This document shows positions 1 through 64,000 of a DNA stretch of 64,000 bases, in pieces (the first letter of the stretch is position 1; every line of letters starts with the position of its first letter). The translations under genes were made by a program, and so were the position numbers. This DNA is from Trichobilharzia szidati. Its lineage: Eukaryota > Platyhelminthes > Trematoda > Strigeidida > Schistosomatidae. Where the stretch lies: assembly GCA_944472155.2 (NCBI GenBank), contig OX235273.1, positions 30,105,204-30,169,203 on the forward strand, in the 5' to 3' direction. The notes under the pieces were generated by a model. That model searched no databases and had not been told where the DNA came from. It worked only from the letters and a program-made list of their open reading frames with translations.

Positions 1-165
1 TCATGGCTTCAAATTCAAGTGGATGCGTACCGCTAGAAAGTCTCAAAGTGGGACGAAACAGCTATCCAGTACTTCGAGGCTTTCCAACGGTTCTCTAACT
101 GATGTCAACTTGTGTTCAAACCTGTAATATCAAATTGTCATTGGTTCATGTTTGTTTGAATGAGT
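1..165 (+). mobile_element. SM-alpha-like SINE, left end cut by window
   Basis: This is the right part of a tRNA-derived SINE. A decayed hammerhead core is visible at about 31-59, ending in GGACGAAAC (51-59), followed by CTATCCAGTACTTC. The tail (TTTCCAACGGTTCTCTAAC) matches the copy at 59.4 kb almost word for word. The universally conserved CUGAUGA box reads CTAGAAA, so self-cleavage is unlikely. Assignment to SM-alpha is from memory of that family; the match between the copies in this window is seen directly. Confidence 0.75.
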
Positions 166-1537
166 ATATGTATGATGTTTCCTTTGTGGAAAATACATCA
201 GTTCACATGTGAAAAAAATGACTGAGTAAGTTTTTTTCTCGTCGGTCTCCCTCCATAGAATCTGCCATATAGGTGATAAGTCTATCCGTTCTCTCCCATT
301 TATTTTACTCGATGTGGTTAAAATATGCAAGACTTTCAGAGGTCAGTCTTTCTTTATGTGAATGAAGGTGCTTTTCACAGAATTTCAACAGTGTTTAAAT
401 AGATGTTGCGCACACCTTCTATAGCATGCATTTCTACAGCTGATGTTTTTTCGAGGCTTTAACTTCATTTCTGCGTGGACGTTGAGTACACATTATTTGC
501 TCATTTGTGCTGCCCTTCAACTATCTACTCCTTTACCATATATAGCAAGCCTCAAATTTTGAAAATATTTTCGTATAGGCAGAGTTGCTTTGTGTCATTC
601 ACAGGAATATGTCTTCGAAACTAACCAAAGCTTTCTCTACAGAATTAAAGGGCTTGAAATAGGCGGAACAGCTTGAACCGTCTGTTTTGCGTACCACATC
701 GAGCACTACTAGTTGATGTGAGTGACATCCAACTACTCATATCTCAATCAGTAGTAAGGATTAGAATTGATTAAAATAACTAGTTACTTGTCAAACTACT
801 TTAACGAAGTCTTACAAATGAACCACACAACACTCCTTTTGTCTCACAACAGCTCATTCACGAATTGATTCTGATCATGTGAATAAAAATATTAATGACG
901 CATTCTGCTCGAAACGTTTTTTCAGTGTTACTAGAACACGGAATTGCCTAAACACGGAGTGCCTAAATAATAAGAAATCGATTCATGGTATATAATTGCG
1001 TTAACTGACATCAAATCCCTCCATGACTCTTTCCCTCACATGAAAGTGGTTTTTAATGTACATGGGAAAATGAACAAGCTAAGACTAAAATGCTCGTCAT
1101 GCTTAACATTTGTATACTTTGATTCTATTCCTGTAAACTATTGAGTTACAAATAGGAGACTCGTTTAGACTTTCCACCAATAATTTTAAGCTTATTTCTC
1201 GTGTTACTTCAAATGGCTAAGTAAAGTATATCATAAATGCCCAGAGCAACTCGTCTAACCTTGATGATATTCAAGGCTGCCTACCACTTTAAATGTGGTG
1301 AGTTCATTTTTTCGATTTATTCAGAAGAAAATGGTATCTAGTTATTCCTATGCAGTCAGAAATCAAGATAGAATTTCGTCCTATTCTGTACATACAGAAT
1401 TATTTATTGCGAACATATTTCGACCAATGAAATATTACGCAAACTAAGAAAATGAGAAGGCATAATTTATCCGAAACGTGTAGTGTATTTGCGCAACGCA
1501 TTTCAGACAAACTGACCACACACGAACTTGTCATTTA
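166..1537. other. AT-rich intergenic stretch
   Basis: No coding region, RNA gene or known repeat recognised. Short open frames here have no signal peptide, no family motif and no convincing splice context. Confidence 0.5.
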
Positions 1538-1713
1538 CCATTATGGGTAAAATTTATTTTGATCAAGTCTCACAGTGCAATACAGTAATATTTCAGTAAT
1601 GTATATATTGGATTGATATGATTATGAGCAATAAATGGTGCTCGAAACGTCATCATTAAATATTACTGTATAACACTGTGAGACTTTATCAAAATAAATA
1701 TTACTCATGATGG
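1538..1713. repeat. Imperfect inverted repeat, 56-bp arms
   Basis: Arm 1 (1538-1593) is the near-perfect reverse complement of arm 2 (1658-1713). The loop is 64 nt and contains GTGCTCGAAACGTCATC. The shared core of the arms contains AGTCTCACAGTG. The loop motif GAAACGTCATC resembles the 3' untranslated motif next to the Penelope-like remnant at 16.1 kb. It could be a MITE or a Penelope-element end. A related sequence in the opposite orientation is at 21.33-21.45 kb. Confidence 0.7.
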
Positions 1714-4038
1714 AGTTATAATCTATCACAGTGCACAAACTTTTCATTTACTTTTACACAGATCAACACAGACCATCAATAAATACAATATAAGTTCAAT
1801 TGTCAAAAGTTCAAGGTAATGCATCAGAGGTAGGAAAATCACGTAAAAACATTGGATTAGAAAAAGAAGAAAAAAAGGGCGACAATGTTTATAAGTAAAT
1901 TCAGCCCTCGTTCTACAGTTGGATTACCAAAGAATGTTCAGAGGAATGACCAGAAGTAGTTTATTTGTTTATCAACCTTATATATCTGAGTGTATTTCCA
2001 ATAGTGCATATATCCCTGTATGTGGAGTACTCAGCTGAAGATTTCTGCGAAAATTTGATGAATTAATTAAATCTTGCTTTGTTAACCTTTGTTGCTTGTC
2101 TTAAATGACTAGTGATTCTTTTAACACAAAATAGATTTAAGCCCTTTTGTATCTAAGGTTTCAATGAATTTACGTGTGTGACTCAAACTTGTTTCAGAGA
2201 TATGTTTAAGCCATTACAGAAATTAACCAAGGATGTGCATTGCCACAGATTATGTTGGGCATCTTTTTTCAGGATTAATTAGGGTAGGTACCAAGACAAT
2301 GTCAAACCTAAGACTATTGTACAGTTAAGTGAACGAATTCGCCGAATAGAAACTCTTTGCTTAACTGTTTATTCTTATGTTTTCTATCGTAGTCGCAAAC
2401 ATGAAGCAGCAGTGGCAGGAAAACATTAATTATTTTTGCGACCTCAATTCACGTGGAATACTTCTACAGAGATTCTATCCCTATATCTAACCACAGCGAT
2501 GGGCACTTGTACCCACCCCTCAGTAGCCACCGAACGTATTAACCAGAAAATGTAAAATCTCCTGATTAATCGTAGGTCTTCCTCATAATTATACTGTTCC
2601 AGTGGTTCAAGTTGTTTTGGGCATGCAATTAAGCGGCTTCATCTGTAGGTTCGAGAACGTTTACCACTTTGATGCGGTTATGGTGTAATGAAATGCATAA
2701 AACGTTTATTACCATCACACTTAGTGGATACATGATATCGAACTAACGCTAACAAAGTCTTGAGAGTTATGAACCCAGTTGTGAATTCGTTGTCCTCACA
2801 CCATGCTTAACGGTAATTTAATAGGCGATACTGAAAAACAGAAAAACGGAATCAGAGACATATAAATAACCGTGTTTTCACGATCAACTTGGTCTTCACC
2901 ATTGTTCCTTCTATGGAAACAGTAGGTTATATATATAATGAACTGATAAATGAGTGTGTACAGATTGCTTTTCCCTTGTCTTCTTGAAAGGACTTATTCT
3001 AACACACACCATGAACGTACTCGCTTTTCCACAATAAGATGTATTGGCATAACGTCCGCGGTGGGTGTAATCCTATCAAAACTCTTCCCAGCGTCATTTT
3101 AGCACCAGATTGTTCTTGTATGAACTGTAGGTAGGTTTTCATAGGATTCTAGATTCATACAAACTGTCCCGAAAAGCTGATATTTACTCAGGCTTTTTAT
3201 TAAGAATTACGCAAATATCTCAGGCTTTTCCAACAACACTATGCAATCAGATATTTTCACTGCGAGTTGAAATTACAGATTCAGCAGCACATTTTCCTTG
3301 GATTCGGTTTTCTGCCATCACTTTCATTTGTGTCAACGACTCCCTACAGTTTTTAATTCCCTTACCCCATGGCCTCCTCCATGATACTCTCAGTCATGCG
3401 ATGACACGACTCTCATTCGGGACCCTTAGAGTGCTAAAATGAGCAAAACACAAATCATTGCAGGAAAGCTTGAGATAGAAAATTTTTTGTTGCTTGTGAC
3501 TGCTTTCATTCATCATCAGTTTGAATATCATTCAGCCATGTTATCTAAAAATGTCCCCCAGCTTTACACAAGGGTCTCAATTATTCGAAGGCTGGTCACT
3601 TGTCTTCTCAGGTTTGGTAAGCTGCAAGAAGTAACAGGATCTTTTTCTTCTTTTTGGGCTAAATCAACAAGAGGTACCAATATCTCAATTTATGTTGGTG
3701 TCTGAAATGAAGATTGAACCGCGTGTCGAGCTGCATTGCACAGACAACAGCAGTTATAAAAGTAGAATCATCAAACAGAACTCTTTGTCATTAACGCATC
3801 ATGAAACCAACTAATTCAGTGCGACAAAATATACTACTCAAATCAAGTGTTAGTACGAAGATATCATTTTGGATAATAATCCAGAGTTGATGGAAGAGAA
3901 ACGTGTGCATAAATCTAGAATATTAATGTCAATAAACGTAACGTTTGCTTTGACTTACAGAATTTTCACTAAGTTTGGTAGTCTCATAGTTCAAACAGAA
4001 AATATTTACTTTGTCATGTCTCTAGTTACCATTCTCAC
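1714..4038. other. Intergenic, nothing assigned
   Basis: AT-rich sequence. An 88-residue open frame at 3439-3705 has no recognisable motif and was not accepted as a gene. Nothing else is supported. Confidence 0.45.
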
Positions 4039-4257
4039 ATGTCATTTCGTTTTTTGCTTTTTCTGTTTACCTTACATGTGTTCTGTACTGTGTCACAAGG
4101 ATCTCTTATTTCCTCCCTTAGCAAAACGATCTCATCAGCATTCTTGGAGAATACATTCCACACCATAAAACAGAGACAGGATCTTGTCAGTAGCATACGC
4201 CACATTACTTATGAGATTTTAGCTGGCCGTGGACTACTGAAGACAGTTTTACTATGA
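4039..4257 (+). CDS. Possible small secreted peptide (72 aa)
   Basis: Single open frame of 72 residues beginning MSFRFLLFLFTLHVF. It has a basic n-region, a long hydrophobic core and a plausible signal-peptidase site after about residue 20-21. The predicted mature part (about 51 residues) is polar to amphipathic, rich in Ser, Leu and Ile, without cysteines, and ends LLKTVLL. A polyadenylation hexamer AATAAA lies 209 bases downstream at 4466-4471. No family is recognised. Small secreted peptides of this form are common in parasitic flatworms, but a chance open frame in AT-rich DNA is also possible. No clear TATA box was found and there is no paralogue in the window. Confidence 0.3.
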   Translation: MSFRFLLFLFTLHVFCTVSQGSLISSLSKTISSAFLENTFHTIKQRQDLVSSIRHITYEILAGRGLLKTVLL

Positions 4258-4465
4258 ATATGAATATGCCATGTACCTAGTTAGTGTTCACGTCAACTAA
4301 ATCTGGGTAACAAGAACAATTGCGGTCTCCATTAGTCTTCAACTAACCATATGAACCACTAGTATCTATCGCATCGCACAATCCCCACTACTTCTCATGT
4401 TTTTATCTGCATTAGCTCTGTATATCTTCATTTATTTAGAACATTATTGATGAACTTGATGTGAA

Positions 4466-4471
4466 AATAAA
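4466..4471 (+). terminator. AATAAA polyadenylation hexamer
   Basis: Perfect AATAAA 209 bases after the stop of the possible secreted peptide frame. Such hexamers are frequent by chance in AT-rich DNA, so the link is tentative. Confidence 0.25.
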
Positions 4472-5682
4472 CCACTCCGTATAAAATGTATCAGTCCTAA
4501 TTAGTATCCAACCCAGTAATTTCATAAAAACTGCAGACTTGGTGGAATAAAAGTCCTTTAAATACAAGTTATAATTGCAAAAATCTTATCGATATTTATC
4601 TCTTCATCTTGATCACTTTTCTGAAGATATTCCAACTAGTTTCACCAAAGAAATGTGGGAAATACTTATTTCACTACTGCTGAAAAAGCCAAGTATGTAA
4701 ACTCTGTGAAACTAATCAGTACCTTGAATTTGTAGCTGAATTTCTAATTCATTTAGTGATGACGCCAAAATGGATTGCAAATCAAAACTATTTACATATT
4801 GAAATTACATCCAGTTGACAATTGAATTCAGGGAGAAAATCTCTATGCTTCTATAAACTTACTACAAAGAACTTCAAGTACGTTTTACAGATCGACAAGA
4901 CGTTACTTTCTTTGTCTCAATATCATGCTACTTGTCCACTCTGCATTCTGACTTTTCCATGTACACATTCATTCTCGTGACAGTGGCATTTAAATTTTAT
5001 TGTTGGTTATTCTCCAAATAGTTTAAAGCATATCTATTTTCTACAAGTGTATTACTCAGTACTTTACTATCATTATTATTGTCCTTATTATTAATATTAG
5101 TGTCAGACAGCTATACACATACTCAAGACCCCTTTAAAAATCTACTTAAACCTGTGTTGAATCGAAAGAGGCAAAAATGTGAGAATTTCCGTCCTATCCT
5201 GACCAAGTAAACTCTCTGTCAATAATTATTTTTAATTAACCTGTTTCCTGCTTGACGAGTCAGTGCATCGGTGGTAAGATGTTTGTCACTCATGGCTCAC
5301 GTTGTATGAGTTTCGATCCTTCGCTGACGCACTACTAAACGTCGCTTAGTCGCCAGGTGGGTGGGTGTGAGACTAGCAGCCTTAACCTGTATATCGTGAA
5401 GAATAACACCACTGCTAAGGAAACCTGTAAGCTTAATGCCCACTGTTACACGCGGAAAGCGAACAAATGGAAAAAAATTATTCCTTGATGACTTGGGAAA
5501 AATAGAGTAAACTACTTTCATTGTAATTCATTCTTCCAAGTTGTTACCCTGATGAAGTGGTGTACAGAATAAGTTTTCTACATAAATTGGTTATACGTCT
5601 TCATCGCGGTTACACATTACAACATTTTCGTCCACATACATCAAAATATAAATAACCGCAGTGGTCGAATCATTCCTGAAGA
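4472..5682. other. Intergenic, nothing firmly assigned
   Basis: AT-rich. At about 5255-5330 there is a weak tRNA-like stretch with a B-box-like GAGTTTCGATCC, which may be a worn SINE head. Otherwise nothing is recognised. Confidence 0.4.
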
Positions 5683-7365
5683 TTATAAAGGAAACACTGG
5701 GCTGAACACTTCAAAAGACTCCTAAATCAACTACCGCCTACAACGCGCCCAACAATACAAACAACGGAGGCAGAGCTGCCAGTGAACATCAACCCCCCGA
5801 CGAAATCAGAAGTCCTGAAGGCAATCAAGATGCTAAAAGCTGGAAAAGCAGCAGGACCAGATGGAATCATCGCAGAAGCGTTGAAAATGGACCCAGAGAC
5901 AACAGTGGACTTGATGACGCCACTACTGGAGAAGGTGTGGAAAGAAGGCAAAGTACCCGAAGATTGGAAGAAAGGATACTTATTCAAACTACCAAAGAAA
6001 GGAGACTTACGTCAATGCAAGATCTGCTGCGGAATCATGCTCCTGTCCATCCCAAGCAAAATACTAAGCCGCATCATCCTGAAGCGAATCAAACAAGCCA
6101 TGGATGAAAACCTTCGACAGAGTGGGTTCAGGAGAAACAGGTCATGTATTGATCAAATTGCCACACTACGGATCACCACTGAACAGAGCTTGAAATGGCA
6201 GTCACCTCTTTATCTCAACTTCTTCGGCATTGAAAAACCTTCGACAGCGATGATCGAGAGGTGATTTGGAAACTACTACGCCACTATGGGGTGCCACCGA
6301 CAATTATACATCTCATCCAACAGCTGTACGACAATGCTGCATGCCAAGTAATCCACAACGGGAAACTTACGGAACCCTTCGAAGTGAAGACGGGAGTGAG
6401 ACAAGGCTGCCTGCTGTCTACAATGATTTTCTTGATTGCAGTAGACTGGATAATGCGACAAACAGCAGGTAATGAGGAAACAGGCATAAAATGGACACAC
6501 ACAAAAAACTTGGAGGATCTCGACTTCGCCGATGATATATTTCTGATTTCCCACAAACTGGTAGATATGCAAGTGAAAAGCAACAAGTTGGCGATAGAAA
6601 AAGCATCAAAGATGTGAAGGACTTCAGGTAAACATAGATAAAACAGAGGTGATGAAGATTCCTGGCCAACACCAACAGCAACAACAACAACAGACAACAA
6701 TCAGCATGAATGGGAGGAACCTGAAAGAAACAATCTCCTTTACCTACCTGGGAAGCGTCGTTTCAACTACAGGTGGAACTGACGAGGATATCAAAGCAAG
6801 AATCGGAAAGGCAAGACAGGCTTTCACTACTCTCAAGTCTGTGTGAAGGTCAACAGCACTCAGCATCAAAAATAAGATCCGGATTTTCAACTCCAATGTG
6901 AAGTCAGTCAGTGCTACTATACGGATCAGAGACTTGCACTGTGCGTCATAAAGAGCATCTCAAACAAACTACAGACCTTCATTAACAGTTGTCTCCGCTC
7001 AATACTCAAGATAAGATGGCCGGCCAGAAAAGATCAGCAACAGGGATCTCTGGGAGCGAACCAACCAGGAACCGATTGCGAAACAAATATGCAGGAAGAA
7101 ATGGAGATGGATTGGCTGACCATACTCTGAGGAAACCATCAAGTGGCATCACTAGACAACCCCTTGAGTGGAAGCTGAAAGGGAAGCGGCGAGTTGGTCG
7201 TCAGTGCAAGAGTGACTTGGAGGAGGTCAAGTGAAGAGGAGATGAAAACGTGTGGGCAGACATGGAGCCAGGTGAAGACTCTAGCAGAGAACCGAACTCA
7301 ATGGAGACGCACGGCTGAAGCCTTATGTTCCTCTAGGAATTAAAGGATACAATAATAATTAAGGC
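5683..7365 (+). mobile_element. RTE/SR2-like non-LTR retrotransposon, 5' truncated
   Basis: Remnant of a reverse transcriptase of the APE-type non-LTR class. Motifs in order are AAGPDGI (finger), LLSIPSKILSRIILKRI, SGFRRNRSCIDQIATLR, a worn FEKAFDS box (reads IEKPSTA), VRQGCLL, and the catalytic FADD at 6525-6536. The thumb region (GSVVSTTGGTDEDIKARIGKAR) follows, then a C-terminal part to a tail ending in ACAATAATAA. Reading runs through at least three frames (5782-6264, 6261-6617, 6649-6846 and 6989-7234), so it is dead. The endonuclease half is missing. Compared with the other copies it keeps the longest continuous finger-palm section. RTE naming rests on the AAGPDG/GFR..RSC.DQI pattern and the short AT-rich microsatellite tail. 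Confidence 0.9.
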
Positions 7366-8984
7366 TGTTTAAGTTGGAGCATAGAAGGAATCCACACTGC
7401 AATGTATGTTATTGATAAAGAATAGGAAAATGAAGAAAACAAGCTGTTATGAATTCCATAGATGACTTATCCATTCACTGTTTAACCGCGAAAAACACAA
7501 TTGCTTAAAGAATTTTCGCATTACATAAATTACCTCATGATCGTGAAACAGTAGATGGCCACGTCTGCTAATACAAACTCTGTGATAACTAGTGTGAACA
7601 TGCCTAGCACACCCTTAGTCCAATCATCACGAATATGTAAGTGACCAGATTTGAAGACCATAAATGACACCTGTGTAGGCAGGATATAAATTTTTTTTAA
7701 ATGACAAAAGAATAAATAAGTTGTAAATAAGAATCGATTGATAGATATCTACCAACTCTAAATACAAACTAAGGATTAGTTTCATTACTTAGTTTTGGCT
7801 ACAGCATGTACTTTTAATTTTTGTCTGATGATGATAAGTGGAATTCAGGCAGATAACGAGTCAGTCAGTGAGTCAGTCAGTTACTGTCTAATATCCACAC
7901 TTCAAACACTTCATATAAACGTACACAAAGCATTGATGAAGTTCGAACAAGTTATTGTTACATGGATAGAAATAACCAACAGAATTGTGGTGATGCATTA
8001 GCTGATCGCATGCACTCATGTATGTTTCTATCGAAGCCCTACATATATGGGTAGGTCCCAACAGTTTGAACAGACGTGAAGGTGTGATGTTAGCTGATGC
8101 ATGGTAAATCCTGATTAATAAATAAAAGATGGATATGTATCACTAATTAATCATATCTGTCTATATCTTCTTATGGAGAGGCTGGCAAATGTTGAACAAC
8201 TGTTTACCCATACACACATACACACACCACTGCATACTGCATATACACATATACTTTCAGATTCAGTTATCTACGACCACGAACTTCTAGTTGAACGTAA
8301 TCTGACAAAAAGAACACTCTGTTTAAAGTGTTTAACGAAGGTAGACTAAAATTTGAAATTCTGAGGTCAACTTTTGATAACAACTCATACAATTTTGATT
8401 AGTTGCAGTTCATCATCAGCTGACATCAGTTATTACACGTGTTGATGTTTGTTTCATGACTCACATGATTGGAGAATTCTTAAAAAGACCTAGATGTCCT
8501 TTTTATACATATAAACCTCTGTTATGTGAATTTTTATTAATTTTCTTGAAGAAGTTCAGAGCAGTGTGCCGAACGAAACGTTGGAATTACTCGTTCAGCA
8601 AAAATACAGGTTTCGAGAGGGAGTGTAATCATGGTGTATAAGACAATATGAATACTTCAGAAAATAAACCAACAAATAGGGTAGACTAGACAAAAGTTCA
8701 AGGTTGATATTGACGACAATAATAATGATTGTAAAATAATAACGATGATGTGGTGTAAACTAAAAAGTACTTCTGGTGAATGATCGTCAAATAATAGGAA
8801 TATTGAATTTAGTGAAGTGGAATAAACAGGATTTTGTAAATACGATAACAAGTTAGAAAAGCTCCGCTTAAACCCACTGTAACAAAATCATAAAAAAGGT
8901 CATAAAATCATAAGAGGTCAAAAAATGAACGTTTGTCAATGAAAAAAAGGAATGGAAGAAGAAGAAAAGAAAATTTTGATAAGA
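7366..8984. other. Intergenic, nothing assigned
   Basis: AT-rich with simple (CAGT)-type runs near 7863-7880. A motif ACGAAACGTTGG at about 8573-8584 resembles sequence seen downstream of GIY-YIG Penelope-like elements, but no coding remnant adjoins it on the same strand. Confidence 0.4.
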
Positions 8985-9240
8985 GTTTAAAGTGTTGGCC
9001 TTATTGTAGGCCAAGGTAAACAAAGTGGTTGAACATACGTCTTCTGAATACAAAGAGTCGGTTTTCTGGCATTGATTTCAACCACTTCAGCTACTGATAG
9101 AAGACGTAGTCGAGCTCCCCTAGATAGATTACCAGGAAGGCGGTTAATAATTGAGAATGCCTGGTCAAGTATTATCGAGTGTCCACTATCTACCAAATGG
9201 GCTAAGACTACACTATTTACGCCTTTGGTTACCTATTTAC
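8985..9240 (-). mobile_element. Penelope-like element remnant: GIY-YIG C-terminal part
   Basis: Minus-strand translation reads KGVNSVVLAHLVDSGH, then QAFSIINR and ARLRLLSVAEVVEIN, and ends in LCIQKTYVQPLCLPWP. This order (HL-DSGH, then R--L--AE--EI, then LC-Q------LPW) matches the plus-strand GIY-YIG fragment at 9535-9955 and the C-terminal nuclease of Penelope-like elements. The GIY-YIG motif itself is missing, so this is the distal half only. It diverges from the 9.6-kb copy, sitting head to head with it across about 300 bases. Confidence 0.65.
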
Positions 9241-9534
9241 TCAACCATACAGATATATGTTCACGTGCACCATGGATAAAGCCCTCTGAGTACGGTCAAT
9301 CTAACTAGCTCCACATGATCAGTTCAATTCATAGATACACATTGATGAAGCCATCTTTGATAATTTATCCTTGACTCACTGTGTTGTTATTGGATTATTT
9401 GAGAAGTTGAGTACCAGTTTAGCTGCAGGAAATGTTCTCTCTACTTCTCTGTTAAGTCGACATTTTAGAATATCAACTGCAATTTCTCATTTGCAACTTA
9501 AATGAAGATACAAAGGTTTCTTATCTACGGTATC

Positions 9535-9955
9535 CATCTTTACCTTATCTCAACGTACTGACATATACTTTTAAGGAAGTTTAGGATAAGATACTGCTTT
9601 TGAGAACGTCAGTGTGTATTTATCAATTTACTTGCTCGTGTGGAGCAAGGTATATCGGCTGTACGCAACATCAAGTCCACAAAAGTACTCTGGAACACTG
9701 TCTAGTTTGTTTAACCAGGGAAGAAAGGAGGAATAACAGCAGCTCTATCGTCGAACACATTGTCACCTCCTGGCATCGAAGACCCTCGCATGAATGCTTC
9801 TCAGGGCTACACAGAGTCCCTCAACTTCGTACAAAGAGACTTCGCATACGCCATCTTCACATAGCTGAAGCATTAGCTATTCGAGATCTGAAACCGAACC
9901 TCTGCATTCAAAGGCGATACATACATTCACTCACCCCACCGTGGCCAGAGTAAAT
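9535..9955 (+). mobile_element. Penelope-like element remnant: GIY-YIG nuclease domain
   Basis: Open frame 9600-9953 reads VCIYQFTCSCGARYIGCT near its start, the typical CxCGxxYIG form of the GIY-YIG endonuclease at the C terminus of Penelope-like retroelements. Then follow SSIVEHIVTSWHRR (E-H helix), HLHIAEALAIRDLKPNLC and a TPPWPE end with a stop. The first residue has no ATG context, so it is an internal fragment and not a gene start. A stop at about 9573 separates it from upstream in-frame sequence. No reverse transcriptase domain is attached. Confidence 0.75.
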
Positions 9956-10419
9956 TTCTTACTATAATTTTGCTTCTTTTTATTGCTTTACTGCGTAAGT
10001 TCAATATTACTATTGTTATTACTACTAATATTTTATTATCATCATTATTGCCATCATCCATATTTTATTACCACTCTGTTACTCTTTATTAATAACATTG
10101 GTTTTTCATGCAGATTTTATGTAAAAACACTTTATCGCCTTTCCGATAGTTACTGTCCATTCTACACGAGCGTTCTGATAAGTCTTTTCCTCACACTTAT
10201 TATGTCATGCCGACTTCTGCCTCTTTTCTAACTTACAATTAGTCATCCTTTATAACACCTTACATTGTGTAATACATTTTTCGAGGACAAAGTTTACCAG
10301 TATCTAATTGGTCTAAAGAGTTCTTTGTTAAGTATAATTACGATTCTGTAGCTCATAAAAATGAATCTTCGAAAAGAAAATTTTCTTCCCTGTTTATGCC
10401 TCTTTCTCATCCTTCAGAA
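9956..10419. other. AT-rich filler
   Basis: Includes ATT/ATC-rich simple sequence at about 10010-10090. The 82-residue open frame at 9983-10231 is Leu/Phe-rich because of this composition and is not accepted as a gene. Confidence 0.45.
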
Positions 10420-11270
10420 GCATTGAAAAGTTGATCTCGAGATCGCAAAGGATTTGGGGTAGACTGTGCAGAGCGAGAAGATGAGCATACATCGTTCGAT
10501 AAGTAGACTCTGGAAGATATTGATTTCGTGGACGAATTACGTCTAATAATACATAAACTGGAAGACTTTCAGGAGAAAGTCAGAATTGGAAGCAGCAAGG
10601 ACAGGACTTCAACTGAGAAGGAAAAGTTAATGCAGGCAACTTCAGTAAGCACCAATCACATCCTCTGTTTATCTAGGTAGCATGGTTTCAACCTCGGGCG
10701 GTTACATGGATGACGATGTTAATACCAGAATTGGAAAGGCAACGCAGACCTTGATCAAGCTAAAGTCAGTGTATAAATCTCCCGAATTCATTACCAACAA
10801 AACAAAATATTTGGTTTTTCTTCTGTGTGGGTCAAACATTTGGTGTGTGCATCACGGGAAACACTTCTAACCGGCTGCAGACTTCCGTCAACAGCTTCCT
10901 TCACTCTATATTGAAGATCGAATGACCAGAAACAATTAGCAACAAGAAACTATGAGAAGAAACATGTACCTAGTGTTCAACAGCACTGCAGAAGAAAATG
11001 GATATGGATAAGTCCCACGCGGAGAGGAATGTCAAATGAAATCGCACATCGGACTCTGGGGTGAAATCCGAATGAGGAACGATGAGTGGGCCATGAGTTT
11101 GAGAATGACAGAAGGGAGATAGTGCAGAGAGGAGATGAGAGATTGTAGGCCAGCTAAAGAGGACCGCAGAAAATAAGGCAAACCGGAGGTGAAATATTGA
11201 ATTCCTACATTACATTCGAAATCGAAAGGAAGAATAGTAATGATATAACAATAAGCTGTGCATCTTATTG
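10420..11270 (+). mobile_element. Degraded RTE-like fragment (palm to 3' end)
   Basis: The sequence TCTGGAAGATATTGATTTCG onward corresponds to the LEDLDFADD box with the catalytic site lost. It is followed by a thumb match in frame (MVSTSGGYMDDDVNTRIGKA at 10682) and a C-terminal region with the GAGGAGATGAGAG stretch shared with the copy at 57.1 kb. It is much more diverged than the 5.7- and 32.7-kb copies and resembles the 56-57-kb copy more closely, so it may belong to a second subfamily. Confidence 0.6.
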
Positions 11271-11929
11271 CTTGTTGAAAAGCAAAGAATCTTCGGTTTC
11301 GCGATAAGCTGTCGATTGCAAGAGTCAGTGGCGCTCGATTTTGAGAAATGAAAATCTCGTTCGGAGAATGGTATAAGATTAGTGGTTTTACTGATATGGA
11401 GATTTTCAAGGTGAAAATATGAATACCGACCTGATAATTCAAACAGTCGAAACGAAATGAATAGCAGAAAGAGAAGCTTTCATTAAAATGGTTTACCATA
11501 CCAGTCAGTGTGTTGACACTGAAAATAATTTACCCACCAGAAAGACTTCCATAAACATTCCTATTCTAGCGATGATGAAAGCGACCTAAAATTGAAATGA
11601 ACCGTCAAAGTAAGGACAGTGTGAACAGGACAAATTCGAATAATAATCGAATGAAATGAAAGTTGTACTCATTTTTGGATGGAAAGTGACATTCTGCGAT
11701 ATATTAAGTCGTGAAAATAATCAACAGTATGTTTCAATTTTCTTTTCCTGTGATAACGAGTTTCATTAGCTATGAGGTCGGCTATAATACCCAACTTTCC
11801 CTCTGTTATGGACTAAATGATGGCTATTAAATTATGCGAGGGATAATGCCTCGACGAGGAATACAAAAACATGAGAGGCAGACACATTGGCAACAAAATA
11901 GCTAATAACCTACTGTTCACCGAAAATGA
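11271..11929. other. Intergenic, nothing assigned
   Basis: No motif recognised. A 155-residue minus-strand open frame (11032-11499) partly overlaps the RTE remnant in antisense and shows no family features. Confidence 0.4.
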
Positions 11930-12050
11930 AGAATCAGGTTTCGCTGGACGTCAGTTTCGGTTTCCTCAGCAGAACAGGCCCATCAGCATTCGAACTCAGG
12001 ATTTTCATTTTATGAAACAGGCTCGTATACCACTGTCACTGGTATAGGAT
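11930..12050 (-). mobile_element. SM-alpha-like SINE, decayed
   Basis: On the minus strand a tRNA-like head shows an A-box-like CAGTGGTATACGAG and a B-box-like GAGTTCGAATGC. It is followed by CTGCTGAG and CGAAACTGACGTCCAGC, the worn equivalents of the hammerhead core and cleavage region seen in the 59.4-kb copy. Orientation is opposite to the neighbouring copy at 12.2 kb. Confidence 0.5.
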
Positions 12051-12204
12051 AAAACGGAACATCAATTCTCTTTTCTGCGGGTTGGTGATATATGCAGTGC
12101 AACCACCAGCCAAGGTTATCTGTTGGCAACTATTGTCACTCTCGGCTTGGTGAACCTAACTGGAATCTAATTCTAGAGAGACGCTGGAATTCATCAGCCA
12201 TCAT

Positions 12205-12430
12205 ATCCGAACCCATTGGTCGAATGATATGCGATCCCGCTTTGCAACCACAAGTTCCTGGATTCGAATCCTGGTAGGTTCGCAATGATGTAGAGCCAAT
12301 AACTGAGGTAAAACAACCATACAGTACTACCTGAGTTTCCAGTGTTGTTAAGAACAACGTCAGATTTTGATGAAGCCTGACACCAGTCCAATCCCCGCGA
12401 CCTAAACCTTGAAAATATGCAGACGTATAC
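12205..12430 (+). mobile_element. SM-alpha-like SINE
   Basis: tRNA-like head with B-box GATTCGAATCC at about 12261-12271. The downstream part (GTAAAACAACCATACAGTAC, then CCTGAGTTTCCAGTG) aligns with the post-ribozyme part of the 59.4-kb copy. The hammerhead core is eroded (GGTAAAAC in place of GGACGAAAC). Open frames covering it on either strand are artefacts. Confidence 0.6.
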
Positions 12431-13397
12431 GTAGATGGGTTGGATATTCGATAAAAAACTTTCAAGTCATATTCCAATTAATTCTCTCCAATGATATCCG
12501 AAACAGAAACACCGAGTCAAGTGTCAATTTGACATTTGAAAAGAGAAGATCATGAAAAGTCAATTTGATCGATTGTGAATAGTCCTAGATTCCACTGAAA
12601 GTGATTAGAGATAAATGAGTGGACAAGAGAAGAGCCTGTGTAGCATCAAACGCTAAAATCGTAATACTGAGGAGTCACAAATTAGGGGGAAACAAATGTC
12701 ATGTACTCACAGATTTCCAGAGGTTATCAAACTCATGTCAGATCATGCTGATAAAATCCTCCACACCTTAGATAGACATACGAACACGCACTCCGCTACG
12801 CACGCACCAGTTGAAAACAGCTAGATTTGCCAGAAGACGTCAGATCTGATCCCATCTGTTCTGCCCGCCTCTGCTCTGCCCTGCTCTGCTCATCTCTTCT
12901 CAGATCAGCTCAGCTCCACACCAAGCAAGCGATACAAACAAGTCTCCTATTCTCACGAATTCTCACATATATACAAGGAAGCATGGACGACGCGTGAAAT
13001 GCTGACAAACACCTAATCATGGTCATGAATCACTTCGATCACCTTACTCCCAAACTACCTGCCTACTTGTTATATCTGCTGAGCTGCTAATTTGTATAAC
13101 GGTAATGAACTCGACTGGTACGTTGATACGCCTATTTGTCCGTTGTAACTTCCGATTCACTGAGCCAGGCGAATATCAAAAGACAAGAGCTGGCTTGTCA
13201 ATGTAAAATACTGTATATATTAGGAAAAATTAACGTGAAATATATACATTTTTAACATAATATAGTCCGCTCACAGTCGTGAGAAATGATTGATCACAAA
13301 AAAGTCACAATATGCGTGAGAAACGGTGACATAATATTTTAAGAGGGATCAAATCAATACCTAACTCATTCACTCACTCACAATTGTATGAATTCAT
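12431..13397. other. Sequence upstream of left Cys-rich gene copy
   Basis: No exon 1 equivalent of the Cys-rich gene and no TATAAAAA box matching the right copy was found here. CTCTGCT/CTGCCCTG simple repeats occur at about 12855-12915. If the left copy is expressed, its first exon and promoter must come from this unrelated DNA. Confidence 0.45.
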
Positions 13398-13417
13398 GAT
13401 GGGCATTTTCATTTCAG

Positions 13418-14003
13418 CTCGTCTTAGTTGTACTCGTTGCATCACTGGGAATCGAAATAGGAGGTAAGTATTCCTCCTGCATCTCCTCCTCCTCCTTGCT
13501 CCTGCTCCTGCTCCTGCTCCTGCTACTGCTCCTGCTCCTGCTCCTCTTCCTGCTCCACGTCATCATCAACATCAACGTCATGAGCATGATCACTCGTTGA
13601 CATAAGAGAAGAGATAGATAATGCAGACAGACAAATAACACATTCACTCAGTAGAAATGATGTCGTTACATGCTACCTTAGTTGATGAGACAATGAATGA
13701 AGGAGTGACTGAGTTGGTGATAGAGCGAGTCAGTGGGTCAGTGAGTGAGTGAGTGGGTGGGTGGGTGGGTGAGTGAGTGGATGTATGAAGCGAGTAATGA
13801 CTGAGTATTAAATTGTGGTGTTTTGTTGTTTTGTGATTTCAGTTATTGCAGGTCCAGTTCCAGAACCAGCAGCAGCAGCAAACAGTGGTTGTCCTGGCTG
13901 TCCTGGTGGATGCCCTAAATGCCGTGGAGGGTGTTGTGGATGCCGTGGATGCCGAGGTGGAAATTGTCCAGGTGGCTGCTGTAAAGGCTGCCGAAGACAT
14001 TAA
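13418..14003 (+). CDS. Small secreted Cys/Gly-rich protein, left copy (exons 2-3; exon 1 not found)
   Basis: Exon 2 is 13418-13463 (46 nt; acceptor TTTTCATTTCAG, donor GAG|GTAAGT) and reads LVLVVLVASLGIEIG, the hydrophobic core of a signal peptide. Exon 3 coding part is 13843-14003 (161 nt; acceptor TTTTGTGATTTCAG). It joins in phase to read VIAGPVPEPAAAANSG, then a domain of GCP, CRGG and CCKG repeats with 12 cysteines in 38 residues and a basic RRH end. Exon 3 protein is identical to the right copy; exon 2 differs at two residues (I for F, I for M). The duplicated segment starts inside intron 1, so the exon carrying the start Met and the TATA box are absent. It may be a 5'-truncated pseudogene or may use a new first exon. 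No named family is recognised; metallothionein-like metal binding or a disulfide-rich secreted peptide are both possible. Confidence 0.65.
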
Positions 14004-14152
14004 ACATTAACGCAGCAGACATCAATTGACTAATTAATCAGAACACATCATTATTCACACAAGCTTTCCTGCGTGAAGAAAATGCTGTCATCATTGATCT
14101 GAAGACGGTGGACAATGTGTACTTTTAGATATCTTCTGTACAACTTACTAAC

Positions 14153-14158
14153 AATAAA
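14153..14158 (+). terminator. AATAAA polyadenylation signal, left copy
   Basis: AATAAA 150 bases after the exon 3 stop, in the same relative place as in the right copy and the third copy. Confidence 0.7.
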
Positions 14159-14741
14159 TACACTTGCATTATCCAAATCACACCTTTCAGACTTCTTCTT
14201 TTTCACTCAATTGTCTGTCAATCAGCGAAGCTCTGATTCTCCCCTCTCCTCCCGCTCACCGAAATTAGCATCGAACCATCTTGTGTAAATTCCTCTGTGT
14301 TTCAACCAGATACTTCGTTGCTTCATCGGTTGGTCATTTAGTCAGTGAGACAGTTCGTCAGGCTGTTGGCCGAGTTGTCGAGTAGGCGTGCAGTCAGCCA
14401 GTGTGAGAGAGAGAAAGCCAGTAAGTGGCTAAGTAAGGGAGGGAGGGAGGGAGGGAGGGAGTAAGTAAGTAAATGAGTGAGTGAGTGAGTCATGGAGGGA
14501 GTTGGTCAGCTAGGCAGTGAATGATGTGGCGTGTTGATTTCTGCCAGTTGAATTGAGGCATAAATCTCTGCTGAATGGAATTTAAAGTATACGAAAATAT
14601 GATTGATATATTCGGCCAAATAAACCAGCATCCATCCAAAATGGTCAGTCAGCCATTCAGTAGTCAGGCAGTCAGGTGGGCAGTCAGTCAGTCAGCAAGC
14701 ACGTAAGCACGTAATCAAGTCAGAAAGAAAGTAATTGAGTA

Positions 14742-14776
<35 letters not shown>

Positions 14777-14922
14777 AAGCGAGCAAGCAAGTGATTATGC
14801 AAGTAACTACGTAATGAAATGTCCGGATTTCTAATAGAGTACTTATTTCACTGAGTAATGATTGCGTGAATATTAAGCAGGTGCTTGTTTAGTTGAAGAC
14901 GTCTTCAGTGAGTGATGTTCAC

Positions 14923-16074
14923 GTTAACACACTACTCACTATAGCTTGTTCAGATGCTGACGTTATTGACGTTCACGAATTGTACTTAGTATACTAACGC
15001 AAGATCTAATATCCACAACTTTCGTAGTATTCCTTCCGGTTGGACCAAAGACAAAGCAAAACACTACAATGGATCATTCAAATTACGAAATATATTTCGA
15101 GACCAAATCTGATTGTGAGATGATTTCTTAGCTGGCTGGGGATTGTGCAGGAACGTGACACTACGGAGTACCAAGTGGCATGGATGCTTGACTGGAAGCC
15201 TTCAGATAAACAAGTCGACTTAAACCCCAAGCTTACAACAATTCTGAACTTATTCTAACCTATGCGTCGATAATGCTTTTTTATGGTAAATGAATATTTT
15301 TTCTAACCCCTATGTTATGAAATAAAGCTGGTCGTGCTAAAAAAGAGAGCTGGGTGCTTAATTAATGCGACAAAATCTTAAAAAAGAGATCAACATCTGA
15401 AATAATGCCTTTAGTGCTGAAAATAAGCACTGCATGCGTTAACTGCTGCGGTTAATACTGAAAAATAGCACTCTCTCTCTCGACATAGTATATTGAAACC
15501 AACCAATCAGCAAAGAGTAGGTTTCACACAGAGTATGTAGTGTGACGGCTGCATACTTTTCTGCGAATTACATATGACGTGATTGGTCTATTTGACCGGA
15601 GGTGTGACAACGAAAACATAATTCAACAGGGAGGTAGGGGAATGTGAATTTATCACATATGAAGATTGAAATGAATAATATATTTCGTTTGTGACAGTGT
15701 CCCTGAATTTGATTACAGTTCAGTTGAGACGAGGTCACCAATGAAAAAAAAATTATAAGCAAGGTAGGTTGTGTCTAGTGTGTATTCTACCAGCTATGGG
15801 AAAAAAATGTTTAGTGCATCGTTCCGAAATTTGATAACAGCTGAATAAAAATGAGGTGAAAAATGGAAAACCGAAACAATTTTGAGAGAATATATTGGGC
15901 CATTCCTAAAGCACTTTAAACAGTCGAGCGAATACATTTGTCACGATTTATGTGTAAGAATAAATGATAACGGTTCACTTATGATAGGCCCACGATTTAA
16001 AAGTCCAAAAGCATTAGAACAAAAAATGGGTTATAATAAAGGTTTTCCATTTCCCAATGAAGGAAAAACAAAAC
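14923..16074. other. Spacer between inverted arms, left part
   Basis: Unique AT-rich DNA between the arms. Short open frames (15568-15762, 15882-16091) have no features. Nothing else is assigned. Confidence 0.4.
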
Positions 16075-16860
16075 GATATTGCTTTTACTGACGTTTCGCT
16101 ATTTAATGCTAATAGCTTTATCAAAGTATTATTAAACCGGAATTTACAAAATCTCAGCATATATATAACAAACAGTTAGGGAGTGAGAAAACAGACATAG
16201 GTCAAGTTAAAGGGACATATTGGAAGTAAAAATAGCAATGAAGATAACTAAACCAGATAACAAAGGTAATAGTACGTCTGTTATGATATTAAAATAAAGT
16301 TTACTAACTTGATCATCGTTCGTCTGTCTGGGGCCATTTTTAGTTGTCGAGTTGGTCAATTGGTGAAGATAACAAAATCAAGTGTGCATTGTTGGATTTG
16401 ATCGGTGTGTAAAATTATAAAAGTAGTGTGTGTTTACATAGTGAACTTGCTTATCACATTCGAGTTGATTTTGTCACTTGGTGGTGGACGAGGGAGGAGT
16501 TGTAACCAGGTCAGATTCTGTTTTAGTCCATCATTCCTATTCAGGCAATCTTGATTCCACTTGATATTAAGTGCTTCTGATATTAGACGTTCTCTGTGAT
16601 TTCTGAAGTTTTTCTGGATTATTTCAATATTGTCGAAGTCCATGTTGTGGCTTGATTCTATAGCGTGTAGACCTATGGCTGATGATTTTTCAAGTTTTTG
16701 TAGTTCAACGGGATTTCTCGGTGGTCGAAGAGATGCTCTACGGTGTTCATTTCTTCTGATTTTGATTTCTGATATCATCTGACGTCTCTGCTCTATATGG
16801 AATGACGACTGTTGAGGTCCATGTTTTCGGAATGCGTTTTCGGCCATACTTAATGTCTGT
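16075..16860 (-). mobile_element. Penelope-like element 3' end: GIY-YIG C-terminal part and 3' UTR
   Basis: Minus-strand open frame 16434-16847 contains KIRRNEHRRASLRPP, then VELQKLEKSSAIGLHAI, MDFDNIEIIQKN, RERLISEALNIKW and LNRNDG. This is the helix order of the GIY-YIG nuclease distal half in Penelope-like proteins, ending in the conserved NR-DG. The 3' flank on the same strand holds GCATTAAATAGCGAAACG at about 16095-16112, a motif typical after such genes. The element sits in the spacer of the inverted duplication. The GIY-YIG core is lost from the 5' end. A plus-strand AIYIGQTSPLARHL reading at about 16896-16937 suggests a second GIY-YIG scrap next to it. Confidence 0.65.
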
Positions 16861-17116
16861 GTTGATTTTGTTGATGAAGTTCAATGGGTAGTGATGCAAT
16901 ATACATCGGACAAACATCTCCCTTAGCTAGGCACTTAATGATTTTTGTCTCTAACACTGGCTGACTGCCCATGAACATCATTCACTGAAGACGTCTTCAA
17001 CTAAACAAGCACCTGCCTAATATTCACGCAATCATTACTCAGTGAAATAAGTACTCTATTAAAAATCCGGACATTTCATTACGTAGTTACTTGCATAATC
17101 ACTTGCTTGCTCGCTT

Positions 17117-17319
<203 letters not shown>

Positions 17320-17890
17320 TACTCAATTACTTTCTTTCTGACTTGATTACGTGCTTACGTGCTTACAGCCTACTGACTGACTGCCCATCTGACTGCCTGA
17401 CTACTGAATGGCTGACTGACCATTTTGGATGGATGCTGGTTTATTTGGCCGAATATATCAATCATATTTTCGTATACTTTAAATTCCATTCAGCAGAGAT
17501 TTATGCCTCAATTCAACTGGCAGAAATCAACACGCCACATCATTCACTGCCTAGCTGACCAACTCCATCCATGACTCACTCACTCACGCATTTACTTACT
17601 CACTCCCTCCCTCACCTAGCCACTTACTGGCTTTCTCTCTCTCACACTGGCTGACTGCACGCCTACTCGACTGACCAACAGCCTGACGAACTGTCTCACT
17701 GACTAAATGACCAACCGATGAAGCAACGAAGTATCTGGTTGAAACACAGAGGAATTTACACAAGATGGTTCGATGCTAATTTCGGTGAGCGGGAGGGAAG
17801 AGGAGGGGAGAACCAGAGGTTCGCTGATTGATAGAAAATTGACTGAAAAAGAATAACTCTGAAAGGTGTGATTTGGATAATGCAAGTGTA

Positions 17891-17896
17891 TTTATT
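17891..17896 (-). terminator. AATAAA polyadenylation signal, right copy
   Basis: Minus-strand AATAAA about 155 bases beyond the exon 3 stop of the right Cys-rich gene copy. Confidence 0.7.
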
Positions 17897-18049
17897 ATTA
17901 GTAAGTTGTACAGAGGATATCTATCTAAAAGTACACATTGTCCACCGTCTTCAGATCAATGATGACAGCATTTTCTTCACGCAGGAAAGCTTGTGTGAAT
18001 AATGATGTGTTCTGATTAATTAGTCAATTGATGTCTGCTGCGTTAATGC

Positions 18050-18701
18050 TTAATGTCTTCGGCAGCCTTTACAGCAGCCACCTGGACAATTTCCACCTCG
18101 GCATCCACGGCATCCACAACACCCTCCACGGCATTTGGGGCATCCACCAGGACAGCCAGGACAACCACTGTTTGCTGCTGCTGCTGGTTCTGGAACTGGA
18201 CCTGCAATAACTGAAATCACAGAACAACAAAACACCACAATTTAATACTCAGTCATTACTCGCTTCATACATTCACCCACCCACTCACTCACTCACTCAC
18301 TCACTCACTGACCCACTGACACGCTCACTCTATCACCAACTCAGTCACTCCTTCATTCATTGTCTCATCAACTAAGGTAGCATGTAATGACATCATTTCT
18401 ACTGAGTGAATGTGTTATTTGTCTGTCTGCATTGTCTATCTCTTCTCTTATGTCAACGAGTGATCATGGTCATGACGTTGGTGTTGATGATGACGTGGAG
18501 TAGGAAGAGGAAGAGGAGCAGTAGCAGGAGCAGGAGCAGGAGGAGGAGGAGGAGACGCAGGAGGAAGACTTACCTCCCATTTCGAATCCCAGTGATGCAA
18601 CGAGTACAACTAAGACGAGCTGAAATGAAAATGCCCATCAGGAAGGAAGGCATACAATATTATACAACCAGAGAATTGTAACATACAGTGAACATCTGCA
18701 T
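18050..18701 (-). CDS. Small secreted Cys/Gly-rich protein, right copy (complete, 73 aa)
   Basis: Three-exon model. Exon 1 coding part is 18701-18687 (15 nt, MQMFT; donor ACT|GTATGT). Exon 2 is 18619-18574 (46 nt, LVLVVLVASLGFEMG; acceptor TTTTCATTTCAG, donor GAG|GTAAGT). Exon 3 is 18210-18050 (161 nt including stop). The phases join without a break (15+46+161 = 222 nt, 73 residues). The product is a signal peptide formed across exons 1-2, a short Pro/Ala linker (VIAGPVPEPAAAANSG), and a 38-residue domain with 12 Cys in GCPGCPGG, CRGGCCGC and CCKGC patterns ending RRH. It is probably secreted, with disulfides or bound metal. It faces the left copy tail to tail. No family recognised. Identical exon 3 protein in both copies points to recent duplication or gene conversion. 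Confidence 0.75.
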
Positions 18702-18747
18702 TGTCGTTTACTGTCAACTTGAAGCTACCTACTCACATACACCGTGC

Positions 18748-18755
18748 TTTTTATA
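18748..18755 (-). promoter_or_regulatory. TATA box of right Cys-rich gene copy
   Basis: Minus-strand TATAAAAA followed by GCACGG, 47 bases upstream of the start ATG, leaving about 20 bases of 5' UTR for a start about 30 bases downstream of the box. It lies outside the duplicated arm, so only this copy has it. Confidence 0.6.
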
Positions 18756-18759
18756 CTCC

Positions 18760-21329
18760 TCGAAGTTAACCTGTCGAGCGAACCCGTGGTCACACTCGAA
18801 GTCAGCTGATCAGTAATCAATCAGTGGAATCAACGAGTACGCGTAATGTGAAATGGTTTGATTGACATGCTCACTCGAACGATCGACCGCTCGATCGTTT
18901 GGAAGATCGATGACTTGTTCACCAGGTGGCTGAATCGCTCGCTCGCTTGCTCGCTCACTCGCCAGCCTGGCAATTCATTTTTCCCTTTCACCTATTCACC
19001 ATGTGATGAACAAATAAGTCATCTTTGTATTTGTGGCTCAGTCCGTCATTGCATCTGGTTGGTTGGTTCGTACGTCCGTTGGTTGATTAGTTCTTCAGCT
19101 CGTTGGTTATTCATTTAGTTAGTGGGCCGATGCATGCGTCTTAATCCCCATTTTGGAATAGTTTCAATTGATTGATTGACTCGCTGACTGACGTGGATAA
19201 ATTGGAAAACACTTTGCATTCTGCAATTCTTAAATGCAAACTTTGCTTAGTCGCCGTCATTCGGCGGACAAAGTGAGATAGCTGGCTAGCTCGCTGTGTG
19301 AAAATTCTCAGCGAAATCTGGGAACAGACAGTCTTATTAATTCTAGTATAAATCGGATGCATTCCAGATCTGTGAATCAATCTCACATTCACACATACAC
19401 ATACACACACACACACACACGGATTGACTGCTCTATCGCTTCCTCCCTACACCTCACATTCATCCACAAGCTATTCACACACTCACCACATCCTTCCTAT
19501 TCTCTGTCTCTCTTTCAAACTCTGTCTCCTCCTCTCTTCCTCCCTCTCTCTCTCTCTCTTGAATTCATCGTAGTTATGCATCAATGAAGAGTCACATCGA
19601 TGTGAAGAAATATTTCAGAAGATAACGTATGAAGATGATGAGTGAGTAGAAGGAAGAACAGTTGAATTTATTGATTGACTGATTGGTTGTTTGATTGGTG
19701 CAATGGGTGAAATGCTTCCTGGATGAATAAAATCGAAACATCATACATTCTTCTGCTGCAGCTGCATTTATACAAGGATGGTTTCGTTCTGTCATGTTTA
19801 TATAGTATAGTATTGCTGCTGTCTAATCAATGCCTGGCACACCACAGTAAGTAAGCAAGTAAGTGAGTGAGTGAGTGATTCGAGGTCGTGACACTCAGGA
19901 TTCATTCTACGAAACCTAGTCAATTCGTCGTAGATAGATTGGCTCAGTCAATGGCACATGGGGAAAATGAATATGATGGGTTGTATTCGCAATGCAAATA
20001 TCGCACGCCACAGCCACCGTCACCGCCAGTGCCACCGCCACCACTTTACTTACAAAAACTGCAGTAGTTATAAAATTAATATTAACAGTCCTTACAACTA
20101 TCTTCAGTCATGATCGTTTTGACATGCTCACTCAAACGAGCATTCGCTGTCTCATTGATTTTTCCTTCTTCTTTGTAATTTAACATATATAATTTTTTAG
20201 TTTCTGCAATTTTATGCAATTTTATTGACATATTAGTAGATATATGGCACTTAGGTTTACAGGCATGTAATATCACTGTCTTGAGAGGGGAATGCCGCTC
20301 AGTTTGTAAATTATCTGTACTATTATTATTCGAATAATGTGATAGGCTACAAGTTAATTTCTGTAATTCATTTAACACTTTACATGGACGAAACATGTAT
20401 GCATATTTTTCCTCCATTCCGTATTTCTTTATGTTCTTTCCTGCATTGTCAACTGCTCAGCCTCGTATTCCTAAATCGACTTACTTTTCTTTAGGAGCAA
20501 TTATTCGCCAGTTGATTTTAACTCTTATGTATTTTTTATGCTAACAGTTTAGACTAGACAGGGACCAATCTCGTAACTGTCAGAACATCTTTGATTTGTT
20601 TCACTTTCAAGTGCTGTACAAGATCGATTTCAGGCGTTTGTTTCCCACAGAACAAAGTAGTTACAAATATTAATTAATCAAGTCCTCCTCACAGCAAAAT
20701 CATTGAAACCTAACCGTTACTCAGGATAGTTGAGAATACTACACCCAGGTTTAAGATGATTCATTTGTTTCTAGGGGAAAATAACTCGTTCCTACAAGAT
20801 AACGCGGAGCTAGAGGTGCGTTTAACGTCATATGCATGAACAGCGTGTATGCCATCCATCACATCACTGAACTATGCAGTTACATGAGATTAGGAGTAAT
20901 TTTCGATTCGGAAAATACTATCCTACTTCTGATGAACAGGCTAGCAGTATTTCAAAGCATTCCAATCCGCCGAGAATTCGCCTAGTGGTGAACATATGTG
21001 CATTATTCCACTGAGTATATAGGTTCAAATTCATCTCCTCACAGAAAGCCTTTCCGGTACTTCTGTGCCAGCTTACAAAGATGTGATTCTCTTTAACACC
21101 TCCTGCTCTTCTACTTAAATGTCCTTCAATGTAAGTACAAACAAAAATATTTTATCACATTTCATTTCATTACTATTACGTGGAATTAAAATAAGGCATG
21201 AAGTGTAATTTGATCTTGTTCCCCAAATGTCTAGGATTGGTAAGAATAATTGTAGAACCAGACGAGGAAATTATCGAAAAGCATATTTTTTGTTTAATTT
21301 TTTTGTTTTGTGAGTATGATTTAATACAT
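18760..21329. other. Intergenic with simple repeats
   Basis: Contains CTCG-type tetranucleotide runs (18930-18965), a (CA)n tract at about 19389-19420, (TC)n at about 19540-19558 and a CCACCG-rich stretch at about 20005-20045. The 111-residue minus-strand frame at 20082-20417 has no recognisable motif or signal peptide. No gene is supported. Confidence 0.45.
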
Positions 21330-21450
21330 TTTTTATTCAAAATGAATAGTGACACTCTATCATAGAGTAAATTTATGGGATTAAAGCATACAGTGATGTA
21401 GTATTATTTACTGATGACGATTTGAGCACAATTTATCGCTCATGGCGAAT
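21330..21450 (-). repeat. Copy of the 1.5-kb inverted-repeat family (partial)
   Basis: The stretch GATGACGATTTGAGCAC followed by AATTTATCGCTCATGG matches, in reverse orientation, the loop and arm of the element at 1538-1713. Another part (GACACTCTATCATAGAGTAAA) may be a worn arm. This supports a small dispersed family. Confidence 0.4.
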
Positions 21451-22194
21451 ATCAAAACATTCTCTCATATCAGGAAATTTTGTTTTCTTCTTGCCTGGAA
21501 CAAACCCCACTGTGTTCTTTATATTTTCGTGAAATACCAAGACTTCTTACTCAAACAACGTGAAATAAACTCATTTTCTTTCAAACGCATAGTGTTCTCT
21601 TTCATTTTGTCGGCCTGCTTTGTCATTATTGTAATAGTTTGCACCTTATAGAAATTTGGAAGAAATTCAAATTGTCTTTCTAAACAAACATCAATAACCA
21701 AATCAGTGAATCCATCGGAGAGTTGCATCATCAGAATAAATGTCACTGAAATTTGTGCCAAGTGGAGTAGATACTCTCAATTAATTGCGTATTACGATAA
21801 CTTTTTGTTTCCTAATAATTGATTGATGATTATCTCATATTATTTTGTCTCAGTATGACACCATGTATACCTACCGTGCACTTAGTTAGGTCTACAGCAT
21901 ATGAGACAAAGAGGCTAGAGATTCAGAATAAATTAAAAAAGAAAGACAGCATATACGTGAAAACGTAAAACTTAAGGATTATTCATTAAAATAAACACCT
22001 AGTTCAAAGTACAGTCTGTTTTCGCCGGTGAATTCATTCACTTAGATGTACTGTCGCAATTATATATACTTACTTTCTATGTGTGTGCACATTAGGTTTA
22101 TCCGATAAGAATAAAAATAATTTAGGTTTGTTCTTGTCAAGAGGAAGGAAAAAAATTCACATACGAGAAGCTATATTCAATGAAGATAGACAGT

Positions 22195-22780
22195 TGGGCA
22201 GACAGACAGACAAATAACACATTCACTCAGTAGAAGTGACGGAATTAATTAGTTACTTGATTGATGAAACAATGAATGAATTAATGATTATTGAATTGTA
22301 GTGTTTTGTGGTTTCAGTTATTGCAGGTCCAGTTCCAGAACCTGCAGCATCTGCAGCAACAAACAATGGTTGTCCTGGCTGCCAAGGTGGAAATTGCTCA
22401 GGAGGCTGCTGCAAAGGCCCATTACCCATTATATCAGGAGACAATAATTAATTAAACAGAACACCCCATTACTCATGCAAGCTTTCCAACGTGAAGAAAA
22501 CGCTGTCATCATTGATTTGAAGACGGAGACCAATGTGTACTTTTAGATCTCGTCTCTACAGTTTTCTAATAATAAATACACTTGTTTTATCCAAATCACA
22601 CCTTTCAGACTTGTTCTCCTGAGTCAATTATCTGTGAATCAGCGCTTTTCTGTCAATCAGCGAACCCCTAATTCTCCCCTGCATTACCCTCCCTTCACCT
22701 CCTACTCACGGGAATTAGCATACAGCCATGTTGTGTGAATTCCTGTGTGTTGTTTTAACCAGATACTTCGTGGTTGTCAA
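22195..22780 (+). pseudogene. Third Cys/Gly-rich gene copy, 5' truncated, exon 3 only
   Basis: Homology to the Cys-rich gene begins inside intron 2 (CAGACAGACAAATAACACAT) and runs through exon 3 into the 3' flank (ACCAGATACTTCG). Exon 3 (22318-22451; acceptor TTTGTGGTTTCAG) still reads VIAGPVPEPAASAATNNG, then GCPGCQGGNCSGGCCKG. It has lost the middle of the Cys repeat (6 Cys left) and then runs into PLPIISGDNN and a stop. No exon 2 or signal peptide lies upstream. An AATAAA follows at about 22572. The frame is intact but secretion is impossible without another upstream exon, so a pseudogene is most likely. Confidence 0.7.
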
Positions 22781-23039
22781 TAACAAGTTCTTCGTTGGTA
22801 ACTCGGGTGAAGTGATATCTGTGGGCCATTGACAGTGACAATTTGTGCCCAATTAGCAGTCAACTTGAGGTAGTTTTTTAACTACTGTCATTTTATTAGC
22901 TCTCAAACGATAACTGCATCTCTTTGTCTATTACAAAACAAACTGTTTTTGATCAGTGCCAGATATTGCTTCTGCAGACCAATGGACGACTGGAGAACAC
23001 TACCCTTAGCGTTTCTGTGAAGAATATTCTTCTCAAAAT

Positions 23040-23640
23040 GATGAAATTCTTGTGTCAAGAATATTGCTGCTTGAGTTTCCCTTAAAATGAAGGTTCATAT
23101 AAACTTCGTTTTGGAAGAAGTAATGTTTCGTTCCTCTGGGCTTCGATATTCTTTTCAGTGAATCTTGACAGGTATCCATTTCGGATGAAATTTTCTTTCA
23201 AGAGATCTAGTTCTTCTTCTGTGGCGTTGGGATTACAAATGTATTAGACCTCAGTGACAAGGGAATCAATTAAATTTCTTTATTGTACAACAGGCCACCA
23301 ATTGTATAATCTCCATTGATGTCCGTTCCAAGTAGGTTTCCCGTAGCCCAGCTGACCTTATTATGGTTCCGTCAGATTTTCTTGTTACTTGCACATGAAG
23401 AAATGAAATTTTGGGTTTGTTTTCTGTTTCCAGAGTGAATTTTTTTACCGGAAGGCAAGTGTTACACATCTGTTGTAATTGATTAAAGTCATAACTATTG
23501 TTGAGAATGCTGAAAATGTAGTCTACTTGCCTTGTATACAGTGGTAAACTGTCGAACAAATATTCATGCAAGAAAATGGCGTATGAATATCATGTTGCGT
23601 TTGTTCACAAACAGCATTAACGTCAGTTTTCACCTTGTCT
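23040..23640 (-). mobile_element. Penelope-like element remnant: C-terminal part of reverse transcriptase
   Basis: Minus-strand frame 23266-23571 reads YTRQVDYIFSILNN (worn Y-VDD-IF catalytic box), then LQQMCNT, VKKFTLETENKPKISFLHV and VTRKSDGTIIRS. This is the post-catalytic order of Penelope-like reverse transcriptases. Past a stop it continues with NATEEELDLLKENF and IRNGYLSRFTEKNIEAQRNE, the linker before the nuclease. The GIY-YIG domain is missing. The first catalytic Asp region is altered (RQVDYIF), so it is inactive. Confidence 0.7.
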
Positions 23641-24310
23641 CGTTGTTAGTTTATGGTAGTCTGTCAAAAATTTAGACAAGTGAATGATTATTCTGTAGCT
23701 TTACATAGGTAAATACCTATCGTGCCACTTATTTTTCTTTCTTTAGCGTTCAAAGTTATGCTACTTATCACTAGTTAGTAGTCTGCTGTTGTATTATGAT
23801 ATTTTCATAACCTTGAGTGTTGTTTTCTCTTGAAGTTAAACTCACTTCGTATACTAATGCTCTATTTAATATACGGTAATTGCCTTCTTACGTTTAAACG
23901 GTATCTGTTGTACGTGCTTTTTCATATACCCTTCTCTACTGAACAATATTCGTTCAAATTCACTTCATTTTTGTCTGGCAGTCACAGGCTGTTAATTCTT
24001 AGCCTGGATCACCTTTGACGAAGCTTTACTGTGTTTTCGATTGACGCTTACTGCCTGTGTATTCAACAAACACTCAGGCACAGACATCTCACAATGTAAG
24101 GTTTCTATAGTATATTCCGTTAATTTTTGCGTAACATGGTACTTCTTACCAGACAAATCCCGTGTGTTTTGGATTCTACGTGTAAATCAACGAGTGGTTC
24201 AATTAATCGATTGTTATTATCGCTCTGCATTAGTTAGACGACATCTACACGATAATTGTCTCGTAACCTGGAATTTTGCACTTACGAAATTTACACTGTG
24301 GTAAGGGAAG
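23641..24310 (-). repeat. Dispersed repeat upstream of Penelope-like element (copy 1)
   Basis: Shares long stretches with 33830-34310 (TTTATAGTC/AACAATATT, TGTCTGGC, GACGAATCC and CTACGTG landmarks in the same order) and in part with 29380-29880. In two cases it lies just upstream, on the minus strand, of reverse transcriptase remnants of the same class, so it is probably the element's own 5' region and not host DNA. Confidence 0.5.
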
Positions 24311-24724
24311 ATAAATGGCACTTCCCCCTTGATTAGTAAATATCGGACCAGACGAATCCTACAAATTTCGCCTTCGCATTATATTCTACAAAAAATGGTT
24401 TGATTGTTTTGAAAATGAATCCTATACTCATTCCTTGCAGAAGTCAAATATTTCAGTATTATTATTTCATAATCTGTTTCGCTTCAACATAGATAATGCA
24501 TGAAATACTGTAGCACGTGCATGGGGTAATACAGGTTGTATTTCATAGGAAAGCAATTCTGAACGCTACAAACAATTATCAATAAAGATTATCAGAACGA
24601 AAATCTCTTCAATTTTTGTCTATACTTCTAAATTGGACGGAAGTACGATGATTACTAAAATCGGTGACGACGTCTGTCACCAGCTGACAGGTGGTGATGA
24701 ATAATGCATTTTCTATTTACCTAC

Positions 24725-24955
24725 TGGAAGTCAGTGGTGGGATGAATAGCTGAGTGGCAATATCCCTGATGCCCGGCCAACGCACTCCTTTGCCTCGCTA
24801 AAACAGTAATAAATCCGTTAAAGAAGGAGGTTAGATGATGGGGGTAGCAACCTCACCAGTAAAAAACAATCACCACTGCTCTCGAAACTTCAAGTCTCTA
24901 GCTTTAAGCCCTATGTTCCACTGGGAACTGAAGGAATAAAAAATTATAATATCTC
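24725..24955 (+). mobile_element. Short RTE-tailed element (SINE-like or internally deleted RTE)
   Basis: Begins around GGGATGAATAGCTGAGTGGC, passes through AAGAAGGAGGTTAGATGATG and CAACCTCACC, and ends in AGCCCTATGTTCC followed by a GGAACTGAAGGAATAA tail. That tail is the same 3' end as the full RTE copies (5.7, 32.7 and 53.2 kb). No reverse transcriptase sequence lies between, so it is either a SINE with an RTE-derived tail or an RTE with nearly everything deleted. Confidence 0.5.
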
Positions 24956-25309
24956 TGATTGCATCAATTTTTGACGCGTGTTTGGGTTTGCTAGAGGTTA
25001 TCAGTTTCCCTTAGGTTGCAGATATGTCTAAATCATGAGTTTTAATACGTGAGGTACATAAATCCAGGACGTTGTACCAATTGTCCTCAACCATCCGACC
25101 GATTGTAATGTTTAAGTTTACTTATTGAAACGGAATGTTTAAGTTTTCTATACTGTAGAGATAAATAATCATGTTCAAATTAGAATGGCATAAAATAATG
25201 TTTGTACTTCAATAAAGGAATTATTATGAATAGTATACACTGACTGCTTTCGAAAATAGCTTCAGTGTAGTATGAACTCTAAATAAATGCAAAATGAAAT
25301 CGTATACTT

Positions 25310-25650
25310 GGTGCGTGAAGGAAGCATTACCAACAGCTTGCTGCAGACTATCATCAATAGCTGGCTTCACTGATTTGACATCAAGGTTCAAAATGGCAGA
25401 AATGATAGGAAACACGGAACTCTCACTACAGAAGTGACTAACAAATACATATGTAGAAGCAAATGAAGATGGATTGAACCTTAAACTCTGAGGATATCGT
25501 TGATAAAAATCGAACGCCGACTGGTTGAGTGGATATCGAATGTGAAACGTTGAAGTTGACATTCGTTATAGAGATATGTGGAGGAACTCATTTGGGGAGG
25601 AACTGAAATCGTATGTGTATCCTTGCAGGCAGAAATAGAGGACTGGGGAG
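25310..25650 (+). mobile_element. RTE C-terminal fragment
   Basis: Reads NSLLQTIINSWLH (compare LQTFINSCLRS in better copies), then RWIEP and LRISLIKI matching the RWRWIGHTLRKPS region. The minus-strand open frame of 112 residues over it is an antisense shadow. A matching fragment lies at 30980-31260. Confidence 0.5.
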
Positions 25651-26486
25651 AAAGAGAAAAGCTAGGGGTGTTTTGTTGAAAAACTATGTGCCACTCAGTA
25701 CGATAGGAAATCAAAATACGAATATCGGTATAACAATAATAATAATAATAATAACAATCCAAAAGTCCATATGTTCACTGAAATAGTCTAGTAACCACAG
25801 ACGCCATGGAGCAGAAACATGACATTACTCAATCCCTAATCACTATTTAATGTATCCGTTGCAGTTATGCACGAAGCCAATCGTGATCTAAAACATCTTA
25901 GCAGTAATGTTACTGAATAAGGCATATGTTAACGTGAGTGCTAGTTCCAAATAGGACATCAGTTCCCTCATTTTAGCGAATTTGCCTTGAAGATGAGTAC
26001 CAGCAAGCACGAAACATAGATCCTGGGCGTCCTATTACGTCGAATAACTCACAGTTAATATTTATGGTCACAGAATTGAGAAAATGTGTTAGTGTTTCAG
26101 CGGTAATCGTCCAACAAAAGGTATCCTACAATCACCTGAATCGTAAGACATTAGGCACACGAAATCCATGACGAAAAACGAGAACGAACAAATGTACTTG
26201 TGAAACGGCACATGAAGAAAAAATTGACACAGGCATTTACCTACTCATGAGTAGTTCAGATAAATCGCAGACATTTTATCTACAAGGAAACGACAAATAA
26301 TAATTGTTCTCGAGGTTGAATAAATAAGAACGATGAGATTTTTAACATCGATAATATTGAGAAGAAAAAACAAGTAGTTCACCAGAGTGGCTCTTTTCAG
26401 TGAAATCATTTTCCTTAGCTGTACACTCACATTTATATAGAATTTTCCACTTAAGAGAATCGTAACTAAATTCAAGAGTGTCATAC

Positions 26487-26800
26487 TCACAGCCAGCAGC
26501 AGCAACAACGACAACACCAAGCACCAATCACAATCAACTGGGGAAATTCGGCAAAGGTTAATTCCTTCAGTTACCCAGGAAGCATCGTTTCAACCACAGG
26601 CAGTCGGCACGACGAAAATACAATAGCCAGAATCGGAATGCCAAAGGACACCTTCAAAACTCTGAAATCAGTGTGGAACTCTTCTGCACTCATTCAGCAC
26701 AGAGAACAAGATTCACATTTTCAAAACAAATATTGAATCAATCGGTCTGTCCATATCGGTTTGAAACTAGACCAGTGTGTCATGATGTGTGGCCATTTAC
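26487..26800 (+). mobile_element. RTE thumb fragment
   Basis: Contains the Gln-rich run (CAGCAGCAGCAACAACG) and then FSYPGSIVSTTGS and IARIGMPKDTFKTLKSVWN, equivalent to TYLGSIVSTTGGTDEDIKARIGKARQAF in better copies. Confidence 0.65.
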
Positions 26801-29379
26801 TGCTGTTCTCCTTAATTTAATATCGAAACAACAAGGAAATGGAATATACCTCTTTCTAACTCCTCCATTGTCTGCTTGTCTATATTTATCAGAACTTCCT
26901 CATTATTTTTCTTATTATTACTGTATTAATCCTCAATTGTTGTTCGTTGAACTCTAGCTGCGAACAGTTCTTTCTTATGTCAGTATGAATAGGAAACCAA
27001 GTTGATGACTTTTTCGAAAGGAAATACTTCCCTTCACTTCAATTGTCTATCTGTATTCATGAGAAATCGGCCTAAGAGTTTGTTTTACGAACTATGGTTT
27101 CAGACAGCTTAACTGTTATTATTATGATTCCATTTGATCAGAATGTAACATGGCTCTTCAAGTACACACCCTTACGCTATCCTGTACCCTGCAGTCTTGT
27201 GTTGATTAAAGTCTACAGGTTGTTGGATAATCCCTCGGTGACGCGTGCATCAACTTCATGATCTAACAGGAATATTGTCGGTTACGTATCTTCATCACCC
27301 CTGTATTTTTCATGCTGAAGTTAGGTAAATACACATAATTCTTATGAAATATTTTACGAACAACTGTCACCTAATATTTTGGTCAGTGCCGTTTTATCTT
27401 ATTTCGGATTGTCAACTAGATGACCCCCTATCCTCTTCAGTGAGTGATGGTGTTCCCACTGTGACCAGCAGCCGTCAGTTCACTCATCACTTATTACCCA
27501 ATTATGACAATTATCAGCCATCCAGATGTTTATATCAATTTCAGTCATCACAGTGTAATCATTGTCTATCTGTTTATGTATCTATCCACGTGTAAAAGAA
27601 ACAACCAACCCGAATTCTTAAACAACTCGACCATTAGTGCTGCATAACCAGCATACATGGTAATACTCGAATGTTATCTGAACATGTAACCCATAAATAA
27701 ATCGTTACAAGCAATCCCTCGTTTTCAGTGCTGCAAAAATGAGTAAAGCACATATTGACCTGAAAGCATAAGTACATCTGTATTCGCAATACATAGTTAA
27801 TCTGATCAGTACCCGTCTTTCAGTGATAAAGTGAGATTGAAAATTCCTTCTTATATTTCGTGAATACTTCGTAAGTCAACTGTTTCCTTAGTCAGTAGAA
27901 GTTTATGAACACGTAATTTATGTTATCGCATTGAACACTGCTAATTTCTCCATCATAATGTTGAGAGATTTGAAAGTCAGTTACCAGCCGGCATAGTTCC
28001 AGTAGGTGTGGCATAAGCAGGAACATTACAGCTGCAACGATCAGCTTATAGAATAGCCAAAGTAAACGGTTGTGAGCAAAATGAATAGTCACTGACGCTT
28101 AATCCCTATTACGAATTTATCAATGGACAATATTACGCTGATATAATCTGGGAGTCTTGACTTTTATTGTCGGTCATATGGTTTCAATACATGCGTCGTA
28201 ACGTTACTTCGTCAGGGTTGACATATTCTGAACTTGATCACTTGTGGAATAATAATGATAGTTACCATGATTATGCACCTTTTTATTTCACACTAATATT
28301 AATGTGACAAATAAGGTTTCGATATGTCGTGCAACTATTAAGCTACTATTTAAGGATGAATCATTATAGGTTTACTGTGACAACTGATTCCCAAGCACCA
28401 TTACATCTGTGACCATTTTACAAGTAAGGTGGGTATTACTAGCAAGAACATGTAAGTAGTATGTATTGCGTGTTGTCTTCGGTGGATAAAGGCGGTACTA
28501 CTTCAATGGTGATGTAGAGAAATGAAAGATCCTTGTGAAACAAAGGAAAATCTGAAAGCATTACAATGGAAGTACAAGATGTGCAGCATATTGAAATAGA
28601 GATTTTCACATAAAGTGTATGCATTCTCCCATATCTGTTCATAAATTCGCCAATACACAATTCCGCCATCGAAAACTGTTGTATTTTACTGTTACCTAAC
28701 TATCCTATCGAGATGTTTACTTCATCCTTGTATTTCATTCAGGAGGTACATACACCGAGTTAGTCACAGTAATGTTGCATCAGATATATTATTTTTCAAT
28801 AAGGCACAATCCTTAAATATCATGGGTGATACGATAATTTTCCTCTGCTTTCTTAAATTTAATATCCAAACTCTGCTCATGTGAAGTACGATTCTATTTC
28901 AACTCCTTCCCTCCACCTTCCCTAGCATAGCATCTTAGTAGCCACTGTTCACTACAGTTGTCAAAGATAACGAAATATTTTTGATGAACTTGCATATAAA
29001 CTTTTAGGTTCGTATTAGTTTCTTGAGGGCTATAAACCGTAAGCCTTGGACCTAGAATTCGAGATCGTTGAAATAAGAATAAGCCTAACAGGATTAAATG
29101 AGCTCATCATTATTATTTCATGGTTGCAACCAGAACAATACGAAAGTACCGGTTGAAAAAACGTTTCGAGATTGATAGGAACTATAAGTAACGCATTCCT
29201 AGGATGGCGTAAACTGTTAAATTATTAGGAGTTGGAAGCGTGCGCAGTGGTGACCAGCCACCTACAACTGTGAACTCTCTGCAAACGTGACTGAAAGAAT
29301 ACAGCCTACCGCACCACCAAGGACTAGACAGATCATATTAGTTACTGCCTAGTAACCAATTGACGTATATTACATTCAT
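26801..29379. other. Intergenic, nothing assigned
   Basis: AT-rich. Open frames up to 94 residues have no signal or family motif. CGTCGTAACGTTACTTCGTC at about 28194 resembles the GAAACG motif of Penelope-element ends, but nothing coding adjoins it. Confidence 0.4.
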
Positions 29380-29880
29380 TCTTCAACAGAATTAACGTCA
29401 ATTTTCTCATTCATGCTTTGTTGCATAATAGTAATCTGTCGAAAATAAAGTGAATGATTGTTCATTGACCTTCTATAATTGTCTCATACTCAGTATCTCT
29501 TGTACTTGCAAAACATAGACTATGGTTCCGAAAATATATCTGTTTAGTGTAAATTGTCATCATGTAGTAAGGTAGATGACACTTACCACTTGACTAGTTC
29601 CTACTGGAGCAGAGGAATCTCGCGCATCCTAATCTTTCCAGTACATTCTACATAAAATAGTGTGGCTGTTTTTGGAAATGAATCCTATATTCCTTTGTAG
29701 CTGAACTGAAATATTCCAATATTGATACTTCATAACCTCGTTTGCTTCAACCAAAATAAGACAGGCGATAATACCATATACATTTCGTGTGTTATCAATT
29801 GTATTTCACTAGAGGGTAAATAAGAACATCAAATTAATGATAATTAAAATATGATCAGAACAAAAAACGTCTACTTATTC
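29380..29880. repeat. Second copy of 23.6-24.6-kb sequence
   Basis: ATTAACGTCA, AAGTGAATGATTGTTC, GAATCCTATATTCCTT and TATTTCACTAGA blocks occur in the same order as in 23620-24610. Further downstream, 30640-31130 matches 24940-25440. The pair suggests an old duplication of about 1.8 kb, about 5.8 kb apart, later broken by insertions. Confidence 0.5.
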
Positions 29881-30059
29881 ACTCATATACCACGAACACC
29901 TGCTAAACAATCATGTTAACAAGGTTAATAATATCTGAAATGAATCTGAAAGAATTCTGCTGATAAACCAGCCAACAACCTAGTACGCAACAAATACGTT
30001 GAAGGAAATTGATGTAGACTTCATGTATATTGATGAAAAATTGAGGCAACAACACACAC

Positions 30060-30260
30060 CAGGACCTCGAATCTAATCCAAAAGAAAGAAACGATGAGTT
30101 GAGTATCTGAAGATGACATGGAGATCAACTGAAAAGGAAATAAAAGCGTATGGGCAGTCGTGGGGACAACGAAATATTGTGCTGGAAAGGTCGCATGGAA
30201 GATTATCACACCTGCATTCCAATTCCCTATTAGTTGTCTTCAGAGAAGTAAACACTCATC
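30060..30260 (+). mobile_element. RTE C-terminal scrap
   Basis: Reads WRSTEKEIKAYGQSWGQRN, matching EEEMKTCGQTWSQVKTLAGNR in the 32.7-kb copy. Confidence 0.4.
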
Positions 30261-30979
30261 GCAGTAGAACGAAATGAGATAATCGTAAGGAAGAACAAGT
30301 TAGTGCTTTTATAATTTTCTCATTTTGGCGAAATATTTGGATTTTTTGTTTTAGTGTAAAGAAATAAGTGGTGATATTAGTAGACAAGGTCATTGACAAC
30401 ATGATTCCCACGTTGTTCAGGATTCTGAAACTAGTAGGAAGTGTCCGCAGATATGCATATGCAGGTTACCACTTTCCCTTCATGCTTCCAACATGGACGA
30501 AAATGCGAAATTTACAAAAAAATTCTTGGCAACTTCCGATGGATTGTGATGAACAATGAAGTCAAGGCATCAATATGCTCCTGCAGCAAATAACTGGCCA
30601 AAAGGATACTTCACGGTAGTGTTTTTCACCGCGTATATGCATTCAATAGGGTAGATCAGTTTCTCTGAGGTTGCAAATATTGTCTAATGAAGAGGAGTGA
30701 TGTCTGTGTTACAAAGAGCAGGATATTAAGTCAACTGCCTTCAGTCACCCAACTCATTGTTGTATTTAAGTCATCCTGATAAGATGCGATTCATCTCTAA
30801 TAATTAATTTTTTCTACACTGAAGAGATGAATAATCACGTTCAAACTAAAAATAGCATAAAATGATGGTTTTAATTCTGTTTAGGAATTACGAAGGAAGC
30901 TTTCATTGACAATTCGTGAAAGTTGTTCTACTTGGCTACCGTACTCTGAATAAACGCAAAGTAACTCATAGACTTGATC

Positions 30980-31260
30980 AGTGACAAAAGGCATCTGCAA
31001 CAGTCTCCTGCAGACTTTCATCAACACCTGCCTTTCTCTGTGTCGATTCTGAAATTCAGATGGGCTGAACGGATAAGTAACACGGAATTCTGAATACATG
31101 ACAATGAATAAGCGGTTACTCAACAAATACTGAGAATCAAATGGACATGGACTGAATGTACGATGCTAGGAGCGTTATGCGATATTGTGCATCAGGCCCT
31201 AGACTGGAAATCGAATGATAAACGACTAGTTGTGTTTTTTCCTTCTAAGTTGACATGAAG
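30980..31260 (+). mobile_element. RTE C-terminal fragment
   Basis: Reads CNSLLQTFINTCLS and continues with a worn C-terminal part, parallel to 25310-25650. The antisense 81-residue frame is not a gene. Confidence 0.45.
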
Positions 31261-32646
31261 GAAATTAAACCATATCGGTTAATGATACTTCAAATTCTGA
31301 AGCCTGGCAGTGTTTCTGAACTCAGCATTTATTTTATTATCCTTCCGAATCATACAACACTGAGCATACAACTTTATGACTAGGACCGAAAGGGAAGAAA
31401 TTTATCCAACCTCCAAGTGGCTGTGGATTTTATCAGAACGTAGAAATCCTTATGGCTGTAAAATTGCGTGTGATATAGTTCAGGGAAGCTATTTTCGGAG
31501 AATTTATTTTCTATATCTATGCAATGTAATTTAGATCGTATTTTCAACAGAAGAGGATAGTAACAGAATTGATGAAATCTCATAATCACAAACTGGCAGA
31601 GGCTTGAATTCACGAGCCATTGCTCTTGAATTCGTGCCAGAATGGTCTGCAAGCTTGCCTCAGAATTTAGAGGTACTGTAATCGAGACCGATGGTTCTGT
31701 AATGCCAAGGACCGCCAAACTAGGAAAAAAATTATGATAATATTTCAGTGATAATTTTTCTGTTTTGGTAATATTTCTAACAAAATGTCCATGATTGGAC
31801 CAGCTGTTGGAGTTGTTTTGTTTTTATTTCACACATGATGACCTTTAGTTTGGCGTTTATGTTCATTCACTCTGATTTTGAGTGATATTGACGTTTGACC
31901 CACGTATTTAGTGGGCACAGGATATTTTGTAAATTACATTATTTTTATGCATTTTTATTGCACCTTTTAGTTAATTTATTTTGATTTCTCATTAGATGCG
32001 TTGGTTTGAACGTGTACGAATCCCAGTATTTCTGAGATTTCTTCGAATCGCCTCGGATGTACCAGATTCTTCTTCATATTATATATGAAAAATTCTTTTG
32101 GGTAATTGGTATCGAGTGACATTTTGAATGAGGAAATTATTCCTTTTCTTTGGTCATCTAGTGTTATTGTAAGTCTGCGTATTCTGTCCGCAAGATTTCC
32201 CTTTTCTGTTAATAGATGAGCTGAGTAATAATCAAGGAGTCACCCAGAATATGTAGTTTTTTCTATATAGCGTCGTTTCGATGATGCCATCTGTTACTCT
32301 TCGTACTTTGCAGTCTTACATAGGCAGTTCCCCAATTTCATTCTCTATTTCCATGGTTGATTTTATTGAGTCATATGACTGTTAATGTGTGGCAAGAATT
32401 TCTCAAAAACATTATTTTCCTTTATAACTAACGTGTCGTCTTTATATGTCCACCAACATTTTATTGATGACCTGAATGGTTTAAGTGCGTTCTCTTACCG
32501 AAATTCCATGAATATATCAGCTACTATTGGTAAGATGACTGCTCCTTCATTTGTTGGAATATTTTTCCTTCAAATGTAAAATATGTTGTAGTTACACAGA
32601 ATTCACTGACTTCCATCATCTCTTCTACTGATAATTGTGTCCCGTC

Positions 32647-32656
32647 TTTCAGGTCA
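32647..32656. repeat. Target-site duplication, left (10 bp)
   Basis: TTTCAGGTCA directly before the first base of the RTE insertion. The identical 10-mer is found at 33717-33726. Confidence 0.85.
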
Positions 32657-33716
32657 GGGGTGCCACCGACAATAATACATCTCATCCAACAGCTATACGA
32701 CAATGCTGCATGCCAAGTAATCCACAGTGGGAAACTTACGGAACCCTTCGAAGTGAGGACAGGAGTAAGACAAGGCTGCCTACTATCGCCAATGATTTTC
32801 TTGATTGCAGTAGACTGGATAATGCGACAAACAGTGGGCAATGAGGAAACAGGCATAAAATGGACTCACACAAAAAACTTGGAGGATTTGGACTTCGCCG
32901 ATGATATATGTCTGATTTCCCACAAACTGGAAGATATGCAAGCGAAAAGCAACAAGTTGGCAGAAGAAGCATCAAAGATAGGACTTCAGGTGAACACAGA
33001 TAAAAAAGAGGTGATGAAAATTCCTGGACAAGAACAACAACAACAGACAACAATCAGCATAAATGGGAGAAACCTGAAAGAAACTACCTCCTTTACCTAC
33101 CTGGGAAGCATCGTTTCAACTACAGCCAGATGGAACTGACGAGGATATCAAAGCGAGAATTGGAAAAGCAAGACAAGCTTTCACTACTCTCAAGTCTGTG
33201 TGGCGGTCAACAGCACTACTCAGAATCAAAAATAAGATCCGGATTTTCAACTCCAATGTGAAGTCAGTCAGTGCTACTATACGGATCAGAGACTTGCACT
33301 GTGCGTCATAAAGAGCATATCAAACAAACTACAGACCTTCATAAACAGCTGCCTTCACTCAATACTCAAGATCAGATGGCCAGAAATGATCAGCAACAGG
33401 GATCTTTGGGAGCGAACCAACACAGCAGGAACCGATTGTGAAACAAATAGGCAGGAGGAAGTGGAGATGGATTGGACATACTCTTAGTAAACCAGCAAGT
33501 GACATCACTAGACAAGCCCTCGAGTGGAACCCGAAAGTGAAGCGGCGAGTTGGTCGTCCAAGGGTGACTTGGAGGAGGTCATGTGAAGAGGAGATGAAAA
33601 CGTGTGGACAAACTTGGAGCCAGGTGAAGACTCTAGCAGGGAACAGAACGCAATGGAGACGCACGGCTGAAGCCCTATGTTCCTGTAGGAATTAAAGGAT
33701 ACAATAATAATAATAA
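32657..33716 (+). mobile_element. RTE/SR2-like retrotransposon, 5' truncated, 1060 bp
   Basis: Starts abruptly inside the palm (PPTIIHLIQQLYDNAACQV) and keeps VRTGVRQGCLLSPMIFLI, the catalytic DLDFADDICLIS and the thumb (TYLGSIVST). After a frameshift at about 33130 it keeps the C-terminal part to a (TAA)n tail. It is the least decayed copy in the window, with one 159-residue frame (32660-33139). It is flanked by a perfect 10-bp target-site duplication and sits inside a Penelope-like element, so it is younger than that element. 5' truncation is normal for target-primed insertion. Confidence 0.92.
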
Positions 33717-33726
33717 TTTCAGGTCA
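33717..33726. repeat. Target-site duplication, right (10 bp)
   Basis: TTTCAGGTCA directly after the (TAA)n tail. The interrupted Penelope-like reading frame continues from here on the minus strand. Confidence 0.85.
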
Positions 33727-33830
33727 TCGTCTTTGTTTAGTCTCGTTTCCAGTGCATCCATGGCCATGTGAACGGGTATTTTGGTATAGATACTGTGTTA
33801 ATTCCTTTCTTAGCTATTCTCTGTTATTCT

Positions 33831-34310
33831 TTCATGTGTGTTCGACTTGATGCTACTTAGCATTAGTAAGTAGCATGAATATGTTTTACATCTTATAACT
33901 GACGTCTTTGCTTATGAGGTTTAACTCACTGAATATGTTTACGCTCTATTTGATGTATTGTAAATATTTTCTTATAGTCGAACAATATTTGCTGTATATG
34001 CTTTATTCGAGTGCCCTTTACTGCGGAACATTACCTATTCGTATACCTTTATTGTGTGTCTGGCGTTTGCGATCTGTTTAGATAACACGTGGATCGCCTT
34101 ACACACAAATCTGCTGGCTCTACGTATTGACACACACTGACTGTGCTTTTTGACAGCATTCATCCTCAGACACCCCACAACTGATGCTTGTATATTATAT
34201 TTCTTATTTTATGTTTAATATAGTAAGTACCACGTTTTAGACGAATCCTGTGTTTTCGGAATTTGCGCGTCACTCTACGTGTTATTTTAATAACCTTTTG
34301 ATCATCGTCC
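33831..34310 (-). repeat. Dispersed repeat upstream of Penelope-like element (copy 2)
   Basis: Colinear with 23740-24310 (see that entry). It adjoins the 5' side of the split Penelope-like element on the minus strand. Confidence 0.5.
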
Positions 34311-37300
34311 TGAATTTCGTTTGAAAGAAATTCACAACTCCATTTAGCTCTCTTCTCCAGTAAAATATGCATAGAGTTGCTTGATTTAAGTTTCGACGAT
34401 AGTGAACTTGACAAGGAGAGCAGGTAAAACACAAAACAATTTCAGCTGAGACGCTCAAATCAATGAAGCAGAGATGCACGTTTGCCAATAAACATCACTG
34501 ACTCGTATTCCCCATGGCGAAAAATATCATTAAGACAAATAAATTAATGTTTGAAATTATATTATGTTGAACAGGATCATATGAGAGTAAACTCAAAAAA
34601 ACATTTAATTATTCACTGGATAATTTAAACATGCAATGACAATGACAGTTAGTAGTTAGTTCAAAACAGAAAGTCATGACGTAGCACGAAGTTAGGTGAA
34701 CAACTGTTACTCAGAAAGAGAGTACAAATTTAATGTTTCAGATAAATTAAAATATGTCAGTTTGGATTAATTATCAGTTCGGCTGGCAAAATAGTTGTAG
34801 TTCCAGAAGACTTCTCCTCAGCAATCTGAAAAACACAAAATTCCATTTGATTGAACTTCTGTCTTTTAATTTCAAAATGATTTTATTTTATAAAATTTCA
34901 AGTTTGCCTAATATGATGTTTCAGATGGAAGGAGTAAATAAAATACAAGTCAGTATGATAAATGTCTTGCATTATCACTATTAAGGTTGAGAAATGTTAA
35001 AGTATTGTGATGACCACCTGACATCTTATTATAATATTATGTATTAAAAACCTTATTTGTGAACGGTGTAGCTAAAATTAATAAATTTTTAATCAACCTA
35101 CCATATTAGATTCTTCAATCATCGCGGCAGGTTATTTCTGGAAATAGAGAAAAGATTGTTGTTTTTACAGTACGTTTCTTTACAAGAAAGTTTGACAACT
35201 CTGGAACAGATACAAAACTACTTGGTAAAGATATTCCGAGCACTCAATAAAAACCTACTATAATTTGCTCACAAAAGTTCTTGGTTTTTTATTTGTTACT
35301 TTTTCATAATGGAATAATACTAGTGGTATACCGCCCTGACACGTAAATGTATATTTAGTTTCACTCCAGGGAAACGGTTTGGAATAGGCAGTTTGATTTG
35401 TTTGATAGCGGTAGTTTCTGGAAAGTGAAATAACCGGGGTGTTTTTCGTATGAGGATTATTTTGAAGGTTTGACAATTTGGTAACTTTGCTTTGCAAAAG
35501 TGAGTTTTGTTAAAACATTTCAGTGTAATCACTGTATTCAGAAACAGTGTGAATAATCTCTCACTACTCTGGTAACTAGATACCTGTTTTTGTTTCTGCG
35601 TTTATTTCTACGTCATAAATGTTATTTGATTTCATTGAAATATGAGCTGAATTCATCACTAATGTTCCAGTTCACTTATTTGTTTTTTATGTAGTAGTTT
35701 TATTTTGAATTGCCATATCTTCTCACTCTCACTTTCTACTATCAACCTTTTCATCGAATTTTGTATTAATAAATTCTGGTTGTTAGATCGTTAAGTATTT
35801 TGTATTCATATCTCTTATTATTGAGCAGAAATAATCTTTGAGTAGTGCAAGATGCTTGCATTTATAGTAGCGTATACCTTCTTTAGGTGGTTAACAGTTG
35901 AAGAAAAGCCATGAATTACAAGATTGTCTAGATCGTGCAAATATATTTATTCTTGTTTTGTGCCAATTCAATTAACCAGAACAGCTTCGCCCATATTTAA
36001 ACATTATGGATAATAAGTAACATTCAGAATTTCCGTTTATGGCTTTTTATTCATGATAATTTTTTGTGTATTTTATTGTTTAAGTGAATTTATTGGCTTC
36101 AACCAAGCGGTCTGGAGTTTTCTTATCTACAGCTGTACGTATAACTATGAGCTTCAGATCAGAGCACACTGGTATTATTCTTCCGATTCTGGAGAGAATT
36201 TTGCTGGTTTCACCGAATTAGTGTCATATTTATCACTTCGTATAACCTTTATGCACCATATGTGTTTCAACTTCATCAACACTGGCCTTTTCAGTTTGAC
36301 TGGTTACTAATTGTCTTCAAGTTAAGTATTTCTGGTTTCATACCCATCACTTCGTAGTTTAGTTGTTTTATTTTATTTCACTTGAGCTTACTTCTATCGT
36401 TGCTAGTCATGTCATTCGCTTTGTTCCATCAAATATTAGTGAGGAATTGTTTCTTCTCACAGTACGATTTACAAATTAATATGGAACTGAATCCTACCAT
36501 GGCGTGAGAGTGTTATATAAGTATGAATAACTATGATGTACGTGTCCCATTGAAAAGATGAAGAAGATAAAACGTTCTTCTGAATGGAACTTACGTTTGT
36601 CATCGGGAAGGTAAATGGTTTCTAAAATTCGACAAATTTTGAATCATTAAGAGAAATGTTTTGCAGAATAACTTAAAATCATTCAGTGGTCTAAGTTCTA
36701 AAATGACAGACTCAGTGGGAAAAATGTGTTTGCGCTCTACACTTCAAAGTGTCTGACCATAGATTTACTTATTCATTCAATTTATACGGAAATAAAAAAG
36801 CAATGGCGGTTTAATTAAAATACACAAAACAACGGGATTAACAAAGGTGATGGAAGCACTATGAATTAATCAAATGCACCCATAATTATGCTTTGTGAAA
36901 ACAATGAAATTTAACCTTTGCCTACCCTAACCTAATTGATCTACTGAAATACAGCTCTAGCTGTTCCTTAAATTAGGCCTGCATTGTTAGTGCACGACAA
37001 TATTGTCATGAGACTTAGCATACTACAGTAATCCTTTTCTTAGTATATTAATATGAATTTGTCACTTACTATCCTCTTAAATTTCGTATACCTTATTATT
37101 TTGTTTATTTTATTTGATACCGCACTCGACCATTTCCATTTAAATTATGTCTACAAGTAAATGTGTGATCAAATGTTTATAAAAATATTGTACAATTTTT
37201 CATTTTTCCAATAAAGCCCTTCATTAAATAATACTACTCAAATCTACTGAAGTTTCAAATTGGTTTTAGACTTAGCACTAGTGAAAAAATACTGTCAAGC

Positions 37301-37854
37301 GAACATCCCACTGTCTACAACAAATTTATGTGCATAATCCACCTCTGTTTCAATCTTCCTCTTATACGTTTCCACAGGAAAAATATGCAGGGTCACTTTA
37401 TCGGAGCATGAGTTATGGCTTGACGATGTTGAACAATTTCGACATGCATATTCTGACGATTGACAGATCCGATCTGTTATTCATGTTAGTCTTCATAGAC
37501 TTCAGGTTAAGAATTTTTCCGGTCCTACTCCAAAATGTCAACTCTGGTAGTTTCCGTCTAACGAAAGATATACAGAGAAAACACAAAAGCGATACGATAA
37601 ATTACGCATACGCTCAAAGTAGATATCGTCTTTAAACTCATTCTGGTACTTGTACCGATTCGCAAAAACAGTACGACGCATAGAAATGTGCTTACTTATC
37701 TTTGGACCTTGTTTTTTATAAAGTTACATGCTTTAGTCACAAAGTGAGCGTCATAAACAAATAGACAAAATAACGGAAATAACATTGTTTAGTTTCAAAG
37801 GCTGTTAACTTTTACTAAATGAACGCAAACAAATAAAGGTTCACTATCTTTCTT
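34311..37854. other. Intergenic, nothing assigned
   Basis: AT-rich. The 101-residue frame at 37330-37635 overlaps sequence duplicated at about 45090-45180 and has no motif. No gene is supported. Confidence 0.4.
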
Positions 37855-38000
37855 CGACTAATTCCGGAATCATACCTCTGTCTACACACAGGAAACTATC
37901 AGTTCCTGTCATCATATCGAGAATAAAAGATGCTGTGGATGCAAAGCTCCGCCTTAAACAAGCTGGAGTCAGCTGAAACGCAACGAATTATCATTTAATA
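37855..38000 (+). mobile_element. RTE reverse transcriptase scrap
   Basis: Reads NSGIIPLSTHRKL, then VIISRIKDAVDAKLRLKQAG, equivalent to NWRGITLLSIPSKI and LERIQALDEKLRQEQAGFR. Confidence 0.55.
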
Positions 38001-38999
38001 GAGCATACAATAATCGAAAATCTTCTACAAGTAAGGGAAAGAGATGCGACGTAGAATGTGAGCCTGATGGCTGACGGACGTTTTTGAGCTGTCAACTGCA
38101 TAATTTGATCACTCTTATTCACCATGAAATTTGTCTTCTTAAATGCCCTGTTCAAATTTATCAAAGAGATTTATCTTTTTAACCTATTAATGTGTATACA
38201 GAAATAATTCTTTTTATGTGATGGTATATGACCACAGTTAAGTTCATTGAGTTGCATTGGTTTAAACATAGAATTTCCAGGAGACAGTTTCCTCATGTGA
38301 TCAAACAAAGAAGCACAAGTGCGCAGTGGACATAAATAGAAAATTTGACTTATTGAAGCCACTTATTTGTGTAATGGGAACAGTTTTTGCTTGGAAGTGA
38401 ACATCAGCTTGTTAAGTGAACTATGGTGATGTGGAGTTACACTAACCACACTATACTGAACGGTGCGTAAACTCTAAAATAGATCTATCCAAAGTGTGAT
38501 TACTTGACGAGACCTTTGCTTAAATTTCCATCATGTGGATGGCAGAGATAACTACACTTGCCAAGAAGGATTGCGATAGCATAAGAATGGAATCAGATGC
38601 ACTGTATTTGAAACACAATCTCTCGTCGACTAAATGCAAGTTGAAAAGGCAGAGGTTTCGGTGTGAACCAGGAATATTGTCAGAGTTATGTCACATTTCT
38701 TCATATTCTTGTAAATGAATACTGCAGATAACTTTTCCATATGTTGCATAAAATAAGTTCACACATAATTGCCTCTACGTATGTTGACAATAATTTTCTT
38801 GAAGTGGTTCGTTACGTATGCATATCACATGACCAATTATACACAACAGTAGATTTAAATATTTAAACGCACCCGTGACTTCTGAATTGATGCGACAAAA
38901 AAGGCGATAAAATAAGAGTAGAAATGAGTTGAAAAAGAAAGAAGGATAAAACCAAAATATTATTCAAAGATACAGAGAGAACTGGGAAGTATCACTGAT
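38001..38999. other. Intergenic, partly duplicated
   Basis: The part just after the RTE scrap (37930-38150) is colinear with 43390-43560. Nothing coding recognised. Confidence 0.35.
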
Positions 39000-39760
39000 A
39001 CAATTGCACTGCAAAATGAAATCGTTCTTTTAACAAGTAAACGGATTACTCCACACAAATTATCCTGCATCAAAACAAGCCTTGAGGAATTAATGAGCAG
39101 TTATCCCGTCAAATTCTCAGGTCATCTCATTCAAGTGACAGATATGTTTGCCTTGACATATGAAGGCTACTTGAACAAACACTGGTGAGTTAATCGGTGG
39201 TGCAAAGCGTGCATCTAAGAAGAAACACTTATTTGATGGTTTGATCCTTTCAGAGGCTCTACAATTCGTTCTTCTGTAACAAAAGATGCTGTTGAAATTT
39301 TTTACTTTATAAACGGTATATTACAACGTATAACTGTGAACAGTATTCGAGAAACACTGTGAGTGAAACTGTCTCTGAGAAGTGAACGTCGACTTGAAAT
39401 CATTCTGATGGTTACATGAACTGTGATGAACAAACTACAACATATTACGAGATGAATATGAATTGAAAAACAGAACTATTTGAGTCGTGACTAGATGATA
39501 AAAACTCCACTTAAATTTGCATCACAGACGATTAAGGCGAGTTCATCCGTAAATAAGGATTATGAGAGTATTTACTGAGAATGAAAACATTTCGCCTATA
39601 TAAAAATGGAGTGTCATACATTGTGTTAACAACACAACCTCTGTTTCACCAAATGTGAGGTAACCAGAATAAAGGTTCTGTGTACACCTGGGAAGTTGTC
39701 AGATTTATGTCGAATTTCACCATAAACACCCTATTAACTGACTATTGTTGAATAATTTTC
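39000..39760 (+). repeat. Segmental repeat block A
   Basis: First of four related blocks. Landmark TATAAACGGTATATTACAAC at 39308, followed by GTGAACAGTATTCGAGAAAC. Closest to block B (45470-46230). Confidence 0.75.
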
Positions 39761-39839
39761 AGTGTGATACATAATTATTCCACACATGATTCTATGTATG
39801 GTATATTGAGAGGATTGACCAATTCAAAAGGTTCTTGAA

Positions 39840-40135
39840 TCGACCATCCCCTCCAACTCGTCCTGAAATACCAACAACAGACAATGGACATCATTCCTTC
39901 AACAAAAGCTGGAATCTTGATTGCAATCATGCTACTGAAAGCCAACTGGAAAAGCAGAAGAACAAGACTAAACCCTTCCTACATCAATGAAAAAGAGGCC
40001 ACAGACCACAGAGGATATGCTGACGCCATCATTGTAAAGAGTTTGGGAAGAAAGAATGGTACCTACTGGTTGGAAGAAAGAATACCTTGTTAAACTACCA
40101 AAGTAAGCCGACTCAGCTCTTGTCTTGATGATCTG
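39840..40135 (+). mobile_element. RTE fragment attached to block A
   Basis: Reads RPSPPTRPEIPTTDNGH, then a worn ILIAIMLLKANWKS, equivalent to EILKAIKMLKAGKAAGPDG. It lies at the same offset from the landmark as the fragments after blocks B and C. Confidence 0.6.
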
Positions 40136-43100
40136 AAATGATTACGACAGGAAATGCCTGTTCTGTCGATGTATGTTTGTTTTCATTCAGAAATCCATTC
40201 CGTCACTTCAACTAGTCGTCAAAGACGTGAGATATATAATGTATTCCACATTTTTTATTAGTTCACTAGATTTTTTTTAGATGTTATTTTACCAGTTTAG
40301 TTCTGGCTTAGCGAGGTAATATCAACTTTGATATTTTCTGACTAGCGAAAGTTGAACAGGGAAAATATGATAACAGCCGGAAATGGCATTCTCTAGTTCC
40401 AAAGGTTTTCACACTGTACTAGATGAATGAAAGTGAATGAAGTTTTGATATGTGTATTTATTCCTGTTTTGTCATCTGCATTCATCATTCTGACTAATTT
40501 ATTCATAAGGTGACTTCTGACTGGTCATATGCTCTATTATATTTCTGAAGATTTATCAATAGTCTTTGCATCGTGTAATTTATCAGCTGCAAATAACTCA
40601 AGTAAGCCTTCATATAGTTTGAAACGTGTCGATGTACCCTCAGCTATACATCAAGATGGTTCAACAGTATTGCTGGGGACTGAGAAGGACCAGTGCACAC
40701 TTCACTTTTTGTTAGTTATCTTAGTGATTCAAACTGGATAGATAAACGTGAAATTAGAGATGTAAAACAAAAGGCACGAGATCAAATAAGTCATATACAG
40801 CTTATAATATTGGAAACGAAACACATGAGCTAAAGCAGTTTATTTGAATTGAACACTCCAACCGGACTAAGTAACAACATTTACCACTAGAATTTCAACT
40901 ACGCGTCAGTCAGTGGATGTGATCACATCACGGATTTTCCGGAAAGAAAAATGCAATGGCCTGTACTTCGATTTAACAACCCAGTAGTTTTTACAGATGT
41001 CAATTTTAGTGACTGAAAGGTGAACTCATACTAACATGAAATCGCAAGTCATGCATGTGAGTACATCATTTTACAGCAAACATCAAAATAGGGGTGACAC
41101 AATTAAGTTTGAGTGTTACGGTGTGCATTCCCACATGAACCTACTGCAGTTCATTTGTCCCTTTTTATTTACAACTTCACTACTTCTAAATGATACAGCT
41201 GATTACTGATATTAGCACTGAGTGATTGGACAACCTGATTAGTTACACGGCTGCTTCGTAAATTATAAAAGTGTGAATTAGTCACCTCTTTGTTTGGCGG
41301 TTGCGGAGACGTTAACTCATTAACTAACTATTGGTATCAGTGCTAGCGGTGGATGCCCGGTGCGCTCTTGGTAATATCACTGAGTCACTCGTTCTACGAA
41401 TTGCTGGATGATTTAATGCTTAGAAGTCATAAACATAATAAACCATTAGAAATTGTCAGTTGAAGAAATACGTACCGAGAAAATATTTCTTCCTTATTCT
41501 TTCCTGCTGTTCTGTCTGAATGTGCGTATGTTAACTTTATATTTTGCACTATAACTGAGATGCGTGTAATTAATCCAAAGCATTTCCATCGCATTTATTA
41601 ACCCCATTGTTTTGTATATTTTACTTTACCTATCTTGTTTCTCACCTTCATTTGATTTCTATTGACAAGTAGATATGTGTTGAGATAATTCCTACTGTAT
41701 TTTTCTTATTATCTCTTAATAAATTCATGTTTTAAGATATGATAAGATCTCTAATTTTTAAGGTTATTCTACAAATATTTTCTTATTTTATGTGATGTAC
41801 AGTTAATTTCAGATTTTCCTGTGAAAATCCCTGAATATTAGGCATGGATTTCAGCAGGTGGATGAAACAAAATTTAGGCAGACGTCATCTAAATTTAGAA
41901 ATGAAGTCTGAAGGACAGAGAATCGTGGAGTAAAACAGATGTAGGCACACGGAAAAATCCATCATAATCAAGTTGAAAGTATCCGAATAAGCTGAAGACA
42001 GACCACACTTAAGATTCAACAACCAGGAGAATCTGCAAATGTCACAATCATTGTAGGTACCGTGGAATAGTTAGAAAATTTAAGGAACATTATTGGGGAG
42101 ACCTGCTTCGAAGCATACTGGGACACTCCGGAAGTGAAATTGAGGGAAACCTGTAAAGCCCTTCCAGATGAGAAAGACAACACAAGACAGGGGATGATTC
42201 TCAATAGAAACGCGAAGCCATTTGTGTTGAGTGTGATAATGCATCAGAAGAGGACACAGTGCAAAGAAAAACAATGAAAGGAGATGTTGAGTCTAATGTG
42301 TAATGTACAAAGTAAAAAGGTGAAAAAGAATGCTTTTAAAGATAGAAAATTCTCCGACACCGTGGCAGTGACAGCAGAACACGCTGCTTTTTGGGGGGCT
42401 CAGGACGCCTAATCAGAGAAACACAAAACTATCCGAGGAGAGATCAGCACGCATAAAACCTCGAACGCTTATTCTTTTCATGATTTTGAATGAATTTAGA
42501 ACAGCAGTTTGTGCAGAATAACATAGTATCATCATTTATTTCGTCGGCTCCAAATCAGCAGCGTACAGAAATGATCGATTTGGAGCACAAAGCAATTTTG
42601 ATAACACCTACAAATTTTGCATGATGTATATTGATAGCAGACATCAAAATTGATAAGCACTTCCCAGAAAGAATGCTCATACAGCCACTACAGAGAAAGC
42701 TCAAGTCTAAACGAAAACAAATGCTTGAATATTGTGGTGAATGGGCTGCGTAATAAAGACAAGGGTGAATAAGATGATTAGTAACTACTAAGTGAGTAAA
42801 GATTTGATGAGTTCAATTCAAACTATAGAAACAAGAGACAAAGTAAAACCACGCCAAAGCGAACCAAGGGGGGCTATAAACAAAGACTAAGTGGTTAAAT
42901 GAAAGACAAAGTGGAAACATTGAATTATTACCAGGGCAAGGATGGACTGATATCTGCTTCTTTTCGAACACGTTGATAGGATTTCAGACCTTTGACTGAG
43001 ATTTCGTTGGTAAACTTGAGAAGAATCGCACTATTTTATCCATTGATCATTTTGAAGGACTTCATTAAGTTCACTTCGCCACTCGTATCAACAAGATGTC

Positions 43101-43264
43101 TGCCAGTGACACTATTGTAGACGTTAAATTCACTTCAAACTTATGCGTTTTGGTGCATATCCGGAAAATAAAAGGTGTACTCTTCTTTCTGTTATCTCAA
43201 TGTAACTGCTACCGCAGAAATATGAAGATATTTATACATAAGATTATCTTTTGACCTTTGATTG
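40136..43264. other. Intergenic, partly duplicated
   Basis: 40200-40540 is colinear with 44930-45470. The remainder is unassigned AT-rich DNA. Searching for further minus-strand micro-exons with good splice sites gave nothing convincing. Confidence 0.4.
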
Positions 43265-43450
43265 TAACGTAGAGGATGTCAACCTCCAAAAGGAGGACAA
43301 CCTGATTTTTCGCTAGGACTGGCGTGGAATAACGGTCTTCTCAACCTTCAGCAAAGTATCAAGTCGCGACCTCTTGGAAAGATTAAGATTTGCTCTGGGT
43401 GCGAAACGCCGCCTTAAACATGCTAGATCTAGGTAATCATGAGTCAACTG
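43265..43450 (+). mobile_element. RTE reverse transcriptase scrap
   Basis: Reads VNLQKEDNLIFR, a stop, DWRGITVFSTFSKVSSRDLL and ERLRFALGAKRRLKHA, matching KKGDL..C.NWRGITLLSIPSKI and the following helix. Its right flank matches the flank of the scrap at 37.9 kb. Confidence 0.6.
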
Positions 43451-43938
43451 AAGTACAACGATACGCGCTGTCATTTGACAGATTATCAAATGGCGGCCAA
43501 GTTTCTACCTGAGCTTCAACTTTTTTTAAAAGTGTTTCTGTACTATTGACTGTGAAGTAATTTGGAGGCTGCTTAAACACTATGGACGCAATAGGGGGCC
43601 ATATGTGATACATCAGAGTTTTTATAAGTATTATTACTCTTATGATTTAAGTTTGAAAAGAAAATTTCATGCGATTTGTCAAATGATGTATGGTGTTTTT
43701 GTCTCGTCTATTTAAGGGCTGTCATTCACCAAAGTACCACTTTTATTGATTTATTCATCCAACTTAGAGTTATTTAACTGTCTGACGTTTCATATTATCA
43801 CTATGAAAACCGATAACACTGATACTGTTGCATTGTAAAAGCAACTAAGTAGGATCAAAATGATTCGACATGCCAAAGGATATCTCATAGCCATTAAGAT
43901 GTATTCTCACCCCAACTACCATCCACAAATCGGCTTAC

Positions 43939-43965
43939 CTTGATCAATCTTCCCTGTCGAAGCAC
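43939..43965 (-). CDS. Micro-exon, 27 nt (ASTGKIDQ)
   Basis: Acceptor TTTTTGAATGTAG, donor CAAG|GTAAGCCGATTTG. The flanking intron resembles that of the 46991-47017 exon (GTAAGC..ATTTGTGGA). Confidence 0.65.
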
Positions 43966-46900
43966 CTACATTCAAAAACATGCTCTGACTACTTTAAATG
44001 ACTCTTGAATAGATCTTCACCTGCGACTCATCTAGACTCATCTAGACCCTCGACAGACATCGAGGAATGAAGGGAGTGACTACGAATTTGTATTATTATT
44101 AGTAGTTTCCATCGATGAAAATTCTCGTATGCTCAACAGGAAGAAGCTCAGATTTGTTACTTTTGATAATAATTATTTGAATTCATTTATCGAGATATTT
44201 TGTGGTGAAAAAATATTTAGGAGAAAAGGTGAATTCCGTTGACTGTCATTTTAATTGTGTACAGTGCAAACATAAACTGTCTAATACACGTTGCTCAATA
44301 ATTTGTGAGTTTATGGAACACACAACAGAATATTTTGAGATGGCAAGAAGTGTAATTATGTGGGATGTTAATTCATCCGGTGTCATATATTATCCACTCT
44401 CGTGGGATTTTCGATAATGTGACAAAATGAACTCTCTCATACTAACCACACAGGTGCTGATGTTTCCATGAAGCTTCATTTAAGCGGCTAGAAATCATGT
44501 AAGTCACTAATATTGGTGTTTACTACTTGATGACTGACCTATGGTTCACGCAAAGAGATGAATAGTAAATGTCTTATACGATCAAACTTACTTGTTGCGG
44601 CGGGATCTGTATTGGTGAGTGAATCTGAAAAAAAATATTTTCTTTTGTTATCTGTCATGCACCATTTATTGGAGAAAGCTGTAATAGCAAAATTATTTGC
44701 ATAATATGACAGCTTTTCTCAGTACATTTCTTTGTTATTAGTGGAACGAAATATCTGTTTCTCAGTCGCTATACTTTGTTAACACTTGATTGTGATCATT
44801 TGATATGATATTCAGAAGCATTCTCAACTTATCATATATCAGTTTGAAATATGTTATGGCGTAACTGCTGCACATTTTTCACTCGTGAAAATTTACCAGT
44901 ATTGTAGCGAATGGAGGAATGATTTAGATCAGTTGAGTAAATCTGACTTGCAATCATTCCGAGATCCATTTCGTTATTCTTATTGGTCATCCCAGACGTG
45001 AGATTCCCAATGTATTCCACAATGCTCCAATAACATCAACTTTAATATTTTCGAGCTAGCCGAAGTAGTACGAGGACAACATGATAATGATACAATCAAT
45101 TATGCATACACTCAAGTTAGATGTTGTCTCTTAAGTCATTTCCGTATTTGCCGCTTTAAAAAAACAGTATGGTATCAAGAGGCTGACTTACCTGTGTCAC
45201 CATTCGATGAATGGGAGCCTTAATGTTTAAGCAAAATACCATGTTTTACTTTCAACCATGAAATCCACTTGACAAGCGATAAGCAAATAGCAGATAGAGA
45301 GGGGAATGGCATTCTCTGGTTCCAAAGGCTTTCATATTGTACTAGATGAATAAAAGCGGATGAAGTCTTGACATGTGCATTTATTCCTGTTGTCATCTGC
45401 ATTCATCATTTTGACTAATTTATTCATAAGGTGATTTCTGACTGGTAGCATGCTCTATTATGATAGCATTGCATTGCAAAATGAAATCGTTCCTCTTAAA
45501 AGTAAACGAATTTTTTCATACGACATAAAAATTATCCTGCTTCAAAAACAAGCATTAAGGAATTAATGAGCGATTCTCCCATCAAATCCTATGGTCGTGT
45601 TAGTCAAGTCATAGATATTCTTGCCTCGAAAAATTTAGCTGATGGTGAGTTGATTGGTGGCGAAAAGTGGGTATCTAGGAATAAGCCCTTGTTTGACGGT
45701 TTAAAGCTATTTGAGGCTGTAAACATTTTACTCTTTTTTGACAAAATAGAATGTTCCAACAATTTACTTTATAAACGGTATATTACAACGTATAACTGTG
45801 AACAGTATTCGAGAAACACTGTGGGTGAAACTGTCTATGAGAAGTGAACATCAGCCTGATGTAATTCTAGTGGTTACTTGAACTGTGATGAACAAACTAC
45901 AACATATGAATTGAAAAACAGAACTATTTAGATCGTGAATTCATGATAGAAACTCTACTTAAATTTGCATCTCATAAACGATTAAGGCAAGTTCACTTGC
46001 TACGAAGGATCATGACAGTATTTACTGAGAATGAAATACTTTAAGTCTACATAAAAATGGAGTAAAATAAATTGTGTTAACCACACAATCTCTTTTGCCA
46101 AATGTAAGCTAACCAGAAAAACGTTTTGTGTTAACCCGGGAAGTTGTCCAGTTTATGTCAAGTTTCCCAATAAACACCCTATTAACTGACTATTGTTGAA
46201 TAATTTTCAATATCCGACATAATCGGTCGACTTTGATGTGGTTGTGTTCTCTGAGCTTGATAGTTAATTTGACATATGAATGTGTCAGAGTATATTAAGA
46301 GGAGGCGCTGGGCTGATCAATTCAAAGGATCCTTGAATCGACCAACCCCTTCAACTCGTCGAGAAATACGACAAACAGCCAGTGGACACCATCCCTCCAA
46401 CAAGAGCATAAATCCTGAATGTAATCAAGCTACTGAAAGCAAGTCGTAAAGGCAGCAGAACAAGATGAAATCCTAACTGAAGCACTGAAAAAGAGGCCAT
46501 AGACTACTGTGGATATGAGAGAAAGGTACCTACTGATTGAAAAAGAGTTTACCTCGTTAAACTACCAGAGTAAGGTGACTCAGCTCCTGTCTTGATGATG
46601 TTGAATGCAGTACCAACTTTGAAGTAATTTGGTGACTGCTTCATCACTATGAACGTATTACCATCCATATGAGATAAATCCTTGATTTGATGAATTTGTA
46701 TGATTTTATTATTTGAATCTGGAAGGAATATTTAATTGAACTAATTGTTATGATGTATACGGTATTTGATTCAATTGTCCAACAGCCATCATTCACAAAG
46801 TACCACTGTGTACTTTTTCAGTTGGTGGGCCAATTTACAGCTATTTCATAATCTGTAGGTTCATATTATAATTCTGAAAAAAGATGTTTCTGCTTCGAGA

Positions 46901-48423
46901 AAGCAGGATCAACATTGTTCAGTGAGCGAAGTGATATCTCACGGAAAGTAAGCTCGATCACTGCAACCAACCGTCCACAAATATGCTTACCTTGTGTACT
47001 CTCTTCTTCCGAATGACCTGCATTTATCGAAAAGACATGATTCACTTTCAAAGGAAAATATCCATGGAAATTTACCAAATCAAAAATAAACGCAAATTAG
47101 GTTGTACAATTCCTACAATCATTACACTTTTTCCAAAACAGTTTTAGATTTTAGGCATTGCAGAATACTTGAAGCATACACTTAAGCCTATTGATCCAGC
47201 TATGCGTGCTCACTTGAAATGAGTGGATCGTGTGTAGTTGTGGCTACTCCACAGAATCATACAACAAATAATTTGGATAATTCAAAGATCTCCGAAAGAA
47301 ACCAAAGCTTACTACGCGCTGTGCAAACATCATACTGCAGTCTTGTGACACAAAGAAACGCCCATCCCTTGATAGATTTTGAAAACTGAAAGTAGTGATT
47401 GTCATCTTGTAATATTCCGAGTAGCTTCCGTCGATGTCAAACATTTTATATTCCTTTTGAGAAGCAGCTGGAAATGTTACCTACTGATGATAATACTTCA
47501 ATTATCGAGCGATTTTGAGGTGAAAGATATCCACAAGTCAGTTGATTATCATCTCAATTGTGTGTGGTTCAAGCGTGAAGTTTGTAAAACACTTTTCTGA
47601 ATAATGTGTGAGTTAATATACACTTTCGAAAGAATCGAAAGTGCCTTGTTGGATGTTGTGAAGTGTAATTATGTGGGATAACAATTCATCCGATGACATA
47701 TGCTGAACACTTCCACGGAACTTCTGAGAATGTGGCAATACCAGTCCTCACTTACTAACTGTGCAGGTAGTGATGTTTCCATGATGCTCCAACAAGATAG
47801 TCATCAAGATTTTAGTCACTCATGTTACTGTTCACTACTTGACGACTGATGTATCGTTTTTACACAAAGGAATCAATAGTGGATATCTTGTGTTATCAAA
47901 CTTACTTGCTGGAGTTGAAGTTGTTGTGGTGCCTTAATTTCAAATGAAATATTTCCTGAGGTTATCTGTCAAATATCGTTTATTGAAGATAACTATAATA
48001 ATACAATTATTTGCATACTATGTAAGATTTATGCAGTGCATTTCCTTATTTCTGTTTCACAATCCCCGTACAATACAACCACTCAGGCATTACATATGTG
48101 GTTAAAAGTTCGAATTCGCAATCAAGTATGTGGTTGTTTACTCCTGAAGGCTCAGTTATAACTTCAGTTTCAAACGACCACCTTAATGTTAATATTGATA
48201 ACAGCACAAGTGGTTGGGTATTTATAACCTCCTGAGTCATCTGACAGTTTAAACCATGAAATTGACCCACAACAAAGAGCATTACTATCTACAGTCTAAT
48301 CATGATTATTATTATTATTCCTGTTTACTACCTGACCACTGATGAATCGTTTACACAAAAGACCGAATATTGAATATCTTGAGTGATCAAACTCACTTGT
48401 TGTTGTGGGAGCAAGTGTGGTGG
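43939..48423 (-). CDS. Micro-exon gene (MEG-like), central repeat exons; ends not identified
   Basis: Six minus-strand micro-exons between good splice sites: 48423-48397, 47932-47906, 47017-46991, 45218-45192, 44624-44592 and 43965-43939 (27, 27, 27, 27, 33 and 27 nt). Every exon is a multiple of three, starts with the last two bases of a codon and ends with the first base, and has no stop in that phase. Any exon can therefore be skipped without frame loss. The peptides are TTLAPTTT, TTTTSTPA, HSEEESTQ, SHSSNGDT, SLTNTDPAAT and ASTGKIDQ, joined by S, S, G, D and S at the junctions. The product is a Thr/Ser-rich, probably O-glycosylated secreted segment. Symmetrical micro-exons are known for schistosome MEG proteins, which vary by exon skipping. 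I cannot name the MEG family. The signal-peptide exon and the last exon were not found. Old RTE relics lie in the introns. Confidence 0.65.
44592..44624 (-). CDS. Micro-exon, 33 nt (SLTNTDPAAT)
   Basis: Strong acceptor with an all-T tract (ATTTTTTTTCAG) and donor CAA|GTAAGTTTGAT. An internal AG (after CAATACAG) could give a 15-nt alternative in the same phase. The donor side is shared with the 47906 and 48397 exons. Confidence 0.7.
45192..45218 (-). CDS. Micro-exon, 27 nt (SHSSNGDT)
   Basis: Acceptor TTTAAACATTAAG, donor ACAG|GTAAGTCAGCC. Same phase as the others. Confidence 0.6.
45470..46230 (+). repeat. Segmental repeat block B
   Basis: Landmark TATAAACGGTATATTACAAC at 45770, 6462 bases after that of block A. 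The 93-residue plus-strand frame at 45566-45847 is not kept in the other blocks and is rejected as a gene. Confidence 0.75.
46310..46610 (+). mobile_element. RTE fragment attached to block B
   Basis: Reads FKGSLNRPTPSTRREI, then a worn NVIKLLKAS and a stop-ridden continuation colinear with the fragment after block A, including a CGACTCAGCTCCTGTCTTGA-like end in both. Confidence 0.6.
46991..47017 (-). CDS. Micro-exon, 27 nt (HSEEESTQ)
   Basis: Acceptor TCGATAAATGCAG, donor CAAG|GTAAGCATATTTG. Acidic in contrast to the Thr-rich exons. Confidence 0.65.
47906..47932 (-). CDS. Micro-exon, 27 nt (TTTTSTPA)
   Basis: Acceptor CATTTGAAATTAAG, donor CAA|GTAAGTTTGAT. Paralogous to the 48397 exon, with similar introns on both sides. 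Confidence 0.7.
48397..48423 (-). CDS. Micro-exon, 27 nt (TTLAPTTT)
   Basis: Acceptor TTTTATTTGGAATTCAG, donor CAA|GTGAGTTTGAT. This is the most 5' of the six recognised exons. Confidence 0.7.
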
Positions 48424-51069
48424 CTGAATTCCAAATAAAATATTTTCTGTCAGATGTCATCTATTGAAGAAAACTATCATAATAAAATTATTTACATATC
48501 GTGTAAAATATGCTCAGTATACATCTTTATCATTTTGGGACAGAACATCTGTTTCTCAATTGCCATACTCTTCTAACAGCTGATTCTGATCATTCAATAT
48601 GATATTCACGGGGAATACCACATTTATACAACTTCTCGAGAGGAAGCTTAAAGTCTCATATTTCTGTTTGAAAGATGGTATGGAGTGATTGTTCCACATC
48701 GCTTATAATTAACCTTGGACTAGTGAACAGATGCTGGTATTGTGGCGAATTCAGGCGGCCTGAGAAAATCTGAAATACAAACACATTGTCGTGGATTTAT
48801 ATATTTATATATTTTTTTTATTTATATATTTATATTTATAGGCCAGAAAAAATACAAACGTTTTTAGTGATTCTATAAAAGGACAGTTTGTTTTCTTACC
48901 TGGTTCCGGTATTAGTTGAAAATTAATTTATGAGGAGTTAGCTAGTTTCATTAGGTTTAAGCTACTGAAGTAATAAATGGTCTCAATTACGATAATCACT
49001 ATAGTATCATTTGCTAAAATGGATGAGGAATTTACAAAGTCGAAAACGGTTAAGCAAATGTCTGGCAAATAGTTGTATTGCACATGTAATCTAGCTGCAT
49101 AAGTTATTCTTAAGAAATCATATTTCACACTCCATAGTGATTGTAGTATACAGCAGTTTAGTGATTTTTGTTGAGAAATATCAGTTGATTCTATCCTATT
49201 AGTTCAGCTATGAAGACTTAGCTATTTTTCGAAGTAGTTCTTTACAGATGGTGGTCTTTGTACAAACTAAACATGTTTAAGTGTGTTTAAGTGGAACACG
49301 AACTTGAATTAAGGAGCTGAGGATCCGAAATTGACATGAAGCTAATGATGTCAAAAATGAATGTTAGCTCGTAGACACATGTGAAGCTAACTGAATGTGG
49401 ATTCAGAGTGTCCTGTGCAACGGAGATTCGTCACTGATTACATATGTTCCGTTATGAAAGAAAGAATTCGAATAATAATGATAGCAACAGTCTTTCAAAA
49501 CGGTCATTTTGTGTCTGGGCACAGGTATTCATCATATCTGCTTTGATATTCATAAAATAAATTAAGTATTTCTATGTACTCCAAGACATAATTTCTCATA
49601 GTTCATATTCAAAGTGACTTATCATTACTTATAGGCCTTTAAGGTAGGAGTTGATTTAGCGGAATATTCTTCTTCATCTATGAGACATTTCGATACAGAA
49701 TAAAGAACTTGACTCAGACATTTTCTGCTGCACTGTGTTTAGAAATGGTTTCCGCCAGGCATGTGACACTTATCAGCGATACTTAACACTGTTTGTTTCG
49801 CTTACTCTGATATTTAGTGCAATACTCTACATCTAGACTTCTTGTGTAGAACAACCTAAGTCAATCTACTCAATCATCTTTCAGCGAAAACGTTGGTATG
49901 TCTATAAGTATCACCTCGACAGCAGACTTCTTGTGTAAGTCCCATGGTATCGTGTTACTTTGACTTTTTTATTATTACATCTACTATATTGCTGCAAAGA
50001 TGTGTTCGTAGTTGACAGGTGATTATTTTGAATATGTGTCATTGTTGTACTTCTCTGAATAAGATGAGCATGTAGTTAACACTTCAAAGTGTTAAGAAAA
50101 CAGTGAAATACTTTACTCACTCAGTTCCTTATTTTTCTGCTTTACTATTTTGTGACGAGAGAGTTTTAATTTATGGAAATTATGAAAGGAGAGGTTACAA
50201 TCAACGATTCATTTTATTTTAAACAAAAATGTAGTAGCTTCAACTGAGCATTCAGAAAACCTGAGTGTTTATCCTTCAGAGAAGCGTATATTCTTAGAAA
50301 GTTTGGAAGTAGATAAATACAGCGCTTGAGAAGTTGAGTATGTAACAAAAGTTTTTGGTGGTTGGAAAGCATTTTTTGACATAGGTGGACGGCGAATTGT
50401 TGTGACGTTCTTCCATCATTGAACTAATGGTATTCAAACTTCAAATCTGTTGACAGTAATCTACACATTCGTTCAAAGTAAAGGCACTTAATTTGCACGC
50501 TACGTGACTTTACGAATAATCTACCGGAAATCTGATCAAGAAGAAAAATATCACACAAAGTCTACAAACAAGAAGTAATGTACATTTTGCAAAATGACTT
50601 CAGTACAAGCGTAGTAATCTTGACTTCAGTTAAGCAAACTAATGAATTCCTCTTAAATTCACTTAAATTAACAATATTATATGAAGCGTTTCAGTAAGGT
50701 AGTTGAAGAGAACATTGCTAAACCCAATAATACATACTATTTTAAACTCAGGCCAATCCCAGTCAACAGAATTAAAATTGACTTACTCTCTCTCGCTACA
50801 GTGATGTAGTGCAACATTGAAACCAGTGAACAATGATAATTGCACGTATACTGAAATCAATGTTGAATATGTTTCATTTCCTCAACATCGGAATAACTAA
50901 ATGATATCAGTTGACTGTTTACTTCCATCATCGTTCAATTTTATGAAAAATACTGATATCATGAATAATATTGACAGATAGATGAAATTAACTGTTACTG
51001 ATATAGTATTCAATTAATTTGCATACCTAATCGATCTGAGAAATTCAGTATTTCAGAAAACGTTTTGAG
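48424..51069. other. Upstream side of the micro-exon gene, unassigned
   Basis: The first part (48450-48740) is colinear with 44640-44920. A TTTATATA low-complexity run lies at about 48798-48840. A donor-like CCAG|GTAAGAAAAC on the minus strand ends at about 48901 but has no proper acceptor. No signal-peptide exon was recognised, though it is expected on this side. Confidence 0.4.
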
Positions 51070-51300
51070 TGGAGTGGAGATAGTTAACTCATGACAAAAT
51101 GTAACGGAGAAAACAATTTCACTTGCTTAAGAGGATGGCAACAGCATTCACTTACAATGGAATGAAATACACCATGTTCAAAACACAATCTGTGCTATAC
51201 CAAATGCAAGCTGAACCAGATAAAAACTTTTCTGTGAACCAAGAAGTTTGTTAAAGCTACATCAAGTTTCACCATAAATACTTTTGTCAATAAATATTCT
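51070..51300 (+). repeat. Partial segmental repeat copy
   Basis: Matches the distal part of block C (51.9-52.3 kb) and of blocks A and B (ATGGAATGAAATACACCATG, then CAAATGCAAGCTGAACC). It is followed after 300 bases by block C itself. Confidence 0.6.
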
Positions 51301-51589
51301 TACTAAAATTTCTTAGTGTCATACATAAACGGTTCATGCACAATCGCGCCTGAAGACACTGAAAAATACTGATGCATTATTTCATCTTCACGAAGTTGTT
51401 CAATATGTATATTCCCTGTATGATTTAATATATACAATAGCAGAAATAAAAATATAAACATACATGTGTAATCTATATGAAGCCGAAATATTGAATTTGA
51501 CAAAATTAAGGCAAAATGAAGGATGAAAACAACTATAGCCAAAAAAGCAGCTAGAACTACGAAAAGCACTCAGAAAAATGACATGCGAC

Positions 51590-52350
51590 CGCGTTGTGGA
51601 ATATAATGTGCGCTTAAGCATAAACGGACTACTTCATAGGGCACAACAGGTTTCCTGTATGAGAATAAGCATAAAAGAAATAATTTGCGGTTTTCTAGCC
51701 ATTTCCTCAAGTTGTTACAGTCTGATCATAGATTTGCTTTCCTCGAAAAATGAAGCTGATGGATTCGAAAACCGGTGAGTTAATTGATAGTGAATAGTGC
51801 GCATCTAGGAGGAAGAAAATATCTGATGCTTTCAAGGCTCTAAAATTGGTGTTCCTGTGTGGCAAAATATAATTGTCGAATTACTTACATCATAAACGAC
51901 ATATTATAACGTGTAATTATAAAAAGTATTCGACAAGATCTGTGAGTAAAACTGTTTCTGAGAAGTGAAAGGCAACTCGAAGTCATTCCAGTGGTTATTT
52001 GGAATGTGAAAAACAAACTAAAATATATGGACAGGGACATGAGTTGATGATCAGAACTATTTAAATCGTGATAATATGAGAGAAACTGCTGAAATTCGCA
52101 TCACATTGACGATCAGGGCGAATTAACTTCCTAAGAAGGATTATGACAGTACTTATTGTTAACGAAATATTTTTCAGGTTTATAAAATTATGGAACACAA
52201 CACATTGTGTTCGAAACAAAATCCCTGGTTGTCCAAATGCAAGCTGACCTAGTAAGGATGGTTTTGTAGGAACCTCGGGTGTTGTCTGATTTATGTCAAG
52301 TTTTGTCATAAATACCTGTGTAAATTACTGTTGTTGATAAATTCTCCATG
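51590..52350 (+). repeat. Segmental repeat block C
   Basis: Landmark ATAAACGACATATTATAAC at 51892, 6122 bases after block B. More diverged than A and B. The hydrophobic minus-strand frame 51303-51569 in its flank lacks an ATG and is not conserved in block D. Confidence 0.7.
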
Positions 52351-52424
52351 TGATACATAATCATCCACAATGATTGTCTCTGGTAGAAGTGAAAGGAGAC
52401 AACAGGCACTTGAATCTAGCATAC

Positions 52425-52775
52425 CCTTCAACTCGTTCAGAAATACCACCACAACATTATTCCAACAGAAGTGGAAATCTTGAATATAATCAAGCTACTG
52501 AAAGCCACCAGAGTAGGTGTAACTCCTACTGTAGCACTGGAAAAGGGACCACAGACCAATGCAGATATCCTGACTCCAAGTTATATACCAAGGCGCCTCA
52601 TCTTGGAGACAATACAAGATGAACTTGATGCAGAACACCACCCAGAACAAGCTGGATTTAGGAAATGCACATCATGTGCCGATCAAATTACATCTCTAAT
52701 AATCGTCATTAAACAAAGCATACAGTCAAACCTCTATCTCAGCTACATCGACTTTGCGCTTTTCGATTAGTGCGC
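52425..52775 (+). mobile_element. RTE fragment attached to block C
   Basis: Reads EILNIIKLLKATRVGVTP and LILETIQDELDAEHHPEQAG, then FRKCTSCADQITSLIIVIKQ and NLYLSYIDFA, i.e. finger to palm of an RTE reverse transcriptase with an internal deletion. It lies at the same place as the fragments after blocks A and B. Confidence 0.75.
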
Positions 52776-53164
52776 CACATTCCCTTGGTTACACAAAACT
52801 CCTATTTCTCTGATTTTTCTGGCCAGGAAATTGTGGAATTTATTGCAATTCGTTTCCTTTTGAACATTAAATATGAAGATGCAATCTTGTTGACTATTTA
52901 TACTTGTAACTAACTGTTCGGGATCTTGTGACTATTTGACATTAAACAGTATCAATAATCATATATATTATTGGACTTACATGCCCAAGTAGACCGAAGT
53001 TATTGAGTCCCTTGTTTGCGTGTTATATACTGTCATTGAACTAGACAGTGATATTTTAGAAACGGTATTTTTACCGCCGCTTTCTCTGTTGAGATTTTTT
53101 CCGATTGCTTTAGTCCTTAGTTTCCTGATTTTGAGAAGAGCATCATAACTATGTAACCTATTCG

Positions 53165-56070
53165 TTTATATAACAGCCCCCTTTTCAGGAGTGAGGCTAG
53201 CAACCACACTGTGTGAAAAAAGCTGCTACGGAAAATTCAGTACGATAAGTCTCTTCGTTACAAAAGAAAAAGTCTGTATGGGGACACGGAACGCCGGCAA
53301 CATGTATGAGACTGTCAGAGCTGCCCAGATCGCAAACGAGATGATAAGGTATGATATTAAGGTACTGAGAATATATGAAAGCAGATGGAATGGGAGTGGG
53401 CTGACAAAATTTTCAAAAAGAGAGTCAGTGATCTACTCCTGTCACTACCACGAGCACACATACGCAATGAGTGGCTACCATGATGTCACCAACGGCAACG
53501 AAGGCTCTGATACAATAGGGGCAGTCTCACTCAGGTTAATGACCTCCAGATTCAACTCCAAAGGAAGGAAAGCGTCAGTTATACAATGCTATGCTCCCAC
53601 AAACAACGCAAACCTCGAAAAGAAAGAAGAGTTCTACATGCAACTACAAGCAACAATGGACAATATTGTAGTTGGTGACATTGAAATACTAATGGGAGAC
53701 ATGAACATCAAACTGGGACCACACAACACCATATGGAGGAACTGAAATTCAAATTGACTTCATCTCAATGCAGCTCAAGGATGTGGAGACGCAGCTTACT
53801 GGAAACAAAAGCAAGAAGAGGAGCAGACTTTGGTTCATACCACCATCTCGTACAAGGAACACTGCAAATCAAATTAAAAACTTCCAAAGAAACAGAAGCC
53901 ATAGATAGATCACAAGCAAAGTTCAGTGCTGAAAAACTGGAGGATCACGATACAAAGGAAATCTTCACCGCAATCCTGAGGAAAAAGTTGGAGACACAAG
54001 TCAATGCTGGAGAAGAGCTTAGAGTTGAAAAGCACTGTAACAGTAGTGTGGAGTCAAACCTGCATGGAAATTCTAGGCAGAAAGAAGAGACAGGACAAAC
54101 AGTGACTCACTACAGATATATAGAGGGAGAAGGATGGTGAAACGAAAGGTTGTCAAGTGCATTGACGAGCAACAAAAACAGGATTTGAATGCGAGCTAAA
54201 ATACATTCAACAAAAGAGTAAAAAAGAGTGCCAAGGAAGACAAAAGACACTATCATGAAACTATGGCAAGTGAAGTAGAACAAACTTCATGCAAAGGAGA
54301 CCTCGCAACACTCTGCGAAAAAGCTAGGTTCTTATCGGGGTGAAGTTCAACATAAAGTCAGTGAATGATGACATTGGAAAGTAAATCGCCAATGAGGTGG
54401 AGCAAAAAGAACACTGGGGTGAACACTTCAGAAGATTTCTCAATCGACCGCCACCTACAGCGCGCCCAATAATACCAAAATTGGAAGCAGAATCACCAGT
54501 GGACATCAACCCTCCGACGAGAACAGAAATCCTAAAGGCAATCAAGATGCTAAAAGCTGTAAAAGCTGCAGGACCAGACGGAATCCCAGCAGAAGCACTG
54601 AAAATAGACCCAGAGATATCAGTCGACTCGATGACACCATTACTGGAGAAGGTTTAATAAGAAGGCAGGGTACCTGCTGATTGTAAGAAAGGCTACCTAT
54701 TCAAACTGTCAAATAGAGGAGAATTAGGTCAATGCTAGAACTGGCGTGGAATTATACTCCTGTCCATCCCAAGCAAAATACTAAGCTGCATCATTCTGGA
54801 GAGAATCGAATACGCTCTAGATGAAAAACTTCGACGGGAACAGGCTGGATTCAGGAGCAACAAGTCATGCTTCGATCAAATCGCAACACTACTAATCATC
54901 ATTCAACAGAGCTTGGAATGGCAGTCAACTCTCTATCTCAACTGTATTGATTTTGAAAAAGTCCTCGACAGCGTTGATCGAGAGGTGATTTGGCAGCACC
55001 TCATCAAACAGTTGTACGATAATGCTGCATACCAAGTAATCCACAACGGAGAACTCATGAAATCCTTCGAAGTGAAGACGGGAGTCAGACAAGCAGGCTG
55101 CCTACTATCTCCAGTGATTTTCCTGATTGTGGTAGACTGGATAGTGCGACAGACAGCGGCGGGCAACGAGGAGACAGGCATAAAATGGATCCACACAAAA
55201 AACTTGGAGGATCTGGAATTCGACGATGATATATGTCTGATTTCCCACAAGCTGGAAGATGTGCAAGTGAATAGCAACAAGCTGGCAGGAGAAGCATCCA
55301 GAGAAGATAGGAAGGACTTCAGGTGAACATAGAGAAAACAGAGGTGATATAGACTCCTGACAAACAGCAACAGCAATAACAACTACAGACAACAATCAGT
55401 GTAAATGGGAGAAATCTGAAAGAAGCGACCTCCTTCACCTGCCTGGGAAGCATCGTTTCAACTCAAGACGGAACAGACGAGGATATCAAAGCAGCGAGTA
55501 TCGGGAAAGCAAGGCGATCCTTCATTTTTCTCAAGACTCTGTGGAGGTCAGCAGTACACAGCGTGGAAAACAAGATCAGTATTTTCAACTCTAGTGTGGA
55601 GTCAGTGCTAATATACTGACCAGAGACTTGGTGCGTTAAAAAAGGACACTTCGGACTAGCTACAGAAATCCATCAACAGCTGTCTTCGCCCAATTCTACT
55701 CAAGATCATATGCGGGCCAAAAAATATCAGCAATAGGGATCTCTAGGAGCGAACCAACCAACCCAGAAGGAAGAAACTGTGCAACAAATATGCAGGAAGA
55801 AATGGAGGTGAATCGGCCATACCCTGAGAAAACCATCAAGTTAGTGACATCACACGCCAGGCCATCGCTCTGGTTGGAGCTGAATGGGAAGCGGCGAGTC
55901 GGTCGTTTATAGGAAGGTGACATGAAGGAGGTAATATGACGAGGAGATGTAAGCATGTGGGCAGACGTGGTGCCAGGTGAAAATGTTCGCAGAGAACCGA
56001 AGGCAATGGAGACGTGCAGCTGAAGCCCAATGTTCCTGTAGGAACTAAAGGAAACAATAATTAGCACAAT
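53165..56070 (+). mobile_element. RTE/SR2-like retrotransposon, near full length, broken
   Basis: The only copy here with the N-terminal APE-type endonuclease (53191-53745). It shows GTRNAGNMYETV, VLRIYESRW (catalytic Glu region), VIQCYAPTNN and MGDMNIKLG (Asp/Asn motif). A linker frame follows at 53733-54140. Reverse transcriptase pieces are at 54397-54657 (KAIKMLKAVKAAGPDGI) and 54913-55326 (LYLNCIDFEKVLDSVDRE, GVRQAGCLLSP). The catalytic box reads LEFDDDICLIS, FDDD in place of FADD. The thumb (GSIVST) and C-terminal part follow, to an AGGAACTAAAGGAAACAATA tail. Several stops and frameshifts, plus a one-residue insertion in the RQGCLLSP motif, make it inactive. Confidence 0.88.
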
Positions 56071-56075
56071 AATAA

Positions 56076-57260
56076 ATCATATGCCGATCGAACACAGCAC
56101 AGAATGACAGTCGAATCTCTACCTCAACTTCATCGACTTCGAATAGGCCTTCGACAGACAGCCTTGACTGAGAAGTGATTTCGAAACTGATTCAGCGTTG
56201 TGTCGTACTCCAATTCTTTATCCAACTCATTCAACAACTATCGATATGACAATGCCACGATTCAGGAAGATGCACAACAGAAAACTCAGCGATGCATTTG
56301 AAGTTGAGTCAGAAGTAGGACCACATCCTGTTCTCATTGATGCAATTCCTGAATCCTTTGCTTTAGATTACGCTTCGTTTTGTGCTTTGAGAAATTGGAG
56401 AATGGAATATTTTTTAACGATAATAGGAATGTGAATGATCTATATTTCGTTTGTAAATCATCTCTCGTTATTTTCGAACAAACGTGAAGATTTGCAGGCG
56501 AAACCTGACAAACTGGCAGCAAATAAATCGACGACAGATCTCCAGGTTAACTGAGATTAGACGAAGGTGATGAAGATAAACAACCAGAAACAGCAACAAC
56601 AACCAGCATCAATCACCATCAATAAGAGAAAATTTCAAAATGAGGTTAATCCCGACACATATCTAGGCAGCCTGGTTTCAACCACAGGAATTTGGAACAG
56701 ATAAAGAAATCAAAGCTTGAATCGGAAGGGCAAGACACAACTTCACCAACCTTAAACAGGTTTGGAAATATTCTGCACCCAGCCAGCATAAATAACGAGA
56801 ATCAGAACACGAATGTGAAGTCTATGACTTCTATGCGGGTCAAAAACTTGCAATGCGTTTCACGATAAGGATTCCCAGCAAGTTACAGTATTTTGTTTGC
56901 AGTGACCTTCGCAGCATAGTGAAGAGCAGATAGCTGAGTGGCAAGTAACTCTGCAGTGATACAAATCAATCAAGAGCCGATCGCTCAACAAATATGCAGG
57001 AGAAAATTGAGGTGGATTGACCATGCACACTCTGAGGAGGCCGTTGATTGACATTGCGAGTCTGGCCCTCGAGTTGAACCTGAACAGGAAACGAGTTAGG
57101 CGGTTTTCCTGTGATGACATGGATGGGATCGTGCGAGGAGGAGATGAGAGACTATTGGCAATCCACGGCCCAGCTAAAGAATACCTCAGAGAATAGCATT
57201 AGGTAAAGAAGTGTTGTTTAAGCCCCACGATCTACTTGGAACACAAGGGAACAATAATAG
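56076..57260 (+). mobile_element. Second RTE-like copy, strongly decayed
   Basis: Starts in the palm (EWQSNLYLNFIDF then a stop and AFDR) and loses the catalytic box. It keeps a Gln-rich stretch, a worn thumb (YLGSLVSTTGI) and RWIDHAHSEEAVD-like C-terminal sequence, and ends near CCACGATCTACTTGGAACAC. It directly follows the previous element in the same orientation and resembles the copy at 10.4-11.3 kb more than its neighbour. Confidence 0.65.
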
Positions 57261-57479
57261 TTACTGTATACTGAGAATAACTCTTAACTCTCTTTTCATC
57301 TTTCTGAAGTTATTTGTTATGCATGTGAACTGTGTGACATATTATGTGCCAGAGAAGATTTAAAATTTTAAATAAACTGCCGCCTTTCAAATGTATTCAA
57401 AGTATGATAACAAAATAATAAGCATATGCGCAGTTCAAAATGTGAAATATACTTAGAAAAATGAATTACTTCTGGTTAT

Positions 57480-57790
57480 GGGATAAAATGTGTCCTTAAA
57501 CATGAGCCGGATTACTTCATACTGCATAACAGTTATCCTGTATGAGATTAAGCGTAAGGGAAATAGTGTGCAGCTTCCTGGTCATGTTCTCATCTCCTCT
57601 TATTCTAGTAATATATATGCTTTACTCTCGAAATGAAGGTGATGGTTTCAAAGCCTGATAAATTGATAGGTAGTGTGCATCTAGGAATAAGCAATTATTT
57701 GGTTGTTTGCTTCTCTCAGTGGTTATCGAATCTGATGAAAAATATTTTTCAAATTATTTACTTTATAAACGGCATATTGCCGCGTGTATC
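57480..57790 (+). repeat. Segmental repeat block D (partial)
   Basis: Landmark TATAAACGGCATATTGCCGC at 57764, 5872 bases after block C. Homology ends soon after the landmark, so the RTE relic is not present. Confidence 0.65.
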
Positions 57791-58589
57791 CTTTGTTAAT
57801 GTTTGACAGATATCTCGTGGAGGAATTGCAAATATATTTAATATTCCCAAAATATCCAAGGTCATAGGCTTAAAAGTAAACAACTGAAATATCTCCATAC
57901 GTTAGTATGAAGCTTAACGGTTTTATTCGAAACCCCGCGCATAAATATATCTGATTTCTGAGAATTCCAGCGTCTATTTGGTCAACATTTTGAGAATTTT
58001 GGACAAGTGAAATGCTTTTCTTATATAGTCAGTGGCTAATTAGAACTTATGGTGGCTATTTCTATAAGTTGTTCATTTTATCTGGAAAACAGTTTCACAT
58101 GATTACATGGGCTACGAATTATCAGCCTCTTAATCATTTAAAAATATACTTCAAGCGAGAAAATTATTGGACAGATGAGAATCACTATCAAGCTAGGTAA
58201 AATTGAAATACGTGATATAAATGGCCTAGATACATTCTATGGCTGAATGTCATTTACTGTAATATACAACAATCCAAGGTTCCAGTGTATCCGCAAAGCA
58301 AACATTTACCTTGCATTGATGAAATAAATGCTGCCGATAGGCATATGGTATCACCGGATGTTCCTTCTTTGAGTAAAGAATATCTGTTATTCATGAGTTC
58401 ATGTTAAATCAGATAACATAGAAACTTTCGTAAAAGAGACAATTAAAGGAAACGATATTCAGATGTACACCCATTGCGTGACTAAAATCTAGTGATGTGA
58501 TTTATAACCATAAGGTGAGAAATTGCACAGAGTCTCATTTCATAAAAGGCTTCAAGGTGAACATGGACAATTACTGATTGAACGAGACG
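57791..58589. other. Intergenic; faint RNase H-like frame
   Basis: The 62-residue frame at 58012-58200 (GKQFHMITWATNYQPLNHLK) faintly resembles the TDHKPL strand of LTR-retrotransposon RNase H. It fits the Gypsy-like pieces downstream but is too weak alone. Confidence 0.25.
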
Positions 58590-58850
58590 ACCTTCAGTCT
58601 TCTTTTATGCTAGAGATAAGCGAATGGTCCCTCTATTGTTTGTGGTATAAACTGGTAGACTGTTGAACTCCGCAGACACCTCAAATGTGACCACTCATCT
58701 AATGCTTTGCAATCGAAGAATTCTCAAGTTCTACATTCAGTTCCATAAATGATATGGGGAAGAGGACATGGTGCATAACAAATATCAGCCAAACAAAAGT
58801 CAACCTGACTTGAGCAGGTAGGTGGATGCGAAATTCCTTTTGTAAAGCTT
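58590..58850 (+). mobile_element. Gypsy-like reverse transcriptase scrap (faint)
   Basis: Colinear at DNA level with 60180-60450, which carries a clearer reverse transcriptase reading. Here the matching stretch reads TWCITNISQTKVNLT and a stop. Confidence 0.35.
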
Positions 58851-59342
58851 ACGACATTTCCGTACAGACATATAATTAAAACGTATTTTGAGCACAGTGA
58901 GTGAATAAACCATTTGCGAAAATGTTATACCGTGCAAATTATCACCATTGAATTCTTGGATAAAATTGTTATTTTGTAGATTTCATTCTCTTACTGCACC
59001 CTTTTGTCCTCACTTTTAATCTTTATCTCTGTGGTCTTCCATAAAATTCTTCGTCGATACATTTTGATGACCAACTCCAGATGAATTTAGAATATTATTA
59101 ACTTTTGTTCATATATTTACCAATGTACTTACTCACTAGCAGATGAAACGCAACAAAATTCGTAATTACTGGTCTTAAATTATATTTAATATATATCAAA
59201 GTAAACTATATTTTCGGTGATATTTACAAAATGCGTTTTGGATGACAAGATACTAATTTATACATCTAAATATAAATTCACCAGAATATAAGGCTAACTT
59301 ATCGTGAATTGGCAGAAGTTAGAATTAGCGGACCATTGGATC

Positions 59343-59565
59343 GGGTCCCAGTGGCTTAATGGTATACGAGCTCGCCTTGTAACCAGAAGGTCCTGGGTTC
59401 GAACCCCGGTGGGTGCTTACTGCTAAAGAGTCCCGAACTAGGACGAAACATCTGTCCAGTACTCCCAGGTTTTCCAATGGTTCTCTAACCAATGTCAGCT
59501 CGTGATGAAATCCTGTAACCAATCAACCAAATCCCTACGAACCAATACTTGAATATATGAACATC
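59343..59565 (+). mobile_element. SM-alpha-like SINE with hammerhead-ribozyme remnant
   Basis: Best SINE copy in the window. The tRNA-like head (59343-59415) has A-box CAGTGGCTTAATGG and a perfect B-box GGTTCGAACCC. The hammerhead core follows at about 59420-59449: stem II GTCCC..GGAC and the conserved GGACGAAAC (59441-59449), with a cleavage-type GTC at 59454-59456. CUGAUGA is broken by an insertion (reads CTGCTAAAGAG). Tail TTTTCCAATGGTTCTCTAAC is shared with the copy at 1-165. The 65-residue antisense frame over it is an artefact. It is not a functional tRNA gene: the anticodon arm gives an eight-base loop and the acceptor ends do not pair. Confidence 0.85.
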
Positions 59566-59694
59566 GTTTTGTACACTTCACACAAATGTAAATTCATTGA
59601 ACTTGCCCAACAATTATTTCACAATAAATAATGGGAGACCACTGTCTCGTTTTTTGTAAAGAAATGAAAGAATAACATTTGAATCGATACTCAC

Positions 59695-59721
59695 CTAATT
59701 GAAAATTTGTACTAAATAATT
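59695..59721 (-). CDS. Candidate isolated micro-exon, 27 nt (LFSTNFQL)
   Basis: Strong acceptor TATATTTTCCACAG and donor TTAG|GTGAGT enclose 27 bases in the same phase as the six micro-exons at 43.9-48.4 kb. It is 11 kb upstream of them, and the sequence is hydrophobic and unlike them. An internal AG could make a 17-nt alternative. It may belong to the same gene, another gene, or chance. Confidence 0.25.
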   Translation of the reverse strand, partial: NYLVQIFN

Positions 59722-60179
59722 CTGTGGAAAATATACGTAACAAGAGTCTATGATTTCTTTCAAATAATCCAATAAATTATTATCTATAATTAATAGATTA
59801 TTTGATGGTATAAACATATTTCCACAAATATGTGCAATAAACTCAGACACAGTGACTGTATGTAATTCCGTATTGGCTCTATGTCTTATCAGTTGAAATA
59901 ATTGTGGTCATTTGCTTATTTTTGAAAAATAATAACCTATCAATTTGGGATATATCTAGTGCACACATTAATCCTGCATATTAGGTGAATAATTATCAGA
60001 ATATTCTAATGCATACAACCAATCACATTCTTGTTTTTTTTGAATAAATAACAAGCAGCAGATTGAACTGGGGCTCCTTTTTATCATGTTGGAGTGGAAT
60101 TTACCTTCCAAAATTAACGTATTAATGTAGAAGGCAGGATAATTCTTGTCGTTTAAGAAAGTGACTGAATGATGCTGAT
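59722..60179. other. Intergenic, nothing assigned
   Basis: AT-rich, no motif recognised. Confidence 0.4.
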
Positions 60180-60450
60180 TGCATTTTTCTTTTGTGCCAA
60201 AAATGAATTGATGGTACTTGTGTTATTTGCGATGAAGATTGATCGACTGTTGAAGTCTAGAGACAACTCAGCTGTGGCCACATATCTACATGCTTTCCGA
60301 TAGATGAAGATTCAGTTTTTACTCTCAATTTATTAGGTGATACTCAGAAGAGGATGTGGTTCATAACGAAGCTCGATCTAACAAAAGCGAATTTGATTAG
60401 GGAAGTACACTGTGCACGACAGTTGACTGCATTCAGGTATAGACAGACAA
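60180..60450 (+). mobile_element. Gypsy-like LTR retrotransposon reverse transcriptase fragment
   Basis: The frame through 60353-60435 reads MWFITKLDLTKANLIREVHC and then ARQLTAF, which fits the F-KLDL-K-Y-QI------TAF motif of Gypsy-class reverse transcriptases. Only this short part is legible. The catalytic YLDD region is not seen. Confidence 0.5.
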
Positions 60451-63400
60451 CCTATCCACTCCAAGTGCTGTAAATTCGAATTGCCGGATGCAAAGTATAA
60501 TAAACCAATTTACATCAACCTATCTTGTTCATTTATCATTCATCAGAATGGCAATTTGTGAAGTGTTATTAAATGGTTTATCACTTTCAAAATGCTAAAA
60601 GTGATGATCGATTACTTGAATAATTGTAAATTTGAAATAACTACTGTGGAGAGAATTTCATAATTGCCGCCATAGATGCTGCATAGAAAGCCTAAATAAG
60701 AGTGCCTGATTTTCACTTTGTTCGTATTTCTTAAGAGTTAATGTTCATCTGACAGATCAAATCTATTCTGTTGGAGGAAGTGTCAAAAGCTGAGTCACTG
60801 CTTAACCTGCCTAGAAGACTGGTTCATTTCGGTGACACGTATACGACTGTGATAATTCTGTCACCCGATACGGCGTGGTTGAATCGCATAAGTTGCTATA
60901 TTTGTACAAGTAGCGGTTTAATATATTTTCAGAAACATGTTCACTAACTTACGTTGGGCAACTTGATTGAGGAAAACATTTGTATACTACTCCGAAATTT
61001 AAGTGAGTTGTTTGAGCTTCATGTTATAAATTTCTAAATACGGCTATGTTGTTTTCATATGCATCGTCCAATCATTCAAGCATATGCTTGTGCAGCCCTA
61101 GACTTTCCGCAGTAAACAGAAGCGAATTTACTGTAATCCTATATCAACGGATATTTACATATATATATATATATGTACGTATGAATTTGAAGCCTGGCAA
61201 TGTGACGTATGTGCATCGAAAATAAATGGTCAATATAAGTAGACCTTTTGATTTCAAGTGAAAATACAGAGGACAGATCCATTTTCACACATTCTGTGAT
61301 AACTTTTAAGTCTTTATGCCTGAATTTACTTATGCAGTCTTATTTTCCTTCTGAGTATTGTGATTTTTCAGTAATCAAACTGTAGGCTAGCAAATTACGT
61401 CTATATTTTGTAAGCTTCCAACCCATATTTCATGATTAAATATATTTGAAGCGACTTTGCCCACTAGCTAAATTACAGCTGTTATTCTCAATTTAGAGAA
61501 TTTTAGCGAGTATGAATCTAATTCCGCAGTAGTGTAACAAAGTCATAATAATTACGGTATCCCAGAGAAAAAAGCAGTCTGCCGCACCTCAACTTTATTT
61601 TAATATATATTCACCAGTGTACATTATAGTGGATAATTTAGTTGGAGAAGAAAAATGTATACACTTGACGTTTGCTTGACGAAATGCAATAAAGTGAAAT
61701 GAACCACATCGACATTAACATCTGCAAAATGTGACTGTATCACACTCATATCAGTGAATGGCAGATGACAAGATACTTATTTATACATTTAGAGCAAATC
61801 ACCTCAGGATAATGAATAGAATGTCTCTTTTTGTACATCCCTCACAGCTGTAAATCCTTAGTGGTATTCGAACCATAAATATTTCATAACAAATGAACAA
61901 TAAATACCCTTCCTATTTAGTGTATAAATAGAAAAATTAAACTTCAGATTCTACGTACACTTAGAAACTGAAAGAATGAATTTGGACAAAATTCGTAAAA
62001 AATAGGTTTGTTACGATTGAGTGAACAGATTATAATCCATAATTAACATACCATTTAATAATGTGAACACGTTTCAGTTAGTTCGGCATATTAGTTCCAT
62101 ATCGGAATTTATATATAACGTGATGTATATTAGAGTAAATCCAGATGAAGACTTATTTGGAAACCATAATGTCGGCTTGTTGGTTATTTTTAGTTAAAAT
62201 GCTGCAGCTACCAGAAGCACGATTCGATCTGATATTTGATTTTTCCTGGTTCGTTTTATACGCCTTTTTCAAACATTTCTCTATGTTTCTCGAAAATACA
62301 CCTCAACTTACTGCTTAGAATTCAGTGTTTATGTTCATGCCAGAGGTTTTTAGTTCTCACTTTTCATCATTTCACTAGCGCACCATTACGTTGAACTTCT
62401 CACTGTGTAATCTCACTTGATGTGACTACCTATGTGCTGATACTCACAGTTGATACATTGCCACTTATTAGGTCTTAGATTTTTGAATCCTACCTAGAAC
62501 GCGATGAATTTAACTTAGTCAGTTTGAATTAATTTTACTTAAACTGAGAAACCTACTCACCATTATGCAGAATTTTGTTCTTCACCAGACACCTGTTTGG
62601 AATTTATTTATTTATTTTATGGAAGACATAGTAGATATTCCTTCTAAGGAATTCTGTTTGGAGTTCCGTTTTCATTCATTTTCACAGGTGATATTCCCAA
62701 ACTTCCTGTATCAAGGTGTATTAACATAAGATCAAAATGTACATTCACTTTGAATCACTGAGCAGTAAGTTGTCAAAGAGATTCCGGAAAGTTCACTTGG
62801 TTGTATGCCGTCGATAACATAAGTGACAGATACTAAAATAACTTACACAGGCCCACTTAAGTGTCGAGTGATATCAGAGATGGAAACAAACAAAGTTGTG
62901 GGTATATTAAACAATGTGGAATTCTTAGTGGAAACAAAAATGACACTGGACATCATCAACCCCCTTTTTTAAGCAAAACTTGGTTCTATCATATTGAGAC
63001 TCATGAAAAGGTGATTTTTAGTTGTAAGTGAATTCCATTATTTGTGACAGCGTCAGATATATAGACTTTTACCTGTTTGGAATTTATTTCTATTTGAGTT
63101 ATTATTACAACTTTACGTGTGCAAAAATTTTATTATTCCGAATCATTTTTCTGGTTGTGATCATGTAACGTTTATAGAGTTGTTCTGTTCATAATGTTAT
63201 CAATACGTTCCTGATACCCATTTACTTTTCCTGATCATTTTCTGATTCTTTGATGAGTCTCTAAGCATAATACGTTTCAAAATTCTTACTTACAAAAGTC
63301 CTCTGAATAAATGCAAAATTTACTAAGCAATGAATCCACTGCCTCATATGCACTGCGGTGAGAACCATGTAGAACCAGTTCTGCAGAAATCATTGAGGCA

Positions 63401-64000
63401 ATAAATATTTCTTATTTAAAACAGAAGAAATTCTGATAATGTCAGTCGAAAATTCAAAGCAAGTTGACGCACAATCTAAAATTCAAAAATGTTACAAATG
63501 CACAATACTGAATCACAGGTCGTACATATCGTATGCTAAGGCGCTTATCAGCTTTTCACCCTAAATAATCTCAACGAAAAAGAAATGAGTGTGGATATAT
63601 GTAAAGCGAACAAAACAACGTGCTCGTAGATTAAAAAACTAAGGTGGAGCATACGAATAAAGGTAATTTTAAGGTAATTAAAGCATCACTTATATATTTT
63701 AGAGGAAAACAACAAAGTTGAAAAGGAGAATGAAACTTCTGTACTTTACTAATATACGGAAATCATGATTATAAACGTGATTAAGATCCATAAACTCTGT
63801 CTGAAACATCATCTGGCAAATAATACTGATTCAGTGTGAAACATCCAACTTGAAATTATGATGGAATATGGTGTCATGCATAAGGTGAAGGGCTGAGTAT
63901 ACGAGCTTATCTGCCATAGTACCATTCACCTACATCACTTCACATATGTATTGTTCAGAATCAAAATAAATGACTGAAATCTGCGGGGATAAATGTAGAA
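60451..64000. other. Intergenic, nothing assigned
   Basis: AT-rich DNA with a (TA)n run at about 61159-61174. Several 9-nt spans between good minus-strand splice sites exist (see findings), but none is supported as an exon. No retroelement motif recognised after 60.5 kb. Confidence 0.4.

Follow-up and report, generated by a model that had tools for sequence, protein, structure and literature searches.

Micro-exon genes (MEGs) are thought to vary their proteins by omitting tiny symmetrical exons, and automatic annotation is described as struggling with them (PMC10526429, PMC3723592). In antigen 10-3/MEG-4.1 (Sm10.3) of Schistosoma mansoni, exons of 27 bp are reported to form three-exon repeats of 81 bp (PMC4015677). 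Several further MEGs (MEG-8, -14, -15 and others), whose disordered centre is rich in Thr, Ser and Pro, are described as having mostly symmetrical central micro-exons and predicted O-glycosylation (PMC4671649), and relatives of MEG-4 and of MEG-8/9 have been reported from T. regenti (PMC5825161). Within the 64-kb stretch of Trichobilharzia szidati DNA that was analysed here (the window), we describe a region that is probably the central repetitive part of a minus-strand MEG in a schistosomatid fluke. The locus, a candidate gene recognised from its sequence alone, is a probable new member of the known MEG kind.

The initial annotation of this DNA had proposed six minus-strand micro-exons (E1 to E6) followed by GTRAGT donors. 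All six spans are present at the claimed site, 168 nt in total, with an AG before every one; the acceptors are CAG, AAG or TAG and their pyrimidine tracts are modest. The donors are GTGAGT or GTAAGT in E1, E2, E4 and E5, but GTAAGC in E3 and E6. The six are joined by at least one further paralogue, E7, and by a candidate, E2b, for which the evidence is weaker because it has no paralogue. The features are as follows.

48397..48423, minus strand: E1, 27-nt micro-exon, class A; TTLAPTTT (phase 1); AG before, GTGAGT after; paralogue of E2 and E5, flanking introns included
47906..47932, minus strand: E2, 27-nt micro-exon, class A; TTTTSTPA (phase 1); AAG before, GTAAGT after; paralogue of E1 and E5
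47214..47243, minus strand: E2b, 30-nt candidate micro-exon, Thr-rich; TTTHDPLIS (phase 1 open); TAG before, GTGAGC after
46991..47017, minus strand: E3, 27-nt micro-exon, class B; HSEEESTQ (phase 1); CAG before, GTAAGC after; paralogue of E6
45302..46607, no strand assigned: duplicated block within the E3-E4 intron, from self-comparison
45192..45218, minus strand: E4, 27-nt micro-exon, class C; SHSSNGDT (phase 1); AAG before, GTAAGT after; paralogue of E7
44592..44624, minus strand: E5, 33-nt micro-exon, class A; SLTNTDPAAT (phase 1); CAG before, GTAAGT after; paralogue of E1 and E2
43939..43965, minus strand: E6, 27-nt micro-exon, class B; ASTGKIDQ (phase 1); TAG before, GTAAGC after; paralogue of E3
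40153..40540, minus strand: third relative of the E4 neighbourhood, exon-holding stretch missing; class C profile matches both sides of the exon
37696..37707, minus strand: E7, 12-nt micro-exon candidate, class C; its AG and GTAAGC align with those of E4

The spans are paralogues that were duplicated together with their introns, and fall into class A (E1, E2, E5), class B (E3, E6) and class C (E4, E7). Their order along the minus strand is A(E1), A(E2), [E2b], B(E3), C(E4), A(E5), B(E6), [C lost], C(E7). The sole complete A-B-C set is E2-E3-E4 (3 x 27 = 81 nt); a second set consists of 33 + 27 nt, its C either lost or 12 nt long. The acceptor of E5 lies 6 nt further out than in the other class A exons. 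In the third relative of the E4 neighbourhood, the class C profile matches the pieces 40540-40374, 40374-40317 and 40250-40153, and a profile search of the window found no A, B or C exons besides E7. The duplicated blocks are of several sizes and 64-77% identical, with a divergence of 23-36%. By self-comparison, the block in the E3-E4 intron has relatives at 38996-40540, 51613-52507 and 57451-57778. The end of this block resembles a piece of a reverse-transcriptase retrotransposon. Retrotransposons that neighbour the array have their closest relatives in Trichobilharzia, and the source is probably a bird schistosome, for which RNA from intramammalian stages, as initially proposed for mapping, may be unsuitable. 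On the plus strand of the same block, a competing gene (ORF 45506-45844) was considered and rejected as a chance ORF, with no Pfam match and with copies that carry stops or frame-breaking indels.

Tandem duplication around a 27-bp exon also brings to mind the SmPoMuc-type polymorphic mucins, larval proteins facing the snail, whose repeat exon, likewise 27 bp, lies within a tandem genomic repeat and gives a mucin-like product (PMC2576457). The described SmPoMuc repeats are about 1 kb long and more than 93% identical, unlike the diverged blocks found here, and come with a hammerhead ribozyme in an intron as well as additional conserved exons (PMC2576457), neither of which was seen in the window. 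No Rfam family, the hammerhead included, reached its gathering score there, and 21 published SmPoMuc primers matched the window no better than their shuffled versions, one per primer. With repeat identity, hammerhead and further exons all differing within the window, we set aside an SmPoMuc identity, which appears most improbable.

In a MEG, short symmetrical exons (about 6-36 bp) form most of the coding region. Judged on E1-E7, among which the ends of the coding region are not included, the run agrees with this description, since all are multiples of three (27 or 33 nt in E1-E6, 12 nt in E7). The shared stop-free phase noted initially does exist, with phase 1 open in all six reported spans, but it is a weak argument, as phase 0 is open in all six as well; phase 2 is interrupted in E4 and E6. 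In E7 phase 0 is closed and the other two are open, and phase 1 alone is open throughout E1-E7. The odds that had been attached to the run (about 7 percent for its lack of stops and 1 in 700 for its lengths) disregard the free choice of acceptor near any donor.

Could such spans simply be AG...GTRAG stretches drawn by chance from AT-rich, tandemly duplicated intergenic DNA? Acceptors are common, and counting gives a mixed answer. When a strong donor is defined as GTRAG[TC] and an open span as 24-36 nt, 7 of the 9 strong donors in the region (those of the six spans and of E2b) have an open phase-1 span, compared with 15/78 on the rest of the minus strand (Fisher 0.0007) and 11/70 on the plus strand. 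Among 2000 order-1 Markov sequences as long as the region, the highest count was four. Phase 0 also gives 7/9 in the region and phase 2 gives 5/9, and on the real plus strand seven spans fall within 4.5 kb, most of them in simple-sequence DNA; 300 simulated 64-kb pairs gave no more than five. We therefore take the counting of spans as suggestive only and not as proof, and the weight rests on the paralogue and composition tests.

The test of paralogous splice sites, which covered nine aligned blocks, speaks more clearly. The GTRAG donors at exon borders are kept in 5/5 paralogue pairs (4 of them independent), whereas other GTRAG motifs are kept in 0/6 cases (Fisher 0.002 with 5 pairs, 0.005 with 4). 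In a control, two pieces of another old duplication (window 23.6-31.6 kb), none of six donor-like motifs was kept, as scored with a looser donor motif. Acceptor conservation was not above background (6/10 vs 274/493), as a chance origin would have it. Across ten alignments of the blocks, the open phase-1 spans that were conserved were exons or sub-spans nested in E3; only four candidate spans in these alignments were neither.

The composition of the encoded pieces points the same way. The initial annotation had called them Thr/Ser-rich or acidic; read in phase 1 they are Thr/Ser/Pro-rich as a whole (27/50 residues are Ser, Thr or Pro, vs 18% in phase 0 and 20% in phase 2), while class B is acidic or mixed and class C is Ser-rich or short. 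Sixteen open spans from other parts of the strand, which overlap in part, have a mean Ser/Thr/Pro share of 17% and a largest value of 33%. Two further spans with phase 1 open and strong donors, 36595-36621 and 36392-36418, have an unremarkable Ser/Thr/Pro share of 25% each. A relaxed scan of both strands yielded six Thr-containing, Ser/Thr/Pro-rich open spans, of which four (E1, E2, E2b and E5) lie within 3.8 kb here, under a filter that was chosen after the exons had been seen and that E3, E4 and E6 fail. Taken together, donor conservation, composition and the clustering of Thr-rich spans point to real exons, and we regard a chance origin of the array as very unlikely.

The exons are no more alike than their introns (16-17 of 27 positions, taking only the last 27 nt of E5, vs 64-77% in the blocks). 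Codon differences alter the residue in 22/23 cases, vs 83% expected without selection (P 0.05, from overlapping pairs), and the synonymous and non-synonymous counts, on too few codons, gave no sign of purifying selection on the protein. This raises a further explanation, that the exon array was functional at the time of duplication but that the ends of the gene, or its expression, were lost afterwards. Exon peptides as diverged as introns and the deletion of one C copy would fit such a decayed MEG, as would first and last exons not recognised in the window and the lack of an annotated protein match. Against it, the donors and the open phase 1 of E1-E7 have outlasted 23-36% divergence when other GTRAG motifs in the blocks have not, and we consider decay unlikely.

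The gene ends were sought directly. No convincing signal-peptide exon was found in the window, where 14 minus-strand and 11 plus-strand candidates were obtained, and three and one, respectively, in a stricter scan; the exon may lie beyond the 64 kb or be split. Nine published peptides of MEG-4, MEG-8 and MEG-9 had no match in the window above shuffles. The nearest to significance, the MEG-4.1 repeat, was equalled by 10/100 shuffles and matched best away from the array, at 18095 on the plus strand. Two 15-residue MEG-4.1 C-terminal peptides gave best scores that 71/100 and 50/100 shuffles reached, and the exon for the conserved hydrophobic C-terminal region of MEG-4.1 may lie outside the window. 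No 3' terminal exon, which in MEGs is a longer one, was found in the window with MEG-4, MEG-8 and MEG-9 peptides as the only probes. Protein-database searches likewise turned up no protein with these pieces, within the reach of a method that requires 5-residue words in common and caps the length of candidates. Nor was there a match among solved structures. The absence of a database protein fits the view that the gene is hidden from annotation, but is not proof of it. The proposed MEG architecture is partly supported: symmetrical single-phase micro-exons, Thr/Ser/Pro-rich pieces, long introns and kept donors fit it, and no convincing signal-peptide exon or MEG-peptide match was found in the window.

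The sequence shows three kinds of short symmetrical exons, Thr-rich (A), acidic or mixed (B) and Ser-rich or short (C), that were duplicated along with their introns and have retained their donors and open phase 1 through the later divergence. If the locus is the centre of a MEG, splicing in phase 1 would produce a Thr/Ser/Pro-rich, disordered and probably O-glycosylated stretch, presumably flanked by a signal-peptide exon and a terminal exon. Since all exons are multiples of three in one phase, the frame is preserved whichever of them is skipped or added, and a secreted or surface protein would thereby come to vary in length and sequence. More tentatively, the array might represent a separate, unannotated MEG family of bird schistosomes, in which an A/B/C cassette is copied with its introns. 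According to this speculation, copying affected the A-B pair twice and, within about 19 kb, the intron block that follows B four times or more, with exons gaining, shrinking or vanishing by three-base steps while donors stay fixed, that is, cassette duplication around a frozen splice frame.

If the MEG reading is true, 27-nt exons in a 10-3-like array would occur in a bird schistosome too, suggesting that the layout predates the genus Schistosoma. The old exon duplications let the evolution of exons, introns and splice sites be compared, and comparing donors between paralogous introns, as done here, can lend support to exons of this kind even where RNA is lacking.

Among the systems described, MEG-26 shares a tandem internal duplication with a repeated exon-length pattern, but its product is an amphipathic helix (PMC5825161), unlike the Thr/Ser/Pro-rich pieces here. 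The symmetrical micro-exons resemble those in the central region of MEG-8, -14, -15 and others (PMC4671649); the terminal peptides of MEG-8/MEG-9 were not found in the window, nor were the flanking exons that define these families recognised. From antigen 10-3/MEG-4.1 the locus differs in coming from another genus, in having one complete 81-nt set, in its diverged exon classes, near-identical in S. mansoni, and in that neither the repeat peptide nor the MEG-4 N- and C-terminal peptides were found in the window. It is nevertheless this gene, with its 27-bp exons and Thr-rich repeat region (PMC4015677, PMC3723592), that offers the closest published layout, which our locus recalls, and a MEG-4 orthologue is possible.

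The six short minus-strand spans that the initial annotation had proposed as micro-exons were found at the expected positions when their coordinates were re-checked and, judging from their alignments, are copies of one another, introns included. The exons and candidate exons discussed here are:

43939-48423, minus strand: E1 to E6, six spans of 27 nt (E5, 33 nt)
47214-47243, minus strand: E2b, a 30-nt candidate
37696-37707, minus strand: E7, 12 nt between an acceptor and a donor aligned with those of E4

Across aligned blocks, identity is 70-77% in class A (E1, E2, E5) and 64% in class B (E3, E6), and E4, which with E7 forms class C, has a relative at 37465-37838 (64% identity). A second relative of the E4 neighbourhood (40153-40540) lacks the exon-bearing stretch. 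Read along the minus strand, the classes follow one another as A, A, (E2b), B, C, A, B, (lost C), C. According to the coordinates, intron lengths from E1 to E6 range from 464 to 1772 nt, and 6.2 kb separate E6 from E7. A block within the E3-E4 intron has further copies near 39-40.5, 51.6-52.5 and 57.5-57.8 kb; between 38996-40540 and 45302-46607 the two halves of the intron block occur in swapped order, with both junctions near 45461, as if one copy had been excised out of a longer tandem array.

The window contains other repeats as well. A separate old duplication (23592-26491 / 29367-31590) has a spacing of about 5-6 kb and pieces 64-70% identical, and a large inverted repeat (13393-14921 / 16972-18644, 93% identity over 1.4 kb) contains a tandem simple tract near 17.0-17.3 kb that reads as a long LAGW repeat on the plus strand. 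Related retrotransposon pieces lie at 5693-7356, 32657-33711 and 54410-56061 (78-90% identity); RVT_1 exceeds the Pfam cut-off in ORFs 32534-33136 and 54739-55323 and falls below it in 5689-6261. Among the 120 of 196 matches listed for the reverse-transcriptase ORF 54739-55323, many of them without a name, the closest protein was from Trichobilharzia szidati (77%, with 94% of the query covered), with T. regenti at 66% over 83% and 78% over 52%, Heterobilharzia at up to 64%, and named Schistosoma matches at 41-54%. On this evidence the window comes, with moderate confidence, from a bird schistosome.

All six spans had been described as followed by GTRAGT donors and sharing a stop-free codon phase. 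Such donors follow E1, E2, E4 and E5, whereas E3 and E6 have GTAAGC; acceptors are CAG, AAG or TAG. Phase 1, the proposed phase, is indeed open in E1-E6, but phase 0 is open too, and openness alone therefore does not fix the reading frame. Across E1-E7 no phase but phase 1 stays open, since E7 stops phase 0 and E4 and E6 stop phase 2; this carries weight only if E7 is an exon.

In nine aligned blocks the exon-end GTRAG is conserved in 5/5 exon pairs (10/10 counting both sides), against 0/6 for GTRAG elsewhere in the same blocks (Fisher 0.002; 0.005 using four independent pairs). In an unrelated, old control duplication (23.6-31.6 kb), two pieces scored with a looser donor motif had conserved 0/6 donor-like motifs. 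In ten alignments, every phase-1 span that is both open and conserved is either an exon or a shorter span lying within E3, a small test with about four other candidate spans. Acceptor conservation was not above background (6/10 vs 274/493), and the acceptor is shifted by six bases in the E5 pairs. What can be demonstrated from sequence is a set of duplicated symmetrical putative exons with conserved donors and one open phase in common.

At seven of the nine strong donors of the region (E1-E6 and E2b) there is a span of 24-36 nt open in phase 1, compared with 15/78 elsewhere on the minus strand (Fisher 0.0007); 2000 simulated regions contained four at most. Phase 0 likewise gives 7/9, and plus-strand simple repeats yield a run of seven such spans. 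These counts therefore argue only partly for a non-chance origin; with the donors conserved, we consider it very unlikely that the spans are chance.

Ser, Thr and Pro make up 27/50 phase-1 residues of E1-E6. Their share in the two remaining phases is 18% and 20%, and it averages 17% over 16 further open spans on the strand, some of which overlap. When both strands were scanned under relaxed criteria for open spans that contain Thr and are rich in Ser/Thr/Pro, six were found, including E1, E2, E2b and E5; the filter was chosen post hoc, the exons already seen, and E3, E4 and E6 fail it. Exons are no more similar between copies than introns, and codon differences changed the residue in 22/23 cases (83% expected without selection; P 0.05, with overlapping E1/E2/E5 pairs). 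This fits fast-evolving MEG products, for some of which dN/dS above 1 is reported in PMC4350168, or an unconstrained protein. An array decayed from a MEG-type gene is unlikely given the conserved donors; we think that the array probably belongs to a working MEG-type gene.

Downstream of E7, two 27-nt minus-strand spans open in phase 1 (36595-36621 and 36392-36418; donors GTAAGT and GTAAGC) are possible additional exons, of ordinary composition and with no paralogue recognised. Two further minus-strand spans with good splice borders, 35102-35137 and 34757-34825, join into a 29-residue ORF that, in a translation made by eye, starts with ATG and ends with TGA; it gave no match when included in the protein-search query. 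Joining the micro-exons to it in phase 1 brings a stop, so it may be a small gene of its own or have arisen by chance.

Two protein-database searches with the encoded pieces returned no match; nine published MEG-4, MEG-8 and MEG-9 peptides had no match in the window above shuffles, and no convincing signal-peptide exon was found there. Assignment of the array stops at the MEG class. A polymorphic larval mucin of the SmPoMuc type shares the 27-bp repeat exon, but the SmPoMuc features tested for were not seen in the window; we consider this identity very unlikely. By analogy with MEG-4 and MEG-8/9, the exons of the preferred MEG-type gene would be spliced together, with exon skipping, and the product would be secreted and O-glycosylated. 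Relatives of MEG-4 and MEG-8/9 are reported from T. regenti in PMC5825161, and PMC6362228 gives 10 MEG transcripts detected in T. szidati and four in T. regenti; the gene may therefore already be known as a transcript. For Schistosoma mansoni antigen 10-3/MEG-4.1, PMC4015677 reports repeats of 81 bp built from 27-bp exons; E2-E3-E4 form one 81-nt set of this kind, and the following set here is uneven.
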